In this document: positions 1-64,000 of the stretch, one piece after another | Position numbering within the stretch: position 1 is the first letter of the stretch | Layout of the letters: every line of letters begins with the position of its first letter | Source: a virus | Virus record (IMG/VR): IMGVR_UViG_3300037189_025323 | Coordinates: 1-64,000 of that record | Length of the DNA: 64,000 nucleotides | Direction: 5' to 3' (one strand) | Program-made: the position numbers and the translations under genes | Notes under the pieces: generated by a model | The model's input: only the letters and a program-made list of their open reading frames with translations | Told to the model about the DNA's origin: nothing | Database searches by the model: none

Positions 1-673
1 TAAGAATATTCTTGGTTTCCATTAAAAACCTTTTCCAGTCTATTTTTGACTCTATCTCAGGAAAATGATTTAACTTCCCAACCTTCCACAACGAAACATA
101 AGGCTTCAAAGCAATCATAACCTCAAAAGCCTCTTCCGTATCAACAACTGGCTCAATCGAAACCCAAGTGAAAATCCCCAAATCACTTGCCTTCTTCACC
201 GCATCCATACGACTCTGAATGGAAGGAGCACCGGGTTCCCACTGCTCTCTCAATTTCTCCGATACAAAAATAATTGTACTTCCAAATTTCCAATTGTTCC
301 TCACAAAATAATGAAAGTGCTTTGCAAGACGAAATCCAGCCTTCGTCAAAACCTGAATCTTTAACTTGTTTTCTTCACAAATAGGAAGAATCTCCCCCAT
401 CAAAGAAGCCGTCTCTTCAGACTGATACATGTCTGATTTGAAACTGAACAAAATTTCCTTCTCTTCTCCCCGATGCTTAACCGCTTCCTTCTTGAAGCTA
501 TCAACCAATCCATCCCTAATCTTCAAATCAGAAGCCCAATCCTCAGGAGAAACTCCTGAAGTCTTCGGACAATAACAATACTTACACTTGTGCTCACAAC
601 CCTCAATCAGATCACAAGCCAACTGACTATACTCCAAAGCCCTACCCTTAGGCACATAAATCATTTTCTTCAT
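1..673 (-). CDS. Radical SAM protein, SplB-like (partial, cut by window edge)
   Basis: The reading frame begins at an ATG ending at 673 and runs off the left edge, so at least 224 codons are present and the C-terminus is missing. Residues 26-33 carry the C-x3-C-x2-C signature (CEHKCKYC) that binds the 4Fe-4S cluster of radical SAM enzymes. A later stretch, WVSIEPVVD, resembles the strand motif of the COG1533 spore-photoproduct-lyase-like family. A purine-rich AAGGGA lies about 10 bases before the start. The reaction cannot be told from this fragment: DNA repair lyase or another radical SAM modification are both possible. It has its own promoter just downstream of a terminator. Confidence 0.8.
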   Translation of the reverse strand, partial: MKKMIYVPKGRALEYSQLACDLIEGCEHKCKYCYCPKTSGVSPEDWASDLKIRDGLVDSFKKEAVKHRGEEKEILFSFKSDMYQSEETASLMGEILPICEENKLKIQVLTKAGFRLAKHFHYFVRNNWKFGSTIIFVSEKLREQWEPGAPSIQSRMDAVKKASDLGIFTWVSIEPVVDTEEAFEVMIALKPYVSLWKVGKLNHFPEIESKIDWKRFLMETKNIL

Positions 674-739
674 TAACAACCATTCCCTTTCTGTCTCTTA
701 TTACTAAAATCCTTCAAAAATCCAAACATCTTCACATTT

Positions 740-769
740 ATTATACCGCCCAATTTGGCTTTTAAACAA
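740..769 (-). promoter_or_regulatory. Putative promoter for the radical SAM gene
   Basis: On the minus strand there is a perfect TATAAT (740-745) preceded by GG, with TTGTTT (764-769) 18 bases upstream. It lies between the terminator of the lipoprotein gene and the radical SAM start, about 65 bases before that start. The -35 match is moderate, so this is an inference from sequence only. Confidence 0.5.
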
Positions 770-806
770 AAGGGCTAGAGTCAGGAAACCCCAACTCTAA
801 CCCTTT
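764..806 (-). terminator. Rho-independent terminator after the lipoprotein gene
   Basis: Arms 769-781 and 794-806 form a 13-bp stem with one G-U pair, and the minus strand then reads TTTTGTTT. It sits just after the stop of the lipoprotein gene and ends the transcript that includes the ribonucleotide reductase. Confidence 0.85.
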
Positions 807-828
807 ATGCTCGAATAATAAGCCAACC

Positions 829-1311
829 TTAAGGCTTCACAGCCTCATTCGCCTTCACCATCTTCAGCTTCATCCCGTCCTTATACTTCCCAGCCCCGTA
901 AACAGCACCGTCCTCCAAGAAGGACAGAAGAACGTCCTTAACCTCAGGAGGAATCTGCTCAGCCTTACCCAAGCCAAGAGGAACAGCCGAATTCAACTTA
1001 TTAACAAACTTTCCAAACTGAGGACTCTTAGCCGTAAGATCCGCAACCTTGGCATTGAAAGCAGCAACGGTAACGTCCCCTCCCTTCAAGAAGGCAATAA
1101 GGGCATCACAAAGCCGAACAGCATCAACCTTGTCAACACCCTGATCCAGTGCCATTGTCATGGCAACGTCACCACCAGAACGAGCCAGAGACATCTGAAG
1201 GTTATAAGTCCAAACCTTATTGCTTGTCTCTCCCGTACTCCCACCGGTTGTCGCACAACCAGCACCAAACAACGCCAGAACCAGAGCACCCATGACCATG
1301 AACATTCTCAT
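829..1311 (-). CDS. Putative lipoprotein of unknown function
   Basis: This 160-residue protein starts at the ATG at 1311, chosen because AAAGGAG lies six bases upstream; a longer frame to 1365 would run into the reductase gene. Residues 1-18 form a short basic start plus hydrophobic stretch ending in GAGC, with Cys19 as the likely lipidated residue, followed by a Thr/Gly/Ser-rich linker. The rest is soluble and mostly helical, with no family I recognise. Expected location is the bacterial envelope, anchored by lipid, facing the periplasm or outside. It follows the reductase gene and is closed by a terminator. A phage-borne lipoprotein could alter the host surface, for example to exclude other phages, but nothing here proves that. 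Confidence 0.8.
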   Translation of the reverse strand: MRMFMVMGALVLALFGAGCATTGGSTGETSNKVWTYNLQMSLARSGGDVAMTMALDQGVDKVDAVRLCDALIAFLKGGDVTVAAFNAKVADLTAKSPQFGKFVNKLNSAVPLGLGKAEQIPPEVKDVLLSFLEDGAVYGAGKYKDGMKLKMVKANEAVKP

Positions 1312-1340
1312 CTTACTCTCCTTTGTTTTACTGCTACCCC

Positions 1341-4300
1341 TCACGAACACTTTGAATAACCGCAATTCTTACAAGAAGCACAACCATTCTCATACACCAT
1401 GTCCCCACTGCACTCCTTACACTTCTCCTTTAATTGAACACCATCCAAAACATAATTCTTCAAAACACGACGAACCCCAGACTCAAAAGTGAACATCGAA
1501 TCCTCTTGAGGAACTTTCTTCAACTGCTCAATGATATCCTGAATACGCATCCCATGGCGCAATAAAGCAGAAATCAATCGAGTAGGAGTCCCCATCTCAG
1601 CAGGGAAAAGACTGGCAATGTCATCAATCTTCTGATAATCCTCATTGGTCTTATCAAGAGACCCGAGAACTACAGAATACTGACAACAACCCTTCTCCTT
1701 CCTCTCCTTAAGAATCCAAACATTCTTCGTCTCATTGCTCTTAATGTATTTCTTCGGCAAAGTAATAAACTCTTCCTTGCCTCCGAAAATCTCATATGGC
1801 TTCCCATTAAACAAACCCACAAAGAAAATCCACTTTGCTCCCTTTAGATTGTAAGAATAAACATGAACAGGTAAAGATTCAGGACGCTTAGGAGCAGGAG
1901 TAACCGAAATCTCTAAGGGTCTCCCTTCCTTATCCACACCCTTCTTCTCTGCCTGAACCTCTTCTGAAATCAAAACACCATCCCGACAACCATCCCGATA
2001 AACAGTCAACCCCTTACACCCAGCTTTCCAGCCCTCAAGATAAATTGCCGAAATCACTTCCTCAGTAGTATCCTTGGGCAAATTAATCGTTGAACTAATG
2101 CTGTGCGTAATGTACTTCTGAATAATTCCCTGGATTTTAATCCGATTGCTCCAAGAAATCTCAGAAGAGTCACAACCATAATATGGACTCTCCTTAACGT
2201 CTGTCTTCCCTGTAACCTCCATCCACTTCTTCAAACCCTCATGAAACACCTCAAAGGAAATCCACTTGTTCCCATCGGTATCAATATCATCAGGCTTAAT
2301 GCCCTTCTTCTCCTCTTCAAAAGAAAGCTTCTTCCGTCTCTGATAAGACCTTCTGAACACCGGCTCAATCCCACTACTAGTCTGAGTACAGCAAGAAAGA
2401 CTCCCAACCGGAGCACAAGTAGTAGAAGAAATATTCCTTCTTCCATTAAGCCTAACCAATTCCTGAACATCAGTAGGAAGAATTTTAATGTAATGACAAT
2501 CCTTTTCCTTCTCCCAATTCCAACACTCAAAAGCACCACGCTCTTTAGCCAAAATCGCCTGCTCCCGGAAATTCTCAGCATGGAAAATGCTGAACAGATT
2601 ATCAATGAATTTCATAGACTCATCAGAATCATACTTGATCCCAATCATAGCAAGCATATCAGCAAGACCCGTTACACCCAAACCAACCCGCCTGCCCTTC
2701 TTTAAGTAATGAATGACATTCTTCCACAGATTCATCTCAACCTGCTTAATGGAATCAGACTCCTTATCATTCTTTATCTTCTCAAGAATTTTCTCGTTCT
2801 TCTCAATCTCAAGATCAACCAAGTCATCAATCAAACGAGTCGCCTTTCGGACAACATCCCCAAACTCATCAAAGTCAAACTTAGCCGATTTCTTAAACAT
2901 ATCCTTCACAAAGCCAACCAAATTCAAAGCCATCAAAAGACAAGAATTATTCATGCTCATAAGAATCTCACCGCATGGATTACTACAAATAGTAGCAAAA
3001 CCATCGGAAGCATAACAATCAGAAATGGACTGGCGGATAACAGTATCCCAAAAGAAACACCCTGGCTCAGCAGAAGCATGAGCCGATCTAACAAACTCAG
3101 TCCAAATCTCCTTAGCCTTGACAGTCTCCCTAAAAATCGCATCTTCAGGTTTACTATCAACAGGAAATCTTAAAACAACTTCCCCATCATTCTCAACAGC
3201 CTTTAAAAATTCATCTGTCCATTTTACCGAAATGTTTGCACCAGTTACCTTCTTCCTATCCCTCTTTACTGTAATGAAAGTCCCAATCTGAGGATGCAAA
3301 CAATGGCATCCAAGAAGCAATGCACCCCTACGTCCATTCTGTGCAACCTCATGAGTCGTATTACTGAACCTCTTCATGAAGACTTCAATACCATCAGTCG
3401 TAATAGCAGCATTGTTTACTGGCAAATTCTTTGGGCGAATAGTACTAATATCAGTACCAACTCCCCCACGCCGCTTCATGATCTGAACCAACTCTTGATC
3501 TGTCTTTAAAATTCCTCCATAGCTGTCCTCCGGAGATTCCACAACAAAACAGTTCTTGCAGACAACACCATTTACCACATAGGAATGGTCATTGTCAACC
3601 CCGATATTGTAGACTCTTTCATCTGAGCCATTATATAATGCCTTTTTGTCAATCCTCGCAAAGAGTCTACCATCAATTTCAATAAGGTCCTTTGCCGGAG
3701 AAAGAGCCTTGTTAAAACCATTCTCAACCCTCTTATCCTCATAAGACTTAAGAGAGTTTTCAGCAAAGATATTAGAGCATGGAAAGTTAATCTGAGAAAT
3801 TTTGGAACCCATTGGGCGAAGACCAGCAGGAATACCAAAAGAACGACAAAGGTAATAGAAACTCTTCACCAATTCAGTATTGGCTAAAGTGACATAAATC
3901 CCACCATCCTTGGTAATGGTCCCATCTGAATCAATCAAACCCTGAATCAGCTTCTTAACTAAAACTCCATCCCACTCATAGATGTCAGAAGGAAGCCTTT
4001 TCCCATCACAATACCGACCAAAAAGACTTTCAAAGGCATATCCAATAACAGCACTATGAAAAGTAATTTGTGTAGTATTGGAAGCATTGCTGTTATTGAT
4101 ATTTCCAACGATACCAAAACACTTTTCCCCAAACTCTGATACAAACTTAATTAGCTTATCCTCGTGAGTCCCAAAAGTGAAAGTGATTCCCCGAATCCGG
4201 TTCTTACTCTTCTTTATAGGATTATCACAAACCTTATCCTTCCTGGATTTCCGCTCTCTCTTCCCAAGGTTTCTTTTGGTGTTCTGACTAAAGACACAAC

Positions 4301-5147
4301 CATCCCCGAACCACAACCCAAGAAAATAAGAAAAGTCTTCATCAACAATCCAATTTGTCTTCACTGGATTATGTTGTTTCCTACAAGTCGTACCAGCATT
4401 GTCCCACTTTGATGTAAAAGAAGTCTCCTTCTTCTTTTCATCATGAGCAACGTCATAAGCACAACCTTCAATCTCTATACATGCCAAACTGAAAATATCC
4501 CGAAGATCAATCTCAAAGCCAATCTTTCCGGCATCTGTCCTCTTAGGAAGAGCAATGTAGTCTCCCACCCGAAGGTATTCGGTTGCATTGTATTTGGGCT
4601 TCAAACCAAAAGCAATCTGCTCCTTACTAATAGAAAAGAACTCGTGATTGCCAGTACAAGCAAAACCCGGTGTTTTAAAACACTTCAATTCATACAATTG
4701 CCGTCCATCAAGAGGACTATTGTGCAACTGAGAAACCTTCTCCCAAGTCCCGCCATTCGTTAGGACAAAATCACCAATCTTAACATCCTCAATTTTTTTC
4801 TGACCATCCCTTGTTAGAACCTCTGTTCCCTTAACAAAACAATTTCCGAGGGACATCAACTTCTCATTGTTCCCAATCCCATACAAAGGAGAACCCTGAG
4901 GAAGAACACGCCTAAACCCATTCATCAATCCATAAATTTCATCAAAAGGCAAAGGATTCACATATTTATCCTCTGTCCTCTTAAACTCAGGAACAATCCG
5001 ATTCCTGAACATGTCATCAGGATCTTTTTCTAGAAAATCCCCATTTGAATCCTTTAACAAATACTTTGAAACAATAACAGATGCAGCCAACTCATCACCA
5101 TCAAAATATTTAGTGCAATTAGCCAAAACATCTTCATACTTATACAT
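1341..5147 (-). CDS. nrdJ: Adenosylcobalamin-dependent ribonucleotide reductase (class II) with intein
   Basis: The 1268-residue precursor comprises extein residues 1-102 and 533-1268 around a 430-residue intein, giving a mature protein of about 838 residues. The extein carries GGVGTDISTIRP, the NPCGE motif with its active-site cysteine, and a CAPVGSLSC stretch typical of class II reductases, which make deoxyribonucleotides using coenzyme B12 and need no oxygen. The cysteine at 533, directly after the intein, is in the conserved NCFV context of the N-terminal redox cysteine. The C-terminus (about 1243-1268) has six cysteines, expected to relay electrons from thioredoxin or glutaredoxin. A GAGGAG sequence precedes the ATG. 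The gene supplies dNTPs for phage replication. Confidence 0.95.
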   Translation of the reverse strand: MYKYEDVLANCTKYFDGDELAASVIVSKYLLKDSNGDFLEKDPDDMFRNRIVPEFKRTEDKYVNPLPFDEIYGLMNGFRRVLPQGSPLYGIGNNEKLMSLGNCFVKGTEVLTRDGQKKIEDVKIGDFVLTNGGTWEKVSQLHNSPLDGRQLYELKCFKTPGFACTGNHEFFSISKEQIAFGLKPKYNATEYLRVGDYIALPKRTDAGKIGFEIDLRDIFSLACIEIEGCAYDVAHDEKKKETSFTSKWDNAGTTCRKQHNPVKTNWIVDEDFSYFLGLWFGDGCVFSQNTKRNLGKRERKSRKDKVCDNPIKKSKNRIRGITFTFGTHEDKLIKFVSEFGEKCFGIVGNINNSNASNTTQITFHSAVIGYAFESLFGRYCDGKRLPSDIYEWDGVLVKKLIQGLIDSDGTITKDGGIYVTLANTELVKSFYYLCRSFGIPAGLRPMGSKISQINFPCSNIFAENSLKSYEDKRVENGFNKALSPAKDLIEIDGRLFARIDKKALYNGSDERVYNIGVDNDHSYVVNGVVCKNCFVVESPEDSYGGILKTDQELVQIMKRRGGVGTDISTIRPKNLPVNNAAITTDGIEVFMKRFSNTTHEVAQNGRRGALLLGCHCLHPQIGTFITVKRDRKKVTGANISVKWTDEFLKAVENDGEVVLRFPVDSKPEDAIFRETVKAKEIWTEFVRSAHASAEPGCFFWDTVIRQSISDCYASDGFATICSNPCGEILMSMNNSCLLMALNLVGFVKDMFKKSAKFDFDEFGDVVRKATRLIDDLVDLEIEKNEKILEKIKNDKESDSIKQVEMNLWKNVIHYLKKGRRVGLGVTGLADMLAMIGIKYDSDESMKFIDNLFSIFHAENFREQAILAKERGAFECWNWEKEKDCHYIKILPTDVQELVRLNGRRNISSTTCAPVGSLSCCTQTSSGIEPVFRRSYQRRKKLSFEEEKKGIKPDDIDTDGNKWISFEVFHEGLKKWMEVTGKTDVKESPYYGCDSSEISWSNRIKIQGIIQKYITHSISSTINLPKDTTEEVISAIYLEGWKAGCKGLTVYRDGCRDGVLISEEVQAEKKGVDKEGRPLEISVTPAPKRPESLPVHVYSYNLKGAKWIFFVGLFNGKPYEIFGGKEEFITLPKKYIKSNETKNVWILKERKEKGCCQYSVVLGSLDKTNEDYQKIDDIASLFPAEMGTPTRLISALLRHGMRIQDIIEQLKKVPQEDSMFTFESGVRRVLKNYVLDGVQLKEKCKECSGDMVYENGCASCKNCGYSKCS
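3552..4841 (-). mobile_element. Intein with LAGLIDADG endonuclease in the class II reductase
   Basis: Codons 103-532 of the reductase form an intein. It opens with Cys (CFVKGTEVLT), has the block-B-like GNHEF at about 166-170, and ends VVCKN before Cys533, the first residue of the C-extein. Two LAGLIDADG-type motifs are visible, FLGLWFGDG near 275 and LIQGLIDSDG near 400, both keeping the acidic residue, so the homing endonuclease may be active. The penultimate residue is Lys rather than the usual His, which could slow Asn cyclisation. It interrupts the gene directly before a catalytic cysteine, a typical intein target. Boundaries follow from the restored reductase sequence on both sides. Confidence 0.92.
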
Positions 5148-5177
5148 GAAAACACTCTCCTCTAAACCACAAAAATC

Positions 5178-5447
5178 TCACTTCAACAAACTAACAATCT
5201 CTTCCTGATGATCAATAATATACTGAATATCATCAGAATTCATCCCAACCAATTTCTTTAGCTTAGTCCCACCCTTTTTCCCATGCCATACACGCCGCTT
5301 CTCCAATACGGGTCTTCCACTTCTCCTCCACACAATAGCCATCAAATCCATTGTGTTCTGATCATCAACCCGATCACTTCTAAATTGCTTCAAAATGTCA
5401 AAAGTATAATCACTCTCTGGATCTTTCCCACGAATTAACTTTGCCAT
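5178..5447 (-). CDS. Small protein of unknown function (89 aa)
   Basis: I do not recognise this family. The protein is soluble and charged, with a basic middle (around residues 42-65, several Arg and Lys) and an acidic helical end. It starts at the ATG at 5447, directly after the stop of the gene upstream (TAACATG), so translation is probably coupled. AAGGTG precedes the start. It lies upstream of the ribonucleotide reductase in the same operon-like run, which says little about its role. Confidence 0.7.
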   Translation of the reverse strand: MAKLIRGKDPESDYTFDILKQFRSDRVDDQNTMDLMAIVWRRSGRPVLEKRRVWHGKKGGTKLKKLVGMNSDDIQYIIDHQEEIVSLLK

Positions 5448-5448
5448 G

Positions 5449-5913
5449 TTACACCTTCATTAATAATACTTGAGGAACTTCACAACCGCGATAATCAACA
5501 ATCACCTTCTTAACAAATTCAATTGGTGAACTTTCAAAGTCACCAAGCTCTTCATATACCCACCTTCTGACAATAATCTGTGAACACTCAAAACCAAGCT
5601 CACCAGCCTTCAAAATCATGGATTTCCCATTAGAAAAATTCAAAACCCCAGCCTGACATGCTACATAATCCATTCTCGTATATTCTAATGTGGTAAGCAT
5701 CTCTCTGTAAAAATCTGGAAATAAAATCGTACCACAAGAAACAAAATGAATGGCATCTATACTCGAATCAGTATGATTCCCAACCCTGCCTAGCTTCGTC
5801 TCAATTACAGGAAAACTAAAAACGTTGGCAAGATCAATTGAACACTTAGTTGCAACACGAATCCCCTCTGCACAGTCACAATTATCAAAATTAAGAATTT
5901 GAGTCGAAATCAT
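5449..5913 (-). CDS. Unknown protein, weak likeness to glycosyltransferase C-terminal part
   Basis: The frame extends to 5943, but the ATG at 5913 has GAGAGGG seven bases upstream and is the better start, giving 154 residues. The middle (CGTILFPDFY and later IIVRRWVYEELGDF) recalls the acceptor-side part of family 2 glycosyltransferases, where a CG-T-hydrophobic segment is followed by an R-x-hydrophobic-E-E-h-G-x-F turn. The N-terminal nucleotide-binding half of such enzymes is absent, so this could be a divergent or trimmed relative, or an unrelated fold. The next gene downstream begins immediately after its stop. Confidence 0.6.
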   Translation of the reverse strand: MISTQILNFDNCDCAEGIRVATKCSIDLANVFSFPVIETKLGRVGNHTDSSIDAIHFVSCGTILFPDFYREMLTTLEYTRMDYVACQAGVLNFSNGKSMILKAGELGFECSQIIVRRWVYEELGDFESSPIEFVKKVIVDYRGCEVPQVLLMKV

Positions 5914-5956
5914 TCTACATCCCTCTCTAATATTCTCAACCAAATATTCTGGCTGT

Positions 5957-6418
5957 TTATAAGCTTATGGCTCTTTTTTGAGCAGCTTCCGATTCCTTCC
6001 TCACCCTCATCTCTTCCCGGCGCTTAGAAGCCCTTTTCTGAGCCTTCTGCTTCCAATCCTTTACCTTCTCATTCTTCTTCTTCTCATTCCTATACTTCTC
6101 TTCTGCAAACTGATCCTTAACCATCGAACCATTACCTTTTACGTCCCGATATACATCCTCAATCGTATTCCCACCCAAAGGAGTAAAATTCTCAATCCCA
6201 TGATGAACCTTCAAATCAGCACGGATATCCCCCTCCTTCTTCATCTGATCCAATACCCGTTCCTTAGCCAAACCTCCCCCAATCGAAAAATTACAAGCAC
6301 GTATAAGCTTGCTCATGGATTCACCACAAGAACAAGTTATTACAGGAGAATCTTTCATGGGGTGAGAAACTTCCCGGATGGTATTGCATCTGGAACAACG
6401 ATAATCATAATTCGCCAT
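5957..6418 (-). CDS. FmdB-family zinc-ribbon protein
   Basis: The start at 6418 gives 153 residues beginning MANYDYRCSRC, the standard opening of the FmdB/CxxC_CXXC zinc-ribbon family; AAGGAA lies 10 bases upstream. Cys pairs at about residues 8/11 and 29/31 form the zinc site. After residue about 95 the protein is a long Lys/Arg/Glu-rich helix, likely a charged coil that may bind nucleic acid. FmdB-type proteins are common in phages near late genes, but their molecular role is mostly unknown. The longer frame to 6445 lacks a good ribosome binding site. Confidence 0.8.
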   Translation of the reverse strand: MANYDYRCSRCNTIREVSHPMKDSPVITCSCGESMSKLIRACNFSIGGGLAKERVLDQMKKEGDIRADLKVHHGIENFTPLGGNTIEDVYRDVKGNGSMVKDQFAEEKYRNEKKKNEKVKDWKQKAQKRASKRREEMRVRKESEAAQKRAISL

Positions 6419-6448
6419 ACAATCACTATTCCTTGATACTACCAAATC

Positions 6449-6736
6449 TTACTTATTTATATGCCGCTTGAGAATGCTATCATCACATTCTGTAAATGCC
6501 CACGTCCCTATGTCAGCCATAGCGTCCTCAGCTTTAATATCCTTCTTTTGGAAATGAGAGCAAACCTTTATTCCCATACACCTCAAGTCAACCAAAGAAA
6601 ATGTCAATAACTTCTTTTTATTGACAACAAAAGAATATTGAAGTGCTTTTGCTTCTGAAACAATTTGTGGCTCGTGCCTACACAACTCATCCCATACCGA
6701 TATTACCCTAGAGCATAACACTTGCTTTTGAGTCAT
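6449..6736 (-). CDS. Small protein of unknown function (95 aa)
   Basis: No family is recognised. The protein contains four scattered cysteines without a clear zinc pattern and a Lys-rich segment near residue 40. AGGGTG precedes the ATG at 6736. It is packed between the FmdB-like gene and the sigma-like gene with short gaps, which supports a real gene in the same transcript. Confidence 0.65.
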   Translation of the reverse strand: MTQKQVLCSRVISVWDELCRHEPQIVSEAKALQYSFVVNKKKLLTFSLVDLRCMGIKVCSHFQKKDIKAEDAMADIGTWAFTECDDSILKRHINK

Positions 6737-6768
6737 AACACCCTAAACCTTTATTGACGAGATTAACC

Positions 6769-7698
6769 TTAACGCAATTCCAAAACATAAGAAGCCAATC
6801 TTTGACGAAATGCCTCATATGCCAAAAACTCCGCAACCTTAAGATGCTGCTTCAACTTCGGAGAAAGATGAATCTTCTCCTCTTTCTCAAAGAAATCAAC
6901 AATCGCCTTCACCAAGTCACGCCAACGTAAATTAATCAAACTCCTACCAGAAGGCAAACCCAATTTCTCTAACTTCGGCTGAAGAGGAATCTCTACATCT
7001 TGACGGAAATTAACCTCATCAGCACCCTTCTTCTCAGCAGCATCCATCCATGCCTCGTAAACCTGCATCGTCACATCATTATCCCCAAACCGATTTTCTA
7101 TATAAGTGTCCAAATCTTCCTTTAAGTCTTTCATCAACTGATCATCAAGATTAGTTGTGCTTCTCGGAGCCTGAATCCTCTCCAATACATTAGTCTCCCC
7201 ACCCTCATCATTCGTAGTATTATCACTACGATATCCAATCCCCCACTCAGGAGAAGATTTCATTATATTACGAAATGCATTTAATACCTCATTGTGTAAA
7301 ATGCTTTTCCAATAAGCAGCAAATGCCTTCGGACCACCCTTGATATTAAAACTTTCAATTGACCTACGATACCTACCACCAGTAATAAAACCCTCAACAA
7401 TCCTAGACTCAACCTCAGCCAATTCATTCTTAAAAATAGGAAACTTCATTGCCCCATATTGCAATGACTTATTCGCAATGTTCCGCCACAACTTGGAATC
7501 AGCTTCTTTCTTATCTGCATAATGCTTCCACAAACCAAGAAGCTCTTCCAATTCAGCCTTATCCCCCTCATTACCCTCCCTCTTCAACAAGTCCTCAGTA
7601 AGCGGAATGAAATCCTCAGTGATAATCCCAATAGCAATTTCACCAAGCTCAGCCCCAGGTTGAAGAGCAATACGTAAAGCAGCAAAAATATTAAACAT
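6769..7698 (-). CDS. Helical protein, possibly a divergent sigma-70-like factor
   Basis: The 309-residue protein is almost entirely helical. The segment around residues 122-143, with F-A-A-Y-W-K-S-I-L-H-N-E-V and then A-F-R-N-I, resembles sigma region 2, where F-x-x-Y/W-x3-I-x-N-x3-N/D-x2-R is common in phage and ECF-type factors. The C-terminal third, ending in basic residues, could hold a region-4-like helix-turn-helix (RSLINLRWRDLVKAI), but I cannot confirm it. AGGAG precedes the ATG. An alternative is a structural helical protein. If it is a sigma factor, this window holds two (see 59901-60662). Confidence 0.4.
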   Translation of the reverse strand: MFNIFAALRIALQPGAELGEIAIGIITEDFIPLTEDLLKREGNEGDKAELEELLGLWKHYADKKEADSKLWRNIANKSLQYGAMKFPIFKNELAEVESRIVEGFITGGRYRRSIESFNIKGGPKAFAAYWKSILHNEVLNAFRNIMKSSPEWGIGYRSDNTTNDEGGETNVLERIQAPRSTTNLDDQLMKDLKEDLDTYIENRFGDNDVTMQVYEAWMDAAEKKGADEVNFRQDVEIPLQPKLEKLGLPSGRSLINLRWRDLVKAIVDFFEKEEKIHLSPKLKQHLKVAEFLAYEAFRQRLASYVLELR

Positions 7699-7750
7699 GA
7701 CTTACTCCTAATCTTTCCTTTTATAGAAAGACCTAGATATAAAATAAATC

Positions 7751-8203
7751 TTACTGACCTGACTCTTTTCTTTCAAAGCCACGAGTGTAATACCCAAGAA
7801 CAAATCTTAAATCACGATTGCTTTTGTATTTAGCAACATCCTCCGGACCAATCTCATCCGTAAACACCAAACCAGACCTACCAGAACCATCACCAAATGA
7901 TTCTTTACTCAAAATAGTCACATTCCTCTGATTCAGCCGCCTCTTAATATAGTCAACCATTTCTTTATTCACCGTTACCAGAAAAATAGAAACGTCACTA
8001 TCCTCAAACTTCTTTACACATTCAATAACCCTGGTTGTCTTCCCCCATCGCCTAACCCGCTCATGTAAACCAATATCAGAAATATCTAAACCATGAAGAA
8101 TAGAAAAATTACAGCTATCAGGAACCTCTTCCTTCGGAAAAAAACTCCGACACTTCTTGCAACCATTCTCTACACAGATCCACGGCTTCTGCTTCGGATT
8201 CAT
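7751..8203 (-). CDS. Small P-loop-like NTPase or terminase-like fragment
   Basis: The 150-residue protein has a sequence resembling a Walker A loop, RRWGKTT, near residue 52, and a hydrophobic strand ending in DE (LVFTDEIG) near 112-119 that could be a Walker B. The first glycine of the canonical G-x4-G-K-T is replaced by Arg, so ATP binding is uncertain. The N-terminus has four cysteines (C10, C15, C18, C31) that could bind zinc. The layout recalls a trimmed terminase or helicase N-terminal domain. It starts at an ATG with AAAGAG upstream. Confidence 0.5.
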   Translation of the reverse strand: MNPKQKPWICVENGCKKCRSFFPKEEVPDSCNFSILHGLDISDIGLHERVRRWGKTTRVIECVKKFEDSDVSIFLVTVNKEMVDYIKRRLNQRNVTILSKESFGDGSGRSGLVFTDEIGPEDVAKYKSNRDLRFVLGYYTRGFERKESGQ

Positions 8204-8217
8204 TCTCTTTTTCTTTC

Positions 8218-10716
8218 TTATTTACAAAGTACATCTGCCCATTGTTCTGATACCTGACGAATATCAAAACTATTCTTTACAGTCTTCCTCGCCTCAATCA
8301 ACATCCCCTTCCGTTTCTCCTTATCATCCAACAACTCCTTTAATGCATTATACCACTCATTGTCATTCACCAACATCCCATCAACACCATTCCTAATCAC
8401 CGAGTAAGGAACACGATTAGAAGCAATCGTAGGAACACCTATCACCGTGTTCTCTAAATATTTTAAATTACTATTATGTGAAATAAAACCAGACAATACA
8501 AACTCTTCCCCCTGCACTTGAATATCAACGGGAGTAATTTCATACGGTTTTATTGAAACTATTTCATCAGACAATTCCATTGATCTAAAAGAATTTGAAT
8601 GTTTTTTTGACGATATAATATTCAACTTTTCTTTTTTCCGCTTTGACTTAAACCCAATCTCTCTTCTGAAAACATCTACAGCATCTCTTGCCAACGTTAT
8701 GTTAAAATAAGTTCTCTTGCACGTCTGACAAGAATGCGTTCTTTCAAAGAATCGAGACTTAATTCCAAATACCAACAGCAACCTATGAATGTCCATTAAA
8801 AAATCTCGACTTTTTGAGACAACGCTAACCGCGCATTGATAGCTTGTCCCGTCTGCTTCAAAATATCCAGACAAAAATTCAGCAATCACTGCTTTTGGTG
8901 AACTCCAAATAACGTCAGGAACCTTAACAACGCGAATCGGTACTCCATTTTCTCTGTATCGCAATAAACCCAAGCTTTCAAAAAACCGAGCAAGATGAGA
9001 ATTTGAAACTCGGACCCCACGCCGTCTTGTCGGTGTTCCATCAAAGGTTACAATTGATTCTGTATGAGGTGAAAATCCAAATTTTCTGAAGTCCTCCATC
9101 AGGAGGTCTATCCAATCTTGATCTATCCCATCACATGATATTTGCATTGTAGTTGATTGCCCAACAGAGCCATCCCCTACATATGCACCAAGTATCCTTC
9201 CCCATCTTGGCGTTATTTCTATTTTAGGACCATCTTCCGCTTTCAAAAAGGCGTATGGGTCAGATGGTCCATATCCTTTAAACCCTAACTTTCTCTTTCT
9301 TCCACCCTTATTCATTCTACTATCCGAAGGCCATGGGCAGACTACATTCTCCTTAACCGCCGAATCCTCAAAACTCATATCAATTTTATCTCCAATAACA
9401 AAATCTTTCGCAATCTTCCATTCACCCTCTACAGACATCCTATGCTCTTGAGAAAGACGCAAACAATATCCATGTTTTGTTACAATCTCCAATCCTTCTT
9501 TCTTTGAATCTATAAATACACCCTCTACTTTTTTCCAACCATCCCTCCACACCTTCATGTCTTTTTTTACATTCCCAATCTCTATAATTCCACAATCAGT
9601 TGATACTCTCATTGATGAGTCAACACATTTCCCATTGTTAAACTGAATATTGGTCAAAGGACAAATCCCAACCTCAGCACGAACATACTTGATCATCTGA
9701 TAATAAGTCTCAGGCTCACTAAAACCCATGTGCTCAACCCGAAGATTCATCCCCGGATTCCGATTCACCATCTCCATTACCACAGGAGGAAGATAACCCA
9801 ACAACACCAGCCGAACCCTCTCATCTTCCTTCATTATACCCTCAATTGCCTGAATACATACATGCCAATCCTCAGCATGACTCGTCCCACCCTGCCAGAA
9901 AATCCGCTTATACCCATCCGGACTCCCACACTCCTTAACAGAAGTCATCCCAACCAAATCCAAAGCATTAGGAATAACCTCAACCTTCCCCTTCGGACCA
10001 AGACCAGCCTGAATCATATCCTTAAGGTAATCAGTCGAAACTGTAACCACGTCAGCCAGCTTCATCGTCTCCAAAGCAGCAAACTGTTGATCCTTCTTGA
10101 TAATCTTTGCCGCTGGATTGTCCACAGGAATATTAAAAATGTCATCGTCAATATCATACACAATCCGCTTACCAGCTTTCTTCAGCTTCTCTAAAATGTA
10201 ATAAGCATCCCATTCATGAAACTTCTGAACAAAAATAGTGTCATATTCCAACAATGATTTAAAATCAACCTGAGCAGAAGTAATGTCCGCATACCATCCA
10301 TCCCGCTCAATAAACCTTGCCGGAAGCCGCATCCTCCAAAAACCACAACCATCATTATCCGATAACATCACTATGCCCTTCTTCCCGGCTCTTGTATCAG
10401 TCTTACGAGCATACAAAGACTGAGCCATACCAATCACCTTCAATACCTCAGTAGGAGAATTTAAACAACAAGACCCTCCATTCAAATCAATGTAATTCCC
10501 CTTAATCTCTTGAGAAATCTCATTGGCTAATTCAAAATCAGCAACGTGAATCTTAATAGAATCCCCGTTCAAAATAACATTAACAGCATCCTTATTCCTG
10601 CACCAATTTTTAAAATAAACAGCACCATATACCAACATGGTAGCTATTTTCGGAATCTCATTCTTCCGACTCTCAGCACTCATTACGGCAACACCATCGC
10701 CAATATTAATATCCAT
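8218..10716 (-). CDS. GT-B glycosyltransferase interrupted by an intein
   Basis: The frame opens at 10722, but the ATG at 10716 has GGGGAG eight bases upstream, so I take that; the precursor is 832 residues and the spliced protein about 447. The extein has an N-terminal region of unknown role and then a family 1/4-like GT-B fold: CGFWRMRLP, VYDIDDD, and the donor-site motif K-S-N-L-K-Y-L-E followed by GVPTIAS, where the Glu normally contacts the nucleotide-sugar. That donor motif is exactly where the intein sits. The enzyme should transfer a sugar from a nucleotide donor. Its gene overlaps the end of another glycosyltransferase gene upstream. Confidence 0.9.
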   Translation of the reverse strand: MDINIGDGVAVMSAESRKNEIPKIATMLVYGAVYFKNWCRNKDAVNVILNGDSIKIHVADFELANEISQEIKGNYIDLNGGSCCLNSPTEVLKVIGMAQSLYARKTDTRAGKKGIVMLSDNDGCGFWRMRLPARFIERDGWYADITSAQVDFKSLLEYDTIFVQKFHEWDAYYILEKLKKAGKRIVYDIDDDIFNIPVDNPAAKIIKKDQQFAALETMKLADVVTVSTDYLKDMIQAGLGPKGKVEVIPNALDLVGMTSVKECGSPDGYKRIFWQGGTSHAEDWHVCIQAIEGIMKEDERVRLVLLGYLPPVVMEMVNRNPGMNLRVEHMGFSEPETYYQMIKYVRAEVGICPLTNIQFNNGKCVDSSMRVSTDCGIIEIGNVKKDMKVWRDGWKKVEGVFIDSKKEGLEIVTKHGYCLRLSQEHRMSVEGEWKIAKDFVIGDKIDMSFEDSAVKENVVCPWPSDSRMNKGGRKRKLGFKGYGPSDPYAFLKAEDGPKIEITPRWGRILGAYVGDGSVGQSTTMQISCDGIDQDWIDLLMEDFRKFGFSPHTESIVTFDGTPTRRRGVRVSNSHLARFFESLGLLRYRENGVPIRVVKVPDVIWSSPKAVIAEFLSGYFEADGTSYQCAVSVVSKSRDFLMDIHRLLLVFGIKSRFFERTHSCQTCKRTYFNITLARDAVDVFRREIGFKSKRKKEKLNIISSKKHSNSFRSMELSDEIVSIKPYEITPVDIQVQGEEFVLSGFISHNSNLKYLENTVIGVPTIASNRVPYSVIRNGVDGMLVNDNEWYNALKELLDDKEKRKGMLIEARKTVKNSFDIRQVSEQWADVLCK
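8473..9627 (-). mobile_element. Intein with LAGLIDADG endonuclease in a glycosyltransferase
   Basis: The intein is 385 residues. It begins with Cys (CVDSSMRVST) after FNNGK and ends with the canonical GFISHN before Ser, the first C-extein residue. Two LAGLIDADG motifs are visible, ILGAYVGDGS and FLSGYFEADGTSY, both keeping the acidic catalytic residue. Splicing restores FNNGK-SNLKYLE, the conserved sugar-donor motif of GT-B enzymes. All splice residues (Cys1, a block-B-like SQEHRM, His-Asn, Ser+1) are present, so it should be active. Confidence 0.93.
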
Positions 10717-10718
10717 TA

Positions 10719-13004
10719 TCATTTCTCCCCTTGATCAATCACAATCCTCATGGCAACAGGAGGAACCACCCTTGCCCCAACCTTAGCAATCCCAAATTTC
10801 TTATCCTCACAAGTCCTAAAAGTAATATTCGTTCCAACGTCCCTATGGATAATAACAAAACTTAAGGAATCACCCTCTTCAACCTTAATCGGGTCAAACA
10901 CCATCTTCCACCAAGTATTATCCTTCATCCCATGAGCAGAAATCTTCCCCTCTCTTACCTTCTCATTGTTTACATAAACCCGATAATCAGCACTATTCCT
11001 GACAAACTTCTGATAGGTTGCACCCAAAACATGCAACTCAGAAACTAAACCAAAAGGACAAGATGATAATTCCATCTTGAACTCAGCCAAAGGATAAATA
11101 GGACCAACAATCCCATCATCCGAAACTGACAAATTCCCTAAAACCCAATTAAATACTTTCTCAACAACAGTCTCTTTCACTGAATCAACAACGTCTTCCA
11201 TCTCTTCCTTAAAATCCACATCTGGTTTAGCACTCTCGACAACCCGACTCTTTACTGAAGTCAACTCAGCAAGCAATTCCTTTGCTATCTTTGATTCGTC
11301 ATATTCCCTTTCAATATCATCAAGAACGCTTTTACTCATATCCTTTAACAAATCTCTTTGTTGAAAAAGTAATAAAGTTTTTTCAACAAATTCTTCAGGA
11401 GTATTGGCAAACAAACCAGTAACGCCATCTTTAACAACATCAACAAAAGGTTGAATCTTCGTTACAATTAATGGAGTCCCAAGAGCACCAGCCTCAATAT
11501 ATTTAAGCTCAGACTTACACCTGAAAAACTCATCATCATCCTTCACGGGATTAATAACCACGTCCAACCCCAACTCCCGATATTTTGAATATAACCCCTT
11601 CCAATCTTCTAGCTCAAAATAATCCAACTCCTCAACCTTAATATTCTTTAACTTCCCAAGCCTATGCTTACCAAAACAAACAAACCTTACCTTCTCTTTA
11701 TTCAATGCCTTGTCCAAAAACTTCAAATAATCCCTTACAAAAAAATCCATCTCGTGTCTGTTAATACCAGTAAGCCACCCAATCACAAACTCATCAGATT
11801 TCGCAACCACACCATTAATAAATAAATCTTTCGCCTCTTTCCCTAAAAAATTCTTCCTGTAAATCTTCCTCTTGTTATCAGGAATTTTACTCAAGAGATA
11901 TTTACTCGGAGAAATAACCCCATCACACTCATCAATAAATAACTTTATTAAACCATTATCTTCTTCAATTATCTTGCAATCCGGCTGAAATATATAATCA
12001 TCAATGGAATAAAAAACGCTCTTACCTTCAGTCTTTAATTCTCTTAGCAAATTCAAAGAAGACTGATCATTTGTTCTATAAAAAATAACAGTATCAGAAT
12101 CCCTACAAACAGACTTCCCTTCTTCCGTTCTCACGTCAACAACAGAGACATTAATACCCTCTTCTTTTAATGCATTGGCAATATAAATAATATTCCAACG
12201 AGTTAAAACAGCATCATGTTCCGTAAAAGCAAAAACTAATTTATTCATCTTCTTCATCTCGCCTTTAAGCCTAACTGCCCTTTTGCCTCTTTGAATCAAC
12301 CTGATCTTTCTCAAATCATCAACAGAAAGTGCAACTGTAGATCCTATACTGTCTCCCTGTGAATGAAAACACTTCCCAATTACCCTCTCAAGACGAACTA
12401 CCTTAAATTGAGACCCAATTCTTACCCATAAGTCCCAATCACAAAGCCTTCTTAATAAAGGAGACTCATCATAACCACCTACACAATTTATTACATCTCT
12501 CTTCAAAATCACGGACAAATTACATAAATAATTCCCCTCATCCTTTAATTTCTCATAATTCCATGGCTCACCAAAACCTTCAACAGTAACTCCACTCCCT
12601 GTATTTATAAAATCAGCTAACCCATAAACCATCCCAACACTGTTATCTTTCCTAATCTCATCATAAAGATCCTGAACGCAATTCGGCAACCACATGTCAT
12701 CATCAAACATAAACAAGAAATAATTAGACTTCGCTAACTTCATCCCGTCATTATACCGAACAGCAGGCTTCCCCGAATTCTTCTCATGTCTTATATACCG
12801 AACCCTCTCATCCTGCTCCGCATACTCCCTGCAAATCCCCTCAGTCCCATCTTTCGATGCATCATCTATCAATATCAATTCCAAATCCCTGAACGTCTGA
12901 TTCAAAATGGAATCAATCGCTCTACATAAAAGATTAGAACAATGCTTGTCGCCATGATTCCGACTATATGTAGATAAAATAACTGAAACTTTTGGATAAT
13001 TCAT
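10719..13004 (-). CDS. Two-domain glycosyltransferase (GT2 + GT-B) with C-terminal beta domain
   Basis: Residues 1 to about 230 form a family 2 GT-A domain: VSVILSTYSRN, LILIDDASKDGT and the metal-binding Asp triplet at 101-103. Residues about 250-600 form a GT-B domain of the family 1/4 type, with SPSKYLLSKI and a donor motif K-S-E-L-K-Y-I-E-A-G-A-L-G-T-P. The last 150 residues look like an all-beta domain, perhaps for carbohydrate binding. Two transferase domains in one chain suggest two successive sugar transfers, as in some polysaccharide synthases. Neighbours on both sides are sugar-related genes. No signal peptide or membrane span, so it acts in the cytoplasm. Confidence 0.9.
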   Translation of the reverse strand: MNYPKVSVILSTYSRNHGDKHCSNLLCRAIDSILNQTFRDLELILIDDASKDGTEGICREYAEQDERVRYIRHEKNSGKPAVRYNDGMKLAKSNYFLFMFDDDMWLPNCVQDLYDEIRKDNSVGMVYGLADFINTGSGVTVEGFGEPWNYEKLKDEGNYLCNLSVILKRDVINCVGGYDESPLLRRLCDWDLWVRIGSQFKVVRLERVIGKCFHSQGDSIGSTVALSVDDLRKIRLIQRGKRAVRLKGEMKKMNKLVFAFTEHDAVLTRWNIIYIANALKEEGINVSVVDVRTEEGKSVCRDSDTVIFYRTNDQSSLNLLRELKTEGKSVFYSIDDYIFQPDCKIIEEDNGLIKLFIDECDGVISPSKYLLSKIPDNKRKIYRKNFLGKEAKDLFINGVVAKSDEFVIGWLTGINRHEMDFFVRDYLKFLDKALNKEKVRFVCFGKHRLGKLKNIKVEELDYFELEDWKGLYSKYRELGLDVVINPVKDDDEFFRCKSELKYIEAGALGTPLIVTKIQPFVDVVKDGVTGLFANTPEEFVEKTLLLFQQRDLLKDMSKSVLDDIEREYDESKIAKELLAELTSVKSRVVESAKPDVDFKEEMEDVVDSVKETVVEKVFNWVLGNLSVSDDGIVGPIYPLAEFKMELSSCPFGLVSELHVLGATYQKFVRNSADYRVYVNNEKVREGKISAHGMKDNTWWKMVFDPIKVEEGDSLSFVIIHRDVGTNITFRTCEDKKFGIAKVGARVVPPVAMRIVIDQGEK

Positions 13005-13459
13005 TTTATATACTCGAAGAGCAATTCACTGCCCTTCTGCTCCTTCTCTATAAAACCATGTTTCTTATATAAACCAATCGCCCTGTCATTCCCTATATGT
13101 ACATAAAGAATTATCTTTTTCTCTGGCATGATCCCCTGAATAATCTTAACTAATTCACCCACCATAAAACTACCATAACCATTCCCTTGATAATCAGGAT
13201 GAATTACAAACCCAACCTCTATCGTATCCTTGTCAAAAAAATCATAAGCATGACAATATCCAACACGAATATCCCCATCAAATAAAATAAACATCCTCCT
13301 GTAATTCGGTACATTCTTTAATAACCATTCAGTGTGTACCTCAATAGAAACAGGAGGATTCCCAAACAAATACTTAATTATCTCAGGATGAGTCCTCGTC
13401 TCAAAAAGAAACCTAATATCATCCACAGTCCCAATGTTTATCTGATTTAATCTCAACAT
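13001..13459 (-). CDS. GNAT-family N-acetyltransferase
   Basis: I start it at the ATG at 13459 (152 residues); the longer frame begins with TTG and lacks a ribosome binding site. The GNAT core is clear: V-G-Y-C-H-A-Y, IEVGFVIHPDYQGNGYGS with the acetyl-CoA loop Q-G-N-G-Y-G, and the late AIGLYKKHGF motif. Such enzymes move an acetyl group from acetyl-CoA to an amine. Next to a DegT-type sugar aminotransferase, the likely substrate is an amino sugar nucleotide, as with PseH/WecD-like enzymes, but this is inferred from context. It overlaps the end of the aminotransferase gene by seven bases. Confidence 0.88.
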   Translation of the reverse strand: MLRLNQINIGTVDDIRFLFETRTHPEIIKYLFGNPPVSIEVHTEWLLKNVPNYRRMFILFDGDIRVGYCHAYDFFDKDTIEVGFVIHPDYQGNGYGSFMVGELVKIIQGIMPEKKIILYVHIGNDRAIGLYKKHGFIEKEQKGSELLFEYIK

Positions 13460-14580
13460 GATTTTACCATTAAACAAATTTCAGCAACATCAGAACAACT
13501 CAAACCAAGATGATTCGGTAAACTAATTATATGCCTACTCTTCTCCTCAATATTCTTACACAACGAATGATCATATTCACTAAAAACAGGAAATTTGTAA
13601 TTCGGTAAATAATGAACCCCAGGAGCAACGCCATTTACTTTCAATGCCCCGATCATCTTGTCCCTATCCGATACACAAGCAACTAATAAATGATGAGAAC
13701 TCCCATTCTCATGCTCAACCAACATCCCTTCCCCTAATCTTTCCTTATATCTCTCATATAACCAAACCCGATAAGCATTGTCTCTATCTAACTGATCCAA
13801 CTGCACAAGCCCGATAGCAGCAGCAATGTCATTTCCATTGTATTTCCACCCCAACTCTGATACGTCATAAGACCATTTATAAAGCTCATTGATGCTCCCC
13901 TCCGTCCTCGCATACGTACTCTTGTCTATCCCTAGCCAGGATAGCTTCCTAGCCCGATTCTCCATGCCCCTATCAGGTACACTTAACATCCCACCATCCA
14001 TGATCGGCATGTTCTTTACACTATGAAAACTAAAAGCTGCAATCGTATCAACCCGAGATCCAACCCTATCCCCATTCTGGTAAAATGCCCCAGCAGCATG
14101 AGCACAATCCTCAATAACTGGAATCCCCTTCCCTTTAGCATATTCCATCATCTTATAAAAATCAGAAGAAACGTTTCCTCCATAATGAACCCAGATCACA
14201 GCCTTCGCCTTCTTCTTCTCAATCGCATACCTTACACTCTCGTAACTTAAACTTAAATCATTACCACAATCACAAAAAATCGGACGCAAACCCTCATACA
14301 CAATCGCCGCATTCGTAGAAACAAATGTTAATGGTGTAGTAGCAACACCGTCCCCACTCTTTAAATCCAATAACCTAACCGCAATATGTAAAGCAGCAGT
14401 AGCAGAACTTACAAAAATACTCTGATTGCATTTCCTTCCAGTAAACTCATCCCATTTCTTCTCAAACTCACTACACTTCGGACCCTGACCAGTCCAACCT
14501 GACTCCAATACCGAACGAATAGACTTAAGACAAGACTCAACATCATATTTCGGCTGGAAAAGCTGAATTACCTTAGACAT
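13453..14580 (-). CDS. DegT/DnrJ/EryC1/StrS-family sugar aminotransferase
   Basis: The ATG at 14580 has GAGGGG seven bases upstream, giving 375 residues. Family landmarks are present: SGWTGQGPK near the N-terminus, the phosphate-binding SSATAALH, the cofactor-stacking VIEDCAHAAGA, and the PLP-binding lysine in SFHSVKNMPIMDGG (about residue 189). The enzyme should transaminate a keto sugar on a nucleotide to an amino sugar. With the GNAT gene that follows it could make an N-acetylated amino sugar for the many glycosyltransferases nearby. A shorter-lived alternative, a non-sugar DegT substrate, cannot be excluded. Confidence 0.92.
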   Translation of the reverse strand: MSKVIQLFQPKYDVESCLKSIRSVLESGWTGQGPKCSEFEKKWDEFTGRKCNQSIFVSSATAALHIAVRLLDLKSGDGVATTPLTFVSTNAAIVYEGLRPIFCDCGNDLSLSYESVRYAIEKKKAKAVIWVHYGGNVSSDFYKMMEYAKGKGIPVIEDCAHAAGAFYQNGDRVGSRVDTIAAFSFHSVKNMPIMDGGMLSVPDRGMENRARKLSWLGIDKSTYARTEGSINELYKWSYDVSELGWKYNGNDIAAAIGLVQLDQLDRDNAYRVWLYERYKERLGEGMLVEHENGSSHHLLVACVSDRDKMIGALKVNGVAPGVHYLPNYKFPVFSEYDHSLCKNIEEKSRHIISLPNHLGLSCSDVAEICLMVKSC

Positions 14581-14591
14581 ATAAAAACCCC

Positions 14592-14870
14592 TCAAATCAT
14601 TTTATTGTCCATCATATACGCAATGATAGCCCCAGCCTCTTCTAATAACTTCCCATCATGTGTCATCAACAACGGTGCATACTTATCAACTAAACCATAT
14701 CTATCAAGTAAATCTCTTCCACCATCAACTGTTAATGTATTAAATACAAAAAGCCTCTGTCCATCTTTTCCAAAAAATTTATCAGACTCAATTAAACCCC
14801 AATTCAAATGAGCCTTGATCGTGGCACAAGAAGGACAATTCTTAACCAGAAATAACCGGTCCACTTTCAT
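14592..14870 (-). CDS. Glutaredoxin/thioredoxin-like protein
   Basis: The 92-residue protein begins with a beta strand then K-N-C-P-S-C-A-T-I-K, the active-site C-x2-C of a thioredoxin fold at residues 12-15. A later APLLMTHDGKLLEEAG resembles the T-V-P/cis-loop region, although the usual cis-Pro preceded by Val is replaced by A-P. It may reduce the class II ribonucleotide reductase or other thiols. GGAG lies seven bases before the ATG. Its first 29 bases overlap the gene upstream. Confidence 0.82.
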   Translation of the reverse strand: MKVDRLFLVKNCPSCATIKAHLNWGLIESDKFFGKDGQRLFVFNTLTVDGGRDLLDRYGLVDKYAPLLMTHDGKLLEEAGAIIAYMMDNKMI

Positions 14871-15072
14871 CTACTAACTCCTTCTTCACATAATTTCGAC
14901 ATAATTGCCGTCTGCAATATATATCAGCCTGTAATTCCCTCATGCCTTCTAAACAGGAAATCACATAAAACCGCTTCATTACCCCACAACAACCCTTAAC
15001 CTTATCCCTTACAACACTCCCGTAATTCTTACACTCAACCTCACCCTTATATAAAGTATCTATCACTTCCAT
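14842..15072 (-). CDS. Small cysteine-rich protein of unknown function (76 aa)
   Basis: Six to seven cysteines (around residues 14, 28, 29, 40, 53 and 58) suggest metal binding or redox activity, but the spacing does not match a zinc ribbon I know. The ATG overlaps the stop of the gene upstream (ATGGAAGTGA) and its 3' end overlaps the glutaredoxin-like gene, so the three are translationally linked. It could be a partner of the glutaredoxin. No stronger claim is possible. Confidence 0.6.
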   Translation of the reverse strand: MEVIDTLYKGEVECKNYGSVVRDKVKGCCGVMKRFYVISCLEGMRELQADIYCRRQLCRNYVKKELVDESGPVISG

Positions 15073-15404
15073 GAAATGTCTTTCTTTATTACCTTCTTCA
15101 ATTTCTCATTCAAAACTTTATGATCCATAAAAGCATGCTTTAAAATGCAACCCTTAAATGCCTTACTAAACTCTGCCATCTCTTTTAACTCAGGAAACTC
15201 CTTCAATGACTCAGCACTTTTAGTCGAACCTTTTATCGCCTCTAAAAAAACATTCACAGCATTATTATATTTCTTCGATTCTTCAAAAAACTTCAATACA
15301 CTTGATTCTAGTTTTATGCTCTTAACCTCATCCTGCAACCCCAATGAATCATCTAACTTACTCTCAACCTTTGTCGATAAACGAGAATCTTTTAACGAAT
15401 TCAA
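15063..15404 (-). CDS. Small helical protein of unknown function, TTG start
   Basis: No ATG is available near the N-terminus. Two TTG codons lie at 15410 and 15404; AAGGG ends nine bases before the second and only three before the first, so I choose 15404 (113 residues). The protein is Lys/Glu/Ser-rich and helical, probably a coiled coil. It is not recognised. It is placed tightly between the 2H phosphoesterase gene and the cysteine-rich gene. Confidence 0.6.
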   Translation of the reverse strand: MNSLKDSRLSTKVESKLDDSLGLQDEVKSIKLESSVLKFFEESKKYNNAVNVFLEAIKGSTKSAESLKEFPELKEMAEFSKAFKGCILKHAFMDHKVLNEKLKKVIKKDISWK

Positions 15405-15422
15405 AGACAACCACCCTTACGT

Positions 15423-16010
15423 TTAATTGCAAATCTTCTCAACTACTCTATTAAATTTCGCAACCTTTAATGAATCACTCCCCCAACCACATAAATCAAT
15501 ATAAGTCCTATCCCCATAGGAAGTAGAAAAAATCATCGTGTCAAACAAAATCTCAACACCACGAAAAACATTACACATATATCTCTCATAATAATGTGGA
15601 TCATCTTCCCGCTGATTCAAATAAGCTATCGTGATATGAGGCTTAAACCCTTGATAAAAATCAGTATGCTTTAACTTTGAACACACTACCTTGTACATCT
15701 CTTCTAACTTAGAACTCTCAATGTCAATCTTTAATACAATATAATCAGCATTGTTAAATACAGTAACCCCACCCAATACAGCCGGTATCATATCAAAACC
15801 CTTCAACACACCCCTTACCTCATCCGGATTACTTGTGTGCAACCCATATTTTACAGTACAATGAATCTCATCACTTCTACCATGCTCTTCGTCATCTAGT
15901 AAATAAATATCATCATCAGGTATCGCAAAAGAAAAAGCACTTACCCTTGCAGCTATATGCTCAGGTACCAATGCCATCAAACAACTATGACTATATGCTG
16001 TGAAATCCAT
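15423..16010 (-). CDS. 2H phosphoesterase (ligT/CPDase-like; possible anti-CBASS)
   Basis: The 195-residue protein has both signature motifs of the 2H superfamily: I-H-C-T at 49-52 and P-H-I-T-I at 124-128, each giving H-x-T. Members open or join cyclic phosphodiesters, for example 2',3'-cyclic RNA ends. Phage 2H enzymes such as T4 Acb1 cleave cyclic oligonucleotide signals of CBASS defence, and spacing between the two motifs here (75 residues) is in the range of that group. The substrate cannot be decided from sequence alone. AAGGGTG precedes the ATG. It lies in a run of small unknown genes, a common setting for phage counter-defence. Confidence 0.82.
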   Translation of the reverse strand: MDFTAYSHSCLMALVPEHIAARVSAFSFAIPDDDIYLLDDEEHGRSDEIHCTVKYGLHTSNPDEVRGVLKGFDMIPAVLGGVTVFNNADYIVLKIDIESSKLEEMYKVVCSKLKHTDFYQGFKPHITIAYLNQREDDPHYYERYMCNVFRGVEILFDTMIFSTSYGDRTYIDLCGWGSDSLKVAKFNRVVEKICN

Positions 16011-16013
16011 TAC

Positions 16014-16532
16014 TCACCCTTCAAGCAAAGAAGAAATACGCCTAATCTCTGAAAACACCATCTTGTCATTATACCCAAAATCAGCAACTCTATCTACTAA
16101 ACTCGCCCATACCGTAATAACTCTTGCCTCAGCAGGATTACTCTTCGTATCAAAATCAACTACCATCGTCCCAGTCCCAGGCTCCTTAAACTGCACCTTC
16201 TTATGCTCAGGTACCCTTAAGTGATCTTTCAGTCTCTCTACTATCGTCTGATTAACCTTCTCAGGAGATACATCCCTCAACTCACTCCGGTACTCAGCAT
16301 GAGAACTCCAATCAATCTCTACATCCCTCTTCTTCGATAAAGGAAGCTCATCGCCATAATCAACATCCCTATACAAAACCTCTGAATCCCTTAAACTCAA
16401 ATCCTTCCTGTCATCTTTCGTTTCATTATAATCAATTACTTTCTCCTTCATCTCATCACGCATCGTAGGATTGCGAATAGTAGTGTCTATCCGCTTTAAT
16501 ACATCCTCTACCCTTGATCTTATCCTTCTCAT
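16014..16532 (-). CDS. Unknown protein with a toxin-like (DUF4258-like) C-terminal part
   Basis: The 172-residue protein has a charged N-terminal half and a C-terminal part in which S-H-A-E-Y-R-S-E-L-R is followed by V-S-P-E-K-V, then a strand with GTMVVDF and another with ARVITVWA. This order (H-x2-R, short helix, paired strands ending V-I-T-V) recalls small RNase or DUF4258-type folds. The catalytic potential is uncertain. GAGG lies about ten bases before the ATG. Confidence 0.55.
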   Translation of the reverse strand: MRRIRSRVEDVLKRIDTTIRNPTMRDEMKEKVIDYNETKDDRKDLSLRDSEVLYRDVDYGDELPLSKKRDVEIDWSSHAEYRSELRDVSPEKVNQTIVERLKDHLRVPEHKKVQFKEPGTGTMVVDFDTKSNPAEARVITVWASLVDRVADFGYNDKMVFSEIRRISSLLEG

Positions 16533-16539
16533 ATTCTTA

Positions 16540-16962
16540 TTACCTCATCCTTCGGCTTTTTAAAACAGGAACAATTCTAGCTAATATGTTTAAACCGCCT
16601 ACTCTTTTCATCGGAGGACAACTATCACAAGCAATTTTCTTCGTAACATAACTTATCCCTAACCCGGACATCTCATGATAACCAGAAGCTAAAGCATCAT
16701 CGGCTAATTCCATTACCTCATCACATAACCATTTCTCAATCCCACTCAACTCCTGACCATTCCTATCAACAGCATCCTTAAACCCTATTATATCCATCCA
16801 TTCCCCAACGTCCTCATACCCTAAATAATCTAAAACATTGCCCCAAACCTCTTTTAGCTCGTTCTCAGATAAAGGAACACCAGTCCCATCAATCAATCTC
16901 TCTACCTGACACACAGGAGCTAACTCCATTGCCAATCTCATCGCTATCTTATTAGAGTTCAT
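16540..16962 (-). CDS. Protein of unknown function (140 aa)
   Basis: The ATG at 16962 is preceded by TAGGAA and a seven-base spacer; the longer frame to 16986 starts at TTG inside the gene upstream. The protein has an acidic helical middle and a basic C-terminus ending in R-R-M-R. A C-x2-C pair lies in A-C-D-S-C-P-P. I do not recognise a family. The same K-x-A-C-D-x-A/C pattern of short helices appears in the next gene upstream, but the likeness is weak. Confidence 0.6.
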   Translation of the reverse strand: MNSNKIAMRLAMELAPVCQVERLIDGTGVPLSENELKEVWGNVLDYLGYEDVGEWMDIIGFKDAVDRNGQELSGIEKWLCDEVMELADDALASGYHEMSGLGISYVTKKIACDSCPPMKRVGGLNILARIVPVLKSRRMR

Positions 16963-16972
16963 AAAAAAATTC

Positions 16973-18295
16973 CTAATCAAAATCACTTAAATAATCAGAC
17001 TGACTCCAACCTTTATCTGTCTCAACCCAATAACTCCCAGGTGGTCTATTATCATGATTCGGATCGTGTCTATATGGAGACTTATCCTTAGCCAATAACC
17101 TCTTTACACGCCGCAACTCACTAGCCAATAACTTCCTCTTGAAACACTCATCAATATCCAATGACACTTTCGTATTCTCAGTGTCCTTTACAGGAATGTC
17201 TGTGTAAAAATTATCAGCATCAGGTGTTTCCTTCCAACCCTTCCCGCTACAATGCTTACCCCTGTGCTCCCCAGTAGTAAATACCATCGTATTCCTACCC
17301 TTCAAACTGTGCAATACACTATCCTGATTGTATTTCTGTCCTAATCTGTTCACCGTCTTCATCACATGCTTATCATTTACACCATTATGATGAACCATGT
17401 AATTCCTTGCCGTCTTCTCGTCAAAATCTTTCTCGTAATTGTGCAATACCATAAAACTCGGCTCAAGACTGTCATAAACTCCAACAACCTCTGTATACTT
17501 CACACCGGATTTCTCTAAATCATCCCTTAATGCCAAAGTCCTATCATGAAAATAACTGTCAGTCGGTTGCATCTTCGACTCTTTCTCATCCCGATAATTC
17601 CTACCAGCAGATAAAATGCTGTAATGACCATCATCTAAGGTCTTCTTTAAATCTTCTTTCTTTAACTTCACCCGATGAGATAACTCCTCATCCTTTAAAT
17701 GCTGTACAACCTTCGGCTTCTCTTCCTCATGATTCTGCTCAACATGACTACCACCAGATTCCCCTACCCCAGAATCCTCTTTATTCGTACTCCATCCATG
17801 GCCAGTCTCTTTCCAACCAGGACCCTCAGGCTTGTGCTTATGCTCCGGATCATACTCATACTTCGTATCAGCTAATACCCTGCTCGAAATCAAATTCCGT
17901 CTGCTACTCATTGCCACCGTACCCTTATCCCCTGGCAAATAACTACATTCCTCACAAGCCAATCTCGATGCAATCATATCACAAGCAATGCGAGAAGCTA
18001 AACTGGCAGCAAATGGCATTACACTACTATCAACCATCTCTCCCATATAACCCAACACCTTATTCGTTACCCTCATTAAATCATGATCAATTATCCGTTT
18101 CCCTTCCACTATGCTCTCCCATACCTCCCGATCACCCTTATAACTAATCTCAATCACCTTACCTGAAAAAATATTCTTTAATCTCACATACCCACCACTC
18201 ACACCACCAATATCACGAACTAATGGATTATAACCAACAACATGCCAATCACCAAACTCCATACCCTTGTGAAACTTAATTGCCTGCCTGTCCAT
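16973..18295 (-). CDS. DUF3293-like domain protein with two flanking GWS-type motifs
   Basis: The 440-residue protein has a central region (about 225-340) that fits the DUF3293 pattern: HYSILSAGRN, then LRDDLEKSGVKYTEVVGVYD, E-P-S-F-M-V, and RLGQKYNQDSVL. On either side sits one copy of the motif D-P-x-H-x3-P-x-G-x2-W-x-E-T-x2-G-W-S, at about residues 149-169 and 413-433, with identical spacing. A third, weaker G-W-K-E-T lies near 355. The motif copies may be small binding modules. The N-terminal 100 residues are of unknown type. AGGGAG precedes the ATG. Confidence 0.7.
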   Translation of the reverse strand: MDRQAIKFHKGMEFGDWHVVGYNPLVRDIGGVSGGYVRLKNIFSGKVIEISYKGDREVWESIVEGKRIIDHDLMRVTNKVLGYMGEMVDSSVMPFAASLASRIACDMIASRLACEECSYLPGDKGTVAMSSRRNLISSRVLADTKYEYDPEHKHKPEGPGWKETGHGWSTNKEDSGVGESGGSHVEQNHEEEKPKVVQHLKDEELSHRVKLKKEDLKKTLDDGHYSILSAGRNYRDEKESKMQPTDSYFHDRTLALRDDLEKSGVKYTEVVGVYDSLEPSFMVLHNYEKDFDEKTARNYMVHHNGVNDKHVMKTVNRLGQKYNQDSVLHSLKGRNTMVFTTGEHRGKHCSGKGWKETPDADNFYTDIPVKDTENTKVSLDIDECFKRKLLASELRRVKRLLAKDKSPYRHDPNHDNRPPGSYWVETDKGWSQSDYLSDFD

Positions 18296-18528
18296 ATGAA
18301 ACTCCCTAGTGCTTTATACACTATCCCAAATATAAAAAATATTTGAGAAACCTAAAGCCACAAACTAACCCAAATCACTCTTATATAGATAGGGTTGTAG
18401 GGGGAACCCATTCCCTCTGTTTCCCTACAAACCACCCGGAAGATCCCCACTAACAACTACTTATGACTTCCATCTTTGAAAACTTGACAAAATGCAAAGC
18501 TAGTGGTTTTGAAATGCAAGTACTACGG
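18296..18528 (-). other. Intergenic region with strong hairpins, no gene seen
   Basis: These 233 bases are long for this compact genome. The most striking element is a hairpin with an 8-bp perfect outer stem (18395-18402 with 18423-18430) enclosing an inner GGAA/TTCC stem. A second smaller hairpin, CAAATAT/ATATTTG, lies at 18327-18345. A 6-bp pair CCACTA/TAGTGG links outer parts. None is followed by a T run on the minus strand, so these do not look like terminators. The region lies between an HNH endonuclease gene and the next gene, and may be a structured leader or the trace of a mobile element. Confidence 0.45.
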
Positions 18529-19503
18529 CTAGGCCAAGGTGAGAGCATGCGAAAGACAAGAACGCAAGGAGTAAACCGGGATTGCCCCACGTTTTTTTAG
18601 GCTGAATTTGAACTTATCGCCCTCATCTTTCACTTCTGTCCATGGAATCTCATCAACCGCACTCAAAACACTCTTGTTGATAAAGGCGGGAGTAGTAGTC
18701 TCCATCTGAAGATAAGAAGCCAACTTATCCTTCATGATCAGATAATTCTGCTTATTACCGTGAAAACTCAACAGAATCCGAAGAAGCAAAACAACCATTC
18801 TCGAAGTCTTAATGTCTTCAATAGAAATAAACCAAGGATTAATTTGAAGCATTGACTTAAAATTAGGAGTTAAACGAATCTTTACCTCTTTGTCATTCCG
18901 AGAAAAAGCCTCAATTACATTGTTCTTAACCAACGACTCCAAAGCAATCTCAAACCCATTATTAAAGGAAGTAGATGGAACTTTCCCAACAACCTCAGCG
19001 AACCTTCTCCAATTAAAAACAATTTCATTGCTTGACATATACCCATTCAAAATGTGCCAGCCAATTCCACACAAAGTCTGAAGACCTAAAAGCCCAATAC
19101 TATCAGGATCTACATTCTTCGTACCAATCGAAAACTTAAAATCTAATTTTCTAGGCATTACAATCCAATCTGTCACTCGCACGTCATCCTTGGAATAAGC
19201 AATCGTCCTCCCTGGATGCAATAACTCATGACATTTTGAGCAAATCGTAACTCCTTCATATTTATTTGTATCATGTGTCAATAAAGCATGGCTCAAAACA
19301 ACGTCCCAATCTCCATAAAATTTCCATAAGCCAAGAATAATATGGTAAAGCTCCACCATATGATGAACCTCAAGCCCATCTAGAGCACCACAGCGAATAC
19401 AAGACGTTGCTCTGTTCTTATCCACCCATCTAGAATACTGAATTGAAGCTCTAATCCTTCGTTCAACGTCCTTAATCATTTGATAGCGTTGATGCTTTTG
19501 CAT
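18529..19503 (-). CDS. HNH endonuclease, likely free-standing homing enzyme
   Basis: Residues 35-96 form a zinc-stabilised HNH domain: C-I-R-C (35-38), E-V-H-H (45-48), then T-I-C-S-K-C-H-E-L-L-H (86-96). The remaining 220 residues, helical with a basic pattern, may recognise DNA target sequence. AGGAGG precedes the ATG. The gene is bordered on both sides by unusually long non-coding stretches and by repeats, and its neighbours are unrelated in function, which fits a mobile homing endonuclease gene. Confidence 0.88.
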   Translation of the reverse strand: MQKHQRYQMIKDVERRIRASIQYSRWVDKNRATSCIRCGALDGLEVHHMVELYHIILGLWKFYGDWDVVLSHALLTHDTNKYEGVTICSKCHELLHPGRTIAYSKDDVRVTDWIVMPRKLDFKFSIGTKNVDPDSIGLLGLQTLCGIGWHILNGYMSSNEIVFNWRRFAEVVGKVPSTSFNNGFEIALESLVKNNVIEAFSRNDKEVKIRLTPNFKSMLQINPWFISIEDIKTSRMVVLLLRILLSFHGNKQNYLIMKDKLASYLQMETTTPAFINKSVLSAVDEIPWTEVKDEGDKFKFSLKKRGAIPVYSLRSCLSHALTLA

Positions 19504-19521
19504 AAACCTCCTCTTTTAATC

Positions 19522-19581
19522 AATGGTATTTGCATTCAAAAATGGTATTTCCATTTCATAATAAATACAAAATGGAAATAC
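19522..19581 (-). repeat. Direct and inverted repeats upstream of the HNH gene
   Basis: The sequence aatggtatttNcatt occurs twice with a 19-base period (19522-19536 and 19541-19555). The second copy is also half of a perfect 12-bp inverted repeat, gtatttccattt (19545-19556) and aaatggaaatac (19570-19581). The 13-base loop includes a TATTAT box on the minus strand. It may be an operator around the HNH promoter, or a terminator for the CCA-type gene, since a short T run follows the inner arm. Confidence 0.6.
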
Positions 19582-19597
19582 TAAAGGTAGGTGGGAT

Positions 19598-21115
19598 TTA
19601 GAAAGTCTGGTTCTTCAATTCTGATATTGCATCAGCAGGAGTCAGTTCTTTCCCAAGAGAAGCCCAATCATCAGCTAATTCCAAAAGAAACTTCTGAGCC
19701 TTACCAATCTCAGGCATACGACTTCTATCTTTTGGACCAATGCCTAAAAGCTTCATGATTTCATGACCATCTAAGACAGGTTTCCCCTGTACCTTGATCG
19801 GAGACTCCTTTACCTGCCTTAAGCGTTCCTGAAGCTTCTTAATGCTTCCATGGGGGACTAGAGGACCAAGGGAGGCAGCTTCATCAGCATCAGCCAGACT
19901 TACCACAGCATCCGACATCTCTTCCCCAAGATCTCTAATGAACTTTCTTAATGCCTTTTCAGAAGAATCAATAAGATGATATGGGCGCATATGACTCCGA
20001 ACCATTGTGACAACCCTACTAATGGTTTCTTTGTCAAACTTCAGCCGATGCAACATTGCCTCTGCTATCCCTGCTCCAACTTCATCATGACCATGGAAAT
20101 GAATCCCATCCTCTAAAATCTCCTGAGACTTGGGTTTCCCAATATCATGCAATAAAGCGGCTAATTGCCCTTCAATGGTTGGAGGAGCACCTTTTAACAC
20201 CAACATCGTATGAGCAAAGCAATCACCCTCCAAGTGATGATCTGGACTTTGCTTAACACCATGTAAGGCGTGAACCTCTGGCATTACATATTTAAGCAAT
20301 CCAATCGCCTTCATCATCTTAATAGCCTGAGCAAGCTTCCCTAGCTTCATCACCTTCTCAAGCTCTGCCATGATTCTCTCAGCAGAAACAATCTGAATCC
20401 TTTCAGCATTCCTCTTCACAGATTTAAGAACGCTAATCGGAACATCCCATCCATATTTTGCCTGGAATCGCACAAGTCTTATCATCCTTAATGGATCATT
20501 TGTAAAGATGTCATCCATATCTACCATGGGATTCCCTCTAAGGATTCCCTTCTTGATGTCTGTAACACTTACTCCAGTTAAATCAATAAACTCTCCCGTT
20601 GTCATATCCTTGAGCAAAGAGTTAACAGTGAAATCTCTTCTCTCAACATCTTCTTGAAGAGTTCCCCATTGAGTCTGTCTTTGTCTGGTAGTCGGATCAG
20701 GAAATGTTTCCTTCATTGTATCCGCAACATCAATAGAAGCACCTTTCGTTTTATACACTTCCCCATTGAATTCAACATCACCATCAAAAACCATCTGCCA
20801 AATAGGATAAGCAGCACCAGTCTGAAAAGGTTTGTGAATAGCTTGAGGGAATGATTGCCAAACAAAATGAGTAAATTTCTTGGCTCCTTCTGGCATTTGC
20901 TTGCCTTTCTCAGAAGGAAGCTCAACAACAAGATCTAAATCTTTTGCTTCTAATCCAAGTAGCTCGTCTCTATTATATCCCCCAACCGAATGAACTCGAC
21001 CAGAAAACATTGTCCCAGGAAGAAAAGCTTTTAAAAGTCTTTCGACTTCTTTTTCAGAAGAAGAGGACACAAGACAACGTGCAAGCTTCAGTAATTCACG
21101 AGCTAAAATTCTCAT
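19598..21115 (-). CDS. CCA-adding-type tRNA nucleotidyltransferase with HD domain
   Basis: The start at 21115 follows GGAG with a seven-base spacer, giving 505 residues; the frame extends to 21133. The N-terminal class II nucleotidyltransferase head has VGGYNRDELLG then KDLDLVV (the D-x-D metal site), RRDFTVNSLL and NDPLRMIRLVRFQAKYG. A C-terminal HD phosphohydrolase-type domain shows LLHDIGKP and FHGHDEVG. This is the layout of bacterial CCA tRNA nucleotidyltransferase with an HD domain, which adds or repairs the CCA end of tRNA; poly(A) polymerase is an alternative. A phage copy could keep tRNAs working when the host attacks them. Confidence 0.92.
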   Translation of the reverse strand: MRILARELLKLARCLVSSSSEKEVERLLKAFLPGTMFSGRVHSVGGYNRDELLGLEAKDLDLVVELPSEKGKQMPEGAKKFTHFVWQSFPQAIHKPFQTGAAYPIWQMVFDGDVEFNGEVYKTKGASIDVADTMKETFPDPTTRQRQTQWGTLQEDVERRDFTVNSLLKDMTTGEFIDLTGVSVTDIKKGILRGNPMVDMDDIFTNDPLRMIRLVRFQAKYGWDVPISVLKSVKRNAERIQIVSAERIMAELEKVMKLGKLAQAIKMMKAIGLLKYVMPEVHALHGVKQSPDHHLEGDCFAHTMLVLKGAPPTIEGQLAALLHDIGKPKSQEILEDGIHFHGHDEVGAGIAEAMLHRLKFDKETISRVVTMVRSHMRPYHLIDSSEKALRKFIRDLGEEMSDAVVSLADADEAASLGPLVPHGSIKKLQERLRQVKESPIKVQGKPVLDGHEIMKLLGIGPKDRSRMPEIGKAQKFLLELADDWASLGKELTPADAISELKNQTF

Positions 21116-21162
21116 CATCGTACTCCAAGTCATTTCCTATTCATTTTTTATCTAACAATTCT

Positions 21163-21202
21163 AAAAAAACAAAAGCCCTGGATTTTTACCTCCAGAGCTT
21201 TT
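21163..21202 (-). terminator. Rho-independent terminator after the RuvC-like gene
   Basis: Arms 21171-21182 and 21191-21202 pair over 12 bp with one G-U pair and are followed on the minus strand by GTTTTTTT. The structure lies between the RuvC-like gene and the CCA-type gene, so the latter needs its own promoter or read-through. Confidence 0.9.
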
Positions 21203-21227
21203 GGGTTATCCTGAGTTATTCCCAATC

Positions 21228-21788
21228 TCAGCAATTATATCGAGGACGATCAGTAAGAACCTTTTTGATAACCTCACTCTGAGCCTTAGTTGGCTGGAAA
21301 ACATCTGAAGTATTCACCAAAGCCTTAGCAATATGGCTCAACACCATTGCGTCTGCTTGGTTATCATCAGCGACTTCTTTCCCGTAATGTTTATACACAG
21401 CCATCACAATCATACTCTTCGGACCAGAACCCTTCCCCGTCACGAATTTCTTAATCTGATTCGGACTGATGAGGTAGAAAGGAAATTTGGCATCATACAA
21501 CGCCATCCGAATAACAGTACCAAGCATCGCCAACTTGATGGCACTTCCAATCTGCTTGGCATTGCATGGAGTATAAAAATCCTCCACACAAATCATCTTA
21601 ACGTCTTTGGGGATTCTTCTGATAATCTCATGGCAAATATGCTTCAGCCTACTAAGATCATCATCAAAATCACCAGGGACACTCTTAATCGTCTCTACTT
21701 TGGTTTCTCCACCCTTCTTGATGCAAAAACCAGTAGAACTCAAAGAAAGATCAAGACCTAAATATACAGAATCATCTGTGGCTTCCAT
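21228..21788 (-). CDS. RuvC-like Holliday junction resolvase
   Basis: The 186-residue protein has an RNase H-like fold seen in YLGLDLSLSSTG (catalytic Asp13), MICVEDF (Glu69) and ADDNQADAMVL, which gives the late Asp pair around 141-146. K-G-S-G-P-K-S precedes the last motif, as in bacterial and phage RuvC enzymes. It should cut four-way junctions during recombination or before packaging. GGAG precedes the ATG. It ends at a terminator and follows a coiled-coil gene in the same run as the SbcC-like protein. Confidence 0.9.
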   Translation of the reverse strand: MEATDDSVYLGLDLSLSSTGFCIKKGGETKVETIKSVPGDFDDDLSRLKHICHEIIRRIPKDVKMICVEDFYTPCNAKQIGSAIKLAMLGTVIRMALYDAKFPFYLISPNQIKKFVTGKGSGPKSMIVMAVYKHYGKEVADDNQADAMVLSHIAKALVNTSDVFQPTKAQSEVIKKVLTDRPRYNC

Positions 21789-21800
21789 GATTTCTCCAAA

Positions 21801-22169
21801 TTATAGAACGTCTTCTTCTTGCAATGCTTTAGGCATTTTAATTTTACGCTCAAGAACTTTAGGGATAGAAGATCCAACAACAGGAATTTCAACAGGATTC
21901 TCTTGTTCCACAACCGTTGCAGGAACCGAAAGAATTCTCTCTGCTTCAGAAATAGAAATGTCCGCTTCCTTCTCCAGTTGATCAATCAACCCAGGAAGGT
22001 CCGTAACCTCACAATCATATTCTTCCTTACATTTCTTTTCTAATTCAGAAAGACGCTTCTGATGTCCATCCAACTCACCGGTAATCCTTTGCTTCCGGTT
22101 TGAAATATCCTCAGCTTTCTTTTTCGCCTCATGCAATCGCTTGATTTTTTCTTCCAAATTACTTGCCAT
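21801..22169 (-). CDS. Small coiled-coil protein of unknown function
   Basis: Residues 1-80 form a Lys/Glu-rich coiled coil; the rest is Pro/Val-rich with no recognised motif. Length is 122 residues. AGGAG precedes the ATG, which overlaps the gene upstream by 11 bases. It lies between the SbcC-like cluster and RuvC-like gene, so a structural helper in DNA repair is possible, but nothing in the sequence proves it. Confidence 0.6.
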   Translation of the reverse strand: MASNLEEKIKRLHEAKKKAEDISNRKQRITGELDGHQKRLSELEKKCKEEYDCEVTDLPGLIDQLEKEADISISEAERILSVPATVVEQENPVEIPVVGSSIPKVLERKIKMPKALQEEDVL

Positions 22170-22596
22170 TCTTTTTCTCCTCTACTTCTGGATAGTCTCC
22201 AAACATCATCCCCGAAATGGTCTTGCTTAAAGTCTTTGAAGAAACAGTACGTATATCTCCTTTAGTTTGGCACTGACATTGTTGTGAACGCTTCGGACAA
22301 GGTTTCATAAACTCATCAAACATTTTACGAGTAAGGGTTTCTCCCTCTGTAATATATTTTACCCCCGGACAACCAATGCTCTCACATGAACAACTCAAAA
22401 GCTGCAAGGGAATAAAAGCCTCTGGTTCTGAAGCTGGGACAAAAAGAACAATATGATTTTTGAAGATCCTGGAAACATCCCCGGACTCTTCATCCTTGAT
22501 CAGTACCCGATCACTCTTATCATCTAAAACAATACCTTCCAGCTTACACCCATTTGCCAAAAAAAACTTTACAGAAATACCAATAAATTCTTTCAT
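22159..22596 (-). CDS. Unknown protein with Sm/SH3-like N-terminal strand pattern
   Basis: I start it at the ATG at 22596, just after the stop of the SbcC-like gene, with GAGAGGA upstream (145 residues). The N-terminus, G-I-S-V-K-F-F-L-A-N-G-C-K-L-E-G-I-V then I-V-L-F-V, has the strand rhythm of a small Sm or SH3-like barrel. The middle carries C-S-C-E-S-I-G-C and later C-P and C-Q-C pairs that could bind zinc. No function is assigned. Confidence 0.55.
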   Translation of the reverse strand: MKEFIGISVKFFLANGCKLEGIVLDDKSDRVLIKDEESGDVSRIFKNHIVLFVPASEPEAFIPLQLLSCSCESIGCPGVKYITEGETLTRKMFDEFMKPCPKRSQQCQCQTKGDIRTVSSKTLSKTISGMMFGDYPEVEEKKNGK

Positions 22597-22610
22597 ATCT
22601 TCCTCTCCAA

Positions 22611-24047
22611 TTAATCTTTTTGCAAACAATCCCCAGAAATAGGTTTCATCGTAATCGGGCAAACATCAACCTGTGAACGTGCATCCTCATATTCTTTTAT
22701 TTGTTTCTTTAAAGATTCATCTTCTCTATTCAAAGATTCAAGAGCATTTTTCTCCAAAGCTTTAACTGAATTCCAGGCATCCAAATCCGCCTTCATCTTT
22801 TTTGCCTTTTCCAAGACCAGAGGAACCTTCTCCAAGATATTCCATGCCTTTTTCTCATCAGCAAACTTAATAAGATCTCTTGTCAGCTTTTCTACTTGTT
22901 CTTGAGACGTTTTCACCAGTGACAAAAATGCATGCATATTAACTACCATCGTAATGAAATTATTTGCATGCTTAGTCTTAATCAAAGCGGCAACGTCATT
23001 CGGGATCAACTTTAATTCAACATTCAAAGACTTTGTATCCCTGTCTAAAATTACCCACTGATCATAAAACTTTCGCGCATCCATACCCCGAGAAACCTTT
23101 CCTAAACCACTATCAACAACACCCAAAGCTTTCCTATTATCAGGAAGCTTCTTTAACTCACCATTCAAAGAAACGGCTTGAGCTTCTGATACCTGCCATT
23201 CTTTGTAAAACTTAGACATTGATTCAGCATCATTCAGAAATGTTTGCCCTGACGATAAGAAACTAAAAGCCTTCTTCTCATCAGGATATTGAGAAAGCTC
23301 AGCTTCCAATTGAGAAATCTTTTCCTGTTCCTTACCAAGCTCGCTCTTCAATCCTTCAACCAGGACCACCGCTTCCTTAAGCTCGTCATAATTCTTCATA
23401 TCCTCTTGAACTTTATTCAGGACACGTTGCTCCTCAATCAAAAGATTCTCATCATGCAATTTGCTAGTCAACTCTTCATTCTGTTCTTCAAGCTGATTGA
23501 TCTCCCGAGTAAGCCTAGAATTATCCAAGCTTACCTCGCGGATTAACATCTCGATTCCCGAAAGACCAGAAATTTCATCAACAACCTGAGCCCTTAATGA
23601 GCCAGTTGCATCTTGCCCCGCAAATTCCGAAAGCATAAAATGAGACTCAAGCTGATCCATGATATTGACTTTCATTTCAACATCACCCAGCTTTACCAAA
23701 CCAAACCCAAGAATTTCCGAAACCTGAGGAAGAATCTGTTTGCCAATTTTATCAAAGTAAGAAGTCTTACCGGAAGCATCAGTAACTTCCCAGAGATTCT
23801 TCTTGCCACGTGTAACCTTTACATTGCCCTTGTCTGTCCAAACCTGAACCTCGCAGTTGTCACTGCCCTTCCTAACTGATTCAGGATCAAATTGGTTATA
23901 GGCAATAAGTGCAAGTGCTCTGACAATAGCCGACTTCCCTGAATTGCTTAAACCAACAATGGCATTCAACTCAGGAGAGAGATTGTCAAGTACCGTGTCC
24001 TCATGGGACTCAAAATTCTTGAGCGCAATTTTTCTGATAATGTTCAT
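22611..24047 (-). CDS. SbcC/Rad50-like ATPase, N-terminal half only
   Basis: The 478-residue protein starts with the standard ATPase lobe of SMC/Rad50 proteins: L-K-N-F-E-S-H and a Walker A loop GLSNSGKS, then a region with F-A-G-Q-D-A-T that fits a Q-loop. Residues about 175-455 are a long coiled coil. It ends soon after a C-P...C pair (VCPITMKPISGDC) where a hook would lie. The second coil and C-terminal lobe with signature and Walker B are missing. The SbcD-like nuclease is at 49177-50106, 25 kb away. Half-length SbcC-like proteins occur in other phages, so this may be the whole protein. Confidence 0.75.
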   Translation of the reverse strand: MNIIRKIALKNFESHEDTVLDNLSPELNAIVGLSNSGKSAIVRALALIAYNQFDPESVRKGSDNCEVQVWTDKGNVKVTRGKKNLWEVTDASGKTSYFDKIGKQILPQVSEILGFGLVKLGDVEMKVNIMDQLESHFMLSEFAGQDATGSLRAQVVDEISGLSGIEMLIREVSLDNSRLTREINQLEEQNEELTSKLHDENLLIEEQRVLNKVQEDMKNYDELKEAVVLVEGLKSELGKEQEKISQLEAELSQYPDEKKAFSFLSSGQTFLNDAESMSKFYKEWQVSEAQAVSLNGELKKLPDNRKALGVVDSGLGKVSRGMDARKFYDQWVILDRDTKSLNVELKLIPNDVAALIKTKHANNFITMVVNMHAFLSLVKTSQEQVEKLTRDLIKFADEKKAWNILEKVPLVLEKAKKMKADLDAWNSVKALEKNALESLNREDESLKKQIKEYEDARSQVDVCPITMKPISGDCLQKD

Positions 24048-24070
24048 AAAGCTTTTGGTCTCCAGCCCCT

Positions 24071-24076
24071 ATTATA
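24071..24076 (-). promoter_or_regulatory. Possible -10 element before the SbcC-like gene
   Basis: TATAAT, preceded by GTGTG, lies in a 72-base gap, 24 bases upstream of the SbcC-like start. No convincing -35 is seen at 16-18 bases. It belongs to a recurring set of intergenic TATAAT boxes in this window. Confidence 0.35.
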
Positions 24077-24119
24077 CACAGCCAAAGATCCTTTATCTTC
24101 CTGTCCTAAAAATTTTTCT

Positions 24120-24869
24120 TTAGTCCTCTTCATCCCTAACTTGAATAAAACCAGTACCGTCACACTCCCGGCATTTATGAGTCTCCAACTTCTGGTCAAT
24201 ACAGCTACAATTATCCTCAAAACACCGTTCATTCAAAGCGCAACTGTTGTCATAATTTACACAGTGAACGTCTACTCCTTTCCCCATACAATCAAGACAA
24301 GGCTTAACCGCAACCGAATGAATCTTTTTGATAGCGTTCTTAGAGCTATCCATTAATCTCTCTGCTTCCAAACAATCCTCTGTCTTTTTCACAGAGGCGA
24401 AGCGAGTTGACATACAAGTACAAATTTCTCCATACTTATTATAAACGTCAATGAATTCATCATCACCCAAATGGATAGCAAGGTATTCAACATCAAGATC
24501 AAATTTGTCTTCCAAGCCGGAATTGTCCTTAAAACAAACATAGCGTTCTTTGAGTGCATCCTTAAGGCTTTGAAGCATTTCATCATTAGAAACAATCAGC
24601 TTGTTTTCGTCTTCAAAGTGAGCACAGATCCAATCGGGAGGGTTTTGAACATAATTCATCTTCCCTTTTTCCTGCTTGATCTTAACCATGCCCTTAAGAC
24701 GCTCTTTGGCAGACTGAAGGATAGTGAAGCCGGGGATATCCCGGATTTCAATAAGAGAACCCTTCTCGTCAAGAACCTTAACCCGGACTGTAAACCGTTC
24801 CCCAATCTCTTTATGGATGCAATAAAGGCTATACCGGGGAGGACTACCCTTTACCAAGACTACATTCAT
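24120..24869 (-). CDS. Unknown protein with DnaJ-like cysteine-rich C-terminal region
   Basis: The 249-residue protein has a globular N-terminal part without known motifs. The last 60 residues hold eleven cysteines, including C-L-D-C-M-G-K-G and C-R-E-C-D-G-T-G-F, both of the C-x2-C-x-G-x-G type used by DnaJ zinc fingers. It probably binds zinc and may bind protein or nucleic acid. AGGAG precedes the ATG. A terminator sits just upstream, so it starts a transcription unit that runs to the SbcC-like gene and beyond. Confidence 0.65.
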   Translation of the reverse strand: MNVVLVKGSPPRYSLYCIHKEIGERFTVRVKVLDEKGSLIEIRDIPGFTILQSAKERLKGMVKIKQEKGKMNYVQNPPDWICAHFEDENKLIVSNDEMLQSLKDALKERYVCFKDNSGLEDKFDLDVEYLAIHLGDDEFIDVYNKYGEICTCMSTRFASVKKTEDCLEAERLMDSSKNAIKKIHSVAVKPCLDCMGKGVDVHCVNYDNSCALNERCFEDNCSCIDQKLETHKCRECDGTGFIQVRDEED

Positions 24870-24887
24870 TTATCGGACTCCTGAGTA

Positions 24888-24930
24888 AAAAATAAGGGTT
24901 GCCATGACTATATATCACTGGCAACCCTTG
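24888..24930 (-). terminator. Rho-independent terminator after the four-repeat gene
   Basis: A perfect 11-bp stem (24895-24905 with 24920-24930) is followed on the minus strand by ATTTTTT. It closes the transcript of the four-repeat gene that starts at 25706. Confidence 0.95.
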
Positions 24931-24947
24931 GAAATCCAAAGAAACCC

Positions 24948-25706
24948 TTAAGAAGTTTTTATTGGTTTTCTTTCAGTACCAAAAAAATCAACCCAGCTAG
25001 TCCATCCTTTATTTACATAAAACCTATCCGGGTTACGTGGAATATCGGATGATTTTTTCCATTTTCGATATTCATTTACCGATTTAACTCCTTGTTTTTG
25101 AACAATCTTTTTTGCATCTTCATAAGACAAGTGACTAAAAACCCTAGGAGTAAAATCATTTCCAAAAAAATCAGACCAAGAAACCCAACCCTTGTTTTTA
25201 TAAACGTCAGAAGGGCAATAGGGGAGATTAAGAGGTCTCTTTTTCCACTTTCTGTATTCCTCTCTTCCTTTAATCCCTTGCTTCTGAACAATCGCCCTAG
25301 CTTCTTCATAAGAAAGAAAAACAAGGTTCCTTGGTCTTCTCCCATTACCCAAGAATTCGGACCAACTAACCCAGCCCTTTCCTTTATAAAAAACTTCAGG
25401 ATTAGATGGAATATTGGAAGGTCTTTCTTCCCACGTCCTGTAATCCACCATCCTTTTGATTCCCTTCTTACGAATAATCTCCTTTACTTCATCATAAGAA
25501 AGAAAATTAGAACCATTAGGCTTCTTCTTTTTTCCCAAAAACTCAGGCCAAGATGTCCAACCCCTACCCTGATAAGCCTTCCAAGGATTAGATGGAACCC
25601 CGGCTGGTCTACTCATCCATGTCATAAACTCCATAGCTTTTTTAATCCCATGCTTCTGGACAAAGGCTTTCGCCTCTTCATACGTCATGATCTGCTTTTT
25701 TTCCAT
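24948..25706 (-). CDS. Protein built of four phage-integrase-type repeats
   Basis: The 252-residue protein is four copies of a 52-residue unit plus short linkers, starting at residues 7, 69, 131 and 193, an exact 62-residue period. Each unit runs from Y-E-E/D-A-(K/R)-x-I/F-V-Q-K-x-G-I-K through E-Y-R-x-W and I-P-x-N-P-x2-x-Y-x3-G-W-x-S-W-x-D/E-F-x-G. This matches the phage-integrase repeat unit (INT_rpt) that usually precedes a tyrosine recombinase catalytic domain, but no catalytic domain follows here. A DNA-binding role is inferred from the family. It is a single-gene unit, with its own promoter-like box upstream and a terminator downstream. Confidence 0.85.
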   Translation of the reverse strand: MEKKQIMTYEEAKAFVQKHGIKKAMEFMTWMSRPAGVPSNPWKAYQGRGWTSWPEFLGKKKKPNGSNFLSYDEVKEIIRKKGIKRMVDYRTWEERPSNIPSNPEVFYKGKGWVSWSEFLGNGRRPRNLVFLSYEEARAIVQKQGIKGREEYRKWKKRPLNLPYCPSDVYKNKGWVSWSDFFGNDFTPRVFSHLSYEDAKKIVQKQGVKSVNEYRKWKKSSDIPRNPDRFYVNKGWTSWVDFFGTERKPIKTS

Positions 25707-25749
25707 TTACTTTCCCTTTTAGCTGATGTCTTCATTCCTTGCTGCACTC

Positions 25750-25755
25750 TCATTA
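25750..25755 (-). promoter_or_regulatory. Possible -10 element before the four-repeat gene
   Basis: TATAAT preceded by GGGG lies 44 bases upstream of the start, in a 155-base gap after a terminator. No clear -35 is visible. Placement between a terminator and a single-gene unit supports a promoter. Confidence 0.4.
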
Positions 25756-25806
25756 TACCCCACAAATATATCTTTTTCTTATATTTCCCTGGAAAATAAT
25801 CCACAA

Positions 25807-25848
25807 CCAAAGAAAAAGGACCCGTACCTTATTCAGTACGAGTCCTTT
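25807..25848 (-). terminator. Rho-independent terminator after the DUF6011-like gene
   Basis: Arms 25815-25827 and 25836-25848 pair over 13 bp with one G-U pair. On the minus strand the stem is followed by TTCTTTGG, a weaker U tract. It lies 14 bases after the stop of the gene at 25862. Confidence 0.85.
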
Positions 25849-25861
25849 ACTTGTCCCCCGA

Positions 25862-26416
25862 TCAGACAGACTTGGGGACTCGGAACCAACCCTGAGGACC
25901 CTTCCCGTACTTCCCCGGAAAGAATTTCTTGAGGAGGTCCCAGAGAGCAGACTTCTGGCTTTCCGGGATCATGTTGGCATTCACCAACTTATCCCACCGT
26001 CTCCCCGGAATGCTGCGCCATGCCTGCTTGAAGTCTTCAGCCTTCCCGCGCCGATAAGGCGTCACAACCATCAACACCTGTCCCCGCTTCTCAATCAGAA
26101 TGTCCGGGTCCCGATGAGAAACCTTGAACCGTTCCCGGATCTTCTCAGCCAATTCCCCCATATGGCATTCTTCTTCAATCTGCTTAGCAATGGCAAGAAC
26201 CTTCTCAACCTTGCCATTCTGAGCCGCAACCGAAGCCTCATGGACCAGCACATTGGCCTTCTTCTGATCTTCGGGGCTCAAGTCGGCGTTGAAGCCTTCC
26301 CGGCATTCGGGACCAATGCCCATTTCAACGCTGATGGAATCAATAAGGGGTCTCCCACACACAACACAGTGAGTGGCAAGCATCACCGCAGCAGGGGAGG
26401 AAGCGTAGTCGTTCAT
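25862..26416 (-). CDS. DUF6011-like zinc-binding protein with HARP-like C-terminal part
   Basis: The ATG at 26416 has AAGGAG six bases upstream; another ATG sits just before it at 26419. The 184-residue protein has C-V-V-C-G-R-P-L near 17-20, then G-I-G-P-E-C near 33-38, as in DUF6011-type proteins often fused to nucleic-acid enzymes. The C-terminal part has F-K-Q-A-W-R-S-I-P-G-R-R-W-D and then W-D-L-L-K-K-F-F, a pattern like the HARP/short DNA-binding domains beside helicases. It is a single-gene unit with a good promoter and a terminator, so it may be strongly expressed. Confidence 0.7.
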   Translation of the reverse strand: MNDYASSPAAVMLATHCVVCGRPLIDSISVEMGIGPECREGFNADLSPEDQKKANVLVHEASVAAQNGKVEKVLAIAKQIEEECHMGELAEKIRERFKVSHRDPDILIEKRGQVLMVVTPYRRGKAEDFKQAWRSIPGRRWDKLVNANMIPESQKSALWDLLKKFFPGKYGKGPQGWFRVPKSV

Positions 26417-26457
26417 CATTGTCTCCTTGGTTACTGGGATCAATCTCTTACACCCAT

Positions 26458-26486
26458 GTATTACCCAAGGAGACCTGAAAATCCAA
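26458..26486 (-). promoter_or_regulatory. Promoter for the DUF6011-like gene
   Basis: On the minus strand TTGGAT (26481-26486) is followed, after 17 bases, by TAATAC (26458-26463). The predicted start of transcription is about 32 bases before the ATG. The same TTGGAT ... GGGTAATACAT layout recurs at 50665-50692, which supports both. Confidence 0.7.
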
Positions 26487-26548
26487 ACTAAACGAAAAGA
26501 ATTTTAAGAAATAGTCAGAATATCTATAAGTCTTTATTAGTCAATAGA

Positions 26549-26842
26549 TTATTTACCGTATAGAGGTGGAGTTGCAACATCCTTGACCTTAGGCGGTTCC
26601 CCTCTTTGATGGAAAAAGAGTTCCCTTCCATCAGTCGTTCTCATCCAACCCTCTATCTCTATCTGCCCAATATGAACTAGATCATGACATGAAGCACAGA
26701 TCCAAGAAATATTGAAACCAGCATTGGCATCTTTAATTTCTCTTCCGTTAATATGATGCTCAACCAATACTGATTTATTTTTGCATATTGGACAGACCTG
26801 AATCCCAGACCTATTAAATTTTCTCTCATTAGTTTTTGTCAT
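26549..26842 (-). CDS. Small HNH endonuclease
   Basis: The 97-residue protein is little more than an HNH domain: C-P-I-C (17-20), V-E-H-H-I-N-G (27-33), then W-I-C-A-S-C-H-D-L-V-H. Cysteines at the knuckles should hold a structural zinc. The start codon overlaps the stop of the four-domain glycosyltransferase gene (ATGA). It could be a homing nuclease or a nuclease used in DNA processing. Its position at the end of a large glycosyltransferase gene, unrelated in function, favours a mobile gene. Confidence 0.85.
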   Translation of the reverse strand: MTKTNERKFNRSGIQVCPICKNKSVLVEHHINGREIKDANAGFNISWICASCHDLVHIGQIEIEGWMRTTDGRELFFHQRGEPPKVKDVATPPLYGK

Positions 26843-29800
26843 CTTCCGTTATACCTAGCGGAACCAAGTTGACGGTGGCTATATATCTTTAATGGATGCC
26901 ATAGATGGAAAACCACAGAACCCCCAACCCAAGATATTTTAGCACCCGCATTATCTCGACAACGATTAGCGAGGTTTGCATCTTCTCCTCCCCAGCCAAT
27001 ATATCCCTCATCAAATCCACATACTTTAGCAAACATACCAGAAGGGACTGAGAAATTCCCTCCCCATACAGCAATAGAGTTGGAATTCAAATCATACATT
27101 CCCCATACCAAATTAGTTCTCCCCTCCTGATTCATTTCTGCAATAGAAACTATTTGATTGAAAGTCGAAACATTCTTAGGAGAGATTTTTCTCGTTCCTA
27201 CTTCATTAATGCTTTTTATTATTCCGGCTCCAATGGTATCATCTTTTAATTCCGAATGACTAGAAATTGAATCAGGACAGTGAATAACATCGGCATTCGT
27301 AAATAAAAGCCTTGATCCTTTTGCTTTATTTGCTCCTAAATTTTGAATAGAAGCCAGACGATATCCACCATGATCTCTTGTTACATATCGAATTTCAAAT
27401 GGATATCTGTTTTGGGTTAAAGAATCAAGCCATTCTATAGTTCCATCGGTGGAACCATCATCCGTAATGATTACTTCTATTGGCAATTGTTTTTGAAAAC
27501 TAAGGGATTCAAGGAAAATCTTAAGAGCACCCAATTGGTTATAAGAAGAAACCATTACAGAAACAGTGTTCTCAAAATTAAAAGGAAACGCTTTCTTATA
27601 AAACCCTTCATGAAAATCAAAGCATTTAGAAACTTCATGTTTTTTTGAAACCAAATCTCTTGCTTGTTTTCCTATTTTTTTAGAAAACTCTTTATCACTC
27701 AACAATAAAGAAATAAGTTCTTTCGCTTTATTATTATCTGTATATAAAAATCCATCTTCCCCATGAGAAATCATAGATGGTATCCCCCCAACAGCCCTGG
27801 CGACTACAGGTATGCCGAAAGACATAGCCTCTAAAATTGCTATTGGTTGGTTTTCCATACTAGAAGAATGAAGAATAACATCTGAATCCAGTAAATACTG
27901 TGTGGGATCTTGCTCATAGCCAGTAACAACCAAATCTACATCCAATAACTTGGCCTTCTTCTCTACTTCAGAACGGTATGCACTTCCTGGCTCTGCATCT
28001 CCAATTAACACTCCTTTAACATTAGGAATTCCAGCAAGAATCTCAACAAACTCCATTTGATTCTTTTCTTCATCCAATCTCCCCAACATTGATACTGTCC
28101 TTCCAGATAGTTGGGCTGTTTTTGTTGGGACAAAGATTGGGTTCAAAGATAAAAAGACATCATCACCGCACTTATTTTTAACAGCATCAACTAATAAATC
28201 TGTTACGCAAAATCGAGCAACTGCAAAATCTGCTGGAAAACTTTTACTCCCAGACCAAGCCCAATTCATTGATTGTATCCCATGCCATGTTTCAAAAAAC
28301 TTTTTATCCTTTAATCTTTCCTTAAGATATATTCTTTGATATTCCGTTAAGTTGGTAAGATGAATAATATCATAATTACCCAGCCGACGAACCATTTCCT
28401 CAGTCATTGCATCCCAAGTGTTTGGTCCTGCCTGAGTCCAAACCTCATCTGCCCACGAAACATCATACGATAAACTTCTTCTAGCAGTTGCAAAAAATCC
28501 AACCTTATATCCACGCTTTTTTGCCTCTAATCCAAGACGATAAAAATTCATTTCAGAACCACCAAAAGTCAAAGATGGCATCAAATAAGCAATCCTTATC
28601 GGATTACTTGTTTCTCCAAGAAAACAAGTAATCGAATTCCTATGAGTTTTCCCAAAATACGTAGAATCTGTAAGGTTATACTTCTTTATGTCACGTGTCT
28701 TAGAAATATCCATCTCTTGTCCATTTAGTGGTATTCCATACCTCATCTTAATAGCAGTTCTATCTAAAGCTTCTTCGCTACCTTGTCTTGTGCTTAGCCC
28801 CATGCCTTCATCAAGATAAAATCCAAGATCAATATCAAGAGCCTCGATTTGAACTCTCCTTGCAAGCCTCATTGCAAAATCATAGTCAGCAGAAACATTA
28901 AACTGTTCATCGAAATATCCATATCTTTCCATGGTGGATTTTCTCCACACAAAAAAAGGACCTATCCTCATTTCTTTCAATAATTCCGGGTTTCCTGTAG
29001 AATAACCAGAACGAACACACCTCCACCCTTCATAAGAACCAAAACGCCCAACTATCCAAAAACTACCATGAACAACGTCACACCCGGTATTATTTTTTAA
29101 GAAATCAACTTGCTGCCTAAGTGAATCTGGAGGTCTAAGATCATCAACATTCCCAATCGTTAATAAATCAGCATCAGCATTTCTAACACATTCATTCATC
29201 GACTCAGCCCAATTTGTCAATGAATCTTTAATTATATGTTTAACTTTTCCTGGAAATTTTCTATTAAAATTACCAATAATATCCAATTCAATTTTGGAAG
29301 GACAGTTGTGACAAATAACCAACTGACAATTATCAAGATTCGTAAATTTAGAAAAATAACTTAAATATGTTTCTAAAAATTTTTCACCCTTATACAAAGA
29401 CATTAGTACGCTTATTTCTGGTTTTGAATATTTTCCTTTTAAAAGATCAACAACCTGATCTGCTTTTTCACATATATTAAACCTTCCCCCAATGTTATGA
29501 AATATAATTTCTGACTTATTCTTCCAAACCAAAACATACCATTCTTTAACATTTTTAATCGCTTCTTTGTTCACACAAGCACAAAATGGACCTGTCTGAA
29601 TACCAATCACAATCTTTGATTTAGCTGCAATTTGGCCTATCTGTAATAAACTCAATCCGTAATCCAAAGTACATGGGAAATCGCCAAACTTCTTTGTGGT
29701 AAAGACCTTCTTGCCTTTCAATTCTTCATATAAAGACGCCAAAGCATTTTCATCTTGACTAAATTGCGTACTCATAGGAGTCGAATTAACAAAAAGCACG

Positions 29801-30234
29801 TCAGGATTCCCAATGTCTCTTAACATTGGGTTAGAACCACAAATCCAAGGATGATCGTAAATAAACTCCGACTTGTCTTTTATACCAAAAATAATGCCAT
29901 TCTTGGAACTAATTTCCAAAAACATTCGGAAACACATTTCCTGTATCTCTCTACCACTAACTTCTATGTTTTGACAAAAGTTATTTTCAGGACTACCAAT
30001 CCAAGTATTTATTGATTTACTTTTGTCAACTTCTATTATCGGCTTCAATAAAACCCGATCAATATAAGCTGGATGAATCAATTCTTTTACTTGTTTGAAG
30101 TAATCAGGGTTAATATAAAAAACTACATCAAAATCATTTAATGCGAGTATCTGATTAAAATAAGTAATTGCCCAAAGGCAATCTCCAATATGCAATTCAT
30201 TGTAAAATGAAATTTCTTTTTTATCATTAAACAT
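26839..30234 (-). CDS. Giant glycosyltransferase with four transferase-like domains
   Basis: The 1131-residue chain has four parts: residues 1-265, a heptosyltransferase-like (GT9-like) domain opening S-F-Y-N-E-L-H-I-G-D-C; about 272-560, a GT2 domain with VLMSLYKGEK and N-V-D-D-L-R; about 562-880, a GT4-type GT-B domain with SLTFGGSEMNFYRL and the donor motif E-A-M-S-F-G-I-P-V; and about 890-1131, a GT2 domain with EVIITDDGSTDGT and GWGGEDANL. Each domain has a free-standing paralogue in this cluster (30227-31054 for the first, 35961-36707 for the last). It is cytoplasmic by sequence. Four transfers by one enzyme would suit building a defined oligosaccharide. Confidence 0.9.
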   Translation of the reverse strand: MFNDKKEISFYNELHIGDCLWAITYFNQILALNDFDVVFYINPDYFKQVKELIHPAYIDRVLLKPIIEVDKSKSINTWIGSPENNFCQNIEVSGREIQEMCFRMFLEISSKNGIIFGIKDKSEFIYDHPWICGSNPMLRDIGNPDVLFVNSTPMSTQFSQDENALASLYEELKGKKVFTTKKFGDFPCTLDYGLSLLQIGQIAAKSKIVIGIQTGPFCACVNKEAIKNVKEWYVLVWKNKSEIIFHNIGGRFNICEKADQVVDLLKGKYSKPEISVLMSLYKGEKFLETYLSYFSKFTNLDNCQLVICHNCPSKIELDIIGNFNRKFPGKVKHIIKDSLTNWAESMNECVRNADADLLTIGNVDDLRPPDSLRQQVDFLKNNTGCDVVHGSFWIVGRFGSYEGWRCVRSGYSTGNPELLKEMRIGPFFVWRKSTMERYGYFDEQFNVSADYDFAMRLARRVQIEALDIDLGFYLDEGMGLSTRQGSEEALDRTAIKMRYGIPLNGQEMDISKTRDIKKYNLTDSTYFGKTHRNSITCFLGETSNPIRIAYLMPSLTFGGSEMNFYRLGLEAKKRGYKVGFFATARRSLSYDVSWADEVWTQAGPNTWDAMTEEMVRRLGNYDIIHLTNLTEYQRIYLKERLKDKKFFETWHGIQSMNWAWSGSKSFPADFAVARFCVTDLLVDAVKNKCGDDVFLSLNPIFVPTKTAQLSGRTVSMLGRLDEEKNQMEFVEILAGIPNVKGVLIGDAEPGSAYRSEVEKKAKLLDVDLVVTGYEQDPTQYLLDSDVILHSSSMENQPIAILEAMSFGIPVVARAVGGIPSMISHGEDGFLYTDNNKAKELISLLLSDKEFSKKIGKQARDLVSKKHEVSKCFDFHEGFYKKAFPFNFENTVSVMVSSYNQLGALKIFLESLSFQKQLPIEVIITDDGSTDGTIEWLDSLTQNRYPFEIRYVTRDHGGYRLASIQNLGANKAKGSRLLFTNADVIHCPDSISSHSELKDDTIGAGIIKSINEVGTRKISPKNVSTFNQIVSIAEMNQEGRTNLVWGMYDLNSNSIAVWGGNFSVPSGMFAKVCGFDEGYIGWGGEDANLANRCRDNAGAKISWVGGSVVFHLWHPLKIYSHRQLGSARYNGR

Positions 30235-31054
30235 TTATCTTAAAACTCCTATTAGTCTCGATAATTTTAACTAAACAATCAACCACCTCTTGAGCATTCT
30301 CTGAAACAATAAATCTTTCATCAACTCTATTATAAACCACTTGAGGCAAACTCTTTTTTATAAGAACATGCCAATCTCTATTTTTCTTTAAAGCCGCCTT
30401 GTTAACACAAGCACATAAAGGACCCGTATTAACACCAATCACCTTCTTTGCCTTTACTGCTATTTGTCCAATCTGCAACAAATTCAACCCATAATCCAAA
30501 GTACAGGAAAATCCATGAGACCTTTTAGTAACAAAAGTCTTTTTCGTTCCCAAAAAATTATATAACGGAATAAGATCGTCATCATTTTGAGAAAACTGAC
30601 CACTCATAGGTACAGAATTTATAAACAAAAACTCAGGGTCTCCTTCTTTTTCAAGCATCGGATTGGACCCATAATGCCATGGATGATCAAAAACAAATTC
30701 ATCTCTGTGATTCATCGGGAAGTAAATACCATGTCTTTGGCTTAAGCCTTTAAACATAGTAAAACACATACCATTTATTTCATGATTATTTGAATTTAAG
30801 TTAGAAGTAAAAGAATAATCTGGATGGCCAAACCATGTGTTAATAGAATTAGACTTATCAGCCTCTTCTAATGGGCGAAGCTCTATCCTATCTTTATAAA
30901 ATGGATGAACCAATTCCCTCAATTCTTGAAAATATTTATAATTAACACAAAAAACGATATTAATGTCATTAAATTCAAGAATCGAATGGAAATAAGTAAG
31001 AGACCATATGCAATCTCCGATATGACATTCATTATAAAAGCTAACTTTTTTCAT
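30227..31054 (-). CDS. GT9-like glycosyltransferase, paralogue of the giant enzyme's first domain
   Basis: The 275-residue protein matches the first 265 residues of the gene downstream nearly end to end: S-F-Y-N-E-C-H-I-G-D-C, D-H-P-W, GSNPML, FINSVPMSGQFSQ, CTLDYGLNLLQIGQIA and G-x-x-T-G-P-x-C-A-C-V-N-K. These are the marks of a local duplication. The fold seems related to ADP-heptose-type transferases, but the sugar is unknown. It overlaps the next gene by eight bases, so they are co-translated. Confidence 0.8.
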   Translation of the reverse strand: MKKVSFYNECHIGDCIWSLTYFHSILEFNDINIVFCVNYKYFQELRELVHPFYKDRIELRPLEEADKSNSINTWFGHPDYSFTSNLNSNNHEINGMCFTMFKGLSQRHGIYFPMNHRDEFVFDHPWHYGSNPMLEKEGDPEFLFINSVPMSGQFSQNDDDLIPLYNFLGTKKTFVTKRSHGFSCTLDYGLNLLQIGQIAVKAKKVIGVNTGPLCACVNKAALKKNRDWHVLIKKSLPQVVYNRVDERFIVSENAQEVVDCLVKIIETNRSFKINV

Positions 31055-31761
31055 TAAATTACCGGAAAATAATCTACATTATCAAAAATCCAACCCCTAC
31101 CGTTAACATCAACTTGCGGACAAAAACAAATTAGCTTCGGAAATAAATTATTTTGCCTTAAAGCAGATGCTAAAATAGTCCCACCACTTAATAAACTAAT
31201 ATATTTCTTGCAACTAAATATTATATCACAAAAATCAAAAATATCGGAGGGAACGTACGTTTTAAAACTTTTAAATCTATCAAACCTCAAAGAATGCCGG
31301 GAAACTCTCGAATTATCAATGATAACAACATTTTGATCTTCAAAATGACTTTCAATTTTAGATGGCAGAACTTCTACAGCAGAATCATAATTAAAAGTAA
31401 CGGTGTTAAATTCTAAAATTGTTTTCCCAACAAAATCCCCTCTCAAGCAAGGATTGTAATAAATTTTTGGATAAATATTAAAGATTTTCCCTAAATAAGC
31501 CTTTTCCCAAACAGATACCAAATTATATATCATTGGAGTCGGATAAATAGGATTCCAACCTAAATTGGCATCATCATCTGTGAACCCAGACACATAAGGA
31601 TTCATTTCCCAAACAAGTTTTTTTGTCTGAGAATTACGAAGAACGTTTTTTGATGATACAAATACTTCATGCCCATGCTTAGTCAATAACTCAGGAAGAG
31701 TTGAAAACTGAAGATTATCCCCTAAACCCCCACACTGCTGACCAATTACATATCGACTCAT
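31054..31761 (-). CDS. GT9-like (heptosyltransferase-like) protein
   Basis: The 235-residue protein starts MSRYVIGQQCGGLGDNLQFS, the first strand and glycine loop of GT9-type enzymes, and later has S-L-L-S-G-G-T-I-L-A-S-A-L, like the donor-site helix. It is short for a full GT-B enzyme (usual 320-350 residues), so one lobe may be reduced. AAGG lies eight bases before the ATG, and its stop (TAATG) overlaps the next start. Confidence 0.7.
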   Translation of the reverse strand: MSRYVIGQQCGGLGDNLQFSTLPELLTKHGHEVFVSSKNVLRNSQTKKLVWEMNPYVSGFTDDDANLGWNPIYPTPMIYNLVSVWEKAYLGKIFNIYPKIYYNPCLRGDFVGKTILEFNTVTFNYDSAVEVLPSKIESHFEDQNVVIIDNSRVSRHSLRFDRFKSFKTYVPSDIFDFCDIIFSCKKYISLLSGGTILASALRQNNLFPKLICFCPQVDVNGRGWIFDNVDYFPVI

Positions 31762-31771
31762 TAAAAAAACC

Positions 31772-32278
31772 TTATTTTTTCGTCACCTTAAATTTAAATC
31801 CTATGATATATCCTTTCAACTGAGTTCCATTTAACACCTTTCCATCCGAAGAAAGAATAAATTCATGAGAAGTATCATTGCTAAAATTCGTTTTAAGCAT
31901 AACAGGACGAGAACTTGTTAACACCCAAGTCCCCGTAGATCCATCTTCCGTTTTTAAAGTACCATTAGCTAGAAATTCAACAACCACCCCATTAAACCAT
32001 ACCCACTTACCTACAATCAAACTGCTTTCAGTAGATGAGATTGTTTTTACAATATCAATTTCTTTCTGAACAAAAGCCATGGCTTCTGTTTCCCCCTGTA
32101 CCCCATAATTCCGTTTCATCATTTCCAAATCAACCAAATAAGCCCTCTTATAAGGCTCTGCTACCTGCTTAACCTTCTGCTCATACTGTTGCCTGCGCAT
32201 CTGAAGTGCTTTCGGTTCCTCAGTCTGAGCCATGACCATACTTCCCATTGCTACCACCATCATCAATACCTTTTTCAT
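31772..32278 (-). CDS. Secreted protein with signal peptide, unknown function
   Basis: The ATG at 32278 follows GGGGGA with a seven-base spacer, giving 168 residues; the longer frame has no signal. Residues 1-16 are a classic signal peptide (M-K-K then a Val/Met-rich core and M-A-Q cleavage site). After a Gln/Lys-rich helix comes a beta-rich part with V-G-K-W-V-W, E-F-L-A-N-G-T and G-T-W-V-L, an immunity- or lipocalin-like arrangement often seen in small secreted proteins of PVC-group bacteria. It sits among glycosyltransferases. A sequence TTGACA lies at 32324-32329, but no good -10 is at the right distance. Confidence 0.75.
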   Translation of the reverse strand: MKKVLMMVVAMGSMVMAQTEEPKALQMRRQQYEQKVKQVAEPYKRAYLVDLEMMKRNYGVQGETEAMAFVQKEIDIVKTISSTESSLIVGKWVWFNGVVVEFLANGTLKTEDGSTGTWVLTSSRPVMLKTNFSNDTSHEFILSSDGKVLNGTQLKGYIIGFKFKVTKK

Positions 32279-32440
32279 TTCCCATTCCCCCTTTTTGTCC
32301 CCGATCCTCAAAACGAGAATCAATGTCAACAAGGAGAAATAAACACCATTTATCCCTAAAAAACAAGATTTTCTATTAGTCTTTATCCTAATTCATGGAT
32401 TCACCTATTTTAAAAAGAGACGATTTACTATTCTTAAACC

Positions 32441-33019
32441 CTATCTTTTCTGCAAAACCAACTCGATAAATGATTCTGCCCCATTACCATCAAGCGTTTG
32501 ATCAACATTCCTCAATGAATAATCGTAACCAGAATCCGCCTTAATTAAATGAACAAACTTACTTCCTGGAAGAAAATCACAAAACTCTATAACATTCACA
32601 GACTTTGAACTCCAAGATTCTTTTTTCCAAGGAGTAAAAGTCCATTTATGATCTTGGTTCCATCTAGAAGGAAATATTCCCTGTTCATATAAATCTTCAT
32701 CCGGTATTATTACCACCATATACCCACCAAACTTAACCAAAGACCACCACTGGGTTAATCCAACAACCGGGTCTACCAAGTGCTCCAAGCAATTTGAGCT
32801 ATATACAAAGTCAAAAGTCCTTTTTACGTAATCAGAAATAAATTGAGCATCCCCATTCTTTATATCAAAAGTCTGAACAAGATCAATATTCTCAAACCAA
32901 TGTCTCTTGAAAGGATCTCCACCTCATCCGATATCAATACCATCTCCCCTAAAAATATTCTTATATACCGGATTTTTAGAAAAACGCCTATTAAATGCTT
33001 TTGTTGTTTCAAAAGACAT
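32441..33019 (-). pseudogene. SAM-dependent methyltransferase gene with in-frame UGA
   Basis: The reading frame from the ATG at 33019 (GAGGGG five bases upstream) is open to 32441 except for one TGA at codon 32 (32924-32926), giving 192 codons in all. The codons around it read G-I-D-I-G-stop-G-G-D-P-F. In this methyltransferase family the motif is D-I-G-C-G, so the stop replaces a cysteine codon in SAM-binding motif I. Downstream, S-N-C-L-E-H-L-V-D-P-V, W-W-S-L-V-K-F-G-G-Y and P-D-E-D-L-Y-E-Q-G are intact. A single base change, a sequencing error or UGA readthrough would all explain it. The rest is clearly a class I methyltransferase. Confidence 0.85.
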
Positions 33020-33021
33020 AC

Positions 33022-34239
33022 TTACCCCTCAAAAACAAGATTTGCTATCTGCTCTTTCTCGCAATTAGGGATATTCCCTAACTTCCAAAACGTATACTCC
33101 CCTTCTTTATACACATAATCATCAATCCCTAGCTCCAAAAACCGCTGGTGAATAGCCTTATCATACCAAGTAGAAAAATACCGAACCAACCTCTGAATCT
33201 CTTGGTTCCTAACCTTATGAGTATTCCCCTCAGCATTCCGATACTGGATATAACAACAACTAGGAACCCGAACCATCCTTGTCCCCAAAAATGTCCTTAC
33301 CATCAATTCATAATCGTCAGCAACATGAATGTTATCCCCATGCCCTCCAATATCATTGTAAAAACTCCTCCTCCAAGAACGAATATGATTCGGAGCAGCA
33401 ATGATGTGTCTAATGGTCTTGGGATTAACATTCGGACCATTTGAAACCAAATACTTTACCCCACCATGAATCTCCTCTCGATAAGACCCATAGCCGAAAC
33501 CCCAACCCTTTGGATATTCAACAGGAGAACCGTCCTCAAAGCATTCTGCAAAATCGGTGTAAACAAAACCAGCCTCAGGATGGCTTTGATAAGCAGCAAC
33601 TACCTTCTCTAATGCCCAAGGCGTCAATTCATCATCATGATCCAACTCAACAAGGAATTCTCCTCTCCCCAACATGCAAGCATCCCTCTTCACATGCCCA
33701 ATAACCCCAGAGTTCCTATCCGCCCTATAAAGACGAATCCGATAGTCCTTCTTCGCCAACTCTGTTAGCATCTCAAAAGTTTTACCACCATCATCAGAAT
33801 CATCCATGATAACCCATTCCCAATCCTTATACTTCTGAGACACCAAGGATTGAAATGGTCTAAGAATTTTATCACCCGTGCGATAAGCAGGCGTAAAAAC
33901 AGTAACCAACGGGAAAGAATCTCTTTTCGCCAACAAACTATGAAGATAACAGTAAAAAGCTTCTCCACCAATCTTTGCTAAATCATCCATCTTCTCATAA
34001 TTCACCCACTTCCTTCTTACCTCGAAAGAAGCAGAATAAAGATTTGGAAAGTCTTCTTGCTTCCCAAATGAAATAATTGCCCCAGGACGATCCTTAGCCA
34101 ATACAGAATAAAGATCATCGTCTGTTAAATAACAACGACAATCCAACTTGCTCGTCTCAAATACAGGAACAGGACCAAGAGACTCTAATGAAATATTTTC
34201 TACACCAAAAATACAAACAACGGGAAGTAGACCAGCCAT
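33022..34239 (-). CDS. Family 2 glycosyltransferase
   Basis: The 405-residue protein has a GT-A domain from about residue 110: P-L-V-T-V-F-T-P-A-Y-R-T-G, V-I-M-D-D-S-D-D-G, and V-E-L-D-H-D-D-E, whose acidic residues bind the metal and nucleotide-sugar. The N-terminal 105 residues are a separate small domain of unknown role. AAGGAG precedes the ATG. The sugar and acceptor cannot be named. It is followed at once by the broken methyltransferase gene. Confidence 0.88.
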   Translation of the reverse strand: MAGLLPVVCIFGVENISLESLGPVPVFETSKLDCRCYLTDDDLYSVLAKDRPGAIISFGKQEDFPNLYSASFEVRRKWVNYEKMDDLAKIGGEAFYCYLHSLLAKRDSFPLVTVFTPAYRTGDKILRPFQSLVSQKYKDWEWVIMDDSDDGGKTFEMLTELAKKDYRIRLYRADRNSGVIGHVKRDACMLGRGEFLVELDHDDELTPWALEKVVAAYQSHPEAGFVYTDFAECFEDGSPVEYPKGWGFGYGSYREEIHGGVKYLVSNGPNVNPKTIRHIIAAPNHIRSWRRSFYNDIGGHGDNIHVADDYELMVRTFLGTRMVRVPSCCYIQYRNAEGNTHKVRNQEIQRLVRYFSTWYDKAIHQRFLELGIDDYVYKEGEYTFWKLGNIPNCEKEQIANLVFEG

Positions 34240-34248
34240 AATCTCTCC

Positions 34249-34842
34249 TTATCTCTTTATAATAAGAATTTCACCACGAAAACTCTTTACATATTCCTTG
34301 TAGAGAATATCCCCAGATTTCTCTTTCAAGAATTCATCAATAGCGTTCTTTACATCTGCTATGTAATCATAATCATCAACAAGCATAATTCCATGGCTTT
34401 TAATTATTCCCCAAACCATTCGCATATCATGCAAGGCTCCAGCAGTAGTGTGATCTCCATCAACATGAAAAAAGTCGAACCCGCTTTCTGGGAATTCATT
34501 AATTGATTGGGTATCTACTTTAGTCAAAGAAATATTGGACCTTGGAAAATCTCTCTTCAGAATAGAATTCGCATATTCTAACCCGGCTATGTTAGTCCCC
34601 CCATGTTCTCCACCAACAACGTCAAAACCAGAATAGGGGACGCTAAAGCCAGATCCAGACAAAAAAGCATGAGCAGAATAACCCAAACGCACTCCTATCT
34701 CACCAATTTTCTTTGGACCAAATCGCCTTGCTAATTTATACTTTGTCACATAATGATTATAGAAATTTTCCCCATGACAACCAACATCTAAAGGGTGAGC
34801 AACTATCTTCAACCAAGATTCGTAAGACAGACATTCCATCAT
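34249..34842 (-). CDS. SAM-dependent methyltransferase (Methyltransf_24-like)
   Basis: The 197-residue protein has motif I as K-I-G-E-I-G-V-R-L-G-Y-S, then D-F-F-H-V-D-G-D-H-T (strand 4 region) and G-I-M-L-V-D-D-Y-D-Y. This set is typical of the Methyltransf_24 / cephalosporin-hydroxylase-like group found in glycan clusters, where it methylates sugars or their acceptors. GAGGAG precedes the ATG, which overlaps the stop of the gene upstream. Confidence 0.85.
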   Translation of the reverse strand: MMECLSYESWLKIVAHPLDVGCHGENFYNHYVTKYKLARRFGPKKIGEIGVRLGYSAHAFLSGSGFSVPYSGFDVVGGEHGGTNIAGLEYANSILKRDFPRSNISLTKVDTQSINEFPESGFDFFHVDGDHTTAGALHDMRMVWGIIKSHGIMLVDDYDYIADVKNAIDEFLKEKSGDILYKEYVKSFRGEILIIKR

Positions 34843-35582
34843 AACACTCTCCTCACAAAAACCAATATCTTATCAACATATTCTTCCAAATCACCAACAC
34901 AATCCACAGCCTCTATTTTATCCGGAATTTTTTCCCCTAATTCAAAACACCTATTAGTCAAATCTCCCAATACCAACTTATCCCTCCGACAAATAACAGA
35001 ACCGCCTAACGCCAAATGTCTCCTAACCTGAATATCATACCCATCTTCCATATCAGACGGATAATAACCAACACAACCAGCCCTAATCTTTGAATTGAAA
35101 TCTAAATTTGAATACAAAAATTCCCTCTTAACATCAAACTGACAATTCCCCCAAGTCCTAAAAACAAGAACATCATCCGGGAAACTGAAACCACCATCGG
35201 AAAGATGAATCATTCCATTTTCTGGATTCACCAGCCGCCTTCTACCCGCTTCTAAGCCAAGAATAGGAGGAGGGGCAACCAAAGACCTAAACCCATGACC
35301 AAACCTCTTAAACGCCAAATCCTGAGCCATAGAAGAAGAAACAACAATCCCATCCCAATCCCCAACAGGATGATTCTTAACCTGTCCTAAAACAAAAAGA
35401 ATCCTCTTCTTTGCTAAAGGGCAAACAGCAACCGATCCAACACATACAGCCAAATCATAAACCTCTGTATGTGACAAAGGACTCCCATTAGAAATCCTAA
35501 TTACCTCATCAAGCCTAGATAGAGCAATTGCAATTGCTTCTAATTCAGGACTAGGATGATTAAACGCCAGTGCTATTCTCAA
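34839..35582 (-). CDS. Unknown protein in glycosyltransferase cluster, TTG start
   Basis: A frame begins at TTG at 35636, but a TTG at 35582 with GGAGG ten bases upstream is a better start, giving 247 residues beginning (M)RIALAFNHPSPEL. The pattern of alternating strands and helices, an early H-P-S-P-E, V-L-G-Q-V-K-N and G-D-W-D-G-I-V-V-S-S, fits a GT-B-like fold without clear donor motifs. It overlaps the dUTPase-fold gene upstream by 23 bases and the methyltransferase gene downstream by four. Confidence 0.65.
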   Translation of the reverse strand: MRIALAFNHPSPELEAIAIALSRLDEVIRISNGSPLSHTEVYDLAVCVGSVAVCPLAKKRILFVLGQVKNHPVGDWDGIVVSSSMAQDLAFKRFGHGFRSLVAPPPILGLEAGRRRLVNPENGMIHLSDGGFSFPDDVLVFRTWGNCQFDVKREFLYSNLDFNSKIRAGCVGYYPSDMEDGYDIQVRRHLALGGSVICRRDKLVLGDLTNRCFELGEKIPDKIEAVDCVGDLEEYVDKILVFVRRVL

Positions 35583-35964
35583 TGTTCTCTCTCCTCCCAA
35601 AAACAAACCGCTTACCTTCTTCGGAATATTCGGCAAACCTAATCGGACAAGGATTCATCTGGCAAAAACTCACAGATACAAAAGGTTGCATCCTCTTAAT
35701 ACTTGCTGACATTGAAACACATAAAACAACAAACTGAAGATCCCCATCAATATTACTCTGCTGAGCATCTAAGATAACAATACCAGGAACAACCGAAGAA
35801 TAAAATCTTTGAATATCAGCAGGGAAATAAAACCTCAAACCTGTCTTAATATACCGAATGCCACCAAAATCAAAGTTGTAGTCCTCAGCAGAATGAAGAA
35901 CCATCGGGTTCGATTCCGGAGTAATCATTTCCTTATCTATTTTATCTATTCTAATTGTCCTCAT
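35560..35964 (-). CDS. dUTPase-fold protein, divergent
   Basis: The 134-residue protein follows the order of trimeric dUTPase/dCTP deaminase folds: S-A-E-D-Y-N-F (position of the A-G-Y-D-L motif), I-K-T-G-L-R-F-Y-F-P (T-G-x-x-x-x-x-P), N-I-D-G-D-L-Q-F-V-V-L (the I-D-x-D/E-Y-x-G core) and V-S-F-C-Q-M (the late Q-L/M strand). Active-site residues are only partly kept, so it may bind rather than cleave dUTP, or have another substrate. Its place inside a glycosyltransferase cluster is odd. GGGG precedes the ATG. Confidence 0.5.
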   Translation of the reverse strand: MRTIRIDKIDKEMITPESNPMVLHSAEDYNFDFGGIRYIKTGLRFYFPADIQRFYSSVVPGIVILDAQQSNIDGDLQFVVLCVSMSASIKRMQPFVSVSFCQMNPCPIRFAEYSEEGKRFVFGRRENIENSTGV

Positions 35965-36707
35965 ATCATTCCCCTGTCTTTACGATATTTCTGAATACCC
36001 AAAGCTTTTATTGAATAAACCTTCCGAGGATGAGCCAAGTGATATCCGAATGAGCCTTCAACCCAAGAAGCCCAAGCCCCAGCTTTTAAACAGCGTTCAA
36101 CGAAATCTGGCTCTTCACCACCATATTTACACTTATAATCAGAAGAAAAACCATTAACGTCTTCATAGAACTTAACAGGAACAGAAAAGTTACCACACCA
36201 AAACCCACAAGGATTCAACATCGGACGATATCCGCGCCAAATTTCATTACCATACCCTCCCTTGTGAGCATTATAAAGAAACTCTATATACTCAAAACAA
36301 GAAATATCATCAATCTTAATTAAAGAAGCAATTGTTGAAACAATCTCCCTGATAAACCCTCCACCTAAATTAAAATCAGGAAGGTCTTCATGTAATTTTA
36401 CAGAATCAGGAGAAAGTAAGACATCTGCATTAGAAATTAAGAGCCTTATTCCTTTTAATCTTCCAAGCCCCGCATTGTAAACCCCTGCAACATTATACCC
36501 GTCATGTTTGGTTGTTACATAGGACAATGGGAAAGGGAATCGACTCCCAGGCAAAGCATCAAGCCATTCTATAGTCCCATCAGTTGAACCATCATCCGAT
36601 ACAATAACCTCAATAGGCAACACGCTTTGTTTGGATAACGCCTCCAGAGACAATTCTAAAGTTTGTCTCTGGTTATAAGAAGAAATAATTACAGAAGTTT
36701 TGCTCAT
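35961..36707 (-). CDS. Family 2 glycosyltransferase, paralogue of the giant enzyme's last domain
   Basis: The 248-residue protein has S-V-I-I-S-S-Y-N-Q-R, V-I-V-S-D-D-G-S-T-D-G-T and, in the second half, F-W-C-G-N-F-S-V-P and Y-G-G-E-E-P-D-F-V, the last being the galactosyltransferase-type C-terminal motif. It aligns over its full length with the last domain of the four-domain enzyme (for example I-E-W-L-D-x-L and H-P-x-K-x-Y-S). TAAATG at the start shows a close link with the gene upstream. Confidence 0.88.
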   Translation of the reverse strand: MSKTSVIISSYNQRQTLELSLEALSKQSVLPIEVIVSDDGSTDGTIEWLDALPGSRFPFPLSYVTTKHDGYNVAGVYNAGLGRLKGIRLLISNADVLLSPDSVKLHEDLPDFNLGGGFIREIVSTIASLIKIDDISCFEYIEFLYNAHKGGYGNEIWRGYRPMLNPCGFWCGNFSVPVKFYEDVNGFSSDYKCKYGGEEPDFVERCLKAGAWASWVEGSFGYHLAHPRKVYSIKALGIQKYRKDRGMI

Positions 36708-37456
36708 TTAACTATTTGAGATAAAGCTTCCATAATTTCTTCACATTTTACATCAGTCTCACAAATGTTCTCTTGTTTATTCGCACATTTAATCTTCAAA
36801 ACATTATTAAATAAAGAAACTGCATTCAATTTTAAACACTCATTTTTGCTACAACATTCACCCGAAACCATTCTGCATGGAATCCCCTCTCTGAAGGGAC
36901 GAATATGCTTTTCAGAAAAAAATCCATTAACAAAAACCATCGGGATATTAGTTGCCATCGCAACCCAAGACATATCCTCTGCACAACCAACAAAAGCTTT
37001 ACCCTGACTTAACAGATTAACCAAAAGACACAAATCATTTGCTGAATATCCAAGAACAGACATCTTTGGATAAGACAAAGCGATTTGCTTTACTATCTCA
37101 GGATAACGATTAGAGAATAATTCGCCAACATATACAACATCAGGAACCTTAATATCTTGATATGGATGAAAAACCCTCATCCTCCTAGATCTCAACCGAA
37201 CGTCTCCCAAAATAGCCAAAGAATAAACATCCATTAAATGGGCATCAAAAATTGAATCTACAATAACATCTAAATCAATAATAGATTTCCCTTTGAAAAA
37301 CCCAATTTGATCTACATCTGGATTCCCATTAAATATCTCAGGATTTGTTGTCTCCAAAAGAATTTCATCTTGAGGATAACGGATCTTACACTCATGAATA
37401 ATAGAAGTTAAAATTAAACTCTTTCTAACACCACCATGAAGAAGTTTGATAACCAT
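36704..37456 (-). CDS. GT9-like (heptosyltransferase-like) glycosyltransferase
   Basis: Start taken at the ATG at 37456 with AAAGGG nine bases upstream (250 residues). It begins V-I-K-L-L-H-G-G-V-R-K-S and has S-I-I-H-E-C-K-I-R-Y-P, N-P-D-V-D-Q-I, and a late M-A-T-N-I-P-M-V-F-V-N-G and C-C-S-K-N-E-C-L-K, as in bacterial heptosyltransferase-type enzymes where a Cys-rich S-x-x-E-C-L turn is common. It should transfer a sugar to a lipid or glycan in the cytoplasm. Confidence 0.75.
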   Translation of the reverse strand: MVIKLLHGGVRKSLILTSIIHECKIRYPQDEILLETTNPEIFNGNPDVDQIGFFKGKSIIDLDVIVDSIFDAHLMDVYSLAILGDVRLRSRRMRVFHPYQDIKVPDVVYVGELFSNRYPEIVKQIALSYPKMSVLGYSANDLCLLVNLLSQGKAFVGCAEDMSWVAMATNIPMVFVNGFFSEKHIRPFREGIPCRMVSGECCSKNECLKLNAVSLFNNVLKIKCANKQENICETDVKCEEIMEALSQIVK

Positions 37457-37458
37457 AA

Positions 37459-38748
37459 TCAGCAACCCTTTAATTTTACATTACTACTTCTGCATTGGCG
37501 GAAGCTATAACCATAAGATTTTATCTTCTGACAAAACTCAATCCACATTCGATCACTCAATGAAGTAAAACCACCACAATCTAAAATTATTTTACGAGGA
37601 AATGCAACAACCCCGCCACTTAATTGCATAGGAGAATCATTCCCCACATGACAACCCACAATCCCAACATTGTTTTCAATCAAACAAGCCATCTCCTTTA
37701 ACCAAGAGCCAGCCAACGAAACCCGATCCTCAATCAAAACAATCAAATCACTGGATGTATTCATTAACACAGTATTTAATTCATTAACAGAAGAATCCCT
37801 GTAAACACAAAAGATCTCTTTAGAAGGCATATTCGATAAACAAGCAGTCAGCCTATCCCTCTCAAAATCATTCTCAACAATTAAAACAATTGAACATTGC
37901 TTTCTGTTCAAAATCGGATTGTAAATATTCTTTTGCTTAGGCAAGGAATTCCCAGAAAATTTATTCCTTATCTGCAAAATAGAATGCGCTTCTCTAATCC
38001 CTTTCGGCTTCCTTCCTTCTGCACGAACATAATACCTAAGGATATTTTGATCCAGACTCACATACCCATTATCACTCTGAGGCAAGGAATTCGGACACAA
38101 CAAACAAACCTCTTGCGCCCTATTAACCTTCAATGCTTCTGCTAAAGAAAAAATAAAAGATTGATTCCCTATAAACAATGAAGATCCAAGAAGTACCTGA
38201 CAAATATCAACATAAGAAGTCGGGACATAAAGAGGAATATCCAGTCCAGTCTTCTCTTTGAAATCATTATATTCTTCAGGGAAACCAATAAAAACTGAGT
38301 CTTTTTCCCACCCTCTTAACTCTTGCCATCTAAAAGGTCCAACATATCGACTGCTTCTATTAACAACAATCTTCCCAACCGTCTTTGGACTAAACCCTTT
38401 TAGCCATTGACAAGACAAATCACTTTCCACTCCAAAATATTTTAAATGACATTTAGCTAAATGTTCTACAACTAAATCATTTGCTTTTCTAAAATTATCC
38501 AAGTCGTATTTGACGGTTCTATTGTCATATTCTAAAACATCAGAAATGCCACATTGCCCAACCAACAAGTCTTTCATCCATCCAAGTTCTTGTTCACTCA
38601 ATGGTCTTCCAATGAAAGCATCTGAATCCCTCACTAGAAGCAATTTCCCGCCCCCAAGGGCAAGAATCGTAGGCAAGGAGTAGACAATATCCCCTCTTGC
38701 CCCTGAGTGCCTGAAAGTAGATTCTTCAAGGATTGGATTTTCCATCAT
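37459..38748 (-). CDS. Two-part glycosyltransferase-like protein (GT9-like + GT2-like)
   Basis: Start at the ATG at 38748 (429 residues); the frame extends to a GTG at 38760 that has no room for a ribosome site. Residues about 15-270 look like a GT-B enzyme: H-S-G-A-R-G-D-I-V-Y-S-L-P near the start and F-I-G-N-Q-S-F-I-F-S-L-A-E-A-L as donor helix. Residues about 280-429 resemble a short GT2 domain with V-L-I-E-D-R-V-S at the metal site. The two halves recur separately in neighbours. Confidence 0.75.
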   Translation of the reverse strand: MMENPILEESTFRHSGARGDIVYSLPTILALGGGKLLLVRDSDAFIGRPLSEQELGWMKDLLVGQCGISDVLEYDNRTVKYDLDNFRKANDLVVEHLAKCHLKYFGVESDLSCQWLKGFSPKTVGKIVVNRSSRYVGPFRWQELRGWEKDSVFIGFPEEYNDFKEKTGLDIPLYVPTSYVDICQVLLGSSLFIGNQSFIFSLAEALKVNRAQEVCLLCPNSLPQSDNGYVSLDQNILRYYVRAEGRKPKGIREAHSILQIRNKFSGNSLPKQKNIYNPILNRKQCSIVLIVENDFERDRLTACLSNMPSKEIFCVYRDSSVNELNTVLMNTSSDLIVLIEDRVSLAGSWLKEMACLIENNVGIVGCHVGNDSPMQLSGGVVAFPRKIILDCGGFTSLSDRMWIEFCQKIKSYGYSFRQCRSSNVKLKGC

Positions 38749-39142
38749 AAGAAACTTCACCCCTCAATATTGCCCGAGTTGACCACTTCCCTATTCTAGG
38801 AATAAAAGCAACTCGAATTTCCAAAGCCTGACACAGAACATACTCTGGGCAGTTAGTCCCATATTCTTCAGAAATACAATGAACATCAGGACGAATCATG
38901 TTTATTAAAGGACAAGCGTTTGCTTCATCAAAGACATAAACAGCTTTCACAAACCCAAGATCCATAATCTCATTCCGTCTCTCATCTTCTGGAATTGGAT
39001 TATATCCCTTCTTTGATTTAATGTATCTATCACTATTTATCCCAACAATAAGGGAATCACCTTGCCCTCTAGCAAATCCCAAATAAAATAAATGTCCCGA
39101 ATGCAAATGAGAAAAACAACCATTACAAAAAACAGTCTTCAT
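38726..39142 (-). CDS. Cytidylyltransferase-like nucleotidyltransferase (RfaE2/TagD type)
   Basis: The 138-residue protein opens V-F-C-N-G-C-F-S-H-L-H-S-G-H, giving the H-x-G-H active-site motif at residues about 14-17, then V-G-I-N-S-D-R-Y-I-K-S-K-K-G and P-E-D-E-R-R-N-E-I-M. This is the pattern of the RfaE C-terminal domain and glycerol-phosphate cytidylyltransferase, which attach a nucleotide to a sugar phosphate. It is likely to make an activated sugar (ADP- or CDP-linked) for the GT9-like enzymes beside it. Its ATG overlaps the upstream stop. Confidence 0.9.
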   Translation of the reverse strand: MKTVFCNGCFSHLHSGHLFYLGFARGQGDSLIVGINSDRYIKSKKGYNPIPEDERRNEIMDLGFVKAVYVFDEANACPLINMIRPDVHCISEEYGTNCPEYVLCQALEIRVAFIPRIGKWSTRAILRGEVSYDGKSNP

Positions 39143-40053
39143 GGTTTGGCTACAACCCCACTCACTCTCCGATACTTCTTTAATCCAAAAGTATCCAAAT
39201 AAATCACGTCACGTTTATTCCCAATCCCATAAACGTCTTTAGTTTGAGCATGACGAGATTTAGAAACTTCCCCAAGATCATCCCACAAACCACACAAAGA
39301 ACAAATACCGTCTTTTGATACCTTCTTATTGAAAAAACCTCTACTATTCAACAAGTCTATAAACTCATCTGAATAAAGGCCAATCTCCCCAAAGAAAGAA
39401 ATGAAATCAAAATTCAAACCAACATCAATTATCCTCATCTTGGAAATAAAATCATCATTAACCTCAGTAGTGTCATGCAAAAGAAGCCAGTAATCCCCAA
39501 ACATAGACGAAACAGCCGCCAAGGCACTTAATCCATCATGGTTCTCTTTAATGTAGACATAAGAAATTCCATCAATGATTGCCCGACTTGATTCTTTAGA
39601 CCCAGCAACAACCACCAAGATATCTTCCTTCGGGAAAGCAACCCTAGTCAAAGAACGCAATAGACGGGGAATCGTCTCTTTGATATAATCAACATGACTA
39701 GAGATACAAATCCTAAAATTACCAAGAGGCTTATACGGATAAAGAACTGCTCTCAAAAATCCAAGCTTCTGAGCTTCAAGAAATGATTCTCCAACCAAAA
39801 ACGATGATCCATTTCTAGCCTCAGCACCGTAAAAAGTGAAAAGTGGTTTTTTCCACTGATCATAAACAAACAAATTCCCTTTTAGAATTTCCCATTTACC
39901 AACCATATCCCCACTATAACTACCATCTTCTAAAAATCGGATTTTAGCCAGACGATCATATTTGGTAGACGGTAAAACATTACGAGCTAAAATCAATTCG
40001 GTTGAAATTAACTCGTTAAAAAAAGATTCAGTCAAGGGAACAGGAATATCCAT
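39139..40053 (-). CDS. Glycosyltransferase-like protein with N-terminal beta domain
   Basis: The 304-residue protein starts with about 100 residues that include a small beta domain (I-R-F-L-E-D-G-S-Y-S-G and W-E-I-L-K-G-N-L-F-V-Y-D). From residue about 112 it resembles a GT2 domain: F-R-I-C-I-S-S-H-V-D-Y, D-I-L-V-V-V-A-G-S and Y-W-L-L-L-H-D-T-T-E-V, where the usual D-x-D is replaced by H-D-T-T. That change may mean a different metal use or loss of activity. GAGG precedes the ATG. Confidence 0.65.
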   Translation of the reverse strand: MDIPVPLTESFFNELISTELILARNVLPSTKYDRLAKIRFLEDGSYSGDMVGKWEILKGNLFVYDQWKKPLFTFYGAEARNGSSFLVGESFLEAQKLGFLRAVLYPYKPLGNFRICISSHVDYIKETIPRLLRSLTRVAFPKEDILVVVAGSKESSRAIIDGISYVYIKENHDGLSALAAVSSMFGDYWLLLHDTTEVNDDFISKMRIIDVGLNFDFISFFGEIGLYSDEFIDLLNSRGFFNKKVSKDGICSLCGLWDDLGEVSKSRHAQTKDVYGIGNKRDVIYLDTFGLKKYRRVSGVVAKP

Positions 40054-40065
40054 AACTTATTTACC

Positions 40066-40935
40066 TCAAAAGTCTAAATTGTGTTTCTTCCTAAGATATT
40101 CAATCATAAATTCATGATACCCATGCTCAAACTCCACCCCAGCAGCAGTCTTAACCGTCTGAGATCTTCCGCCCCACCAAACATGCCATGTCCAACCATT
40201 GTAATCACAATTCTTGGCAGAAAACCTACCATCAAAGGTTTCTGCATTAAAAGGAAATGTCTTGATTTCTTTCCCTTCATCCAAACAATCCCTTGTTAAT
40301 TGCTCTCCTGTATCTGTATTAGGCCAATTATCCAAGAAAGAATGATTCTTTAACCAATCAGTCCACCCAAACAAATAAGAAGGACACACATAGTCTTTCG
40401 TAATCCGACCATATCCCCGGCTAATACCAGAAAGCATAACCTTATCATTTAAATAAAAAGCAGGACTCAACCATTCAGGACTAACAGGGAAAGCATCAGA
40501 ACATAAAGTACAAGTAATAGGATACTTGGCTACATGCCTAACTAAATAATTTAAAACAGAACCATGGCGAAAATGCTCTCCCCGATCATTTTTAATCACT
40601 TTTAAACCCTGATCCTGCAACCACTCAACAGAACCATCATCCGAGCCATTATCAAAAAAGATAATCTCATAAGGAATAAATTTTGTAAACTCTCTGATAT
40701 TCTTTACCGCAATCTTGTTATAGAACAAAACATTATAGGTAAGAATACAAATGGAAACCCCAACTATTGGAGACAACCCCGAATGAGGACCTTGGACAAC
40801 AAATTTCTGCTTTAATGTCTTAAGCTCTTCAAGCCAAGTCGCAATCTGAGCATTCTCAGAAGAAGATCCTGGTAAAGTCTGAGAACATAAGTTTGCTATG
40901 TCTTTAAACTTTTTAATTGAGTCATCTAATTCCAT
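40066..40935 (-). CDS. Family 2 glycosyltransferase
   Basis: In 289 residues, the GT-A core starts near residue 58: V-G-V-S-I-C-I-L-T-Y-N, I-I-F-F-D-N-G-S-D-D-G-S and later L-C-S-D-A-F-P in the metal-site position. An N-terminal helical stretch of about 50 residues precedes it. GAGG precedes the ATG. Sugar and acceptor unknown. It shares the S-D-A-F-P/D-S-D-C-F-P pattern with the next two genes, so the three may be distant paralogues. Confidence 0.85.
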   Translation of the reverse strand: MELDDSIKKFKDIANLCSQTLPGSSSENAQIATWLEELKTLKQKFVVQGPHSGLSPIVGVSICILTYNVLFYNKIAVKNIREFTKFIPYEIIFFDNGSDDGSVEWLQDQGLKVIKNDRGEHFRHGSVLNYLVRHVAKYPITCTLCSDAFPVSPEWLSPAFYLNDKVMLSGISRGYGRITKDYVCPSYLFGWTDWLKNHSFLDNWPNTDTGEQLTRDCLDEGKEIKTFPFNAETFDGRFSAKNCDYNGWTWHVWWGGRSQTVKTAAGVEFEHGYHEFMIEYLRKKHNLDF

Positions 40936-40944
40936 CTATACACC

Positions 40945-41853
40945 TCAAGGATTAAAAAGCCTATCATTGACTTCAAGGAATTTTACCATTTCAGCATACA
41001 TAATCCTCATCTTGAAGTCAGCAATCTCCTCTTCCCTATCCAGCTTAAATTTATGACTTAAAGAATCATCCAAAAGCCAATCTGCACTTTTATTTTCCAA
41101 AACTTTCCTGCAAGCATCAGAAAACATATCGTCTCTATCAATTTTATACCCAGTTAATGTTTGGGTGGCTCCACCATAATGGAAAACCTTGTCTCCATAA
41201 ACCAAACAAACATGCCTGTTAAATTCTGGATTAAAATCAACCCCATCATTCGCCTTACAGCAACGGGTTAGCTTAAATCCAGTAACCGGAAGACCTAACT
41301 CATGTGCCTTACAAGGAACCATAAACCCCGTGTCATCATTGGCCATATAATCAATGTTGTTATCATAAACAAAAGAAAGCTTAGTTAACTGACAAGCAAC
41401 ATGTGTATTGTTCCAACAATGTTTTTCCCGGATTCTCCTCTCAATATTACCCTTCATAACACCAATGGGAATTGGTTGCCAAGGATACAAAATCCCAGCA
41501 ACCCCAGCCCCATTCTTAAGCATCTTAATTAGATCATCCAACCAACCACTCGCTACGGGGAAACAATCCGAATCTAAAGTCAAAAGATAATCGCCACTCA
41601 TCTTCTCTTTTAAAGCCTGATTCAATAGAGTTCCATGGATAAAACTTCCCCGAAGTCCATCCTGAACTCCATATCCATAAACACTAACAGGAAACTTTGA
41701 AATCAAATCCTCAATATCAAGAGGCAAAGCTTTGTCATAAATAATACGAAAATCAATTTGATCTTTGTCTGTATATTTAAATACACTTTCAAGACAAGAT
41801 TGGAAAACATCCCTAGTCCCTGGACGATAAGCCGCTAAAATTACAACACCCAT
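40945..41853 (-). CDS. Family 2 glycosyltransferase (tandem paralogue 1)
   Basis: The 302-residue protein has the GT2 metal site as L-T-L-D-S-D-C-F-P-V-A-x-G-W-L and a later C-W-N-N-T-H-V-A-C-Q-L and N-P-E-F-N-R-H-V-C-L-V-Y-G-D-K-V. All these stretches recur in the same order in the next gene upstream, which marks a tandem duplication. AAAGGAG lies 12-13 bases before the ATG. A 138-base gap upstream contains no gene I can support. Confidence 0.88.
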   Translation of the reverse strand: MGVVILAAYRPGTRDVFQSCLESVFKYTDKDQIDFRIIYDKALPLDIEDLISKFPVSVYGYGVQDGLRGSFIHGTLLNQALKEKMSGDYLLTLDSDCFPVASGWLDDLIKMLKNGAGVAGILYPWQPIPIGVMKGNIERRIREKHCWNNTHVACQLTKLSFVYDNNIDYMANDDTGFMVPCKAHELGLPVTGFKLTRCCKANDGVDFNPEFNRHVCLVYGDKVFHYGGATQTLTGYKIDRDDMFSDACRKVLENKSADWLLDDSLSHKFKLDREEEIADFKMRIMYAEMVKFLEVNDRLFNP

Positions 41854-41991
41854 AAAATCTTCTCTCCTTTAAAATCACAATCATACCTTCAACTTCAAAT
41901 AAAATATTTTTCATCCTTAAAATCTTAAGAGAGGAAAAAGAATACCTACCTTCAAGAAATGATTTATACAACGATGCACAGTAAGAATACT

Positions 41992-42906
41992 TCACCCAGC
42001 CAACCTCTTACTGGACAAACCAAACAGTCTCTCCATCTTTTCCTTAGCAACGTCCTCTTCTCTATCAAGTTTGAATTTATAACAGAACCGATCATTCAAT
42101 AGAAACTCTGCACCTCTTCCCCATAACACCAAATCCTCACACCATGTAAAACTCTTGCCAAAAACTCTTTCATCATCTGTAGTCCTAACCCGACTAAATC
42201 CACCATGATGATAAACCTTATCCCCAAAAACCAAACACACATACCTATTAAATTCAGGGTCTAAATCCCCTTCCCAGACCTTAGGGCAACGAGTAACCTT
42301 AAACCCGTCTATAATGCCACCCATCTCTTTTACCATCTTAGGAATCAACAATCCAGTGTCATCCCCACCATTAAATCGACAACCATTAGCATGCAATTCC
42401 AAATAATCTTTAGTCCTCATCAATTGACAAGCAACATGAGTCCTTTCCCAACAATGTTGAGATCTTACCCTGTATTCAATCTTATTTGTAGCAACCCCAA
42501 CAGGAGGAGCCCAAGGATGAAGAATCCCAGCAACCTTAGCTCCATTCTCAAGCATCTTAATTAAATCACTTAACCAACCATCTGCTACGGGGAAACAATC
42601 TGAATCCAAAGTCAAAAAATATTCGCTATCAATCCGATTAGGAATAATAGCATCAAGCATTTTTCCATGAGTCTTACTAGTCGCCTCCTCTACACCCATA
42701 GGAAGACCAATAACCTTTAATGCTTTTACAGAAACAATATCTTTCAAAATAGGCATCGGATTAAGATTTGACTCACAAGGCAATAAGCTTACAAGCATAA
42801 CGTCATAATCAACATCTTTCGTATGCTTACCGATGCTCTTCAAGCAAGCAGTAATCATATCTTCAGTGCCATGACGCCAACACACCACAATTGAAACTTT
42901 ACTCAT
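41992..42906 (-). CDS. Family 2 glycosyltransferase (tandem paralogue 2)
   Basis: The 304-residue protein opens V-S-I-V-V-C-W-R-H-G-T-E-D and shares L-T-L-D-S-D-C-F-P-V-A-D-G-W-L, C-W-E-R-T-H-V-A-C-Q-L-M and D-P-E-F-N-R-Y-V-C-L-V-F-G-D-K-V with its tandem neighbour, plus a conserved K-F-K-L-D-R-E-E tail. This is the first gene of the glycosyltransferase run after the DNA polymerase block. A short hairpin lies just upstream. Confidence 0.88.
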   Translation of the reverse strand: MSKVSIVVCWRHGTEDMITACLKSIGKHTKDVDYDVMLVSLLPCESNLNPMPILKDIVSVKALKVIGLPMGVEEATSKTHGKMLDAIIPNRIDSEYFLTLDSDCFPVADGWLSDLIKMLENGAKVAGILHPWAPPVGVATNKIEYRVRSQHCWERTHVACQLMRTKDYLELHANGCRFNGGDDTGLLIPKMVKEMGGIIDGFKVTRCPKVWEGDLDPEFNRYVCLVFGDKVYHHGGFSRVRTTDDERVFGKSFTWCEDLVLWGRGAEFLLNDRFCYKFKLDREEDVAKEKMERLFGLSSKRLAG

Positions 42907-42919
42907 AATACTTATCGCC

Positions 42920-42934
42920 TTGTGATTGTCACAA
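42920..42934. promoter_or_regulatory. Short perfect palindrome between two genes
   Basis: The sequence TTGTGA-ttg-TCACAA is a perfect 6-bp inverted repeat in the 29-base gap between the CxxC protein gene and the glycosyltransferase run. It could be an operator or a small RNA stem. No T run follows, so it is not a standard terminator. Confidence 0.35.
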
Positions 42935-42935
42935 A

Positions 42936-43253
42936 TTACATCTCAATTTCGTGACTAGGGCGAGAAGCACCCTTGTCAGAATAATGCTTCTCAAAAAGAT
43001 TCGCCTGAGCCGAAGTCAAGACAACAGTAACCCCACGCTTGATATCGTTCTGCACTCGCTCAGGGCAATCTGTAACAAGATACCCAGGACGAGCAGCAGG
43101 ACCAGTCCCCCCAAACATCGAGAAACGAATACCATCATCTTTCTTGCAGAATGGGCATTTAAGCCCAACCTCTACAACTTTATAAACACACTCTCCGAAA
43201 ACATCATCCTTAGTCGTTGTCTTAACCTTGATCGCATCGCCAACCTTCAACAT
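42936..43253 (-). CDS. Unknown small protein with a C-x2-C pair
   Basis: The ATG at 43253 has GGAGG five bases upstream, giving 105 residues. It opens L-K-V-G-D-A-I-K-V-K-T, a barrel-like start, and has C-P-F-C-K-K near the middle with another Cys at about 63. It may be a zinc-binding beta domain. It directly follows the DNA polymerase gene, and may serve the replisome, though nothing proves it. Confidence 0.65.
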   Translation of the reverse strand: MLKVGDAIKVKTTTKDDVFGECVYKVVEVGLKCPFCKKDDGIRFSMFGGTGPAARPGYLVTDCPERVQNDIKRGVTVVLTSAQANLFEKHYSDKGASRPSHEIEM

Positions 43254-43265
43254 ACTTACCTCCAT

Positions 43266-46200
43266 TTACTTTTTCTCTACCATGTCACCATCCCGATCAA
43301 CATCAAAGAACCTAACGTCACCACCATCCTGAAACTTATTGATCGGAATAGCAACAATATCTCCTGTCTTATATTCCATCTGAAACCGATTCATTCCACC
43401 ACCAAACACATAAAACCTCAAAGAATCCAAGTCATCAGAAATCTCAATAACAAGCTGCTGATTTCCCTTCTTAGATGTAGTCTGACGAATACTCTGAACC
43501 CGTCCAAACACCTTTGTCCTACCCCGTTCTTTTACCATGTTAATAGGACACCAACGATTCTTCTCTATCAGCTTCTCATATTTCCATCTAATCGGATCAA
43601 CAGAAAGACAAACCCCAATCATCTCCTCTTCTTTCTCACACCATTGTTTATCTGTCCCTTGGAAATATTCAGCCTTCTTATCCTTCCTACATTCATAATA
43701 CTGACGCATAACATCATTTCTTGAACCAAAACAGTCAAATGCTCCAGCAGCAATTAAACTCTCAACAACCCTTTTGTTTAACCGCCTCTTTGTAGTCTTG
43801 CCTGTCTTTTCAGAAACACTTTCCTCTGCTGCTCTTTCATAAAAATCAGCCATATCAACATAAGGTTGATTCTTTATGACAACATCAGCAGCACTAGCCA
43901 CATTCCTAATATGACCAAGAGAAAAACGAATCTTGTCAATCTCAATCGTAAACTGCTCTTTACTATTATTAACATCGGGTCCTAAAACAGGGAATCCTCT
44001 CTTTCGAGCATAGTTGATGTAATAAGGAAACATCTCAACACCAAACTTCTTCTTACCTTGATCTGTGTTGTTAATCAAAGCAGTTACAAACTCCAATGGG
44101 TAATTATACTTCAACCACAATTCGGCACAAGTCATTGCAGCATAAGATACTGCATGGCTCTTGTTGAAACCATATTTTGCAAAACTTTCGATTTTACGAA
44201 AAACTGTTTCAACTTCTTCTTGGGTTGCAGAACCCTCACTTATTGCCTTTTGAGCACCTTTCATAAACTTGACTTTCAAATCAGCAATAACTTCTTTCTT
44301 TTTCTTACCCATACCTTTCCGAAGCTTATTAGCCTCAGCCATTGAAAAGCCAGCTAATTCACGGGCAATTTTCATAACTTGCTCTTGGTAGACCATAATC
44401 CCATGAGTATCCGAAAGCATAGACCTCAAAACTTCAACCTCATCATATGGCTCTCCTCTCTTCCGCCTTGCATACTCCATATCCATGCCCATGTCCTTAG
44501 GACCAGGACGAATCAATGAAGTAATTGCAGCCACATCATTTAAACAATCCATACCTACAGCTTCGACTACCGGCTTTACCCCTGGATTCTCAAATTGAAA
44601 GATCCCAATCAAATCCCGCTTAGACCCCATCTTGATAGACTCTTGATCATCAATGGGGATTTCCCATCTGGCTATCTCTTTATTCTGAGTCCTTTTGATT
44701 AAACCAATCGTATCAGAAATAACACTCAAATTGTTTAACCCAAGAATATCAAACTTCACCAAGCCTACGCTACTCAACTCAGAAACATTACCAGACTCAT
44801 TCCAGCAAGAAACAACCTTGCCTTTTTTGTCTTCAAAAACGGGAATCCTATCCCTCAAGTCCAAATCACTAATAATCACTCCACCCGCATGTGTACTTAC
44901 ATGCTTAACTTGATTACGAAGAATCCTTGCATGAAACAAAACCTCTGGATGCTTCTCAAAATACAATTTGAGATCCTGGAACTGTTCTATTAGTTCATCA
45001 AAATCAACCTTATCAATGCTAAAATCCTCATCGTCTCCCTCGTCATTCTCAACTGAAACAGTCATTTCCAAACTCTTAGTCAATTCTTGAGCCTCGTGAT
45101 AATCCAAAGCCAATGCGCGAGCAATGTCAAGAATAACAGCACGAGTCTTATATGTTCCATAAGTACCAATGGAACATGTGTTGTTTTGCCCAAAGGTTTT
45201 AACAACATATTCCTTTACCCAGTCCCGACAACGAGGATCAAAATCAGAGTCAATATCCGGTGGATCTGAACGGCTTTCATCCAGGAATCGTTCAAAAAGC
45301 AATCCATATTTCAATGGATCACAATCAGTTAAGCCCAAACACCAAGACACCAAACACCCAGCCGCCGAACCTCTACCATACCCAACAGAAAATTCCCCAT
45401 ATTTCTCTTTTGTAGCAGAAATGATTTTCTCCATAACCAGAAAATAATCTGCCCACCCAAGACGGGTAATCACTTCAAACTCATACCGAACACGATCCAT
45501 GTACTCCTGTTTATTTGGCTTCAAGTGCAAACCAAGAAACTTAAACCCAACATTAATCTTCTCTTTAAGAATCTGCTTACTATCAGGATAAAGTCTTGGA
45601 AGTTTAATCGTTGAATCCAAAACAATGTCTTCAATAGAAAGAGCTATCTTCCTAGTGTTATCCATTGCCTTATAAAAAACATCTTCAGTGAAAACATCAT
45701 CCAAAAACGGTAAATGCTTTGTCCCATTTTTGGTTGTAAAGCCACCCCGAAATACATCTTCCATTTGCTCTGCATTTCTGTAGAACAAATTCTTTACCTC
45801 AAAATCCCAAACATCCTCATCAACCTCCTTAACATCAGCAATCGTTTTCTTTTGCCGAATATACATCAGGAGGCTGTGTGTATCAGAATGAGAAGAATCT
45901 AGATAATGGGAGTCGCAGGCAAGAACAAGCTCAATCCCTACCTTTTGAGAAAACTCAATCAACCGCCTATTGATCTCTCGCTGTTCAGGCATTTCGATTA
46001 TCTGAAGCTCTAGATAAAATTGATCAAAACATTCCTTATAAAGCTTTGCAATTTGCTCAGCTTTCTCATAGTCATTCTGCATTAAGGCTCTTGGAATTTC
46101 CCCCGCAGCACAACTACTTGTGGCAATAATTCCCTTGCCCCATTTCTTAAATGCCTCCCAGTCACAACGAGGAGAGTAATAAAACCCATTTAACTGGGCA

Positions 46201-46841
46201 TCATTGTGAATCCGTATCAGATTATCAAACCCCTCTTTGGTCTTAGCCAAAAGAATTAAGTGATTAGCTGAACGGTGTTTTTTCTTTTCTTCAGCATCGT
46301 CTCCTCTATAGTTCTCTACATAAGCCTCCATCCCGAAAAGACACTTCAAACCCAAAGCCTTACAAGTGTTATACTGCTTAATCCAACCACCAATAGACCC
46401 ATGATTAGTAACAGCAAGAAAGGAACGGCGCTGAGCCTTCAAGAGGTCCCCTAGCTGATTCACAGAACCAAGTCCATCTTGCAAGCTGAATTCATCATGA
46501 TGATGAAGACCAACATACCGATCTGCAACAGCCAGATTAACTCTCTTCTTCAAAGAATCATCTGGGGCAATACCATCTGGGAGAAATGGGAAGCGTCGAG
46601 TAAACTGCTGGCCAATTTGAATGACCAATTTAGGCTGAATAGCCATAATCTCATCCAAGAGAGAAAGATTCTCTTTTGGCCAAGTTACGTTTACTTCAAA
46701 CTTAGAGACACCCAAGGAAGAAAGAATGGGATTTACATCAACGTCCTTTGACGAAACAACAATGACAACATTTTTCAGTGAACCTACTCGCTCTTTGTCT
46801 GAGACATTGGCAATTGAATACAATTCTTTGAGAGAGGACAT
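43266..46841 (-). CDS. dnaE: DNA polymerase III alpha subunit (C family)
   Basis: The 1191-residue protein is a C-family replicase. After a 105-residue N-terminal extension of unknown role comes a PHP domain with intact metal ligands: L-H-H-H-D-E-F-S (112-119), T-N-H-G (145-148), K-C-L-F-G-M-E-A-Y, C-D-S-H-Y (309-313). The polymerase core has GRGSAAG (489-495) and P-D-I-D-S-D-F (528-534), whose aspartates bind catalytic metal, then H-V-S-T-H-A-G-G-V. An OB-type fold near the C-terminus starts F-G-R-V-Q-S-I-R-Q-T-T. The PHP residues suggest a built-in proofreading exonuclease. AAGGAG precedes the ATG. Confidence 0.95.
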   Translation of the reverse strand: MSSLKELYSIANVSDKERVGSLKNVVIVVSSKDVDVNPILSSLGVSKFEVNVTWPKENLSLLDEIMAIQPKLVIQIGQQFTRRFPFLPDGIAPDDSLKKRVNLAVADRYVGLHHHDEFSLQDGLGSVNQLGDLLKAQRRSFLAVTNHGSIGGWIKQYNTCKALGLKCLFGMEAYVENYRGDDAEEKKKHRSANHLILLAKTKEGFDNLIRIHNDAQLNGFYYSPRCDWEAFKKWGKGIIATSSCAAGEIPRALMQNDYEKAEQIAKLYKECFDQFYLELQIIEMPEQREINRRLIEFSQKVGIELVLACDSHYLDSSHSDTHSLLMYIRQKKTIADVKEVDEDVWDFEVKNLFYRNAEQMEDVFRGGFTTKNGTKHLPFLDDVFTEDVFYKAMDNTRKIALSIEDIVLDSTIKLPRLYPDSKQILKEKINVGFKFLGLHLKPNKQEYMDRVRYEFEVITRLGWADYFLVMEKIISATKEKYGEFSVGYGRGSAAGCLVSWCLGLTDCDPLKYGLLFERFLDESRSDPPDIDSDFDPRCRDWVKEYVVKTFGQNNTCSIGTYGTYKTRAVILDIARALALDYHEAQELTKSLEMTVSVENDEGDDEDFSIDKVDFDELIEQFQDLKLYFEKHPEVLFHARILRNQVKHVSTHAGGVIISDLDLRDRIPVFEDKKGKVVSCWNESGNVSELSSVGLVKFDILGLNNLSVISDTIGLIKRTQNKEIARWEIPIDDQESIKMGSKRDLIGIFQFENPGVKPVVEAVGMDCLNDVAAITSLIRPGPKDMGMDMEYARRKRGEPYDEVEVLRSMLSDTHGIMVYQEQVMKIARELAGFSMAEANKLRKGMGKKKKEVIADLKVKFMKGAQKAISEGSATQEEVETVFRKIESFAKYGFNKSHAVSYAAMTCAELWLKYNYPLEFVTALINNTDQGKKKFGVEMFPYYINYARKRGFPVLGPDVNNSKEQFTIEIDKIRFSLGHIRNVASAADVVIKNQPYVDMADFYERAAEESVSEKTGKTTKRRLNKRVVESLIAAGAFDCFGSRNDVMRQYYECRKDKKAEYFQGTDKQWCEKEEEMIGVCLSVDPIRWKYEKLIEKNRWCPINMVKERGRTKVFGRVQSIRQTTSKKGNQQLVIEISDDLDSLRFYVFGGGMNRFQMEYKTGDIVAIPINKFQDGGDVRFFDVDRDGDMVEKK

Positions 46842-47821
46842 AGAATCTCCTTGTGATAGCCCGAAGAAACTTCATACATCTTATTATATCGGTAAACGGA
46901 CAAACTACCCTGGAATCCCTCAGAAATTTCTCCAGAACAGACATAGCCCAATTTCGTCAATGCTCCATAAAACTTCATGAAAACGCCAACCCCAAAAAGG
47001 GAATCATTAGCAACAAAAATCCTTGCCCTTTTTCCTTGGCAATCCGTCTTCCTCCTAAAATCATCAGGCACTACAACGTCAACAGGTACCGTCTTCGCAG
47101 CATAATTCTTTAAAGATATCGGAACCAGAGGCAAAAGATCATCAACAATGTCTTCATTTAAGATATAAACGGTTTCTGGCGAAATCGGCTTATTGCTCAA
47201 GCCTCTTCCATAAAAAGGAGACAAGCCCAACCCCGTAAACATTTCATTGTAAACAACAACGTCTTTAGAAACTGAAAAAGCCATCTTCCCGAAAGCGTCA
47301 TTCTCCATACTCTCTTCATACGGATAGCAATAAGACCCTTCAATATCTCCAGTCACAGGATTAGAGAAACTTATCCTTCTTGGATATTCTTTCCCCTGCT
47401 TAATAAGTTCATTGGCCAAAAATCCAAAGGATGGAAGCTCTTCTACAACGGGACAGACATAAAGAGGATTATTAGGGAAATGATTACAAACAACAGAAAC
47501 CAAATAACTATCTGCTACGCTAGGTCCACACACGATAATCAATTCAGTTGGATGTACAACAAAGTTATCTATTACTGCACAACAAATACCTTCTTCCCCC
47601 AAGCAACACCAAAAAGGAAAAGACCCATCCTTGGAAAGCCAAATTACCTTTACTGGCTTTCTATTGCCAGAAAGGAAATAAGCTCCCCTCAGTGAGTCTA
47701 AAACTCTATTCTGTATGAGAAAAGAATTGCCGGAAGGGGGATTAACCCTTCCGGCAAATTTGAACTCTTTTTCCCATACGAACAGATAACCCTTTACAGG
47801 ATCATGTCCGTACAGAACCAT
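46784..47821 (-). CDS. Unknown protein overlapping the polymerase gene (345 aa)
   Basis: I do not recognise this protein. It is rich in Val, Phe and aromatic residues with eight or so cysteines, and appears to be a mixed alpha/beta globule without membrane spans or signal peptide. Its end overlaps the DNA polymerase gene by 58 bases, the longest overlap seen here apart from none larger, so translation of the polymerase may depend on it. The start is coupled to the stop of the ParB-like gene (TAATG). Confidence 0.7.
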   Translation of the reverse strand: MVLYGHDPVKGYLFVWEKEFKFAGRVNPPSGNSFLIQNRVLDSLRGAYFLSGNRKPVKVIWLSKDGSFPFWCCLGEEGICCAVIDNFVVHPTELIIVCGPSVADSYLVSVVCNHFPNNPLYVCPVVEELPSFGFLANELIKQGKEYPRRISFSNPVTGDIEGSYCYPYEESMENDAFGKMAFSVSKDVVVYNEMFTGLGLSPFYGRGLSNKPISPETVYILNEDIVDDLLPLVPISLKNYAAKTVPVDVVVPDDFRRKTDCQGKRARIFVANDSLFGVGVFMKFYGALTKLGYVCSGEISEGFQGSLSVYRYNKMYEVSSGYHKEILCPLSKNCIQLPMSQTKSE

Positions 47822-49083
47822 TAAGGCTGTTTCATCCCCTTAGTAACATCCTGGAAGATAGTCCCAGATCGTCCATGACCATCTTGGATAACATTCACCA
47901 TGACACCAGCAAGCTTCTTGACAATCGTAAGGGGACTACTGGTAGAGAACCCAATAAAACTGTTGTAATACTTGCCAGCAGCAATCATGCTCTTTTCCGA
48001 AAGCTGAACCTCTGGCTTAAATCCCTGAACCGCCTGAAGCTCCTTAACCAAGGCATTCAGGAATTCCACCGAATCCTTCAAGGAAGCATCAAAATCCCGA
48101 CGATCCATCCCATCTTGCCAGAAAAGAGCCGCCTTCCAATACTTCTGGATATTGGCAAGAGTGGTCAACTCACCACCCCGACGAGTCTTGGCAGACGAAA
48201 CCGGGAAATCAAACTTGGCAGGATTATGGCGATCAATAACCGAATAGACACAGTAGTTGGAAATACCATTCTTTCGGGTCTTGATCAGCTTTTGATAAAG
48301 CTCCTCTTGATCCGCTTCGACATTGCCACCAAGAGCAGCCATAACCGCATGCTCAGCACGTTCCTGAGCAGCAATCTTCCGAGCCTGATTGGAATAAACC
48401 ACAGCATCCCGAGCCGTATTCAAGTCCATATCCTCGATATAGACAGGAACCTCAGCTTCCGGACCATAAGCCATGGCCAGAAACGCCAACCGATGCCGAC
48501 CAGAGGTGCATTCGATTGCGCCATCCTCCACCCGAGCCACAGTAATTGGCTGGAACATCTGTCCAGGGATCAAAATGTCCTGAGACACCTTGAACACGTT
48601 ATTCAGATCAATCTCTGCACTGAGGTTGATCCGATTCTTGAGAGTACACTTCTCAGCAATTTGTTGAAGAGCCTTAGGAAGGTTTTCCTTTTCCCCGATG
48701 AAGATGCCAATGTCACAGATCCGGACATTGGTACCAACCTTCCCGGCCAGGATGGTCCGCAGGGGAGGAAGTTCTTGCAACCCTGCCTTGGAAATCATCT
48801 TCTTGACGATGGCTTCCAGAGAGTCCTTTTCAGCCTTCTCCTTCTTCTCCTTGGGCTTCCGTCCCCGCTTGGCTCCTTCCTTCTTTTCGTCATGGAAGGT
48901 CTTGCCATCAGCCCCAACCTTCATTCCCGCCTTCTGCCCCGGCTTCCGTCCCCGCTTCTTCTTTTCTTCCACCACTTCGATTTTCATTCCATCCCCCTGC
49001 TCTTTGCCTTCCGGTTCTTGACCCCCAAGAACCTCACTCGGAATCCCACTCTCAGTCCCCAGCACTTCATCCTTGTCATTCAT
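47821..49083 (-). CDS. ParB-like nuclease-domain protein with AT-hook motifs
   Basis: The 420-residue protein has a low-complexity, very basic N-terminus with two R-G-R-K-P AT-hook motifs (about residues 44-48 and 73-77), which grip the minor groove of AT-rich DNA. The centre holds a ParB/Srx-type core: P-G-Q-M-F-Q-P-I-T-V and then E-C-T-S-G-R-H-R-L-A-F-L, where the G-R-H-R motif is the CTP/ATP-binding part of the family. It may bind phage DNA for segregation, packaging or replication control. A TATAAT box lies about 50 bases before the start. Confidence 0.85.
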   Translation of the reverse strand: MNDKDEVLGTESGIPSEVLGGQEPEGKEQGDGMKIEVVEEKKKRGRKPGQKAGMKVGADGKTFHDEKKEGAKRGRKPKEKKEKAEKDSLEAIVKKMISKAGLQELPPLRTILAGKVGTNVRICDIGIFIGEKENLPKALQQIAEKCTLKNRINLSAEIDLNNVFKVSQDILIPGQMFQPITVARVEDGAIECTSGRHRLAFLAMAYGPEAEVPVYIEDMDLNTARDAVVYSNQARKIAAQERAEHAVMAALGGNVEADQEELYQKLIKTRKNGISNYCVYSVIDRHNPAKFDFPVSSAKTRRGGELTTLANIQKYWKAALFWQDGMDRRDFDASLKDSVEFLNALVKELQAVQGFKPEVQLSEKSMIAAGKYYNSFIGFSTSSPLTIVKKLAGVMVNVIQDGHGRSGTIFQDVTKGMKQP

Positions 49084-49133
49084 TTGTCTTCTCTTTCTTT
49101 TTTTCGTTTTCGTCTTTTCTCGTTACCACAAAC

Positions 49134-49139
49134 ATTATA
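49134..49139 (-). promoter_or_regulatory. Possible -10 element before the ParB-like gene
   Basis: TATAAT preceded by CCGGG lies in the 93-base gap after the SbcD gene. No strong -35 is visible at 16-18 bases upstream, although TTGAGA occurs at a 21-base distance. The same box type occurs before several other genes here. Confidence 0.4.
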
Positions 49140-49176
49140 CCCGGAAATTCCCTTTTACACTCTCAACCGCCAAGAA

Positions 49177-50106
49177 TCAGGTTTTCTTGGAGGCTAAATA
49201 AGCCAAAACCCTTGGTTCGATCTTTTCCTTTCCCCCTACTTTCTGGATCAATTCATGAATATCAGCCACGTCCATCTCAAACTTGTCCACGTTCTCCAAA
49301 AACTTTGTCGGGTCAAAATCTTCCTTGGCTTTGTTGATAATCGCCATAGCCTCTTGACCAAAAACCTCCCCACCCGGCTTTGCCACAGACAAGGGATATT
49401 GGTCAACAGAAGTCCTTTTACCCTTTTCAATCCCGATCACAGCAACCATCGGGACCCTATCCGCCTCATCACTGGCTCGCCTAGCCAAAGAGCCAGGATT
49501 GCAAAACCAATGCCCATTAAGCTGATGAGGCTCGAAACCACAATGTAAATCCCCACTCACCACAACATCATAAGGTCCATCTTTAAAGAGAGACGTTGAG
49601 ACAGTATCAAACATCTTCTTCTGATCCGTAATCAAATGATGAGCAACAAGAATATTCACGTTCGCCGGATTTAGGCCAGCCGGATTCAGAGCAAGATTGA
49701 CATCCTCCCACACATGAGAAGGATAAAGGAAAACCCCCGCCTTAACCTCTGTAGGTTCCCAAAGAATGTTCAACCGGCTACAATGCTTTGTCACAAAAGC
49801 CAACGTAGAAGACTTGAAGGTTTCTGGATTGTACCCATGGATATCGTGTTGCCCAACAACAGCATAAGTGTTTAAACCAGAATCGCAAATGATTTCCATC
49901 AAATCATTGATCAACTCATAAGAAAAAAGACGATGAACATTGAAGAGATCACCCCCAAGCACCACAAACTCACAATTCTGAGAAGCAGCCATTTCGTAAG
50001 CCTCTCTTATCTTAGAGAGGATTGATTGGCTGTAGTCATCAACCCGGTGAATAGGGGCAACAGCCGTCACATGAGGATCTGTAAAGAATAGGAATTTGGT
50101 GTTCAT
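49177..50106 (-). CDS. SbcD/Mre11-like nuclease
   Basis: The 309-residue protein has the calcineurin-type phosphoesterase motifs: F-T-D-P-H (Asp10, His12), G-G-D-L-F (51-55), G-Q-H-D (85-88), A-H-H and G-D-L-H-C-G. It is the nuclease partner expected for SbcC/Rad50, which trims broken or hairpin ends. The usual G-N-H-D is G-Q-H-D here, a change of one metal-site residue also seen in distant members. The SbcC-like gene is not adjacent but at 22611-24047. Confidence 0.9.
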   Translation of the reverse strand: MNTKFLFFTDPHVTAVAPIHRVDDYSQSILSKIREAYEMAASQNCEFVVLGGDLFNVHRLFSYELINDLMEIICDSGLNTYAVVGQHDIHGYNPETFKSSTLAFVTKHCSRLNILWEPTEVKAGVFLYPSHVWEDVNLALNPAGLNPANVNILVAHHLITDQKKMFDTVSTSLFKDGPYDVVVSGDLHCGFEPHQLNGHWFCNPGSLARRASDEADRVPMVAVIGIEKGKRTSVDQYPLSVAKPGGEVFGQEAMAIINKAKEDFDPTKFLENVDKFEMDVADIHELIQKVGGKEKIEPRVLAYLASKKT

Positions 50107-50121
50107 GCTCTTCTTTCAGTC

Positions 50122-50619
50122 TTAAAGCCAGTCCTTAGCATCCTGAGCCTTCTTGGCTTCCCGGACCTCTTGAATGGCTTTCATTGCGAGTTTAATAACG
50201 TCCTTACCATATGCCATCATCACGTTATTCTCAATATCCCACCACAAATCTGCCTTGTTATAGCATGGGTCCAAGGGTTTCCCCCGAAAGTCCTTACCAA
50301 GAGTCGCTTCTGGAAGATATGACACCTCTTTCAGTCGAATGTTTCCAGAAACCAAAAGAGGAATGTACTCTTTGTACTTCTCCCAAACCTCAGGAATGCA
50401 AACCACCCACAAACCCTGCCCTTTGTAGTCCATAACCCCAGCCTGAAAGATCTTAAGGCTTTCAAGGTTCTTGGTAAAATTCTTCAAAGACTTCGGAACC
50501 GAGCCGAATTCAAACTCAGCACTGCCCATATAATCAAGCTGGAATTTTGAATCAAACCCCGGCTTCTGTCCCTGCTGCTTGCGCAACAAACACCGCTGAA
50601 TCAAATAAGGCTTTTCCAT
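50122..50619 (-). CDS. Conserved phage protein with MGSAEFEFG motif
   Basis: The 165-residue protein contains L-D-Y-M-G-S-A-E-F-E-F-G-S-V-P-K-S-L, a motif I know from several large-phage proteins of unknown function. The rest is mixed alpha/beta with a basic, helical C-terminus. A strong promoter lies upstream and AAGGGAG precedes the ATG, so it begins a unit that continues into the SbcD gene. No role can be assigned. Confidence 0.75.
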   Translation of the reverse strand: MEKPYLIQRCLLRKQQGQKPGFDSKFQLDYMGSAEFEFGSVPKSLKNFTKNLESLKIFQAGVMDYKGQGLWVVCIPEVWEKYKEYIPLLVSGNIRLKEVSYLPEATLGKDFRGKPLDPCYNKADLWWDIENNVMMAYGKDVIKLAMKAIQEVREAKKAQDAKDWL

Positions 50620-50664
50620 TTCTCAATCTCCCTTGATGGTCCGCTCAATCTTGTTTACGTCTAT

Positions 50665-50692
50665 GTATTACCCAGAGAAGTCAGAAATCCAA
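50665..50692 (-). promoter_or_regulatory. Promoter for the MGSAEFEFG-motif gene
   Basis: TTGGAT (50687-50692) and TAATAC (50665-50670) are separated by 16 bases on the minus strand, with TGGG directly before the -10. It matches the layout at 26458-26486, including the bases following the -10, and lies directly after a terminator. Confidence 0.7.
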
Positions 50693-50699
50693 ACCTTCT

Positions 50700-50736
50700 G
50701 AAAAAAAAGAAACCCGCAGGCTTTTTACCTGCGGGT
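50700..50736 (-). terminator. Rho-independent terminator after the small basic ORF
   Basis: A perfect 9-bp GC-rich stem (50712-50720 with 50728-50736) is followed on the minus strand by TTCTTTTTTTT. It ends transcription of the RecA-exonuclease-kinase block and the small ORF at 50761-50925. Confidence 0.95.
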
Positions 50737-50760
50737 CTATATAAAGGGATTGGACTCTCT

Positions 50761-50925
50761 TTATCGAGCCCTACCCGGACCCCTCTTCTTCTTCCCACAC
50801 AAGAGGAGTCTTGCCACTTTCAATAAGTCCTTGGCAAGCAAGCCTAACCCAGAACCAGGAGAACCGTAATCCCTCCTAGTCCTCAGTGGAGAACCAAACT
50901 CATGTTTGTTATCATTGTTTTTCAT
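50761..50925 (-). CDS. Small basic ORF (54 aa), possible peptide
   Basis: A 54-codon frame fills most of a 334-base gap otherwise free of genes. The product is strongly basic. Its C-terminal half has a Leu-rich stretch (G-L-L-A-K-D-L-L-K-V-A-R-L-L-L) that would form an amphipathic helix, then K-K-K-R-G-P-G-R-A-R. There is no good Shine-Dalgarno before the ATG, which lowers confidence. A terminator begins 25 bases after its stop. It could be a membrane-active or nucleic-acid-binding peptide, or a chance frame. Confidence 0.45.
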   Translation of the reverse strand: MKNNDNKHEFGSPLRTRRDYGSPGSGLGLLAKDLLKVARLLLCGKKKRGPGRAR

Positions 50926-50953
50926 TACCGAAAGAAAAAATATAAATTTTTTC

Positions 50954-51532
50954 TTAAGACTTAGTTTTCAGCCCGATTACATCAATTATCTCCTCAATTC
51001 GAGAAGCAGTATCACTCGTTTTCAAAATGTGATACTTAATTCCCCAGTCCTCCATTATCCCCTTCTCTAAGGCATGAATTTGAAATTGATACCAGGGATT
51101 CAAAGTCCTCTTCTTGTTGTTCTCAAGAGGAACATCCATCCAGGGGCAAAGGAAAATATGAGTATAGATAGAAGCATGCTTCTTACAAGCAAAGAAGATT
51201 TTCCGAAGAAGAGCAGTATCAATGTCATGCAACTCATTAACAGCATAAGCCGCAAGATCAATCAACGTCCTATCTGTTACCCAAGGAGAACCAACCGTAA
51301 GAGTATTGATCGTCTTATCAAGAATCTCTTTCTGCCTATCTGGGCTGGCTAAGAACCTTTCAATCTGAATCCCCGAACAATAGTCATAGCAATCTCTAAT
51401 AAGAATCTCTTTTGTAATTGACTTTGCCTCAATCAAGCCAATTCCTATTTTCTCGCTCAAGCACTTAGCAAGAGAACTTTTTCCGGTACCCGCTGCACCT
51501 GTTATTCCAACACGAAAAGCTGTAGTGATCAT
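50954..51532 (-). CDS. P-loop NTPase/kinase (NadR- or dNMP-kinase-like)
   Basis: The ATG at 51532 has GGAGAGG upstream; the product is 192 residues. The Walker A loop G-I-T-G-A-A-G-T-G-K-S-S is near residues 9-20, and V-T-D-R-T-L-I-D-L lies where kinases keep the D-R-x-x-x-D motif. This fits the AAA_28/NadR-type family, with nucleoside or nucleotide kinases as close alternatives. In a phage with its own ribonucleotide reductase, a nucleotide kinase is plausible. Confidence 0.8.
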   Translation of the reverse strand: MITTAFRVGITGAAGTGKSSLAKCLSEKIGIGLIEAKSITKEILIRDCYDYCSGIQIERFLASPDRQKEILDKTINTLTVGSPWVTDRTLIDLAAYAVNELHDIDTALLRKIFFACKKHASIYTHIFLCPWMDVPLENNKKRTLNPWYQFQIHALEKGIMEDWGIKYHILKTSDTASRIEEIIDVIGLKTKS

Positions 51533-51546
51533 TTTCACCTCTCCGT

Positions 51547-52482
51547 TTACTTTATTAATCTCCAAACATCTTTGAGAATACTAACAAACCTAAATGTAAT
51601 AAAATACTTCTCCAATTCTTTCGGATCATAAGTTTTCAAAACCCTAGGCTTTGGAACATAAGGAAGAATATCCATTTGTTTCAATGATTTGGCTAGCATC
51701 ACTCTTGGAATACTATCCAAAAGAACCTGTTCCTTTTTGGATTTTTTAGGCTTAGCCTTAATGGCTTCAATTATGTTTTCCAAACTGCCATGCTCACGAA
51801 CATACTTACAAGAAGTTACAGGACCCCATCCCTCACAACCAAAAATATTATCCTTGGTTGGTCCCTGTTCCCCCTCCAAGGCACCAAGATCAACCCAAAG
51901 ACTTGGATCAAATTGAAACTCAAGCTTGAATCTCTCTTTGGTCCAACGCTCTTGTTTCATGGCATCATAAACAATAACATTGTCATCTATAACCTGCATA
52001 AAATCATGATCTGAAGAAACAATAACAGTGTCTCCTCCATTTGCCTGATTTTGTTTTGCATAGGTATAAATAACATCATCACCTTCTGCCCCATCAATGC
52101 CAACCTGAAGACACCTGACAAGGTTCAAAGCATCCTTCATCTCATCCATTTGCTCATGAATTTCTTCAAGGATTTGAGCCTTGTCAGGGTCTTGAGCCGA
52201 AAGCTCAGCCGTGCTTCTCCGATTGGCTTTGTAAGCAGAAGGAATCAACCCCGCTTCAACAGCCTTAGTGGATTCATCTAGTCGGCGTTGATATCCTCTA
52301 TCCCAAGCAATAACCCGAAAGTGATCAGGAAACTCCTTGTGTAAGGAAATCAAAGCCCTAAAGAATCCATACAACAACCCCGTACATCTTCCATTATAAC
52401 TAAGCTCCTTATGAGCCCAATAAGAACGATGGCTAAGGTTGTTCCCATCAATCAAGAGAAGCTTTGGCTTACCATCAGGCAT
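51547..52482 (-). CDS. 5'-3' exonuclease / flap nuclease (PolA N-terminal type)
   Basis: Start at the ATG at 52482 with GGAGG seven bases upstream (311 residues). The FEN/5'-3' exonuclease family shows L-L-I-D-G-N-N-L-S-H at the start, W-D-R-G, E-G-D-D-V-I, V-S-S-D-H-D-F (the D-x-D cluster) and later G-C-E-G-W-G-P-V-T-S as the helix-hairpin-helix DNA grip. It should remove RNA primers and flaps during replication. Its gene overlaps the end of recA by eight bases. Confidence 0.92.
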   Translation of the reverse strand: MPDGKPKLLLIDGNNLSHRSYWAHKELSYNGRCTGLLYGFFRALISLHKEFPDHFRVIAWDRGYQRRLDESTKAVEAGLIPSAYKANRRSTAELSAQDPDKAQILEEIHEQMDEMKDALNLVRCLQVGIDGAEGDDVIYTYAKQNQANGGDTVIVSSDHDFMQVIDDNVIVYDAMKQERWTKERFKLEFQFDPSLWVDLGALEGEQGPTKDNIFGCEGWGPVTSCKYVREHGSLENIIEAIKAKPKKSKKEQVLLDSIPRVMLAKSLKQMDILPYVPKPRVLKTYDPKELEKYFITFRFVSILKDVWRLIK

Positions 52483-53650
52483 CTTGTTCCTCCACCAATT
52501 CCGCATCTACTTGTTTAACGCTACCATCGGGAAGAGCCTCCTCTAAAGAAGTCACAGGGGTTCTCTTAATCATCCCCTTTGGCTTTTTGATAGCAACAGC
52601 AGATTCCCCTTCCTCTGCCTCCAAAGCATCTACCGGATCTTTAGGAGCATTTTTTACAGCCTCCTCCAATTCTGCAAAGAATTGTGGGGTTTTCTTAGCA
52701 AAATCAATGAAGTCTTTTCTGCCTGCTCCAACAACTTGATCCTTATAAGAGATTTTTGCCCCTCTCTTTGTAACAACCTTAATCGCAATTGCCTTATCGC
52801 AAATAGCAGCAACCCGATCAATTCCTGTTCCAAAGGAAATGTAGAAGATAGCCTTCTTGAAAGGAGCAGCAGTCTTGTTCTTCTTTACATCTGCCTGAAC
52901 CTTGCTCCCAACAATAATCTCTCCATCCTTCTCTTTTGAAATAGAAGAGATATTCACCCGAATAGAAGCGTAATGGCGCAAGGCTCTACCACCGGGAGTT
53001 GTTGTTTTATCCCCATACATGACACCAATCTTTTCACGCATCTGATTGGTCCAAAAGATAGTAGTACCCCGCTTACCAGCCTCAGCGCAAAGAATTCGCA
53101 TTGTTTGAGACATCAAGCGAGCTTGTTGCCCAACATGTTGATCGCCAATGTCACCATCAAGCTCAGCCTGAGGAGTCAAAGCAGCAACCGAATCGACAAT
53201 GATAAGACCAACCCCAAGCTGAATCAAATGACGAACAACCTTAAGAGCCTGTTCACCACTTTCAGGCTGATTCACAAGAAGCAAATCAGTATCTACACCC
53301 AAATTCCTAGCATACTCTTCATCAAATGAAAACTCAGTGTCAACCAAAGCAACATCTTCATCCGGAGCATCTTTTTGGAACTCAGCGATAGCATGCAAGC
53401 AGGTAGTGGATTTACCGCCAGATTCAGGCCCAAAAAGTTCAATAAACCTCCCCTTTGGCCAACCTCCTCCCAATGCAGAATCCAATTCGGGACAACCAGA
53501 AGAAAAACGAGCAATAGGAATAGTATCACCAGAACCCAAAAAGGTAATAATATCCTGGGCTTTTTCAGCCTTCTTAATCGTATCACAAATCTTCCGCAAC
53601 CGTTCAAACCGCTTTTGCCGATCAGGAGTCATCTGAATATTTGAAGCCAT
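52475..53650 (-). CDS. recA: RecA recombinase
   Basis: The ATG at 53650 is preceded by TAGGAGAG and gives 391 residues; the longer frame extends through the terminator. The RecA core is complete: Walker A G-P-E-S-G-G-K-S-T-T, the acidic strand L-V-D-T-E, L-I-I-V-D-S-V-A-A-L-T-P (Walker B), G-D-x-H-V-G-Q-Q-A-R-L-M-S and T-N-Q-M-R-x-K-I-G-V (L2). An acidic/charged C-tail of about 70 residues follows. It drives strand exchange. It works here beside gp32-like and UvsY-like partners, a mix of bacterial and T4-type parts. Confidence 0.96.
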   Translation of the reverse strand: MASNIQMTPDRQKRFERLRKICDTIKKAEKAQDIITFLGSGDTIPIARFSSGCPELDSALGGGWPKGRFIELFGPESGGKSTTCLHAIAEFQKDAPDEDVALVDTEFSFDEEYARNLGVDTDLLLVNQPESGEQALKVVRHLIQLGVGLIIVDSVAALTPQAELDGDIGDQHVGQQARLMSQTMRILCAEAGKRGTTIFWTNQMREKIGVMYGDKTTTPGGRALRHYASIRVNISSISKEKDGEIIVGSKVQADVKKNKTAAPFKKAIFYISFGTGIDRVAAICDKAIAIKVVTKRGAKISYKDQVVGAGRKDFIDFAKKTPQFFAELEEAVKNAPKDPVDALEAEEGESAVAIKKPKGMIKRTPVTSLEEALPDGSVKQVDAELVEEQDA

Positions 53651-53663
53651 AAACCACTCTCCT

Positions 53664-53690
53664 AAAAAAGGGGATGGACAATCCATCCCC
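53664..53690 (-). terminator. Terminator whose T run abuts the recA ribosome site
   Basis: A perfect 9-bp GC-rich stem (53670-53678 with 53682-53690) with a 3-base loop is followed on the minus strand by TTTTTT, directly before AGGAG of recA. Read as RNA, it would end the transcript of the SSB gene or throttle read-through into recA. Confidence 0.9.
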
Positions 53691-53706
53691 CGGTTTAACC
53701 TCTATC

Positions 53707-53994
53707 TCAACCGCCTTTTTTCTGCTCGCACTTAACTGCAAATGGGCATTCTTTGCATTCATGACTCTTCTTGTCATAAGTCCCAAAACATTCCCAGTCT
53801 TTTTCAGGATCAATGTTTGAGAAATCAAGAGCCGATTTCGAGCTAGCAGAAGACTCTGACTTTAGAACCGGAATCTCTTTCTCCGGTTCTGGCTGGGAAA
53901 CAGGAGCCGAAACTGGCTTAACAGGCTTAGATTCTACAGGAGCAACCTGAGACTGCCTTGACGGTTCCGGCTTTTTCTCCTGAACCTCAGTTAC
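53707..53994 (-). other. Minus-one frame extension of the SSB gene (candidate frameshift product)
   Basis: Directly after the SSB stop a 95-codon open frame continues in the -1 frame and ends at TGA (53707-53709). It begins right at the A9 run (53995-54003) that ends the SSB frame; slipping at A-AAA-AAG, the same heptamer used by dnaX, would add the tail. The tail is Pro/Val/Glu-rich, then ends in a cysteine module C-x-G-x2-D-K-K-x2-E-C-x2-C-x5-C. An identical-spacing module is at the N-terminus of the protein at 59111-59869. No start codon begins this frame, so it has no independent reason to exist. Confidence 0.7.
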
Positions 53995-54932
53995 TTTTTT
54001 TTTACACCCGAAGAACCACCAATTGCATCCTCATCCTCATCACCAAGAGCATCATCTTGCTCTTCCTCTTCAGCCATCTTCCGGGGAATCTTCCCAGCAG
54101 ACTTAGGAGGAGTAGCAGGAGCAGCTTCCTCCTCTCCAGAATTCAGATCCAGCAACTCCCGAAGATCAGGATGGAGTGCATCCATAAGCAAATCAAAAGC
54201 TGTTTGCTTACCACAAATGGTCTTCAAATCATGGAGATCCCAAGAACGCTCTTCAGCAGTCAAAGGAGTAACCTTGACGGAAAGAGGCTTCCCAAACAAT
54301 ACAGCCTTAGCTGCATAAGTAGTCTTAGCCCCACTCCCCTTGGTAACACAGATATCAATGCCTTCATCAGTATCAGTGATATCAAAACCACACTGATTGA
54401 AGACACCTTCGATATCACGCCACAATTCCTTTCCAACCGTAGCAATCTTCAAACCAGGGACCTTGATTTCGTTCCCATTATCAACCTTGATGATATACGG
54501 GTCATCACGATCAATAATGTTCCACTTCAAAGCAACACGAGCATAAGAAGCCTGCTTAAGAGCCTCAAAGAACTTCTTCTCTTCAGCGTTGGGGTTCTCC
54601 TTAAGAGCCTGTTTTGCCAAAGCAGAAAGCTTGCAGAAGGGGCAAGTACGATCCTTCTTCATTTCTTCCTTGGCAATGTCCCAATCAAGGCAATTCACCG
54701 TAGCGGGAATCTTCCCTTCACCCTGAAAAGACTTGCCTTGGCACAGCCCACGTTCCCCACGTTTCGGATTGGGACAAACATAGTGAGTATGAACCTCAGT
54801 CATTTCCCCAACCAGACGGACAATGTTATCAGCATCTTTCCAAGAATGGAAGATACCCCGGAAAGAACTGAAGTTAGTCCGAACCGGTTCCCGTTCCTTC
54901 ATCCGACGAATCTTGTCCAGTACGCTACTCAT
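53991..54932 (-). CDS. gp32-like single-strand DNA-binding protein
   Basis: The ATG at 54932 has AAGGGAG seven bases upstream, giving 313 residues; the frame continues to 54992 within the UvsY-like gene. The core resembles T4 gp32: H-T-H-Y-V-C-P-N-P ... T-C-P-F-C-K near residue 115 for a zinc site, an OB-like strand set, and W-N-I-I-D-R-D-D-P. The C-terminus is acidic (E-E-E-E-Q-D-D, D-E-D-E-D), typical of SSB tails that contact replication partners. It ends at G-S-S-G-V-K-K-K where an A9 run allows -1 slippage. It coats single strands and should work with the RecA and UvsY-like proteins. Confidence 0.85.
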   Translation of the reverse strand: MSSVLDKIRRMKEREPVRTNFSSFRGIFHSWKDADNIVRLVGEMTEVHTHYVCPNPKRGERGLCQGKSFQGEGKIPATVNCLDWDIAKEEMKKDRTCPFCKLSALAKQALKENPNAEEKKFFEALKQASYARVALKWNIIDRDDPYIIKVDNGNEIKVPGLKIATVGKELWRDIEGVFNQCGFDITDTDEGIDICVTKGSGAKTTYAAKAVLFGKPLSVKVTPLTAEERSWDLHDLKTICGKQTAFDLLMDALHPDLRELLDLNSGEEEAAPATPPKSAGKIPRKMAEEEEQDDALGDEDEDAIGGSSGVKKK

Positions 54933-54969
54933 GACGCTACTCCCTTGTTTGCCTTTTTTTACCTTGGCA

Positions 54970-55551
54970 TTAGCCTTGAAGTTTTTCCTCATGCCTTTGC
55001 CTAATCACAGATTTAACCCTACTAACACTGCTTGTCATCGAACCCGTATTCCTTGCCTTTTCCTCAGACAAAGAGGAATTAGAGTTATAGTTTTCCATGT
55101 TGTTTAAATTGGCATATTCACGGATCGTAAAGGATTTTTGCCTCCAAGCCTCAAGATATGAATCCATCGTATCATAATCAAATTGAGCTTCCTCAATCCG
55201 CCTTTCCCAATCCTCAATCTGAATCTCATTATCAACGATGAATCTTGCCTCAATATCTGCTACGGTGGTTTTCCCGGTTCCAGCACCAAGACTAGCCTTA
55301 GCTTCTGCATATTTCTTCTTAGACCAACGATCATAAGCCTTCTTTAAATTACTCAACTGCCTACTAGCTTCCTTCTTCACTGCACCATAATAAGCAATTG
55401 CGTTTGGTTGCATAATAACATGCATATCCAAATCAAGCTTACTAACGTCAAGAAGATCTGGACCTGCATCCTCAAGACGAATCCCACAAATGTCTTGCTG
55501 GCCTAATTTCATAGACATTTCAGCAATATTTTGAATCACAGCCATTGTCAT
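54970..55551 (-). CDS. UvsY-like recombination mediator
   Basis: Start at the ATG at 55551 (AAAGGAG five bases upstream), 193 residues. The protein is helical and follows the UvsY pattern: early L-D-L-D-M-H-V-I-M-Q-P, a helix with K-K-E-A-S-R-Q-L-S-N-L-K, A-R-F-I-V-D-N-E-I-Q-I-E-D-W and a final D-S-Y-L-E-A-W-R-Q-K-S-F-T-I-R. UvsY-type proteins load the recombinase onto gp32-coated DNA. Its gene sits between the SSB gene and the unknown gene that precedes it, in keeping with that job. The family call is by pattern and context, so moderate. Confidence 0.7.
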   Translation of the reverse strand: MTMAVIQNIAEMSMKLGQQDICGIRLEDAGPDLLDVSKLDLDMHVIMQPNAIAYYGAVKKEASRQLSNLKKAYDRWSKKKYAEAKASLGAGTGKTTVADIEARFIVDNEIQIEDWERRIEEAQFDYDTMDSYLEAWRQKSFTIREYANLNNMENYNSNSSLSEEKARNTGSMTSSVSRVKSVIRQRHEEKLQG

Positions 55552-55561
55552 AAAAACTCCT

Positions 55562-56245
55562 TTACTGATTCGACTTAATCTGATTTTCCAAAATCTGAAC
55601 TTCCTTCCTGAACTCTGCAATCATTATACCCTTGTCCCGAAACTTTTTTAGGATTTCCAAAACTTTTGTTCTAATTTCCATATCTTCTGTAGAACGAGCA
55701 ACAACCCTAGCCCGATTAATCAAATTAATGCTTTCAGATTGCTGCATAAACTCTTCTTTTTTCGTCTTAATTGCATCCTTATTGTCATAGATAAAGGTGT
55801 TCCAAGCTTTTGAAGAAACAGCAGTCGTAAATTCCGGAGGATTCAAGTATTGACGCTCTTCAAGATAGTCATCGAAAAACCAAGCCAAGTAAAAATCTGC
55901 ATCAATGTGATTTTGACTAATTTTCCCGGAAATAAACTGGTCAATCATTTTAGAATCAAGAGGTTTTATGGTGTTAGGATATTCATATCCCAAATTAACC
56001 AAAAACCGATTCTTGAAGCTTGAAATAAACCTCTTTTTCTCATCGTTAACCGGATTCTTAACGGGTCCCTTATCCTTCTCATACAAATGAACGTCAGCCG
56101 CTCTTGCTAACAATTCAATTTGATGATGAAGCTCAGGAATCTTATTTATCCCACAAAGCTCAGAAAACGAATAAACCATCCCAATGAAATATTCTACGTT
56201 GTTCTTAGGAACCGGAACCCTAAACACATTTTCTTTCTCGCTCAT
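55562..56245 (-). CDS. Unknown helical protein in the recombination block (227 aa)
   Basis: The ATG at 56245 has GGAG seven bases upstream. The protein is mostly helical with several aromatic residues and an alternating acidic/basic C-terminus. No family recognised; a helicase loader or replisome helper would fit the neighbours (UvsY-like and SSB genes downstream, HEAT-repeat gene upstream), but no motif shows this. It overlaps the HEAT-repeat gene by 26 bases. Confidence 0.65.
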   Translation of the reverse strand: MSEKENVFRVPVPKNNVEYFIGMVYSFSELCGINKIPELHHQIELLARAADVHLYEKDKGPVKNPVNDEKKRFISSFKNRFLVNLGYEYPNTIKPLDSKMIDQFISGKISQNHIDADFYLAWFFDDYLEERQYLNPPEFTTAVSSKAWNTFIYDNKDAIKTKKEEFMQQSESINLINRARVVARSTEDMEIRTKVLEILKKFRDKGIMIAEFRKEVQILENQIKSNQ

Positions 56246-56678
56246 CAAAATACTCCTTGACTTGACTAACTATATTTTGATCCTGATCAAATAATAACGG
56301 GAACAAACAATCAACATTTCCCGAACGTCTAAACATGGCGATAGCTTCTTGCTTCATCATAGAATCATTTGATTCTAAAATCCCAACTAGATCTTCAAGA
56401 TTTCCCCCTCGCTTCCCTAGATGCCTCATAGCCTCAAATACAATTGATTTATCTTGCTCGTCTCTCAACACATTAAACAACAAACTAACATTCCCCTTTG
56501 CCCCTATAATCCTAATTGCAGCCATCCGTACAAGGGAATCTACATGATTTAAAAAAGGCTCTATCGGGGAAACATCAACTTTTATGCACTTCAAGATATT
56601 ACGAATATCACTTTCGTAAACCTTTCCGGATTTAAGCCGGGATGCACAAGTCAAAACAGCCCTTTCAGGAAAAGTCAT
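56220..56678 (-). CDS. HEAT-repeat-like protein
   Basis: The 152-residue protein has about four tandem helical pairs with the HEAT pattern, such as V-R-M-A-A-I-R-I-I-G, F-E-A-M-R-H-L-G-K-R-G and K-Q-E-A-I-A-M-F-R-R-S-G, each about 32 residues apart. Such arrays are protein-binding scaffolds. AGGAGAGGG precedes the ATG, which overlaps the end of the split-helicase gene. A partner could be the helicase halves upstream. Confidence 0.75.
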   Translation of the reverse strand: MTFPERAVLTCASRLKSGKVYESDIRNILKCIKVDVSPIEPFLNHVDSLVRMAAIRIIGAKGNVSLLFNVLRDEQDKSIVFEAMRHLGKRGGNLEDLVGILESNDSMMKQEAIAMFRRSGNVDCLFPLLFDQDQNIVSQVKEYFDERERKCV

Positions 56679-57651
56679 ATCCCTCTCCTAGAACATCTGT
56701 AAGGTCCATATGCTCTTTAGACTCCAATAATTCCTTACGATTGCTAATACCCCTATCCTTTAGGGCTATTGCCTGTCCCTTTGTTATACCGCCGATTTTG
56801 ATAAGTTTGACAAGCTCCGAAGAAATTGCTTTTTTAGACCTAAGCAAAAGATCATCAAAAAAACTCTGCATTCCCCAATTAGATACATCAGAATCAATAG
56901 CAGAAAGAACCTTGTAAATTCTTCCAAAGTCACTCTTTAACTCGATTGATTGATTCTTTAACTTGCCAACCGGAGGACCACCAAAAACATGCCACCATAA
57001 AAGAACAGTCAATACACAACCATCATCTATCTCCAAGGGAACAGGAAGACGGTTGCGACAATCCTCTATTATCTCACCCAACTTGCTACAATCACCAGAA
57101 CGACGATTGTTCCTTACATTACCCAAAGCCCAAGCCAAGGCAAGATCATCATTCTCTAAGCCAAGCTCAAAAATGAAAGAGAAATTATTCTTCCAATCAC
57201 AAACATCTGAAGAATGGAAATAATAAGAAGCAGTAATACTCCCCAGAGGAGTAATCTTTACGAAATTACCATCCCAAATTACACAACCATGCTCAGACAA
57301 AAACTCAAAAATCTTTTCCCACTTAACCTCAAATCCAAGATAAGAATGAAAACTTCTTTCATGCCATAACTCAGCACTAACTACATCCAAAACTTCTTCT
57401 GATGCAATCTCAGGAAGAATATGAAAAGCCAAAAGATTCTTTTTACTCAAGACAGAAGATATGCTCAACTCACTTGCAAGATTTAATCCATTCTCTACAT
57501 AATCAGCATCGCTTTCAGCCACAATTAAATCAGCATGGCACTCCCCTAACTCATGCCCTCTTCCCGCTCGTCCGCACATTTGGCGTAAACTTCCAATGGG
57601 AATTCTCTCACCACGCCGACTTGCGCCAACAATAATTACTCTATCAGCCAT
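56665..57651 (-). CDS. Split Ski2/Hel308-like helicase, C-terminal half
   Basis: The 328-residue protein begins M-A-D-R-V-I-I-V-G, exactly where an intact Hel308-type helicase continues after T-S-T-L-G-A-G-V-N-L-P, and soon has Q-M-C-G-R-A-G-R-G, helicase motif VI. Winged-helix and ratchet-type helical regions follow, with late R-G-I-S-N-R-K-E-L-L as a helix-hairpin-helix-like end. The N-terminal half with ATP-binding motifs is encoded at 58210-59109. Its start overlaps the stop of the uracil-DNA glycosylase gene between the halves. Each half alone should be inactive; together they could form a working helicase. Confidence 0.85.
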   Translation of the reverse strand: MADRVIIVGASRRGERIPIGSLRQMCGRAGRGHELGECHADLIVAESDADYVENGLNLASELSISSVLSKKNLLAFHILPEIASEEVLDVVSAELWHERSFHSYLGFEVKWEKIFEFLSEHGCVIWDGNFVKITPLGSITASYYFHSSDVCDWKNNFSFIFELGLENDDLALAWALGNVRNNRRSGDCSKLGEIIEDCRNRLPVPLEIDDGCVLTVLLWWHVFGGPPVGKLKNQSIELKSDFGRIYKVLSAIDSDVSNWGMQSFFDDLLLRSKKAISSELVKLIKIGGITKGQAIALKDRGISNRKELLESKEHMDLTDVLGEGYDFS

Positions 57652-58198
57652 TTTGTGAAATAAACTCCCGAATCTTCTTTAAGTCTTTAATAAAAAGATC
57701 TCTAGTCTCCACATTGTTCATCACCAAAGGAGAAGGATGCAACAAAGGAAGAACCGGAATCATATATCGGGAAGAAATAATAAACTTCCCATGATGCTTC
57801 ATCAAGCCATGCATCCCTGTTAATGACTCGAAAGCTGATGATCCCAAAGTAACAATCAAAACTGGATTGACTTCCTTTATCTCTCTATCAAGATGAACTC
57901 GACAAGCTGAAAAATTCTGCTCTGTAAGTAAATACTTTTCCGGAACCAAACACCGAATTACATTTGAAAAATAAAAGAATGAACGGTTTAGCCCAACATG
58001 TTCTTTTATTGCTTCATCAAAATTCTTACCAGAAACCCCAACGAAAGGCTCTCCCTCCCTTACCTCGTCCTTTCCCGGACTCTGACCAATAACCATGATA
58101 GAAGCTTGTTCATTCATATTAGAAAAAACAACTCCCCTGCCACCTAAAGGGCAAGCTTTACAAGACAAACAATTTTCTTTAATTTCCTGCAAAGACAT
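57644..58198 (-). CDS. Uracil-DNA glycosylase, 4Fe-4S type (family 4/5)
   Basis: The 184-residue protein has four cysteines placed for an iron-sulphur cluster: C-x2-C-K-A-C-P-L at the N-terminus (10, 13, 16), then Cys83 and Cys99. The active-site parts are G-Q-S-P-G-K-D-E (motif A), E-P-F-V-G-V-S-G-K and L-L-H-P-S-P (motif B). It should remove uracil from DNA. It is lodged between the two halves of a split helicase gene, with no clear ribosome site at its start, so translation is likely coupled to the upstream half. Confidence 0.92.
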   Translation of the reverse strand: MSLQEIKENCLSCKACPLGGRGVVFSNMNEQASIMVIGQSPGKDEVREGEPFVGVSGKNFDEAIKEHVGLNRSFFYFSNVIRCLVPEKYLLTEQNFSACRVHLDREIKEVNPVLIVTLGSSAFESLTGMHGLMKHHGKFIISSRYMIPVLPLLHPSPLVMNNVETRDLFIKDLKKIREFISQNG

Positions 58199-58209
58199 AA
58201 AACACCATA

Positions 58210-59109
58210 TTATAAATTTACACCCGCACCCAAAGTGCTTGTTGAGACCAAAATATCCAATCCAGATCTTGGATCAGAAAAAGCTTTTTCTATTTTGTTT
58301 CTTAAAGCAAATGACAAAGAAGCATTATGGAAAGCAGATCTAAAACCGGAAGATTTCAACCTCTTGCATATATCAGCACCAAGAACCTTTGAATGAACAA
58401 AAATAATGATCTTCCCTTCATTATTAGAAGCAAGCTCAACAGCCTTATCTATCTTATCCTGATATCCATCCTCTACCACATGAATTTCAGTAGTAATAGC
58501 TGTTGGTCTCCAACTACTAGTAAAACATTTCGTTGTTTTACCATTCAGCTTCTTCAACCACTTCGCCAAATCTATAGCATTACCCAGCGTAGCAGAAAGA
58601 AGAATAATCCTCGCTTGAGGATTTATCTTGGTTATTCTCATCAATGATGTCTCTATCGAACCATTTCTTTCCCCCATGATATGAGCCTCATCAACTACAA
58701 CACAAGTAATTGAATTGACCCAATCCCGGTACCGACTTCCCCGAACCTTTGAATCAAAAGACTCTGAGGTTACAATCGACAATCTCCCCTGTATGAATTC
58801 CTCAGGAGTAGTTCCATGGTCACTAGTGCTAATAACCACAGAGTACTTAGACAATTGATCGTTCGCTTTCCAAGCCTTAAACTTTTCCTCACTAAGGCTA
58901 CGGAAAGGACAGACAAAGACAACCCTAGCCGAATCATTTTGACTTAAGTGATAAGCAAAAGCACATTCGGCTAAGACTGTCTTCCCTGTTGCTGTTCCAA
59001 ATGCTGCAACCACGTTCATATCTTTATCAATGAACGGAATTACAGCACTTTGGACCGGATTATATTCCGGAAAAGGAGGCTGATAATAAGGAAAGTCAAT
59101 CGTATACAT
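58210..59109 (-). CDS. Split Ski2/Hel308-like helicase, N-terminal half
   Basis: Start at the ATG at 59109, four bases after the stop of the gene upstream; 299 residues. The ATPase lobe has A-A-F-G-T-A-T-G-K-T (Walker A), V-V-V-D-E-A-H-I-M-G (Walker B/DEAH), L-L-S-A-T-L-G (motif III) and V-S-T-S-T-L-G-A-G-V-N-L (motif V), after which a stop codon ends it. In intact relatives the next residues are P-A-x-R-V-I-I; the C-terminal half begins precisely with M-A-D-R-V-I-I. The gene was therefore divided at a conserved loop with one proline lost. Confidence 0.9.
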   Translation of the reverse strand: MYTIDFPYYQPPFPEYNPVQSAVIPFIDKDMNVVAAFGTATGKTVLAECAFAYHLSQNDSARVVFVCPFRSLSEEKFKAWKANDQLSKYSVVISTSDHGTTPEEFIQGRLSIVTSESFDSKVRGSRYRDWVNSITCVVVDEAHIMGERNGSIETSLMRITKINPQARIILLSATLGNAIDLAKWLKKLNGKTTKCFTSSWRPTAITTEIHVVEDGYQDKIDKAVELASNNEGKIIIFVHSKVLGADICKRLKSSGFRSAFHNASLSFALRNKIEKAFSDPRSGLDILVSTSTLGAGVNL

Positions 59110-59110
59110 A

Positions 59111-59869
59111 TTAGAGAACAGCGTCAAAGATTTCTTGAATCTTCTTGGTCTTCTCTTGATACGAAAGCCTTTCTTTCGTTGGCTTCCCTCCCTTTACCTT
59201 CACTGTCTTAAAATAAGAAAACTCCTTCTTAACCCCGTCCTTATTCATGAAAACAGCATCACCAGATGCCTTTTGAAGGACAACCTGCAAACCCTTATCC
59301 TCTCCATAAATGAAGAGATAGACATCAGAACCAAACCCACCCTTAACATTCGGCTCTACTCCAAGCTTTTCCTTCAACATGTTAATGATAGGAAGCTGAT
59401 CCAAATCATCCTTCTGAGGCTCCACAACCAACACAGGAGCAACTTCCGGGACAATCGCAAGAACCTTTGGCTCTTCCTTTTTTACCTCAATCTTAATTTC
59501 TTCAACAGGAACATCCTCTTCCTGTTTTTTCACAACCTCAACATCAGCCGTCCTAACAGGAGTCGCCAAAATTTCTGGCTTAACCACTTTCTTATGGACA
59601 GGAGAAGAGGACGCAACACACCCAGAAGCAACAACAGGAGCCACAGGAGTAGCAATAACCACAGGAGCAGGAGTAACTGTAGCTACCGGCTTTGCCTTAG
59701 CAGGAGAAGCCTGTAGCGTGTTAATATTGACAGTAGCCTCCAGACACGCTTGGAAAACCAAGCACTGTGAGCATTCCTTGGCTTTCTTATCAAAATGTCC
59801 CCAGCAAGTAGCCGAATGATGAACCTTTGCTCCAGCAACAACACTCTTCTCAGCCTCTTCCGTTCCCAT
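59111..59869 (-). CDS. Cysteine-module protein with long Pro/Val linker
   Basis: The 252-residue protein begins with a cysteine module, C-x-G-x2-D-K-K-x2-E-C-x2-C-x5-C at residues about 22-42, identical in spacing to the module at the end of the SSB frame extension. A 90-residue Ala/Pro/Val-rich linker follows, then a small alpha/beta domain from about 160 (G-S-D-V-Y-L-F-I-Y-G and S-Y-F-K-T-V-K-V-K-G-G-K-P). The function is unknown. A zinc-binding adaptor linking two partners fits the layout. AGGAG precedes the ATG. Confidence 0.7.
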   Translation of the reverse strand: MGTEEAEKSVVAGAKVHHSATCWGHFDKKAKECSQCLVFQACLEATVNINTLQASPAKAKPVATVTPAPVVIATPVAPVVASGCVASSSPVHKKVVKPEILATPVRTADVEVVKKQEEDVPVEEIKIEVKKEEPKVLAIVPEVAPVLVVEPQKDDLDQLPIINMLKEKLGVEPNVKGGFGSDVYLFIYGEDKGLQVVLQKASGDAVFMNKDGVKKEFSYFKTVKVKGGKPTKERLSYQEKTKKIQEIFDAVL

Positions 59870-59900
59870 TTTTTTACATCTCCTCTTCTCTTCAGTTAAA

Positions 59901-60662
59901 TCACAACCCGAATCTCTCAGAAAAAAAAGGTCTCACAACCTCTTTCATAAAGAGGTGAACCTCATTGTAAGATCTTCCAGCAACACGAGCAGACTTGGCA
60001 ATACAAACAGCATCGGGCATGCAATACCCAGCCTCCTTTGTATTACCAAATAAAGCAGTCAAGAAGCCCTCCCAAGCCGGGAACTCTTCTTTCAAGTCAT
60101 CAATGGCTGATACCATTTCAGCAAAAAGAAAAGAATCACCTTCTTTCTTGCCAATTAAATTAGTATCATCGTCAACCGGCTGAAAAACGTCAATATACCT
60201 CTTAGTCTTCTCGCACTGATGGCGAAGGATGTTTTCACAAACCGTCCAAACCCAAGTAGAGAACTCGTACTTTGGATCATACTTGTGAAGCATCTTGACG
60301 ATTCGATTAAAACAAATACCTCCCAAGTCCTTCACGTCATCTAATTTGCAAGTGATTGCATATTTATTAGCCAACTTCCAAACCAATTTATTTATTGATT
60401 CATAGAAAGCATCGCCAATATAAGCACTACTTTTGTGACACTTGCAGTTTTTGTCCTCACAAACAAACTTGCCAGAAAGAATGGCAACAGCATGCTTCTG
60501 AGTGACAGGGACCCGGACAATGGGGGAAGATTCGACAAGGTGAGAGTGATTAGCCATAGCTAAATGGCAACGACAATTCGGGTCTTTACACCGATTGGTC
60601 CCATTAAAATAACTAACCAAATCAAGGAGAGAAACAGGGAAACGAGCAATATTGTCTGACAT
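59901..60662 (-). CDS. Sigma-70-like factor with duplicated cysteine motif
   Basis: Start at the ATG at 60662 with AAGG seven bases upstream (253 residues). The N-terminal 80 residues have two copies of C-x-D-x-N-C-x-C-H (about 25-33 and 68-76), possibly a pair of small zinc sites. Residues about 95-155 fit sigma region 2: W-K-L-A-N-K-Y-A, D-V-K-D-L-G-G, Y-D-P-K-Y-E-F-S-T-W-V-W-T-V-C-E-N. A clear region 4 is not obvious. It may direct host RNA polymerase to phage promoters. It is served by a TTGAAA-16-TATAAT promoter. Confidence 0.78.
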   Translation of the reverse strand: MSDNIARFPVSLLDLVSYFNGTNRCKDPNCRCHLAMANHSHLVESSPIVRVPVTQKHAVAILSGKFVCEDKNCKCHKSSAYIGDAFYESINKLVWKLANKYAITCKLDDVKDLGGICFNRIVKMLHKYDPKYEFSTWVWTVCENILRHQCEKTKRYIDVFQPVDDDTNLIGKKEGDSFLFAEMVSAIDDLKEEFPAWEGFLTALFGNTKEAGYCMPDAVCIAKSARVAGRSYNEVHLFMKEVVRPFFSERFGL

Positions 60663-60731
60663 ACCCACGCCTTTTTTCTACAAGCCGATAATTCGGCAGC
60701 CTATTCAAAGCCTAATAAAGCCAACCACTCA

Positions 60732-60759
60732 ATTATACTCCAAAACCCTTATCTTTCAA
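60732..60759 (-). promoter_or_regulatory. Strong promoter for the sigma-like gene
   Basis: On the minus strand TTGAAA (60754-60759) and TATAAT (60732-60737) are separated by 16 bases, close to the bacterial sigma-70 consensus. The -10 overlaps the primase stop codon, and the start of transcription would be about 63 bases before the sigma-like gene. A GCCGA/TCGGC hairpin lies in the leader. Confidence 0.75.
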
Positions 60760-61827
60760 CCCATTAAATAGGGAAATTAACTCATTGGCTGATAAGTTCT
60801 TAGGATCATAACCATTGGGGCAGAGGCACTTATGAACGTGTTTTTTTCCAAAAATTCTTACAAAACTCTCTCCGATCTTATCCATTGCAGCCAGACCTCG
60901 TGCATCCCCATCATACATCAGAACAATGTTTTTGGGCATCAACTCGGCAAAAAGCCTATGCTGGCCTGGGGCAATGTTTATCCCCAAAGTAGCAACAGCA
61001 TTAGGAAACCCCTCCTGCCAAAGCTTCATGACTTCTCTGGGACCTTCTGTGACGATTAGCCAGTCTGCACCCTTCTGACAATCATCAAAGCCAAATAGAT
61101 ATTCTGCCACCTGAAAGTTTATAGCTGTAAGAGTCTTCCTGTAATTATCGGACAAAGGATGCTTCTTCTTCCACTCGTCTTCCCCAAGAAGATCTATAGC
61201 AGCAAAACCCTTAAGCTCCTTCCTCATGTAAAAAGGAATAATAGCCCTATCCGAATAGTACCCCCACGTTCTTTCAAAGATACTATACCGATCAACCGTC
61301 TCTTTTTTTATGTTAGTTGGATGAGGCTTATTGGGAGGCTTAATGAAAAAATCGTAGCACCTCTGGGAAATTGGCTTTTCTACCAAATCCTTACCAATAT
61401 CGTCCAACCCCTGAACGATCTTAGGAGCAACCACTTCTTCAACCTCACGCATCCTCCGCAATCTACCCCGAATGGAATTCAACTGAATCCTCTGTTCAGT
61501 CAAAGACCCAGACTCTTCCCCCGTTATAATGCTAATCGCATCTTTAGGAGAACAATCAAAGAGACGGCAAATTGTCCAAAGAAGATTGCTTCCCCTGCCT
61601 TCCGTTAAACAAAAAGTCTCTCCAGTCTTAATGCTTAACATCCATCTAGGGTGGGACGGTCTCCTATTAATGAAAAGATGATGGTCAGGGCAAAATCCTA
61701 TGACACGATCCCCTGACCATCCATGAATCTTAGTCCCTAGCTTTCCCATAACAGCTTCGATATCTACCCCTGACATTAACCAGGAAATATCTCGATACCG
61801 AAGCTGTTCTTTAATTCCAAGTTCCAC
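60733..61827 (-). CDS. DnaG-like primase (TOPRIM)
   Basis: The 364-residue protein starts with GTG at 61827 after the upstream stop. A short N-terminal part with C-P-D-H-H and E-T-F-C may be a reduced zinc-binding primer-recognition module. The TOPRIM core is clear: L-I-V-T-E-G-P-R-E-V-M-K and I-V-L-M-Y-D-G-D-A-R-G-L-A-A, whose Glu and Asp residues bind metal. It should make RNA primers for the C-family polymerase. The C-terminal helicase-binding part of host DnaG is missing, as is common in phages. Confidence 0.9.
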   Translation of the reverse strand: MELGIKEQLRYRDISWLMSGVDIEAVMGKLGTKIHGWSGDRVIGFCPDHHLFINRRPSHPRWMLSIKTGETFCLTEGRGSNLLWTICRLFDCSPKDAISIITGEESGSLTEQRIQLNSIRGRLRRMREVEEVVAPKIVQGLDDIGKDLVEKPISQRCYDFFIKPPNKPHPTNIKKETVDRYSIFERTWGYYSDRAIIPFYMRKELKGFAAIDLLGEDEWKKKHPLSDNYRKTLTAINFQVAEYLFGFDDCQKGADWLIVTEGPREVMKLWQEGFPNAVATLGINIAPGQHRLFAELMPKNIVLMYDGDARGLAAMDKIGESFVRIFGKKHVHKCLCPNGYDPKNLSANELISLFNGLKDKGFGV

Positions 61828-61830
61828 TGG

Positions 61831-62838
61831 TTATGCACCCCGAAGATATTTACGTCCCTTACGAACGTCATAAGCCGTAAACTCTTCCGAAGTATTAAGA
61901 TCATTGGAAATGAAATCGAAAGATTCAACCATTTCCTTATCACACTTAACAGCAGCAGAAAGAAGCAATGCCTCCTTAGACATCGGCTTTACAGAAGTCT
62001 CATCATAAGAAGAAACCGCATGCAGAATAAGCAGAATCAATTCCTGAGATACAGCCTTCCCCTGAGCCTTCGCCTCTGCAACAGCCTTCCTAATAGCAAT
62101 GGACATCCGATTGAATGTCAAATTGTTCAAGCCCAACAACAAACCCTTCTTGGTTGTTTTAGGCAAACAATTCTTGAACTCAAAACCATCAACTGCACCA
62201 ATCTTATGCAACAGAGCAGAAGTTAGAGCAATAGCCTTTTCCATATTAGACATCTCATAACGTCCAGCCAATGCCATAACATTCTCAGCAACGTTTACAG
62301 TAGAGACAAGCAATCCTCCCATCCTTCCATAATAGGGATTCTCACTCCCCGGAGATTCCACAAACTTTTGATACAAAGCCTCATTAGCATCAAAAACCTC
62401 ACCAAGAAGAAGAGTACAGGTTTCTTGCCCTTCTTGAGACTCCATCTTTACAACCTGATCCACAAGTTGAACAAACCGATCTTCAACCTCTTTAATATTC
62501 TCAAAAACAGCAATGAAATCTGACAAATCATCTGGATCATCAACCTTTTCCAGATTCTTGGCAATGATAGAAGGGCTACCTTGATAATCCTCAACCATTG
62601 CAGAAACTAAAACAAAGGTCCCAGCATTCACATCCTGAACCGTTCCCCAGTACTTTACGTTTCTCCCACCAGACTTATCCCGCAGAATCAAATCGGTATA
62701 TTTCTTATTCTGGGCTGTCAGCTTAACATAAGCCGATTCAACATAATAAATCCCAGCAAAAGAACTCCCAATTCCCTGAGACATCAGCAAGGCATGCTCT
62801 TCAGCTTGATTAACCATTTCTTCCTGATCCTTCTTCAT
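61831..62838 (-). CDS. OB-fold + degenerate HD-domain protein (YhaM-like)
   Basis: The 335-residue protein has an OB fold in residues about 30-105 (Y-T-D-L-I-L-R-D-K-S-G, W-G-T-V-Q-D-V) and an HD-type domain from about 175. In relatives such as YhaM the second domain reads G-G-L-L-x-H-T...L-L-H-D-I-G-K; here it is G-G-L-L-V-S-T and L-L-H-K-I-G, so the catalytic His and the metal Asp are replaced. It is probably a non-catalytic nucleic-acid-binding protein. AAGGG precedes the ATG, and a TATAAT box lies upstream. Confidence 0.75.
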   Translation of the reverse strand: MKKDQEEMVNQAEEHALLMSQGIGSSFAGIYYVESAYVKLTAQNKKYTDLILRDKSGGRNVKYWGTVQDVNAGTFVLVSAMVEDYQGSPSIIAKNLEKVDDPDDLSDFIAVFENIKEVEDRFVQLVDQVVKMESQEGQETCTLLLGEVFDANEALYQKFVESPGSENPYYGRMGGLLVSTVNVAENVMALAGRYEMSNMEKAIALTSALLHKIGAVDGFEFKNCLPKTTKKGLLLGLNNLTFNRMSIAIRKAVAEAKAQGKAVSQELILLILHAVSSYDETSVKPMSKEALLLSAAVKCDKEMVESFDFISNDLNTSEEFTAYDVRKGRKYLRGA

Positions 62839-62882
62839 CTGATTGCCCTTCTGTCTTTTGTTCCCAAATTGAACGACAAACC

Positions 62883-62888
62883 ATTATA
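62883..62888 (-). promoter_or_regulatory. Possible -10 element before the OB/HD gene
   Basis: TATAAT preceded by CGG lies 45 bases before the start, in a 79-base gap. No convincing -35 at 16-18 bases. One of several similar boxes in intergenic gaps of this window. Confidence 0.4.
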
Positions 62889-62917
62889 CCGTTGAGAACC
62901 CAATCCTCACCCTGATC

Positions 62918-64000
62918 CTAAGAATTAAAACCTAAAATTTTTGGCTTCTTAATTGTACTTACCAAAGTTTTTTCCACCTTCGGCTGAGAAATGGCAACCG
63001 GCTGATTAGTAATAACTAATTTTTTCACTTCTTCCATAGCCTCATCCGAAGTCTCTATTTCACTATTAGCTATTGGTTTCATTCCTGTTTTTTCCAAAGC
63101 CTTTTGTTTATCAAGAAAAGAAATTGGAACTCCCGCATCAACACCAACCTCCACCTCTTCCTCTTTTTTAACTTCCTCTTGAGGCTTTGGATCATCCTCT
63201 ACTTGTTTTTCTTCCTGCTGTGAATCCTCTTTCGGTTTTTCCTCTTGATCCACTTCCTTTGTACTCTCTTCCTTTGGCTTTTCTTCCGTTGTCTTCTCTT
63301 CTTGCTTCTTGCTCTGTTTCCCTTTCTCTGTTCCTTTCCCTACTTCGCCAACAGCATTATTTAATGAATTATCTACCGCCTTATTCTGCTTAGGCTCCTC
63401 CTTCCTTTCCTCAACAAATCCATATTTTACATGATGAACAGCCTTAAATGCGAAACAAGCACCATCACGATTCTTTTTGATATCAACACTCCAATAAACA
63501 TCTCTTTCCCATTCTGGAATGCTGAGATCTGAATCGTCTTTCCCGGTTACAGTCACAGCAATAGAGGTATTTGCTACATGAACCTGCTCCTTAGATCCAT
63601 ATACATCCATCTTCCCAGCAGCCTTTCCCTTAGTCTGTTTCTTTTCTACTTCTGTTGAAGCCTGAGTTGCAGTAACCACAGCCAAATGGAAAGCCCTACC
63701 CAACTCCTTACAATCAGTAGCAGCTTTCCCTTGTTCATCAAATTCCCCCCAAGCCTGCTCAACCGGTTTTACGTGGGGCAAATGGTCAATGATCACAACA
63801 TCAATCTTAATTCCCTTTGCCTCTAATTCCCTAATCGCCTCCTCAATCAAAGTGATATCAGTAAAAGCTGGAACTTCTTTTACAAAAATTCTCCCAATTC
63901 CGGGTTGCCTTAAATCTACCTCCATTATTGTTTTCCATTTTTCCAAATTTTCATCAGTAATCGTAGCCAACTTAAAATCCCTATATGGGATTCCACTCAT
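62918..64000 (-). CDS. Replicative DnaB-like helicase, C-terminal part (partial)
   Basis: The frame runs off the right edge, so the N-terminal part is missing; at least 360 residues are present, and the apparent start at 64000 is only a window artefact. The RecA-type fold shows I-D-V-V-I-I-D-H-L-P-H (Walker B strand), A-F-H-L-A-V-V-T-A-T-Q-A-S (sensor-like Q), and G-S-K-E-Q-V-H-V-A-N-T-S as in DnaB/UvsW-adjacent helicases. The last 150 residues are an acidic and basic tail rich in Glu, Lys and Pro. The tail is unusual for DnaB and may tether partners such as the primase. Confidence 0.82.
   Translation of the reverse strand: MSGIPYRDFKLATITDENLEKWKTIMEVDLRQPGIGRIFVKEVPAFTDITLIEEAIRELEAKGIKIDVVIIDHLPHVKPVEQAWGEFDEQGKAATDCKELGRAFHLAVVTATQASTEVEKKQTKGKAAGKMDVYGSKEQVHVANTSIAVTVTGKDDSDLSIPEWERDVYWSVDIKKNRDGACFAFKAVHHVKYGFVEERKEEPKQNKAVDNSLNNAVGEVGKGTEKGKQSKKQEEKTTEEKPKEESTKEVDQEEKPKEDSQQEEKQVEDDPKPQEEVKKEEEVEVGVDAGVPISFLDKQKALEKTGMKPIANSEIETSDEAMEEVKKLVITNQPVAISQPKVEKTLVSTIKKPKILGFNS

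Follow-up and report, generated by a model that had tools for sequence, protein, structure and literature searches.

A probable conserved programmed −1 frameshift at an A9 run in a gp32-like SSB gene of phages

The SSB gene in one stretch of phage DNA, analysed over its full 64,000 nucleotides (the window), raises the question of whether a single gene is decoded into two proteins with different C-termini. The gene lies on the minus strand and ends with GGT GTA AAA AAA AAG TAA. The zero-frame product closes with GVKKK, and its TAA stop (53991-53993) stands directly 3′ of a slip site with nine A residues (53995-54003) and the heptamer A AAA AAG (53994-54000). The −1 frame opens 27 nt ahead of this run and continues beyond the stop as a tail of 95 sense codons (53707-53994, minus strand), which reads GTA...GGT TGA down to position 53707 and consists of a P/E/K-rich linker followed by a Cys module. 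ATG, GTG and TTG codons were sought in the window's −1 frame and none was found. Both observations from which the earlier note started, the SSB frame stopping right behind nine A's and the start-less −1 frame with a cysteine module spaced as in another protein of the same block, are confirmed in the sequence.

The zero-frame product (53991-54932, minus strand) matches phrog_1192 (E 3e-11), as do 15 of the 17 aligned relatives, and comprises an OB core with Cys ligands and an acidic tail. The ORF containing it extends from 53991 to 54992 on the minus strand; the homologues start at an internal ATG (54930-54932), from which the start of the gene was inferred, and an SD-like AAGGGAG lies upstream. 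Residues C79, C95 and C98 are invariant in 17 SSB sequences, and acidic tails are also present in the family. The Pfam gp32 family (PF08804) matches L017 and L019 and gives no match with the window SSB, and a search of the PDB by sequence returned no relative. Modelled with AF2, relative L113 has a core with pLDDT above 90, and T4 gp32 (8gme_B; E 1e-4, prob 1.0, target TM 0.45) is the one PDB structure that this model matches significantly. By profile, modelled fold, core cysteines and acidic C-terminus, the protein is assigned to the gp32-like SSBs, with ssDNA binding as its predicted function.

In the window, the SSB gene is located upstream of a RecA/UvsX-like recombinase (52475-53650, minus strand; Pfam RecA E 1e-83; the start at 53650 is our own reading) and a 5′-3′ exonuclease, an order kept in relatives; SSB adjoins RecA also in LysYB1, XacN1 and other cultured phages. 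Between the stop of the −1 frame and recA, there is a terminator-like hairpin with a T run (53669-53691, minus strand), recognized by consensus match only. Elsewhere on the minus strand, a ribonucleotide-reductase-like ORF (1341-5147; CFVKGTEVLTRDG...VVNGVVCKN) and a glycosyltransferase-like ORF (8218-10722; CVDSSMRVSTDCG...FISHN) both look intein-bearing, and the long run of glycosyltransferase-like genes at 26839-42906 (minus strand) holds unusually many for one phage block.

The composition of the −1 tail is that of a coding sequence. Its codon-usage score of +0.45 bits/codon, compared with a mean of +0.31 (sd 0.10) for the genes of the window, exceeds all off-frame controls, and the remaining two frames over the tail score −0.48 and −1.13 bits/codon, with 3 and 10 stops. 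The tail is also homologous to in-frame tails of relatives L107, L111, L113 and L114. It carries the Cys module CFGTYDKKSHECKECPFAVKC with the pattern C-X10-C-X2-C-X5-C (53728-53790, minus strand), and the few residues beyond the module close the frame. Exactly equal Cys spacing occurs in CWGHFDKKAKECSQCLVFQAC, near the N-terminus of a second protein of the same strand (59111-59869, module 59744-59806), to which positions 705-1310 of relative L051 are a small homologous match.

This second protein has a low-complexity middle and is possibly a partner with the same docking module. It adjoins a DEAD/Ski2-like helicase (56665-59127, minus strand), whose two halves form separate ORFs on either side of a uracil-DNA-glycosylase ORF. 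The split falls between motif V (..GAGVNL*) and the half with motif VI. The order of the three ORFs (helN-UDG-helC) is kept in L103, L104, L110, L111, L112, L113, L114 and L116; in L051/L108 and L109, the helicase halves adjoin without the glycosylase ORF.

The Cys module was searched for at the DNA level in viral contigs, blind to the sequence that precedes it. Besides the window's phage, the first search matched three others, all of which carry the module in frame in SSBs of the same family. A relaxed pattern gave many more matches; many of the long ORFs among them are SSB-like, with the module in frame near the C-terminus, and phrog_1192 matches 8 of the 10 module-bearing SSB-like ORFs checked. 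At least 12 distant gp32-like SSBs carry the module C-terminally, in frame and without an A run, and the in-frame fusions include L017, L018, L019, L025, L035, L036, L056, L066, L068, L072, L107, L111, L113, L114 and others. Since in-frame tails exist in close as well as distant relatives, the module is a real C-terminal SSB domain. Judged by the sequences compared, that of the window is unusual among phage SSBs for being out of frame. With this, a Cys module common to many phage SSBs is defined; it is probably a small metal-binding docking piece, the metal binding being suggested just by the four spaced cysteines. Variants of the module were also observed. In L110 (5963-6652), the −1 tail has 229 codons and bears several zinc-ribbon-like CxxC pairs beside the usual module, and L044, L067, L070 and L057 encode short stand-alone proteins that are scarcely more than the module. 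The SSB of L057 (30% identical) has no tail, and its small module protein is encoded nearby.

The relatives of the window SSB were gathered by scans with two SSBs and then with seven, and the last scan found no new members. An initial SSB alignment proved too divergent for scanning, and scans with the window's SSB or RecA as a lone query returned the same phage only; RecA matches on bacterial contigs labelled as phage were dropped. Searches of cultured phages by tblastn with the window SSB and its tail gave nothing useful, those with the SSBs of the relatives gave no match, and no cultured member of the clade came to light. In L051, which shares synteny with the window across 12 genes, the SSB gene ends with TCA AAA AAA AAG TAA, that is, again with A9, and the module is again in the −1 frame. 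Nine distinct genomes, drawn from several metagenomes, have the whole configuration of A run, stop and −1 Cys module (the window, L103, L104 (=L105), L106, L108 (=L051), L109, L110, L112 and L116), and the SSBs of the other eight share 44-57% identity with that of the window. The run is A9 in eight genomes and A10 in one (L116), yet the tail of L116 is still in the −1 frame. The zero-frame stop follows at most two codons past the run in 9/9 (TAA in eight, TAG in one). Within the 92 kb of the nine loci, there are nine coding-strand runs of at least nine A's, one per locus and every one at this place, and every other homopolymer in the window is shorter than the SSB A9.

The −1 frame opens 2-36 nt ahead of the run in the nine loci; therefore, the shift would have to take place in the run or beside it, and in L116, where the opening lies 2 nt ahead, in the run itself. 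Within the overlap of the two frames, a slippery heptamer of the type XXXYYYZ, A AAA AAA, is in the zero frame in all nine loci and A AAA AAG in six, the other three (L103, L104 and L116) having only A AAA AAA (or AAT). The codon phase and the base after the run vary, with CAA AAA AAA AGC in L103 and AAT in L104 and L116. Other relatives of similar divergence (L107, L111, L113 (=L115) and L114) have the tail in frame and lack any run of at least seven A's. A stretch resembling DFSxIDPEDWECFG ahead of the module is common to both states, as seen in the window and L110 compared with the in-frame L111. The tree is poorly resolved and includes at least two changes of frameshift state. The earlier note had asked whether homologous SSB genes keep the run and the tail, and neither of the two outcomes that it named as refuting was encountered: the run is no lone miscall, and the tail can be traced through the related phages, nine of which have it in the −1 frame and others fused in frame.

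RNA structure is concentrated at the same site. When the 75 nt just past the run are folded, z lies between −1.7 and −4.9 across the nine loci, with a mean of −3.7; coding windows of the same loci average −0.35, and none of 100,000 resamplings reached −3.7; the significance persists with one locus per clade. In the frameshift loci, the z profile along the gene peaks exactly at the slip site, and no comparable peak was found inside the genes of the in-frame relatives, where it occurs only at and after the true stop. In the window, the predicted stem-loop (53959-53989, minus strand; −10.7 kcal/mol) starts 4 nt past the heptamer and is weak when taken alone, with z of −2.5 in a 39-nt window and roughly −1.4 to −1.8 in one of 75 nt. 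The start of the stem varies from 0 to 34 nt among the loci, exceeding the usual spacer of 5-9 nt in L108 and L110. Helices are kept in closely related loci, but covariation is sparse, with compensatory changes in 2 of 18 pairs for L108/L109 and in 5 of 19 for L104/L112/L106, where some pairs are broken. The possibility that these hairpins are terminators after the zero-frame stop was rejected because no U tract lies behind them and because the terminator-like hairpin of the window follows the −1 stop. In the loci inspected by eye, no Shine-Dalgarno-like stimulator, which is an optional feature, was seen at 8-17 nt upstream.

The explanation that best fits these data, and which we hold with considerable confidence, is a conserved programmed frameshift producing a short acidic-tailed and a long Cys-tailed SSB, mainly through ribosomal −1 slippage. 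Decoding in frame would stop at the TAA after the A run and yield the gp32-like SSB with a free acidic C-terminus. In a fraction of events, decoding would shift to the −1 frame on the run and add the linker and the four-Cys module. The ribosome would slip at A AAA AAA or A AAA AAG with the assistance of the 3′ RNA stem-loop, and RNA polymerase slippage on A9 probably supplies A10 transcripts giving the same long protein. That the shift is programmed, in the sense of being kept by selection, is indicated by the comparison of the conserved site, the conserved −1 tail and the downstream structure; from these we infer that both products are made. The reading of a programmed −1 frameshift offered by the earlier note is thereby supported.

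The account closest to this one, and a possible though clearly less favoured one, is purely transcriptional: the polymerase would add an A on A9, and the A10 mRNA would be read normally into the long SSB. The run never falls below nine, although a heptamer needs fewer residues, and keeps a length of nine or ten despite the varying phase and next base, which points to transcription. For the length of A9, slippage as well as counter-selection is documented: runs of nine A or T slip efficiently in bacteria, and many genomes, a large share of them, bear signs of selection against 9-nt runs (PMC1088944, PMC5009743). The downstream structure, on the other hand, can act on the ribosome and not on a polymerase that has yet to copy it, and for this reason the ribosomal route is favoured; moreover, ribosomal sites typically have a conserved stop directly behind the run. 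Both routes give an identical long protein and both may be used. As between ribosome and transcript, there is evidence for each, the 3′ structure speaking for the former and the fixed minimum run length for the latter.

Three other explanations were weighed. The A tract could be phase-variable and switched between lengths in the DNA, since homopolymer tracts can hypermutate and L116 has A10; the tail of L116 is nevertheless in the −1 frame, so that no sampled run-bearing phage is "on", and the downstream structure is left unaccounted for, which makes such switching quite improbable. Marginally less credible still is the synthesis of the tail as a separate small protein by re-initiation past the SSB stop. 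An ATG stands 12 codons into the tail in L108 and L109, and some phages have the stand-alone module proteins (L044, L067 and L070), but the tails of the window and L103 lack ATG, GTG and TTG, no stop interrupts the −1 frame across the run in 9/9, and the conserved A9 would have no explanation. Finally, a plain in-frame fusion of the kind present in more distant relatives might be masked by an error of assembly or base calling, or by the recent loss of one base. Homopolymers are error-prone, and a second, longer assembly (IMGVR_UViG_3300032304_002285), identical over 59 kb with A9 included, may share its reads with the window. Nine divergent phages share the slip site, however, and the in-frame relatives do not have any A run; an error is therefore very unlikely, and we give it the least credence of all these alternatives.

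If the programmed frameshift is accepted, the two forms would have different roles. In T4 gp32, the acidic C-terminal domain contacts replication partners. One passage in the literature also presents a proposal that this domain binds back at or near the protein's own ssDNA-binding surface (PMC5892887). By analogy with tau and gamma, we suggest that the short form coats DNA and that the long form is a sub-stoichiometric recruiter of partners. A more speculative and rather doubtful reading is that the frameshift is self-regulated: just as T4 gp32 binds the message that encodes it, the SSB would bind its mRNA at the structure of the slip site. If true, the level of SSB or of free ssDNA would set the ratio of coating to Cys-tailed forms, making it a concentration-sensing isoform switch of the replisome. 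Gene callers would cut these SSBs short, leaving the tail absent from annotation. Most of the frameshifts known from phages lie in structural genes, such as those for tail chaperones; to our knowledge, this would be the first conserved frameshift in an SSB gene, and searches of an open-access library found no earlier one.

Among known systems, the closest parallel would be dnaX, where a replication protein is likewise made in a short and a long form (tau/gamma) from one gene via an A run: one hub protein of the replisome with two C-termini at a set ratio. In Escherichia coli, dnaX undergoes a ribosomal −1 shift at A AAA AAG with an SD element and a stem-loop; this heptamer is found in six of the nine SSB loci, where a 3′ stem-loop is predicted as well. 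In Thermus thermophilus, transcriptional slippage on A9 in dnaX leads to mixed mRNAs. In a few bacteria, the short form of dnaX terminates at a zero-frame stop immediately past the site of the shift (PMC5009743), as here. Unlike dnaX, the present gene is a phage SSB gene, the added part is a Cys module, and no SD-like element was found. The lambda G/GT tail-assembly chaperone is alike in that a phage −1 shift near the 3′ end of the gene adds a C-terminal domain, and this type is conserved across divergent phages; it differs in being a structural gene, with a protein and a site unrelated to those of the SSB. The in-frame SSB-Cys fusions belong to the same family and carry the same module, but they are always fused, give one product and have no A9 run. 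T4 gp32 and the gp32-like phage SSBs share the OB core, the conserved Cys ligands, the acidic C-terminus and the adjoining RecA/UvsX. T4 gp32 is a single product, and compared with it, the SSB described here would gain a second C-terminus through recoding.
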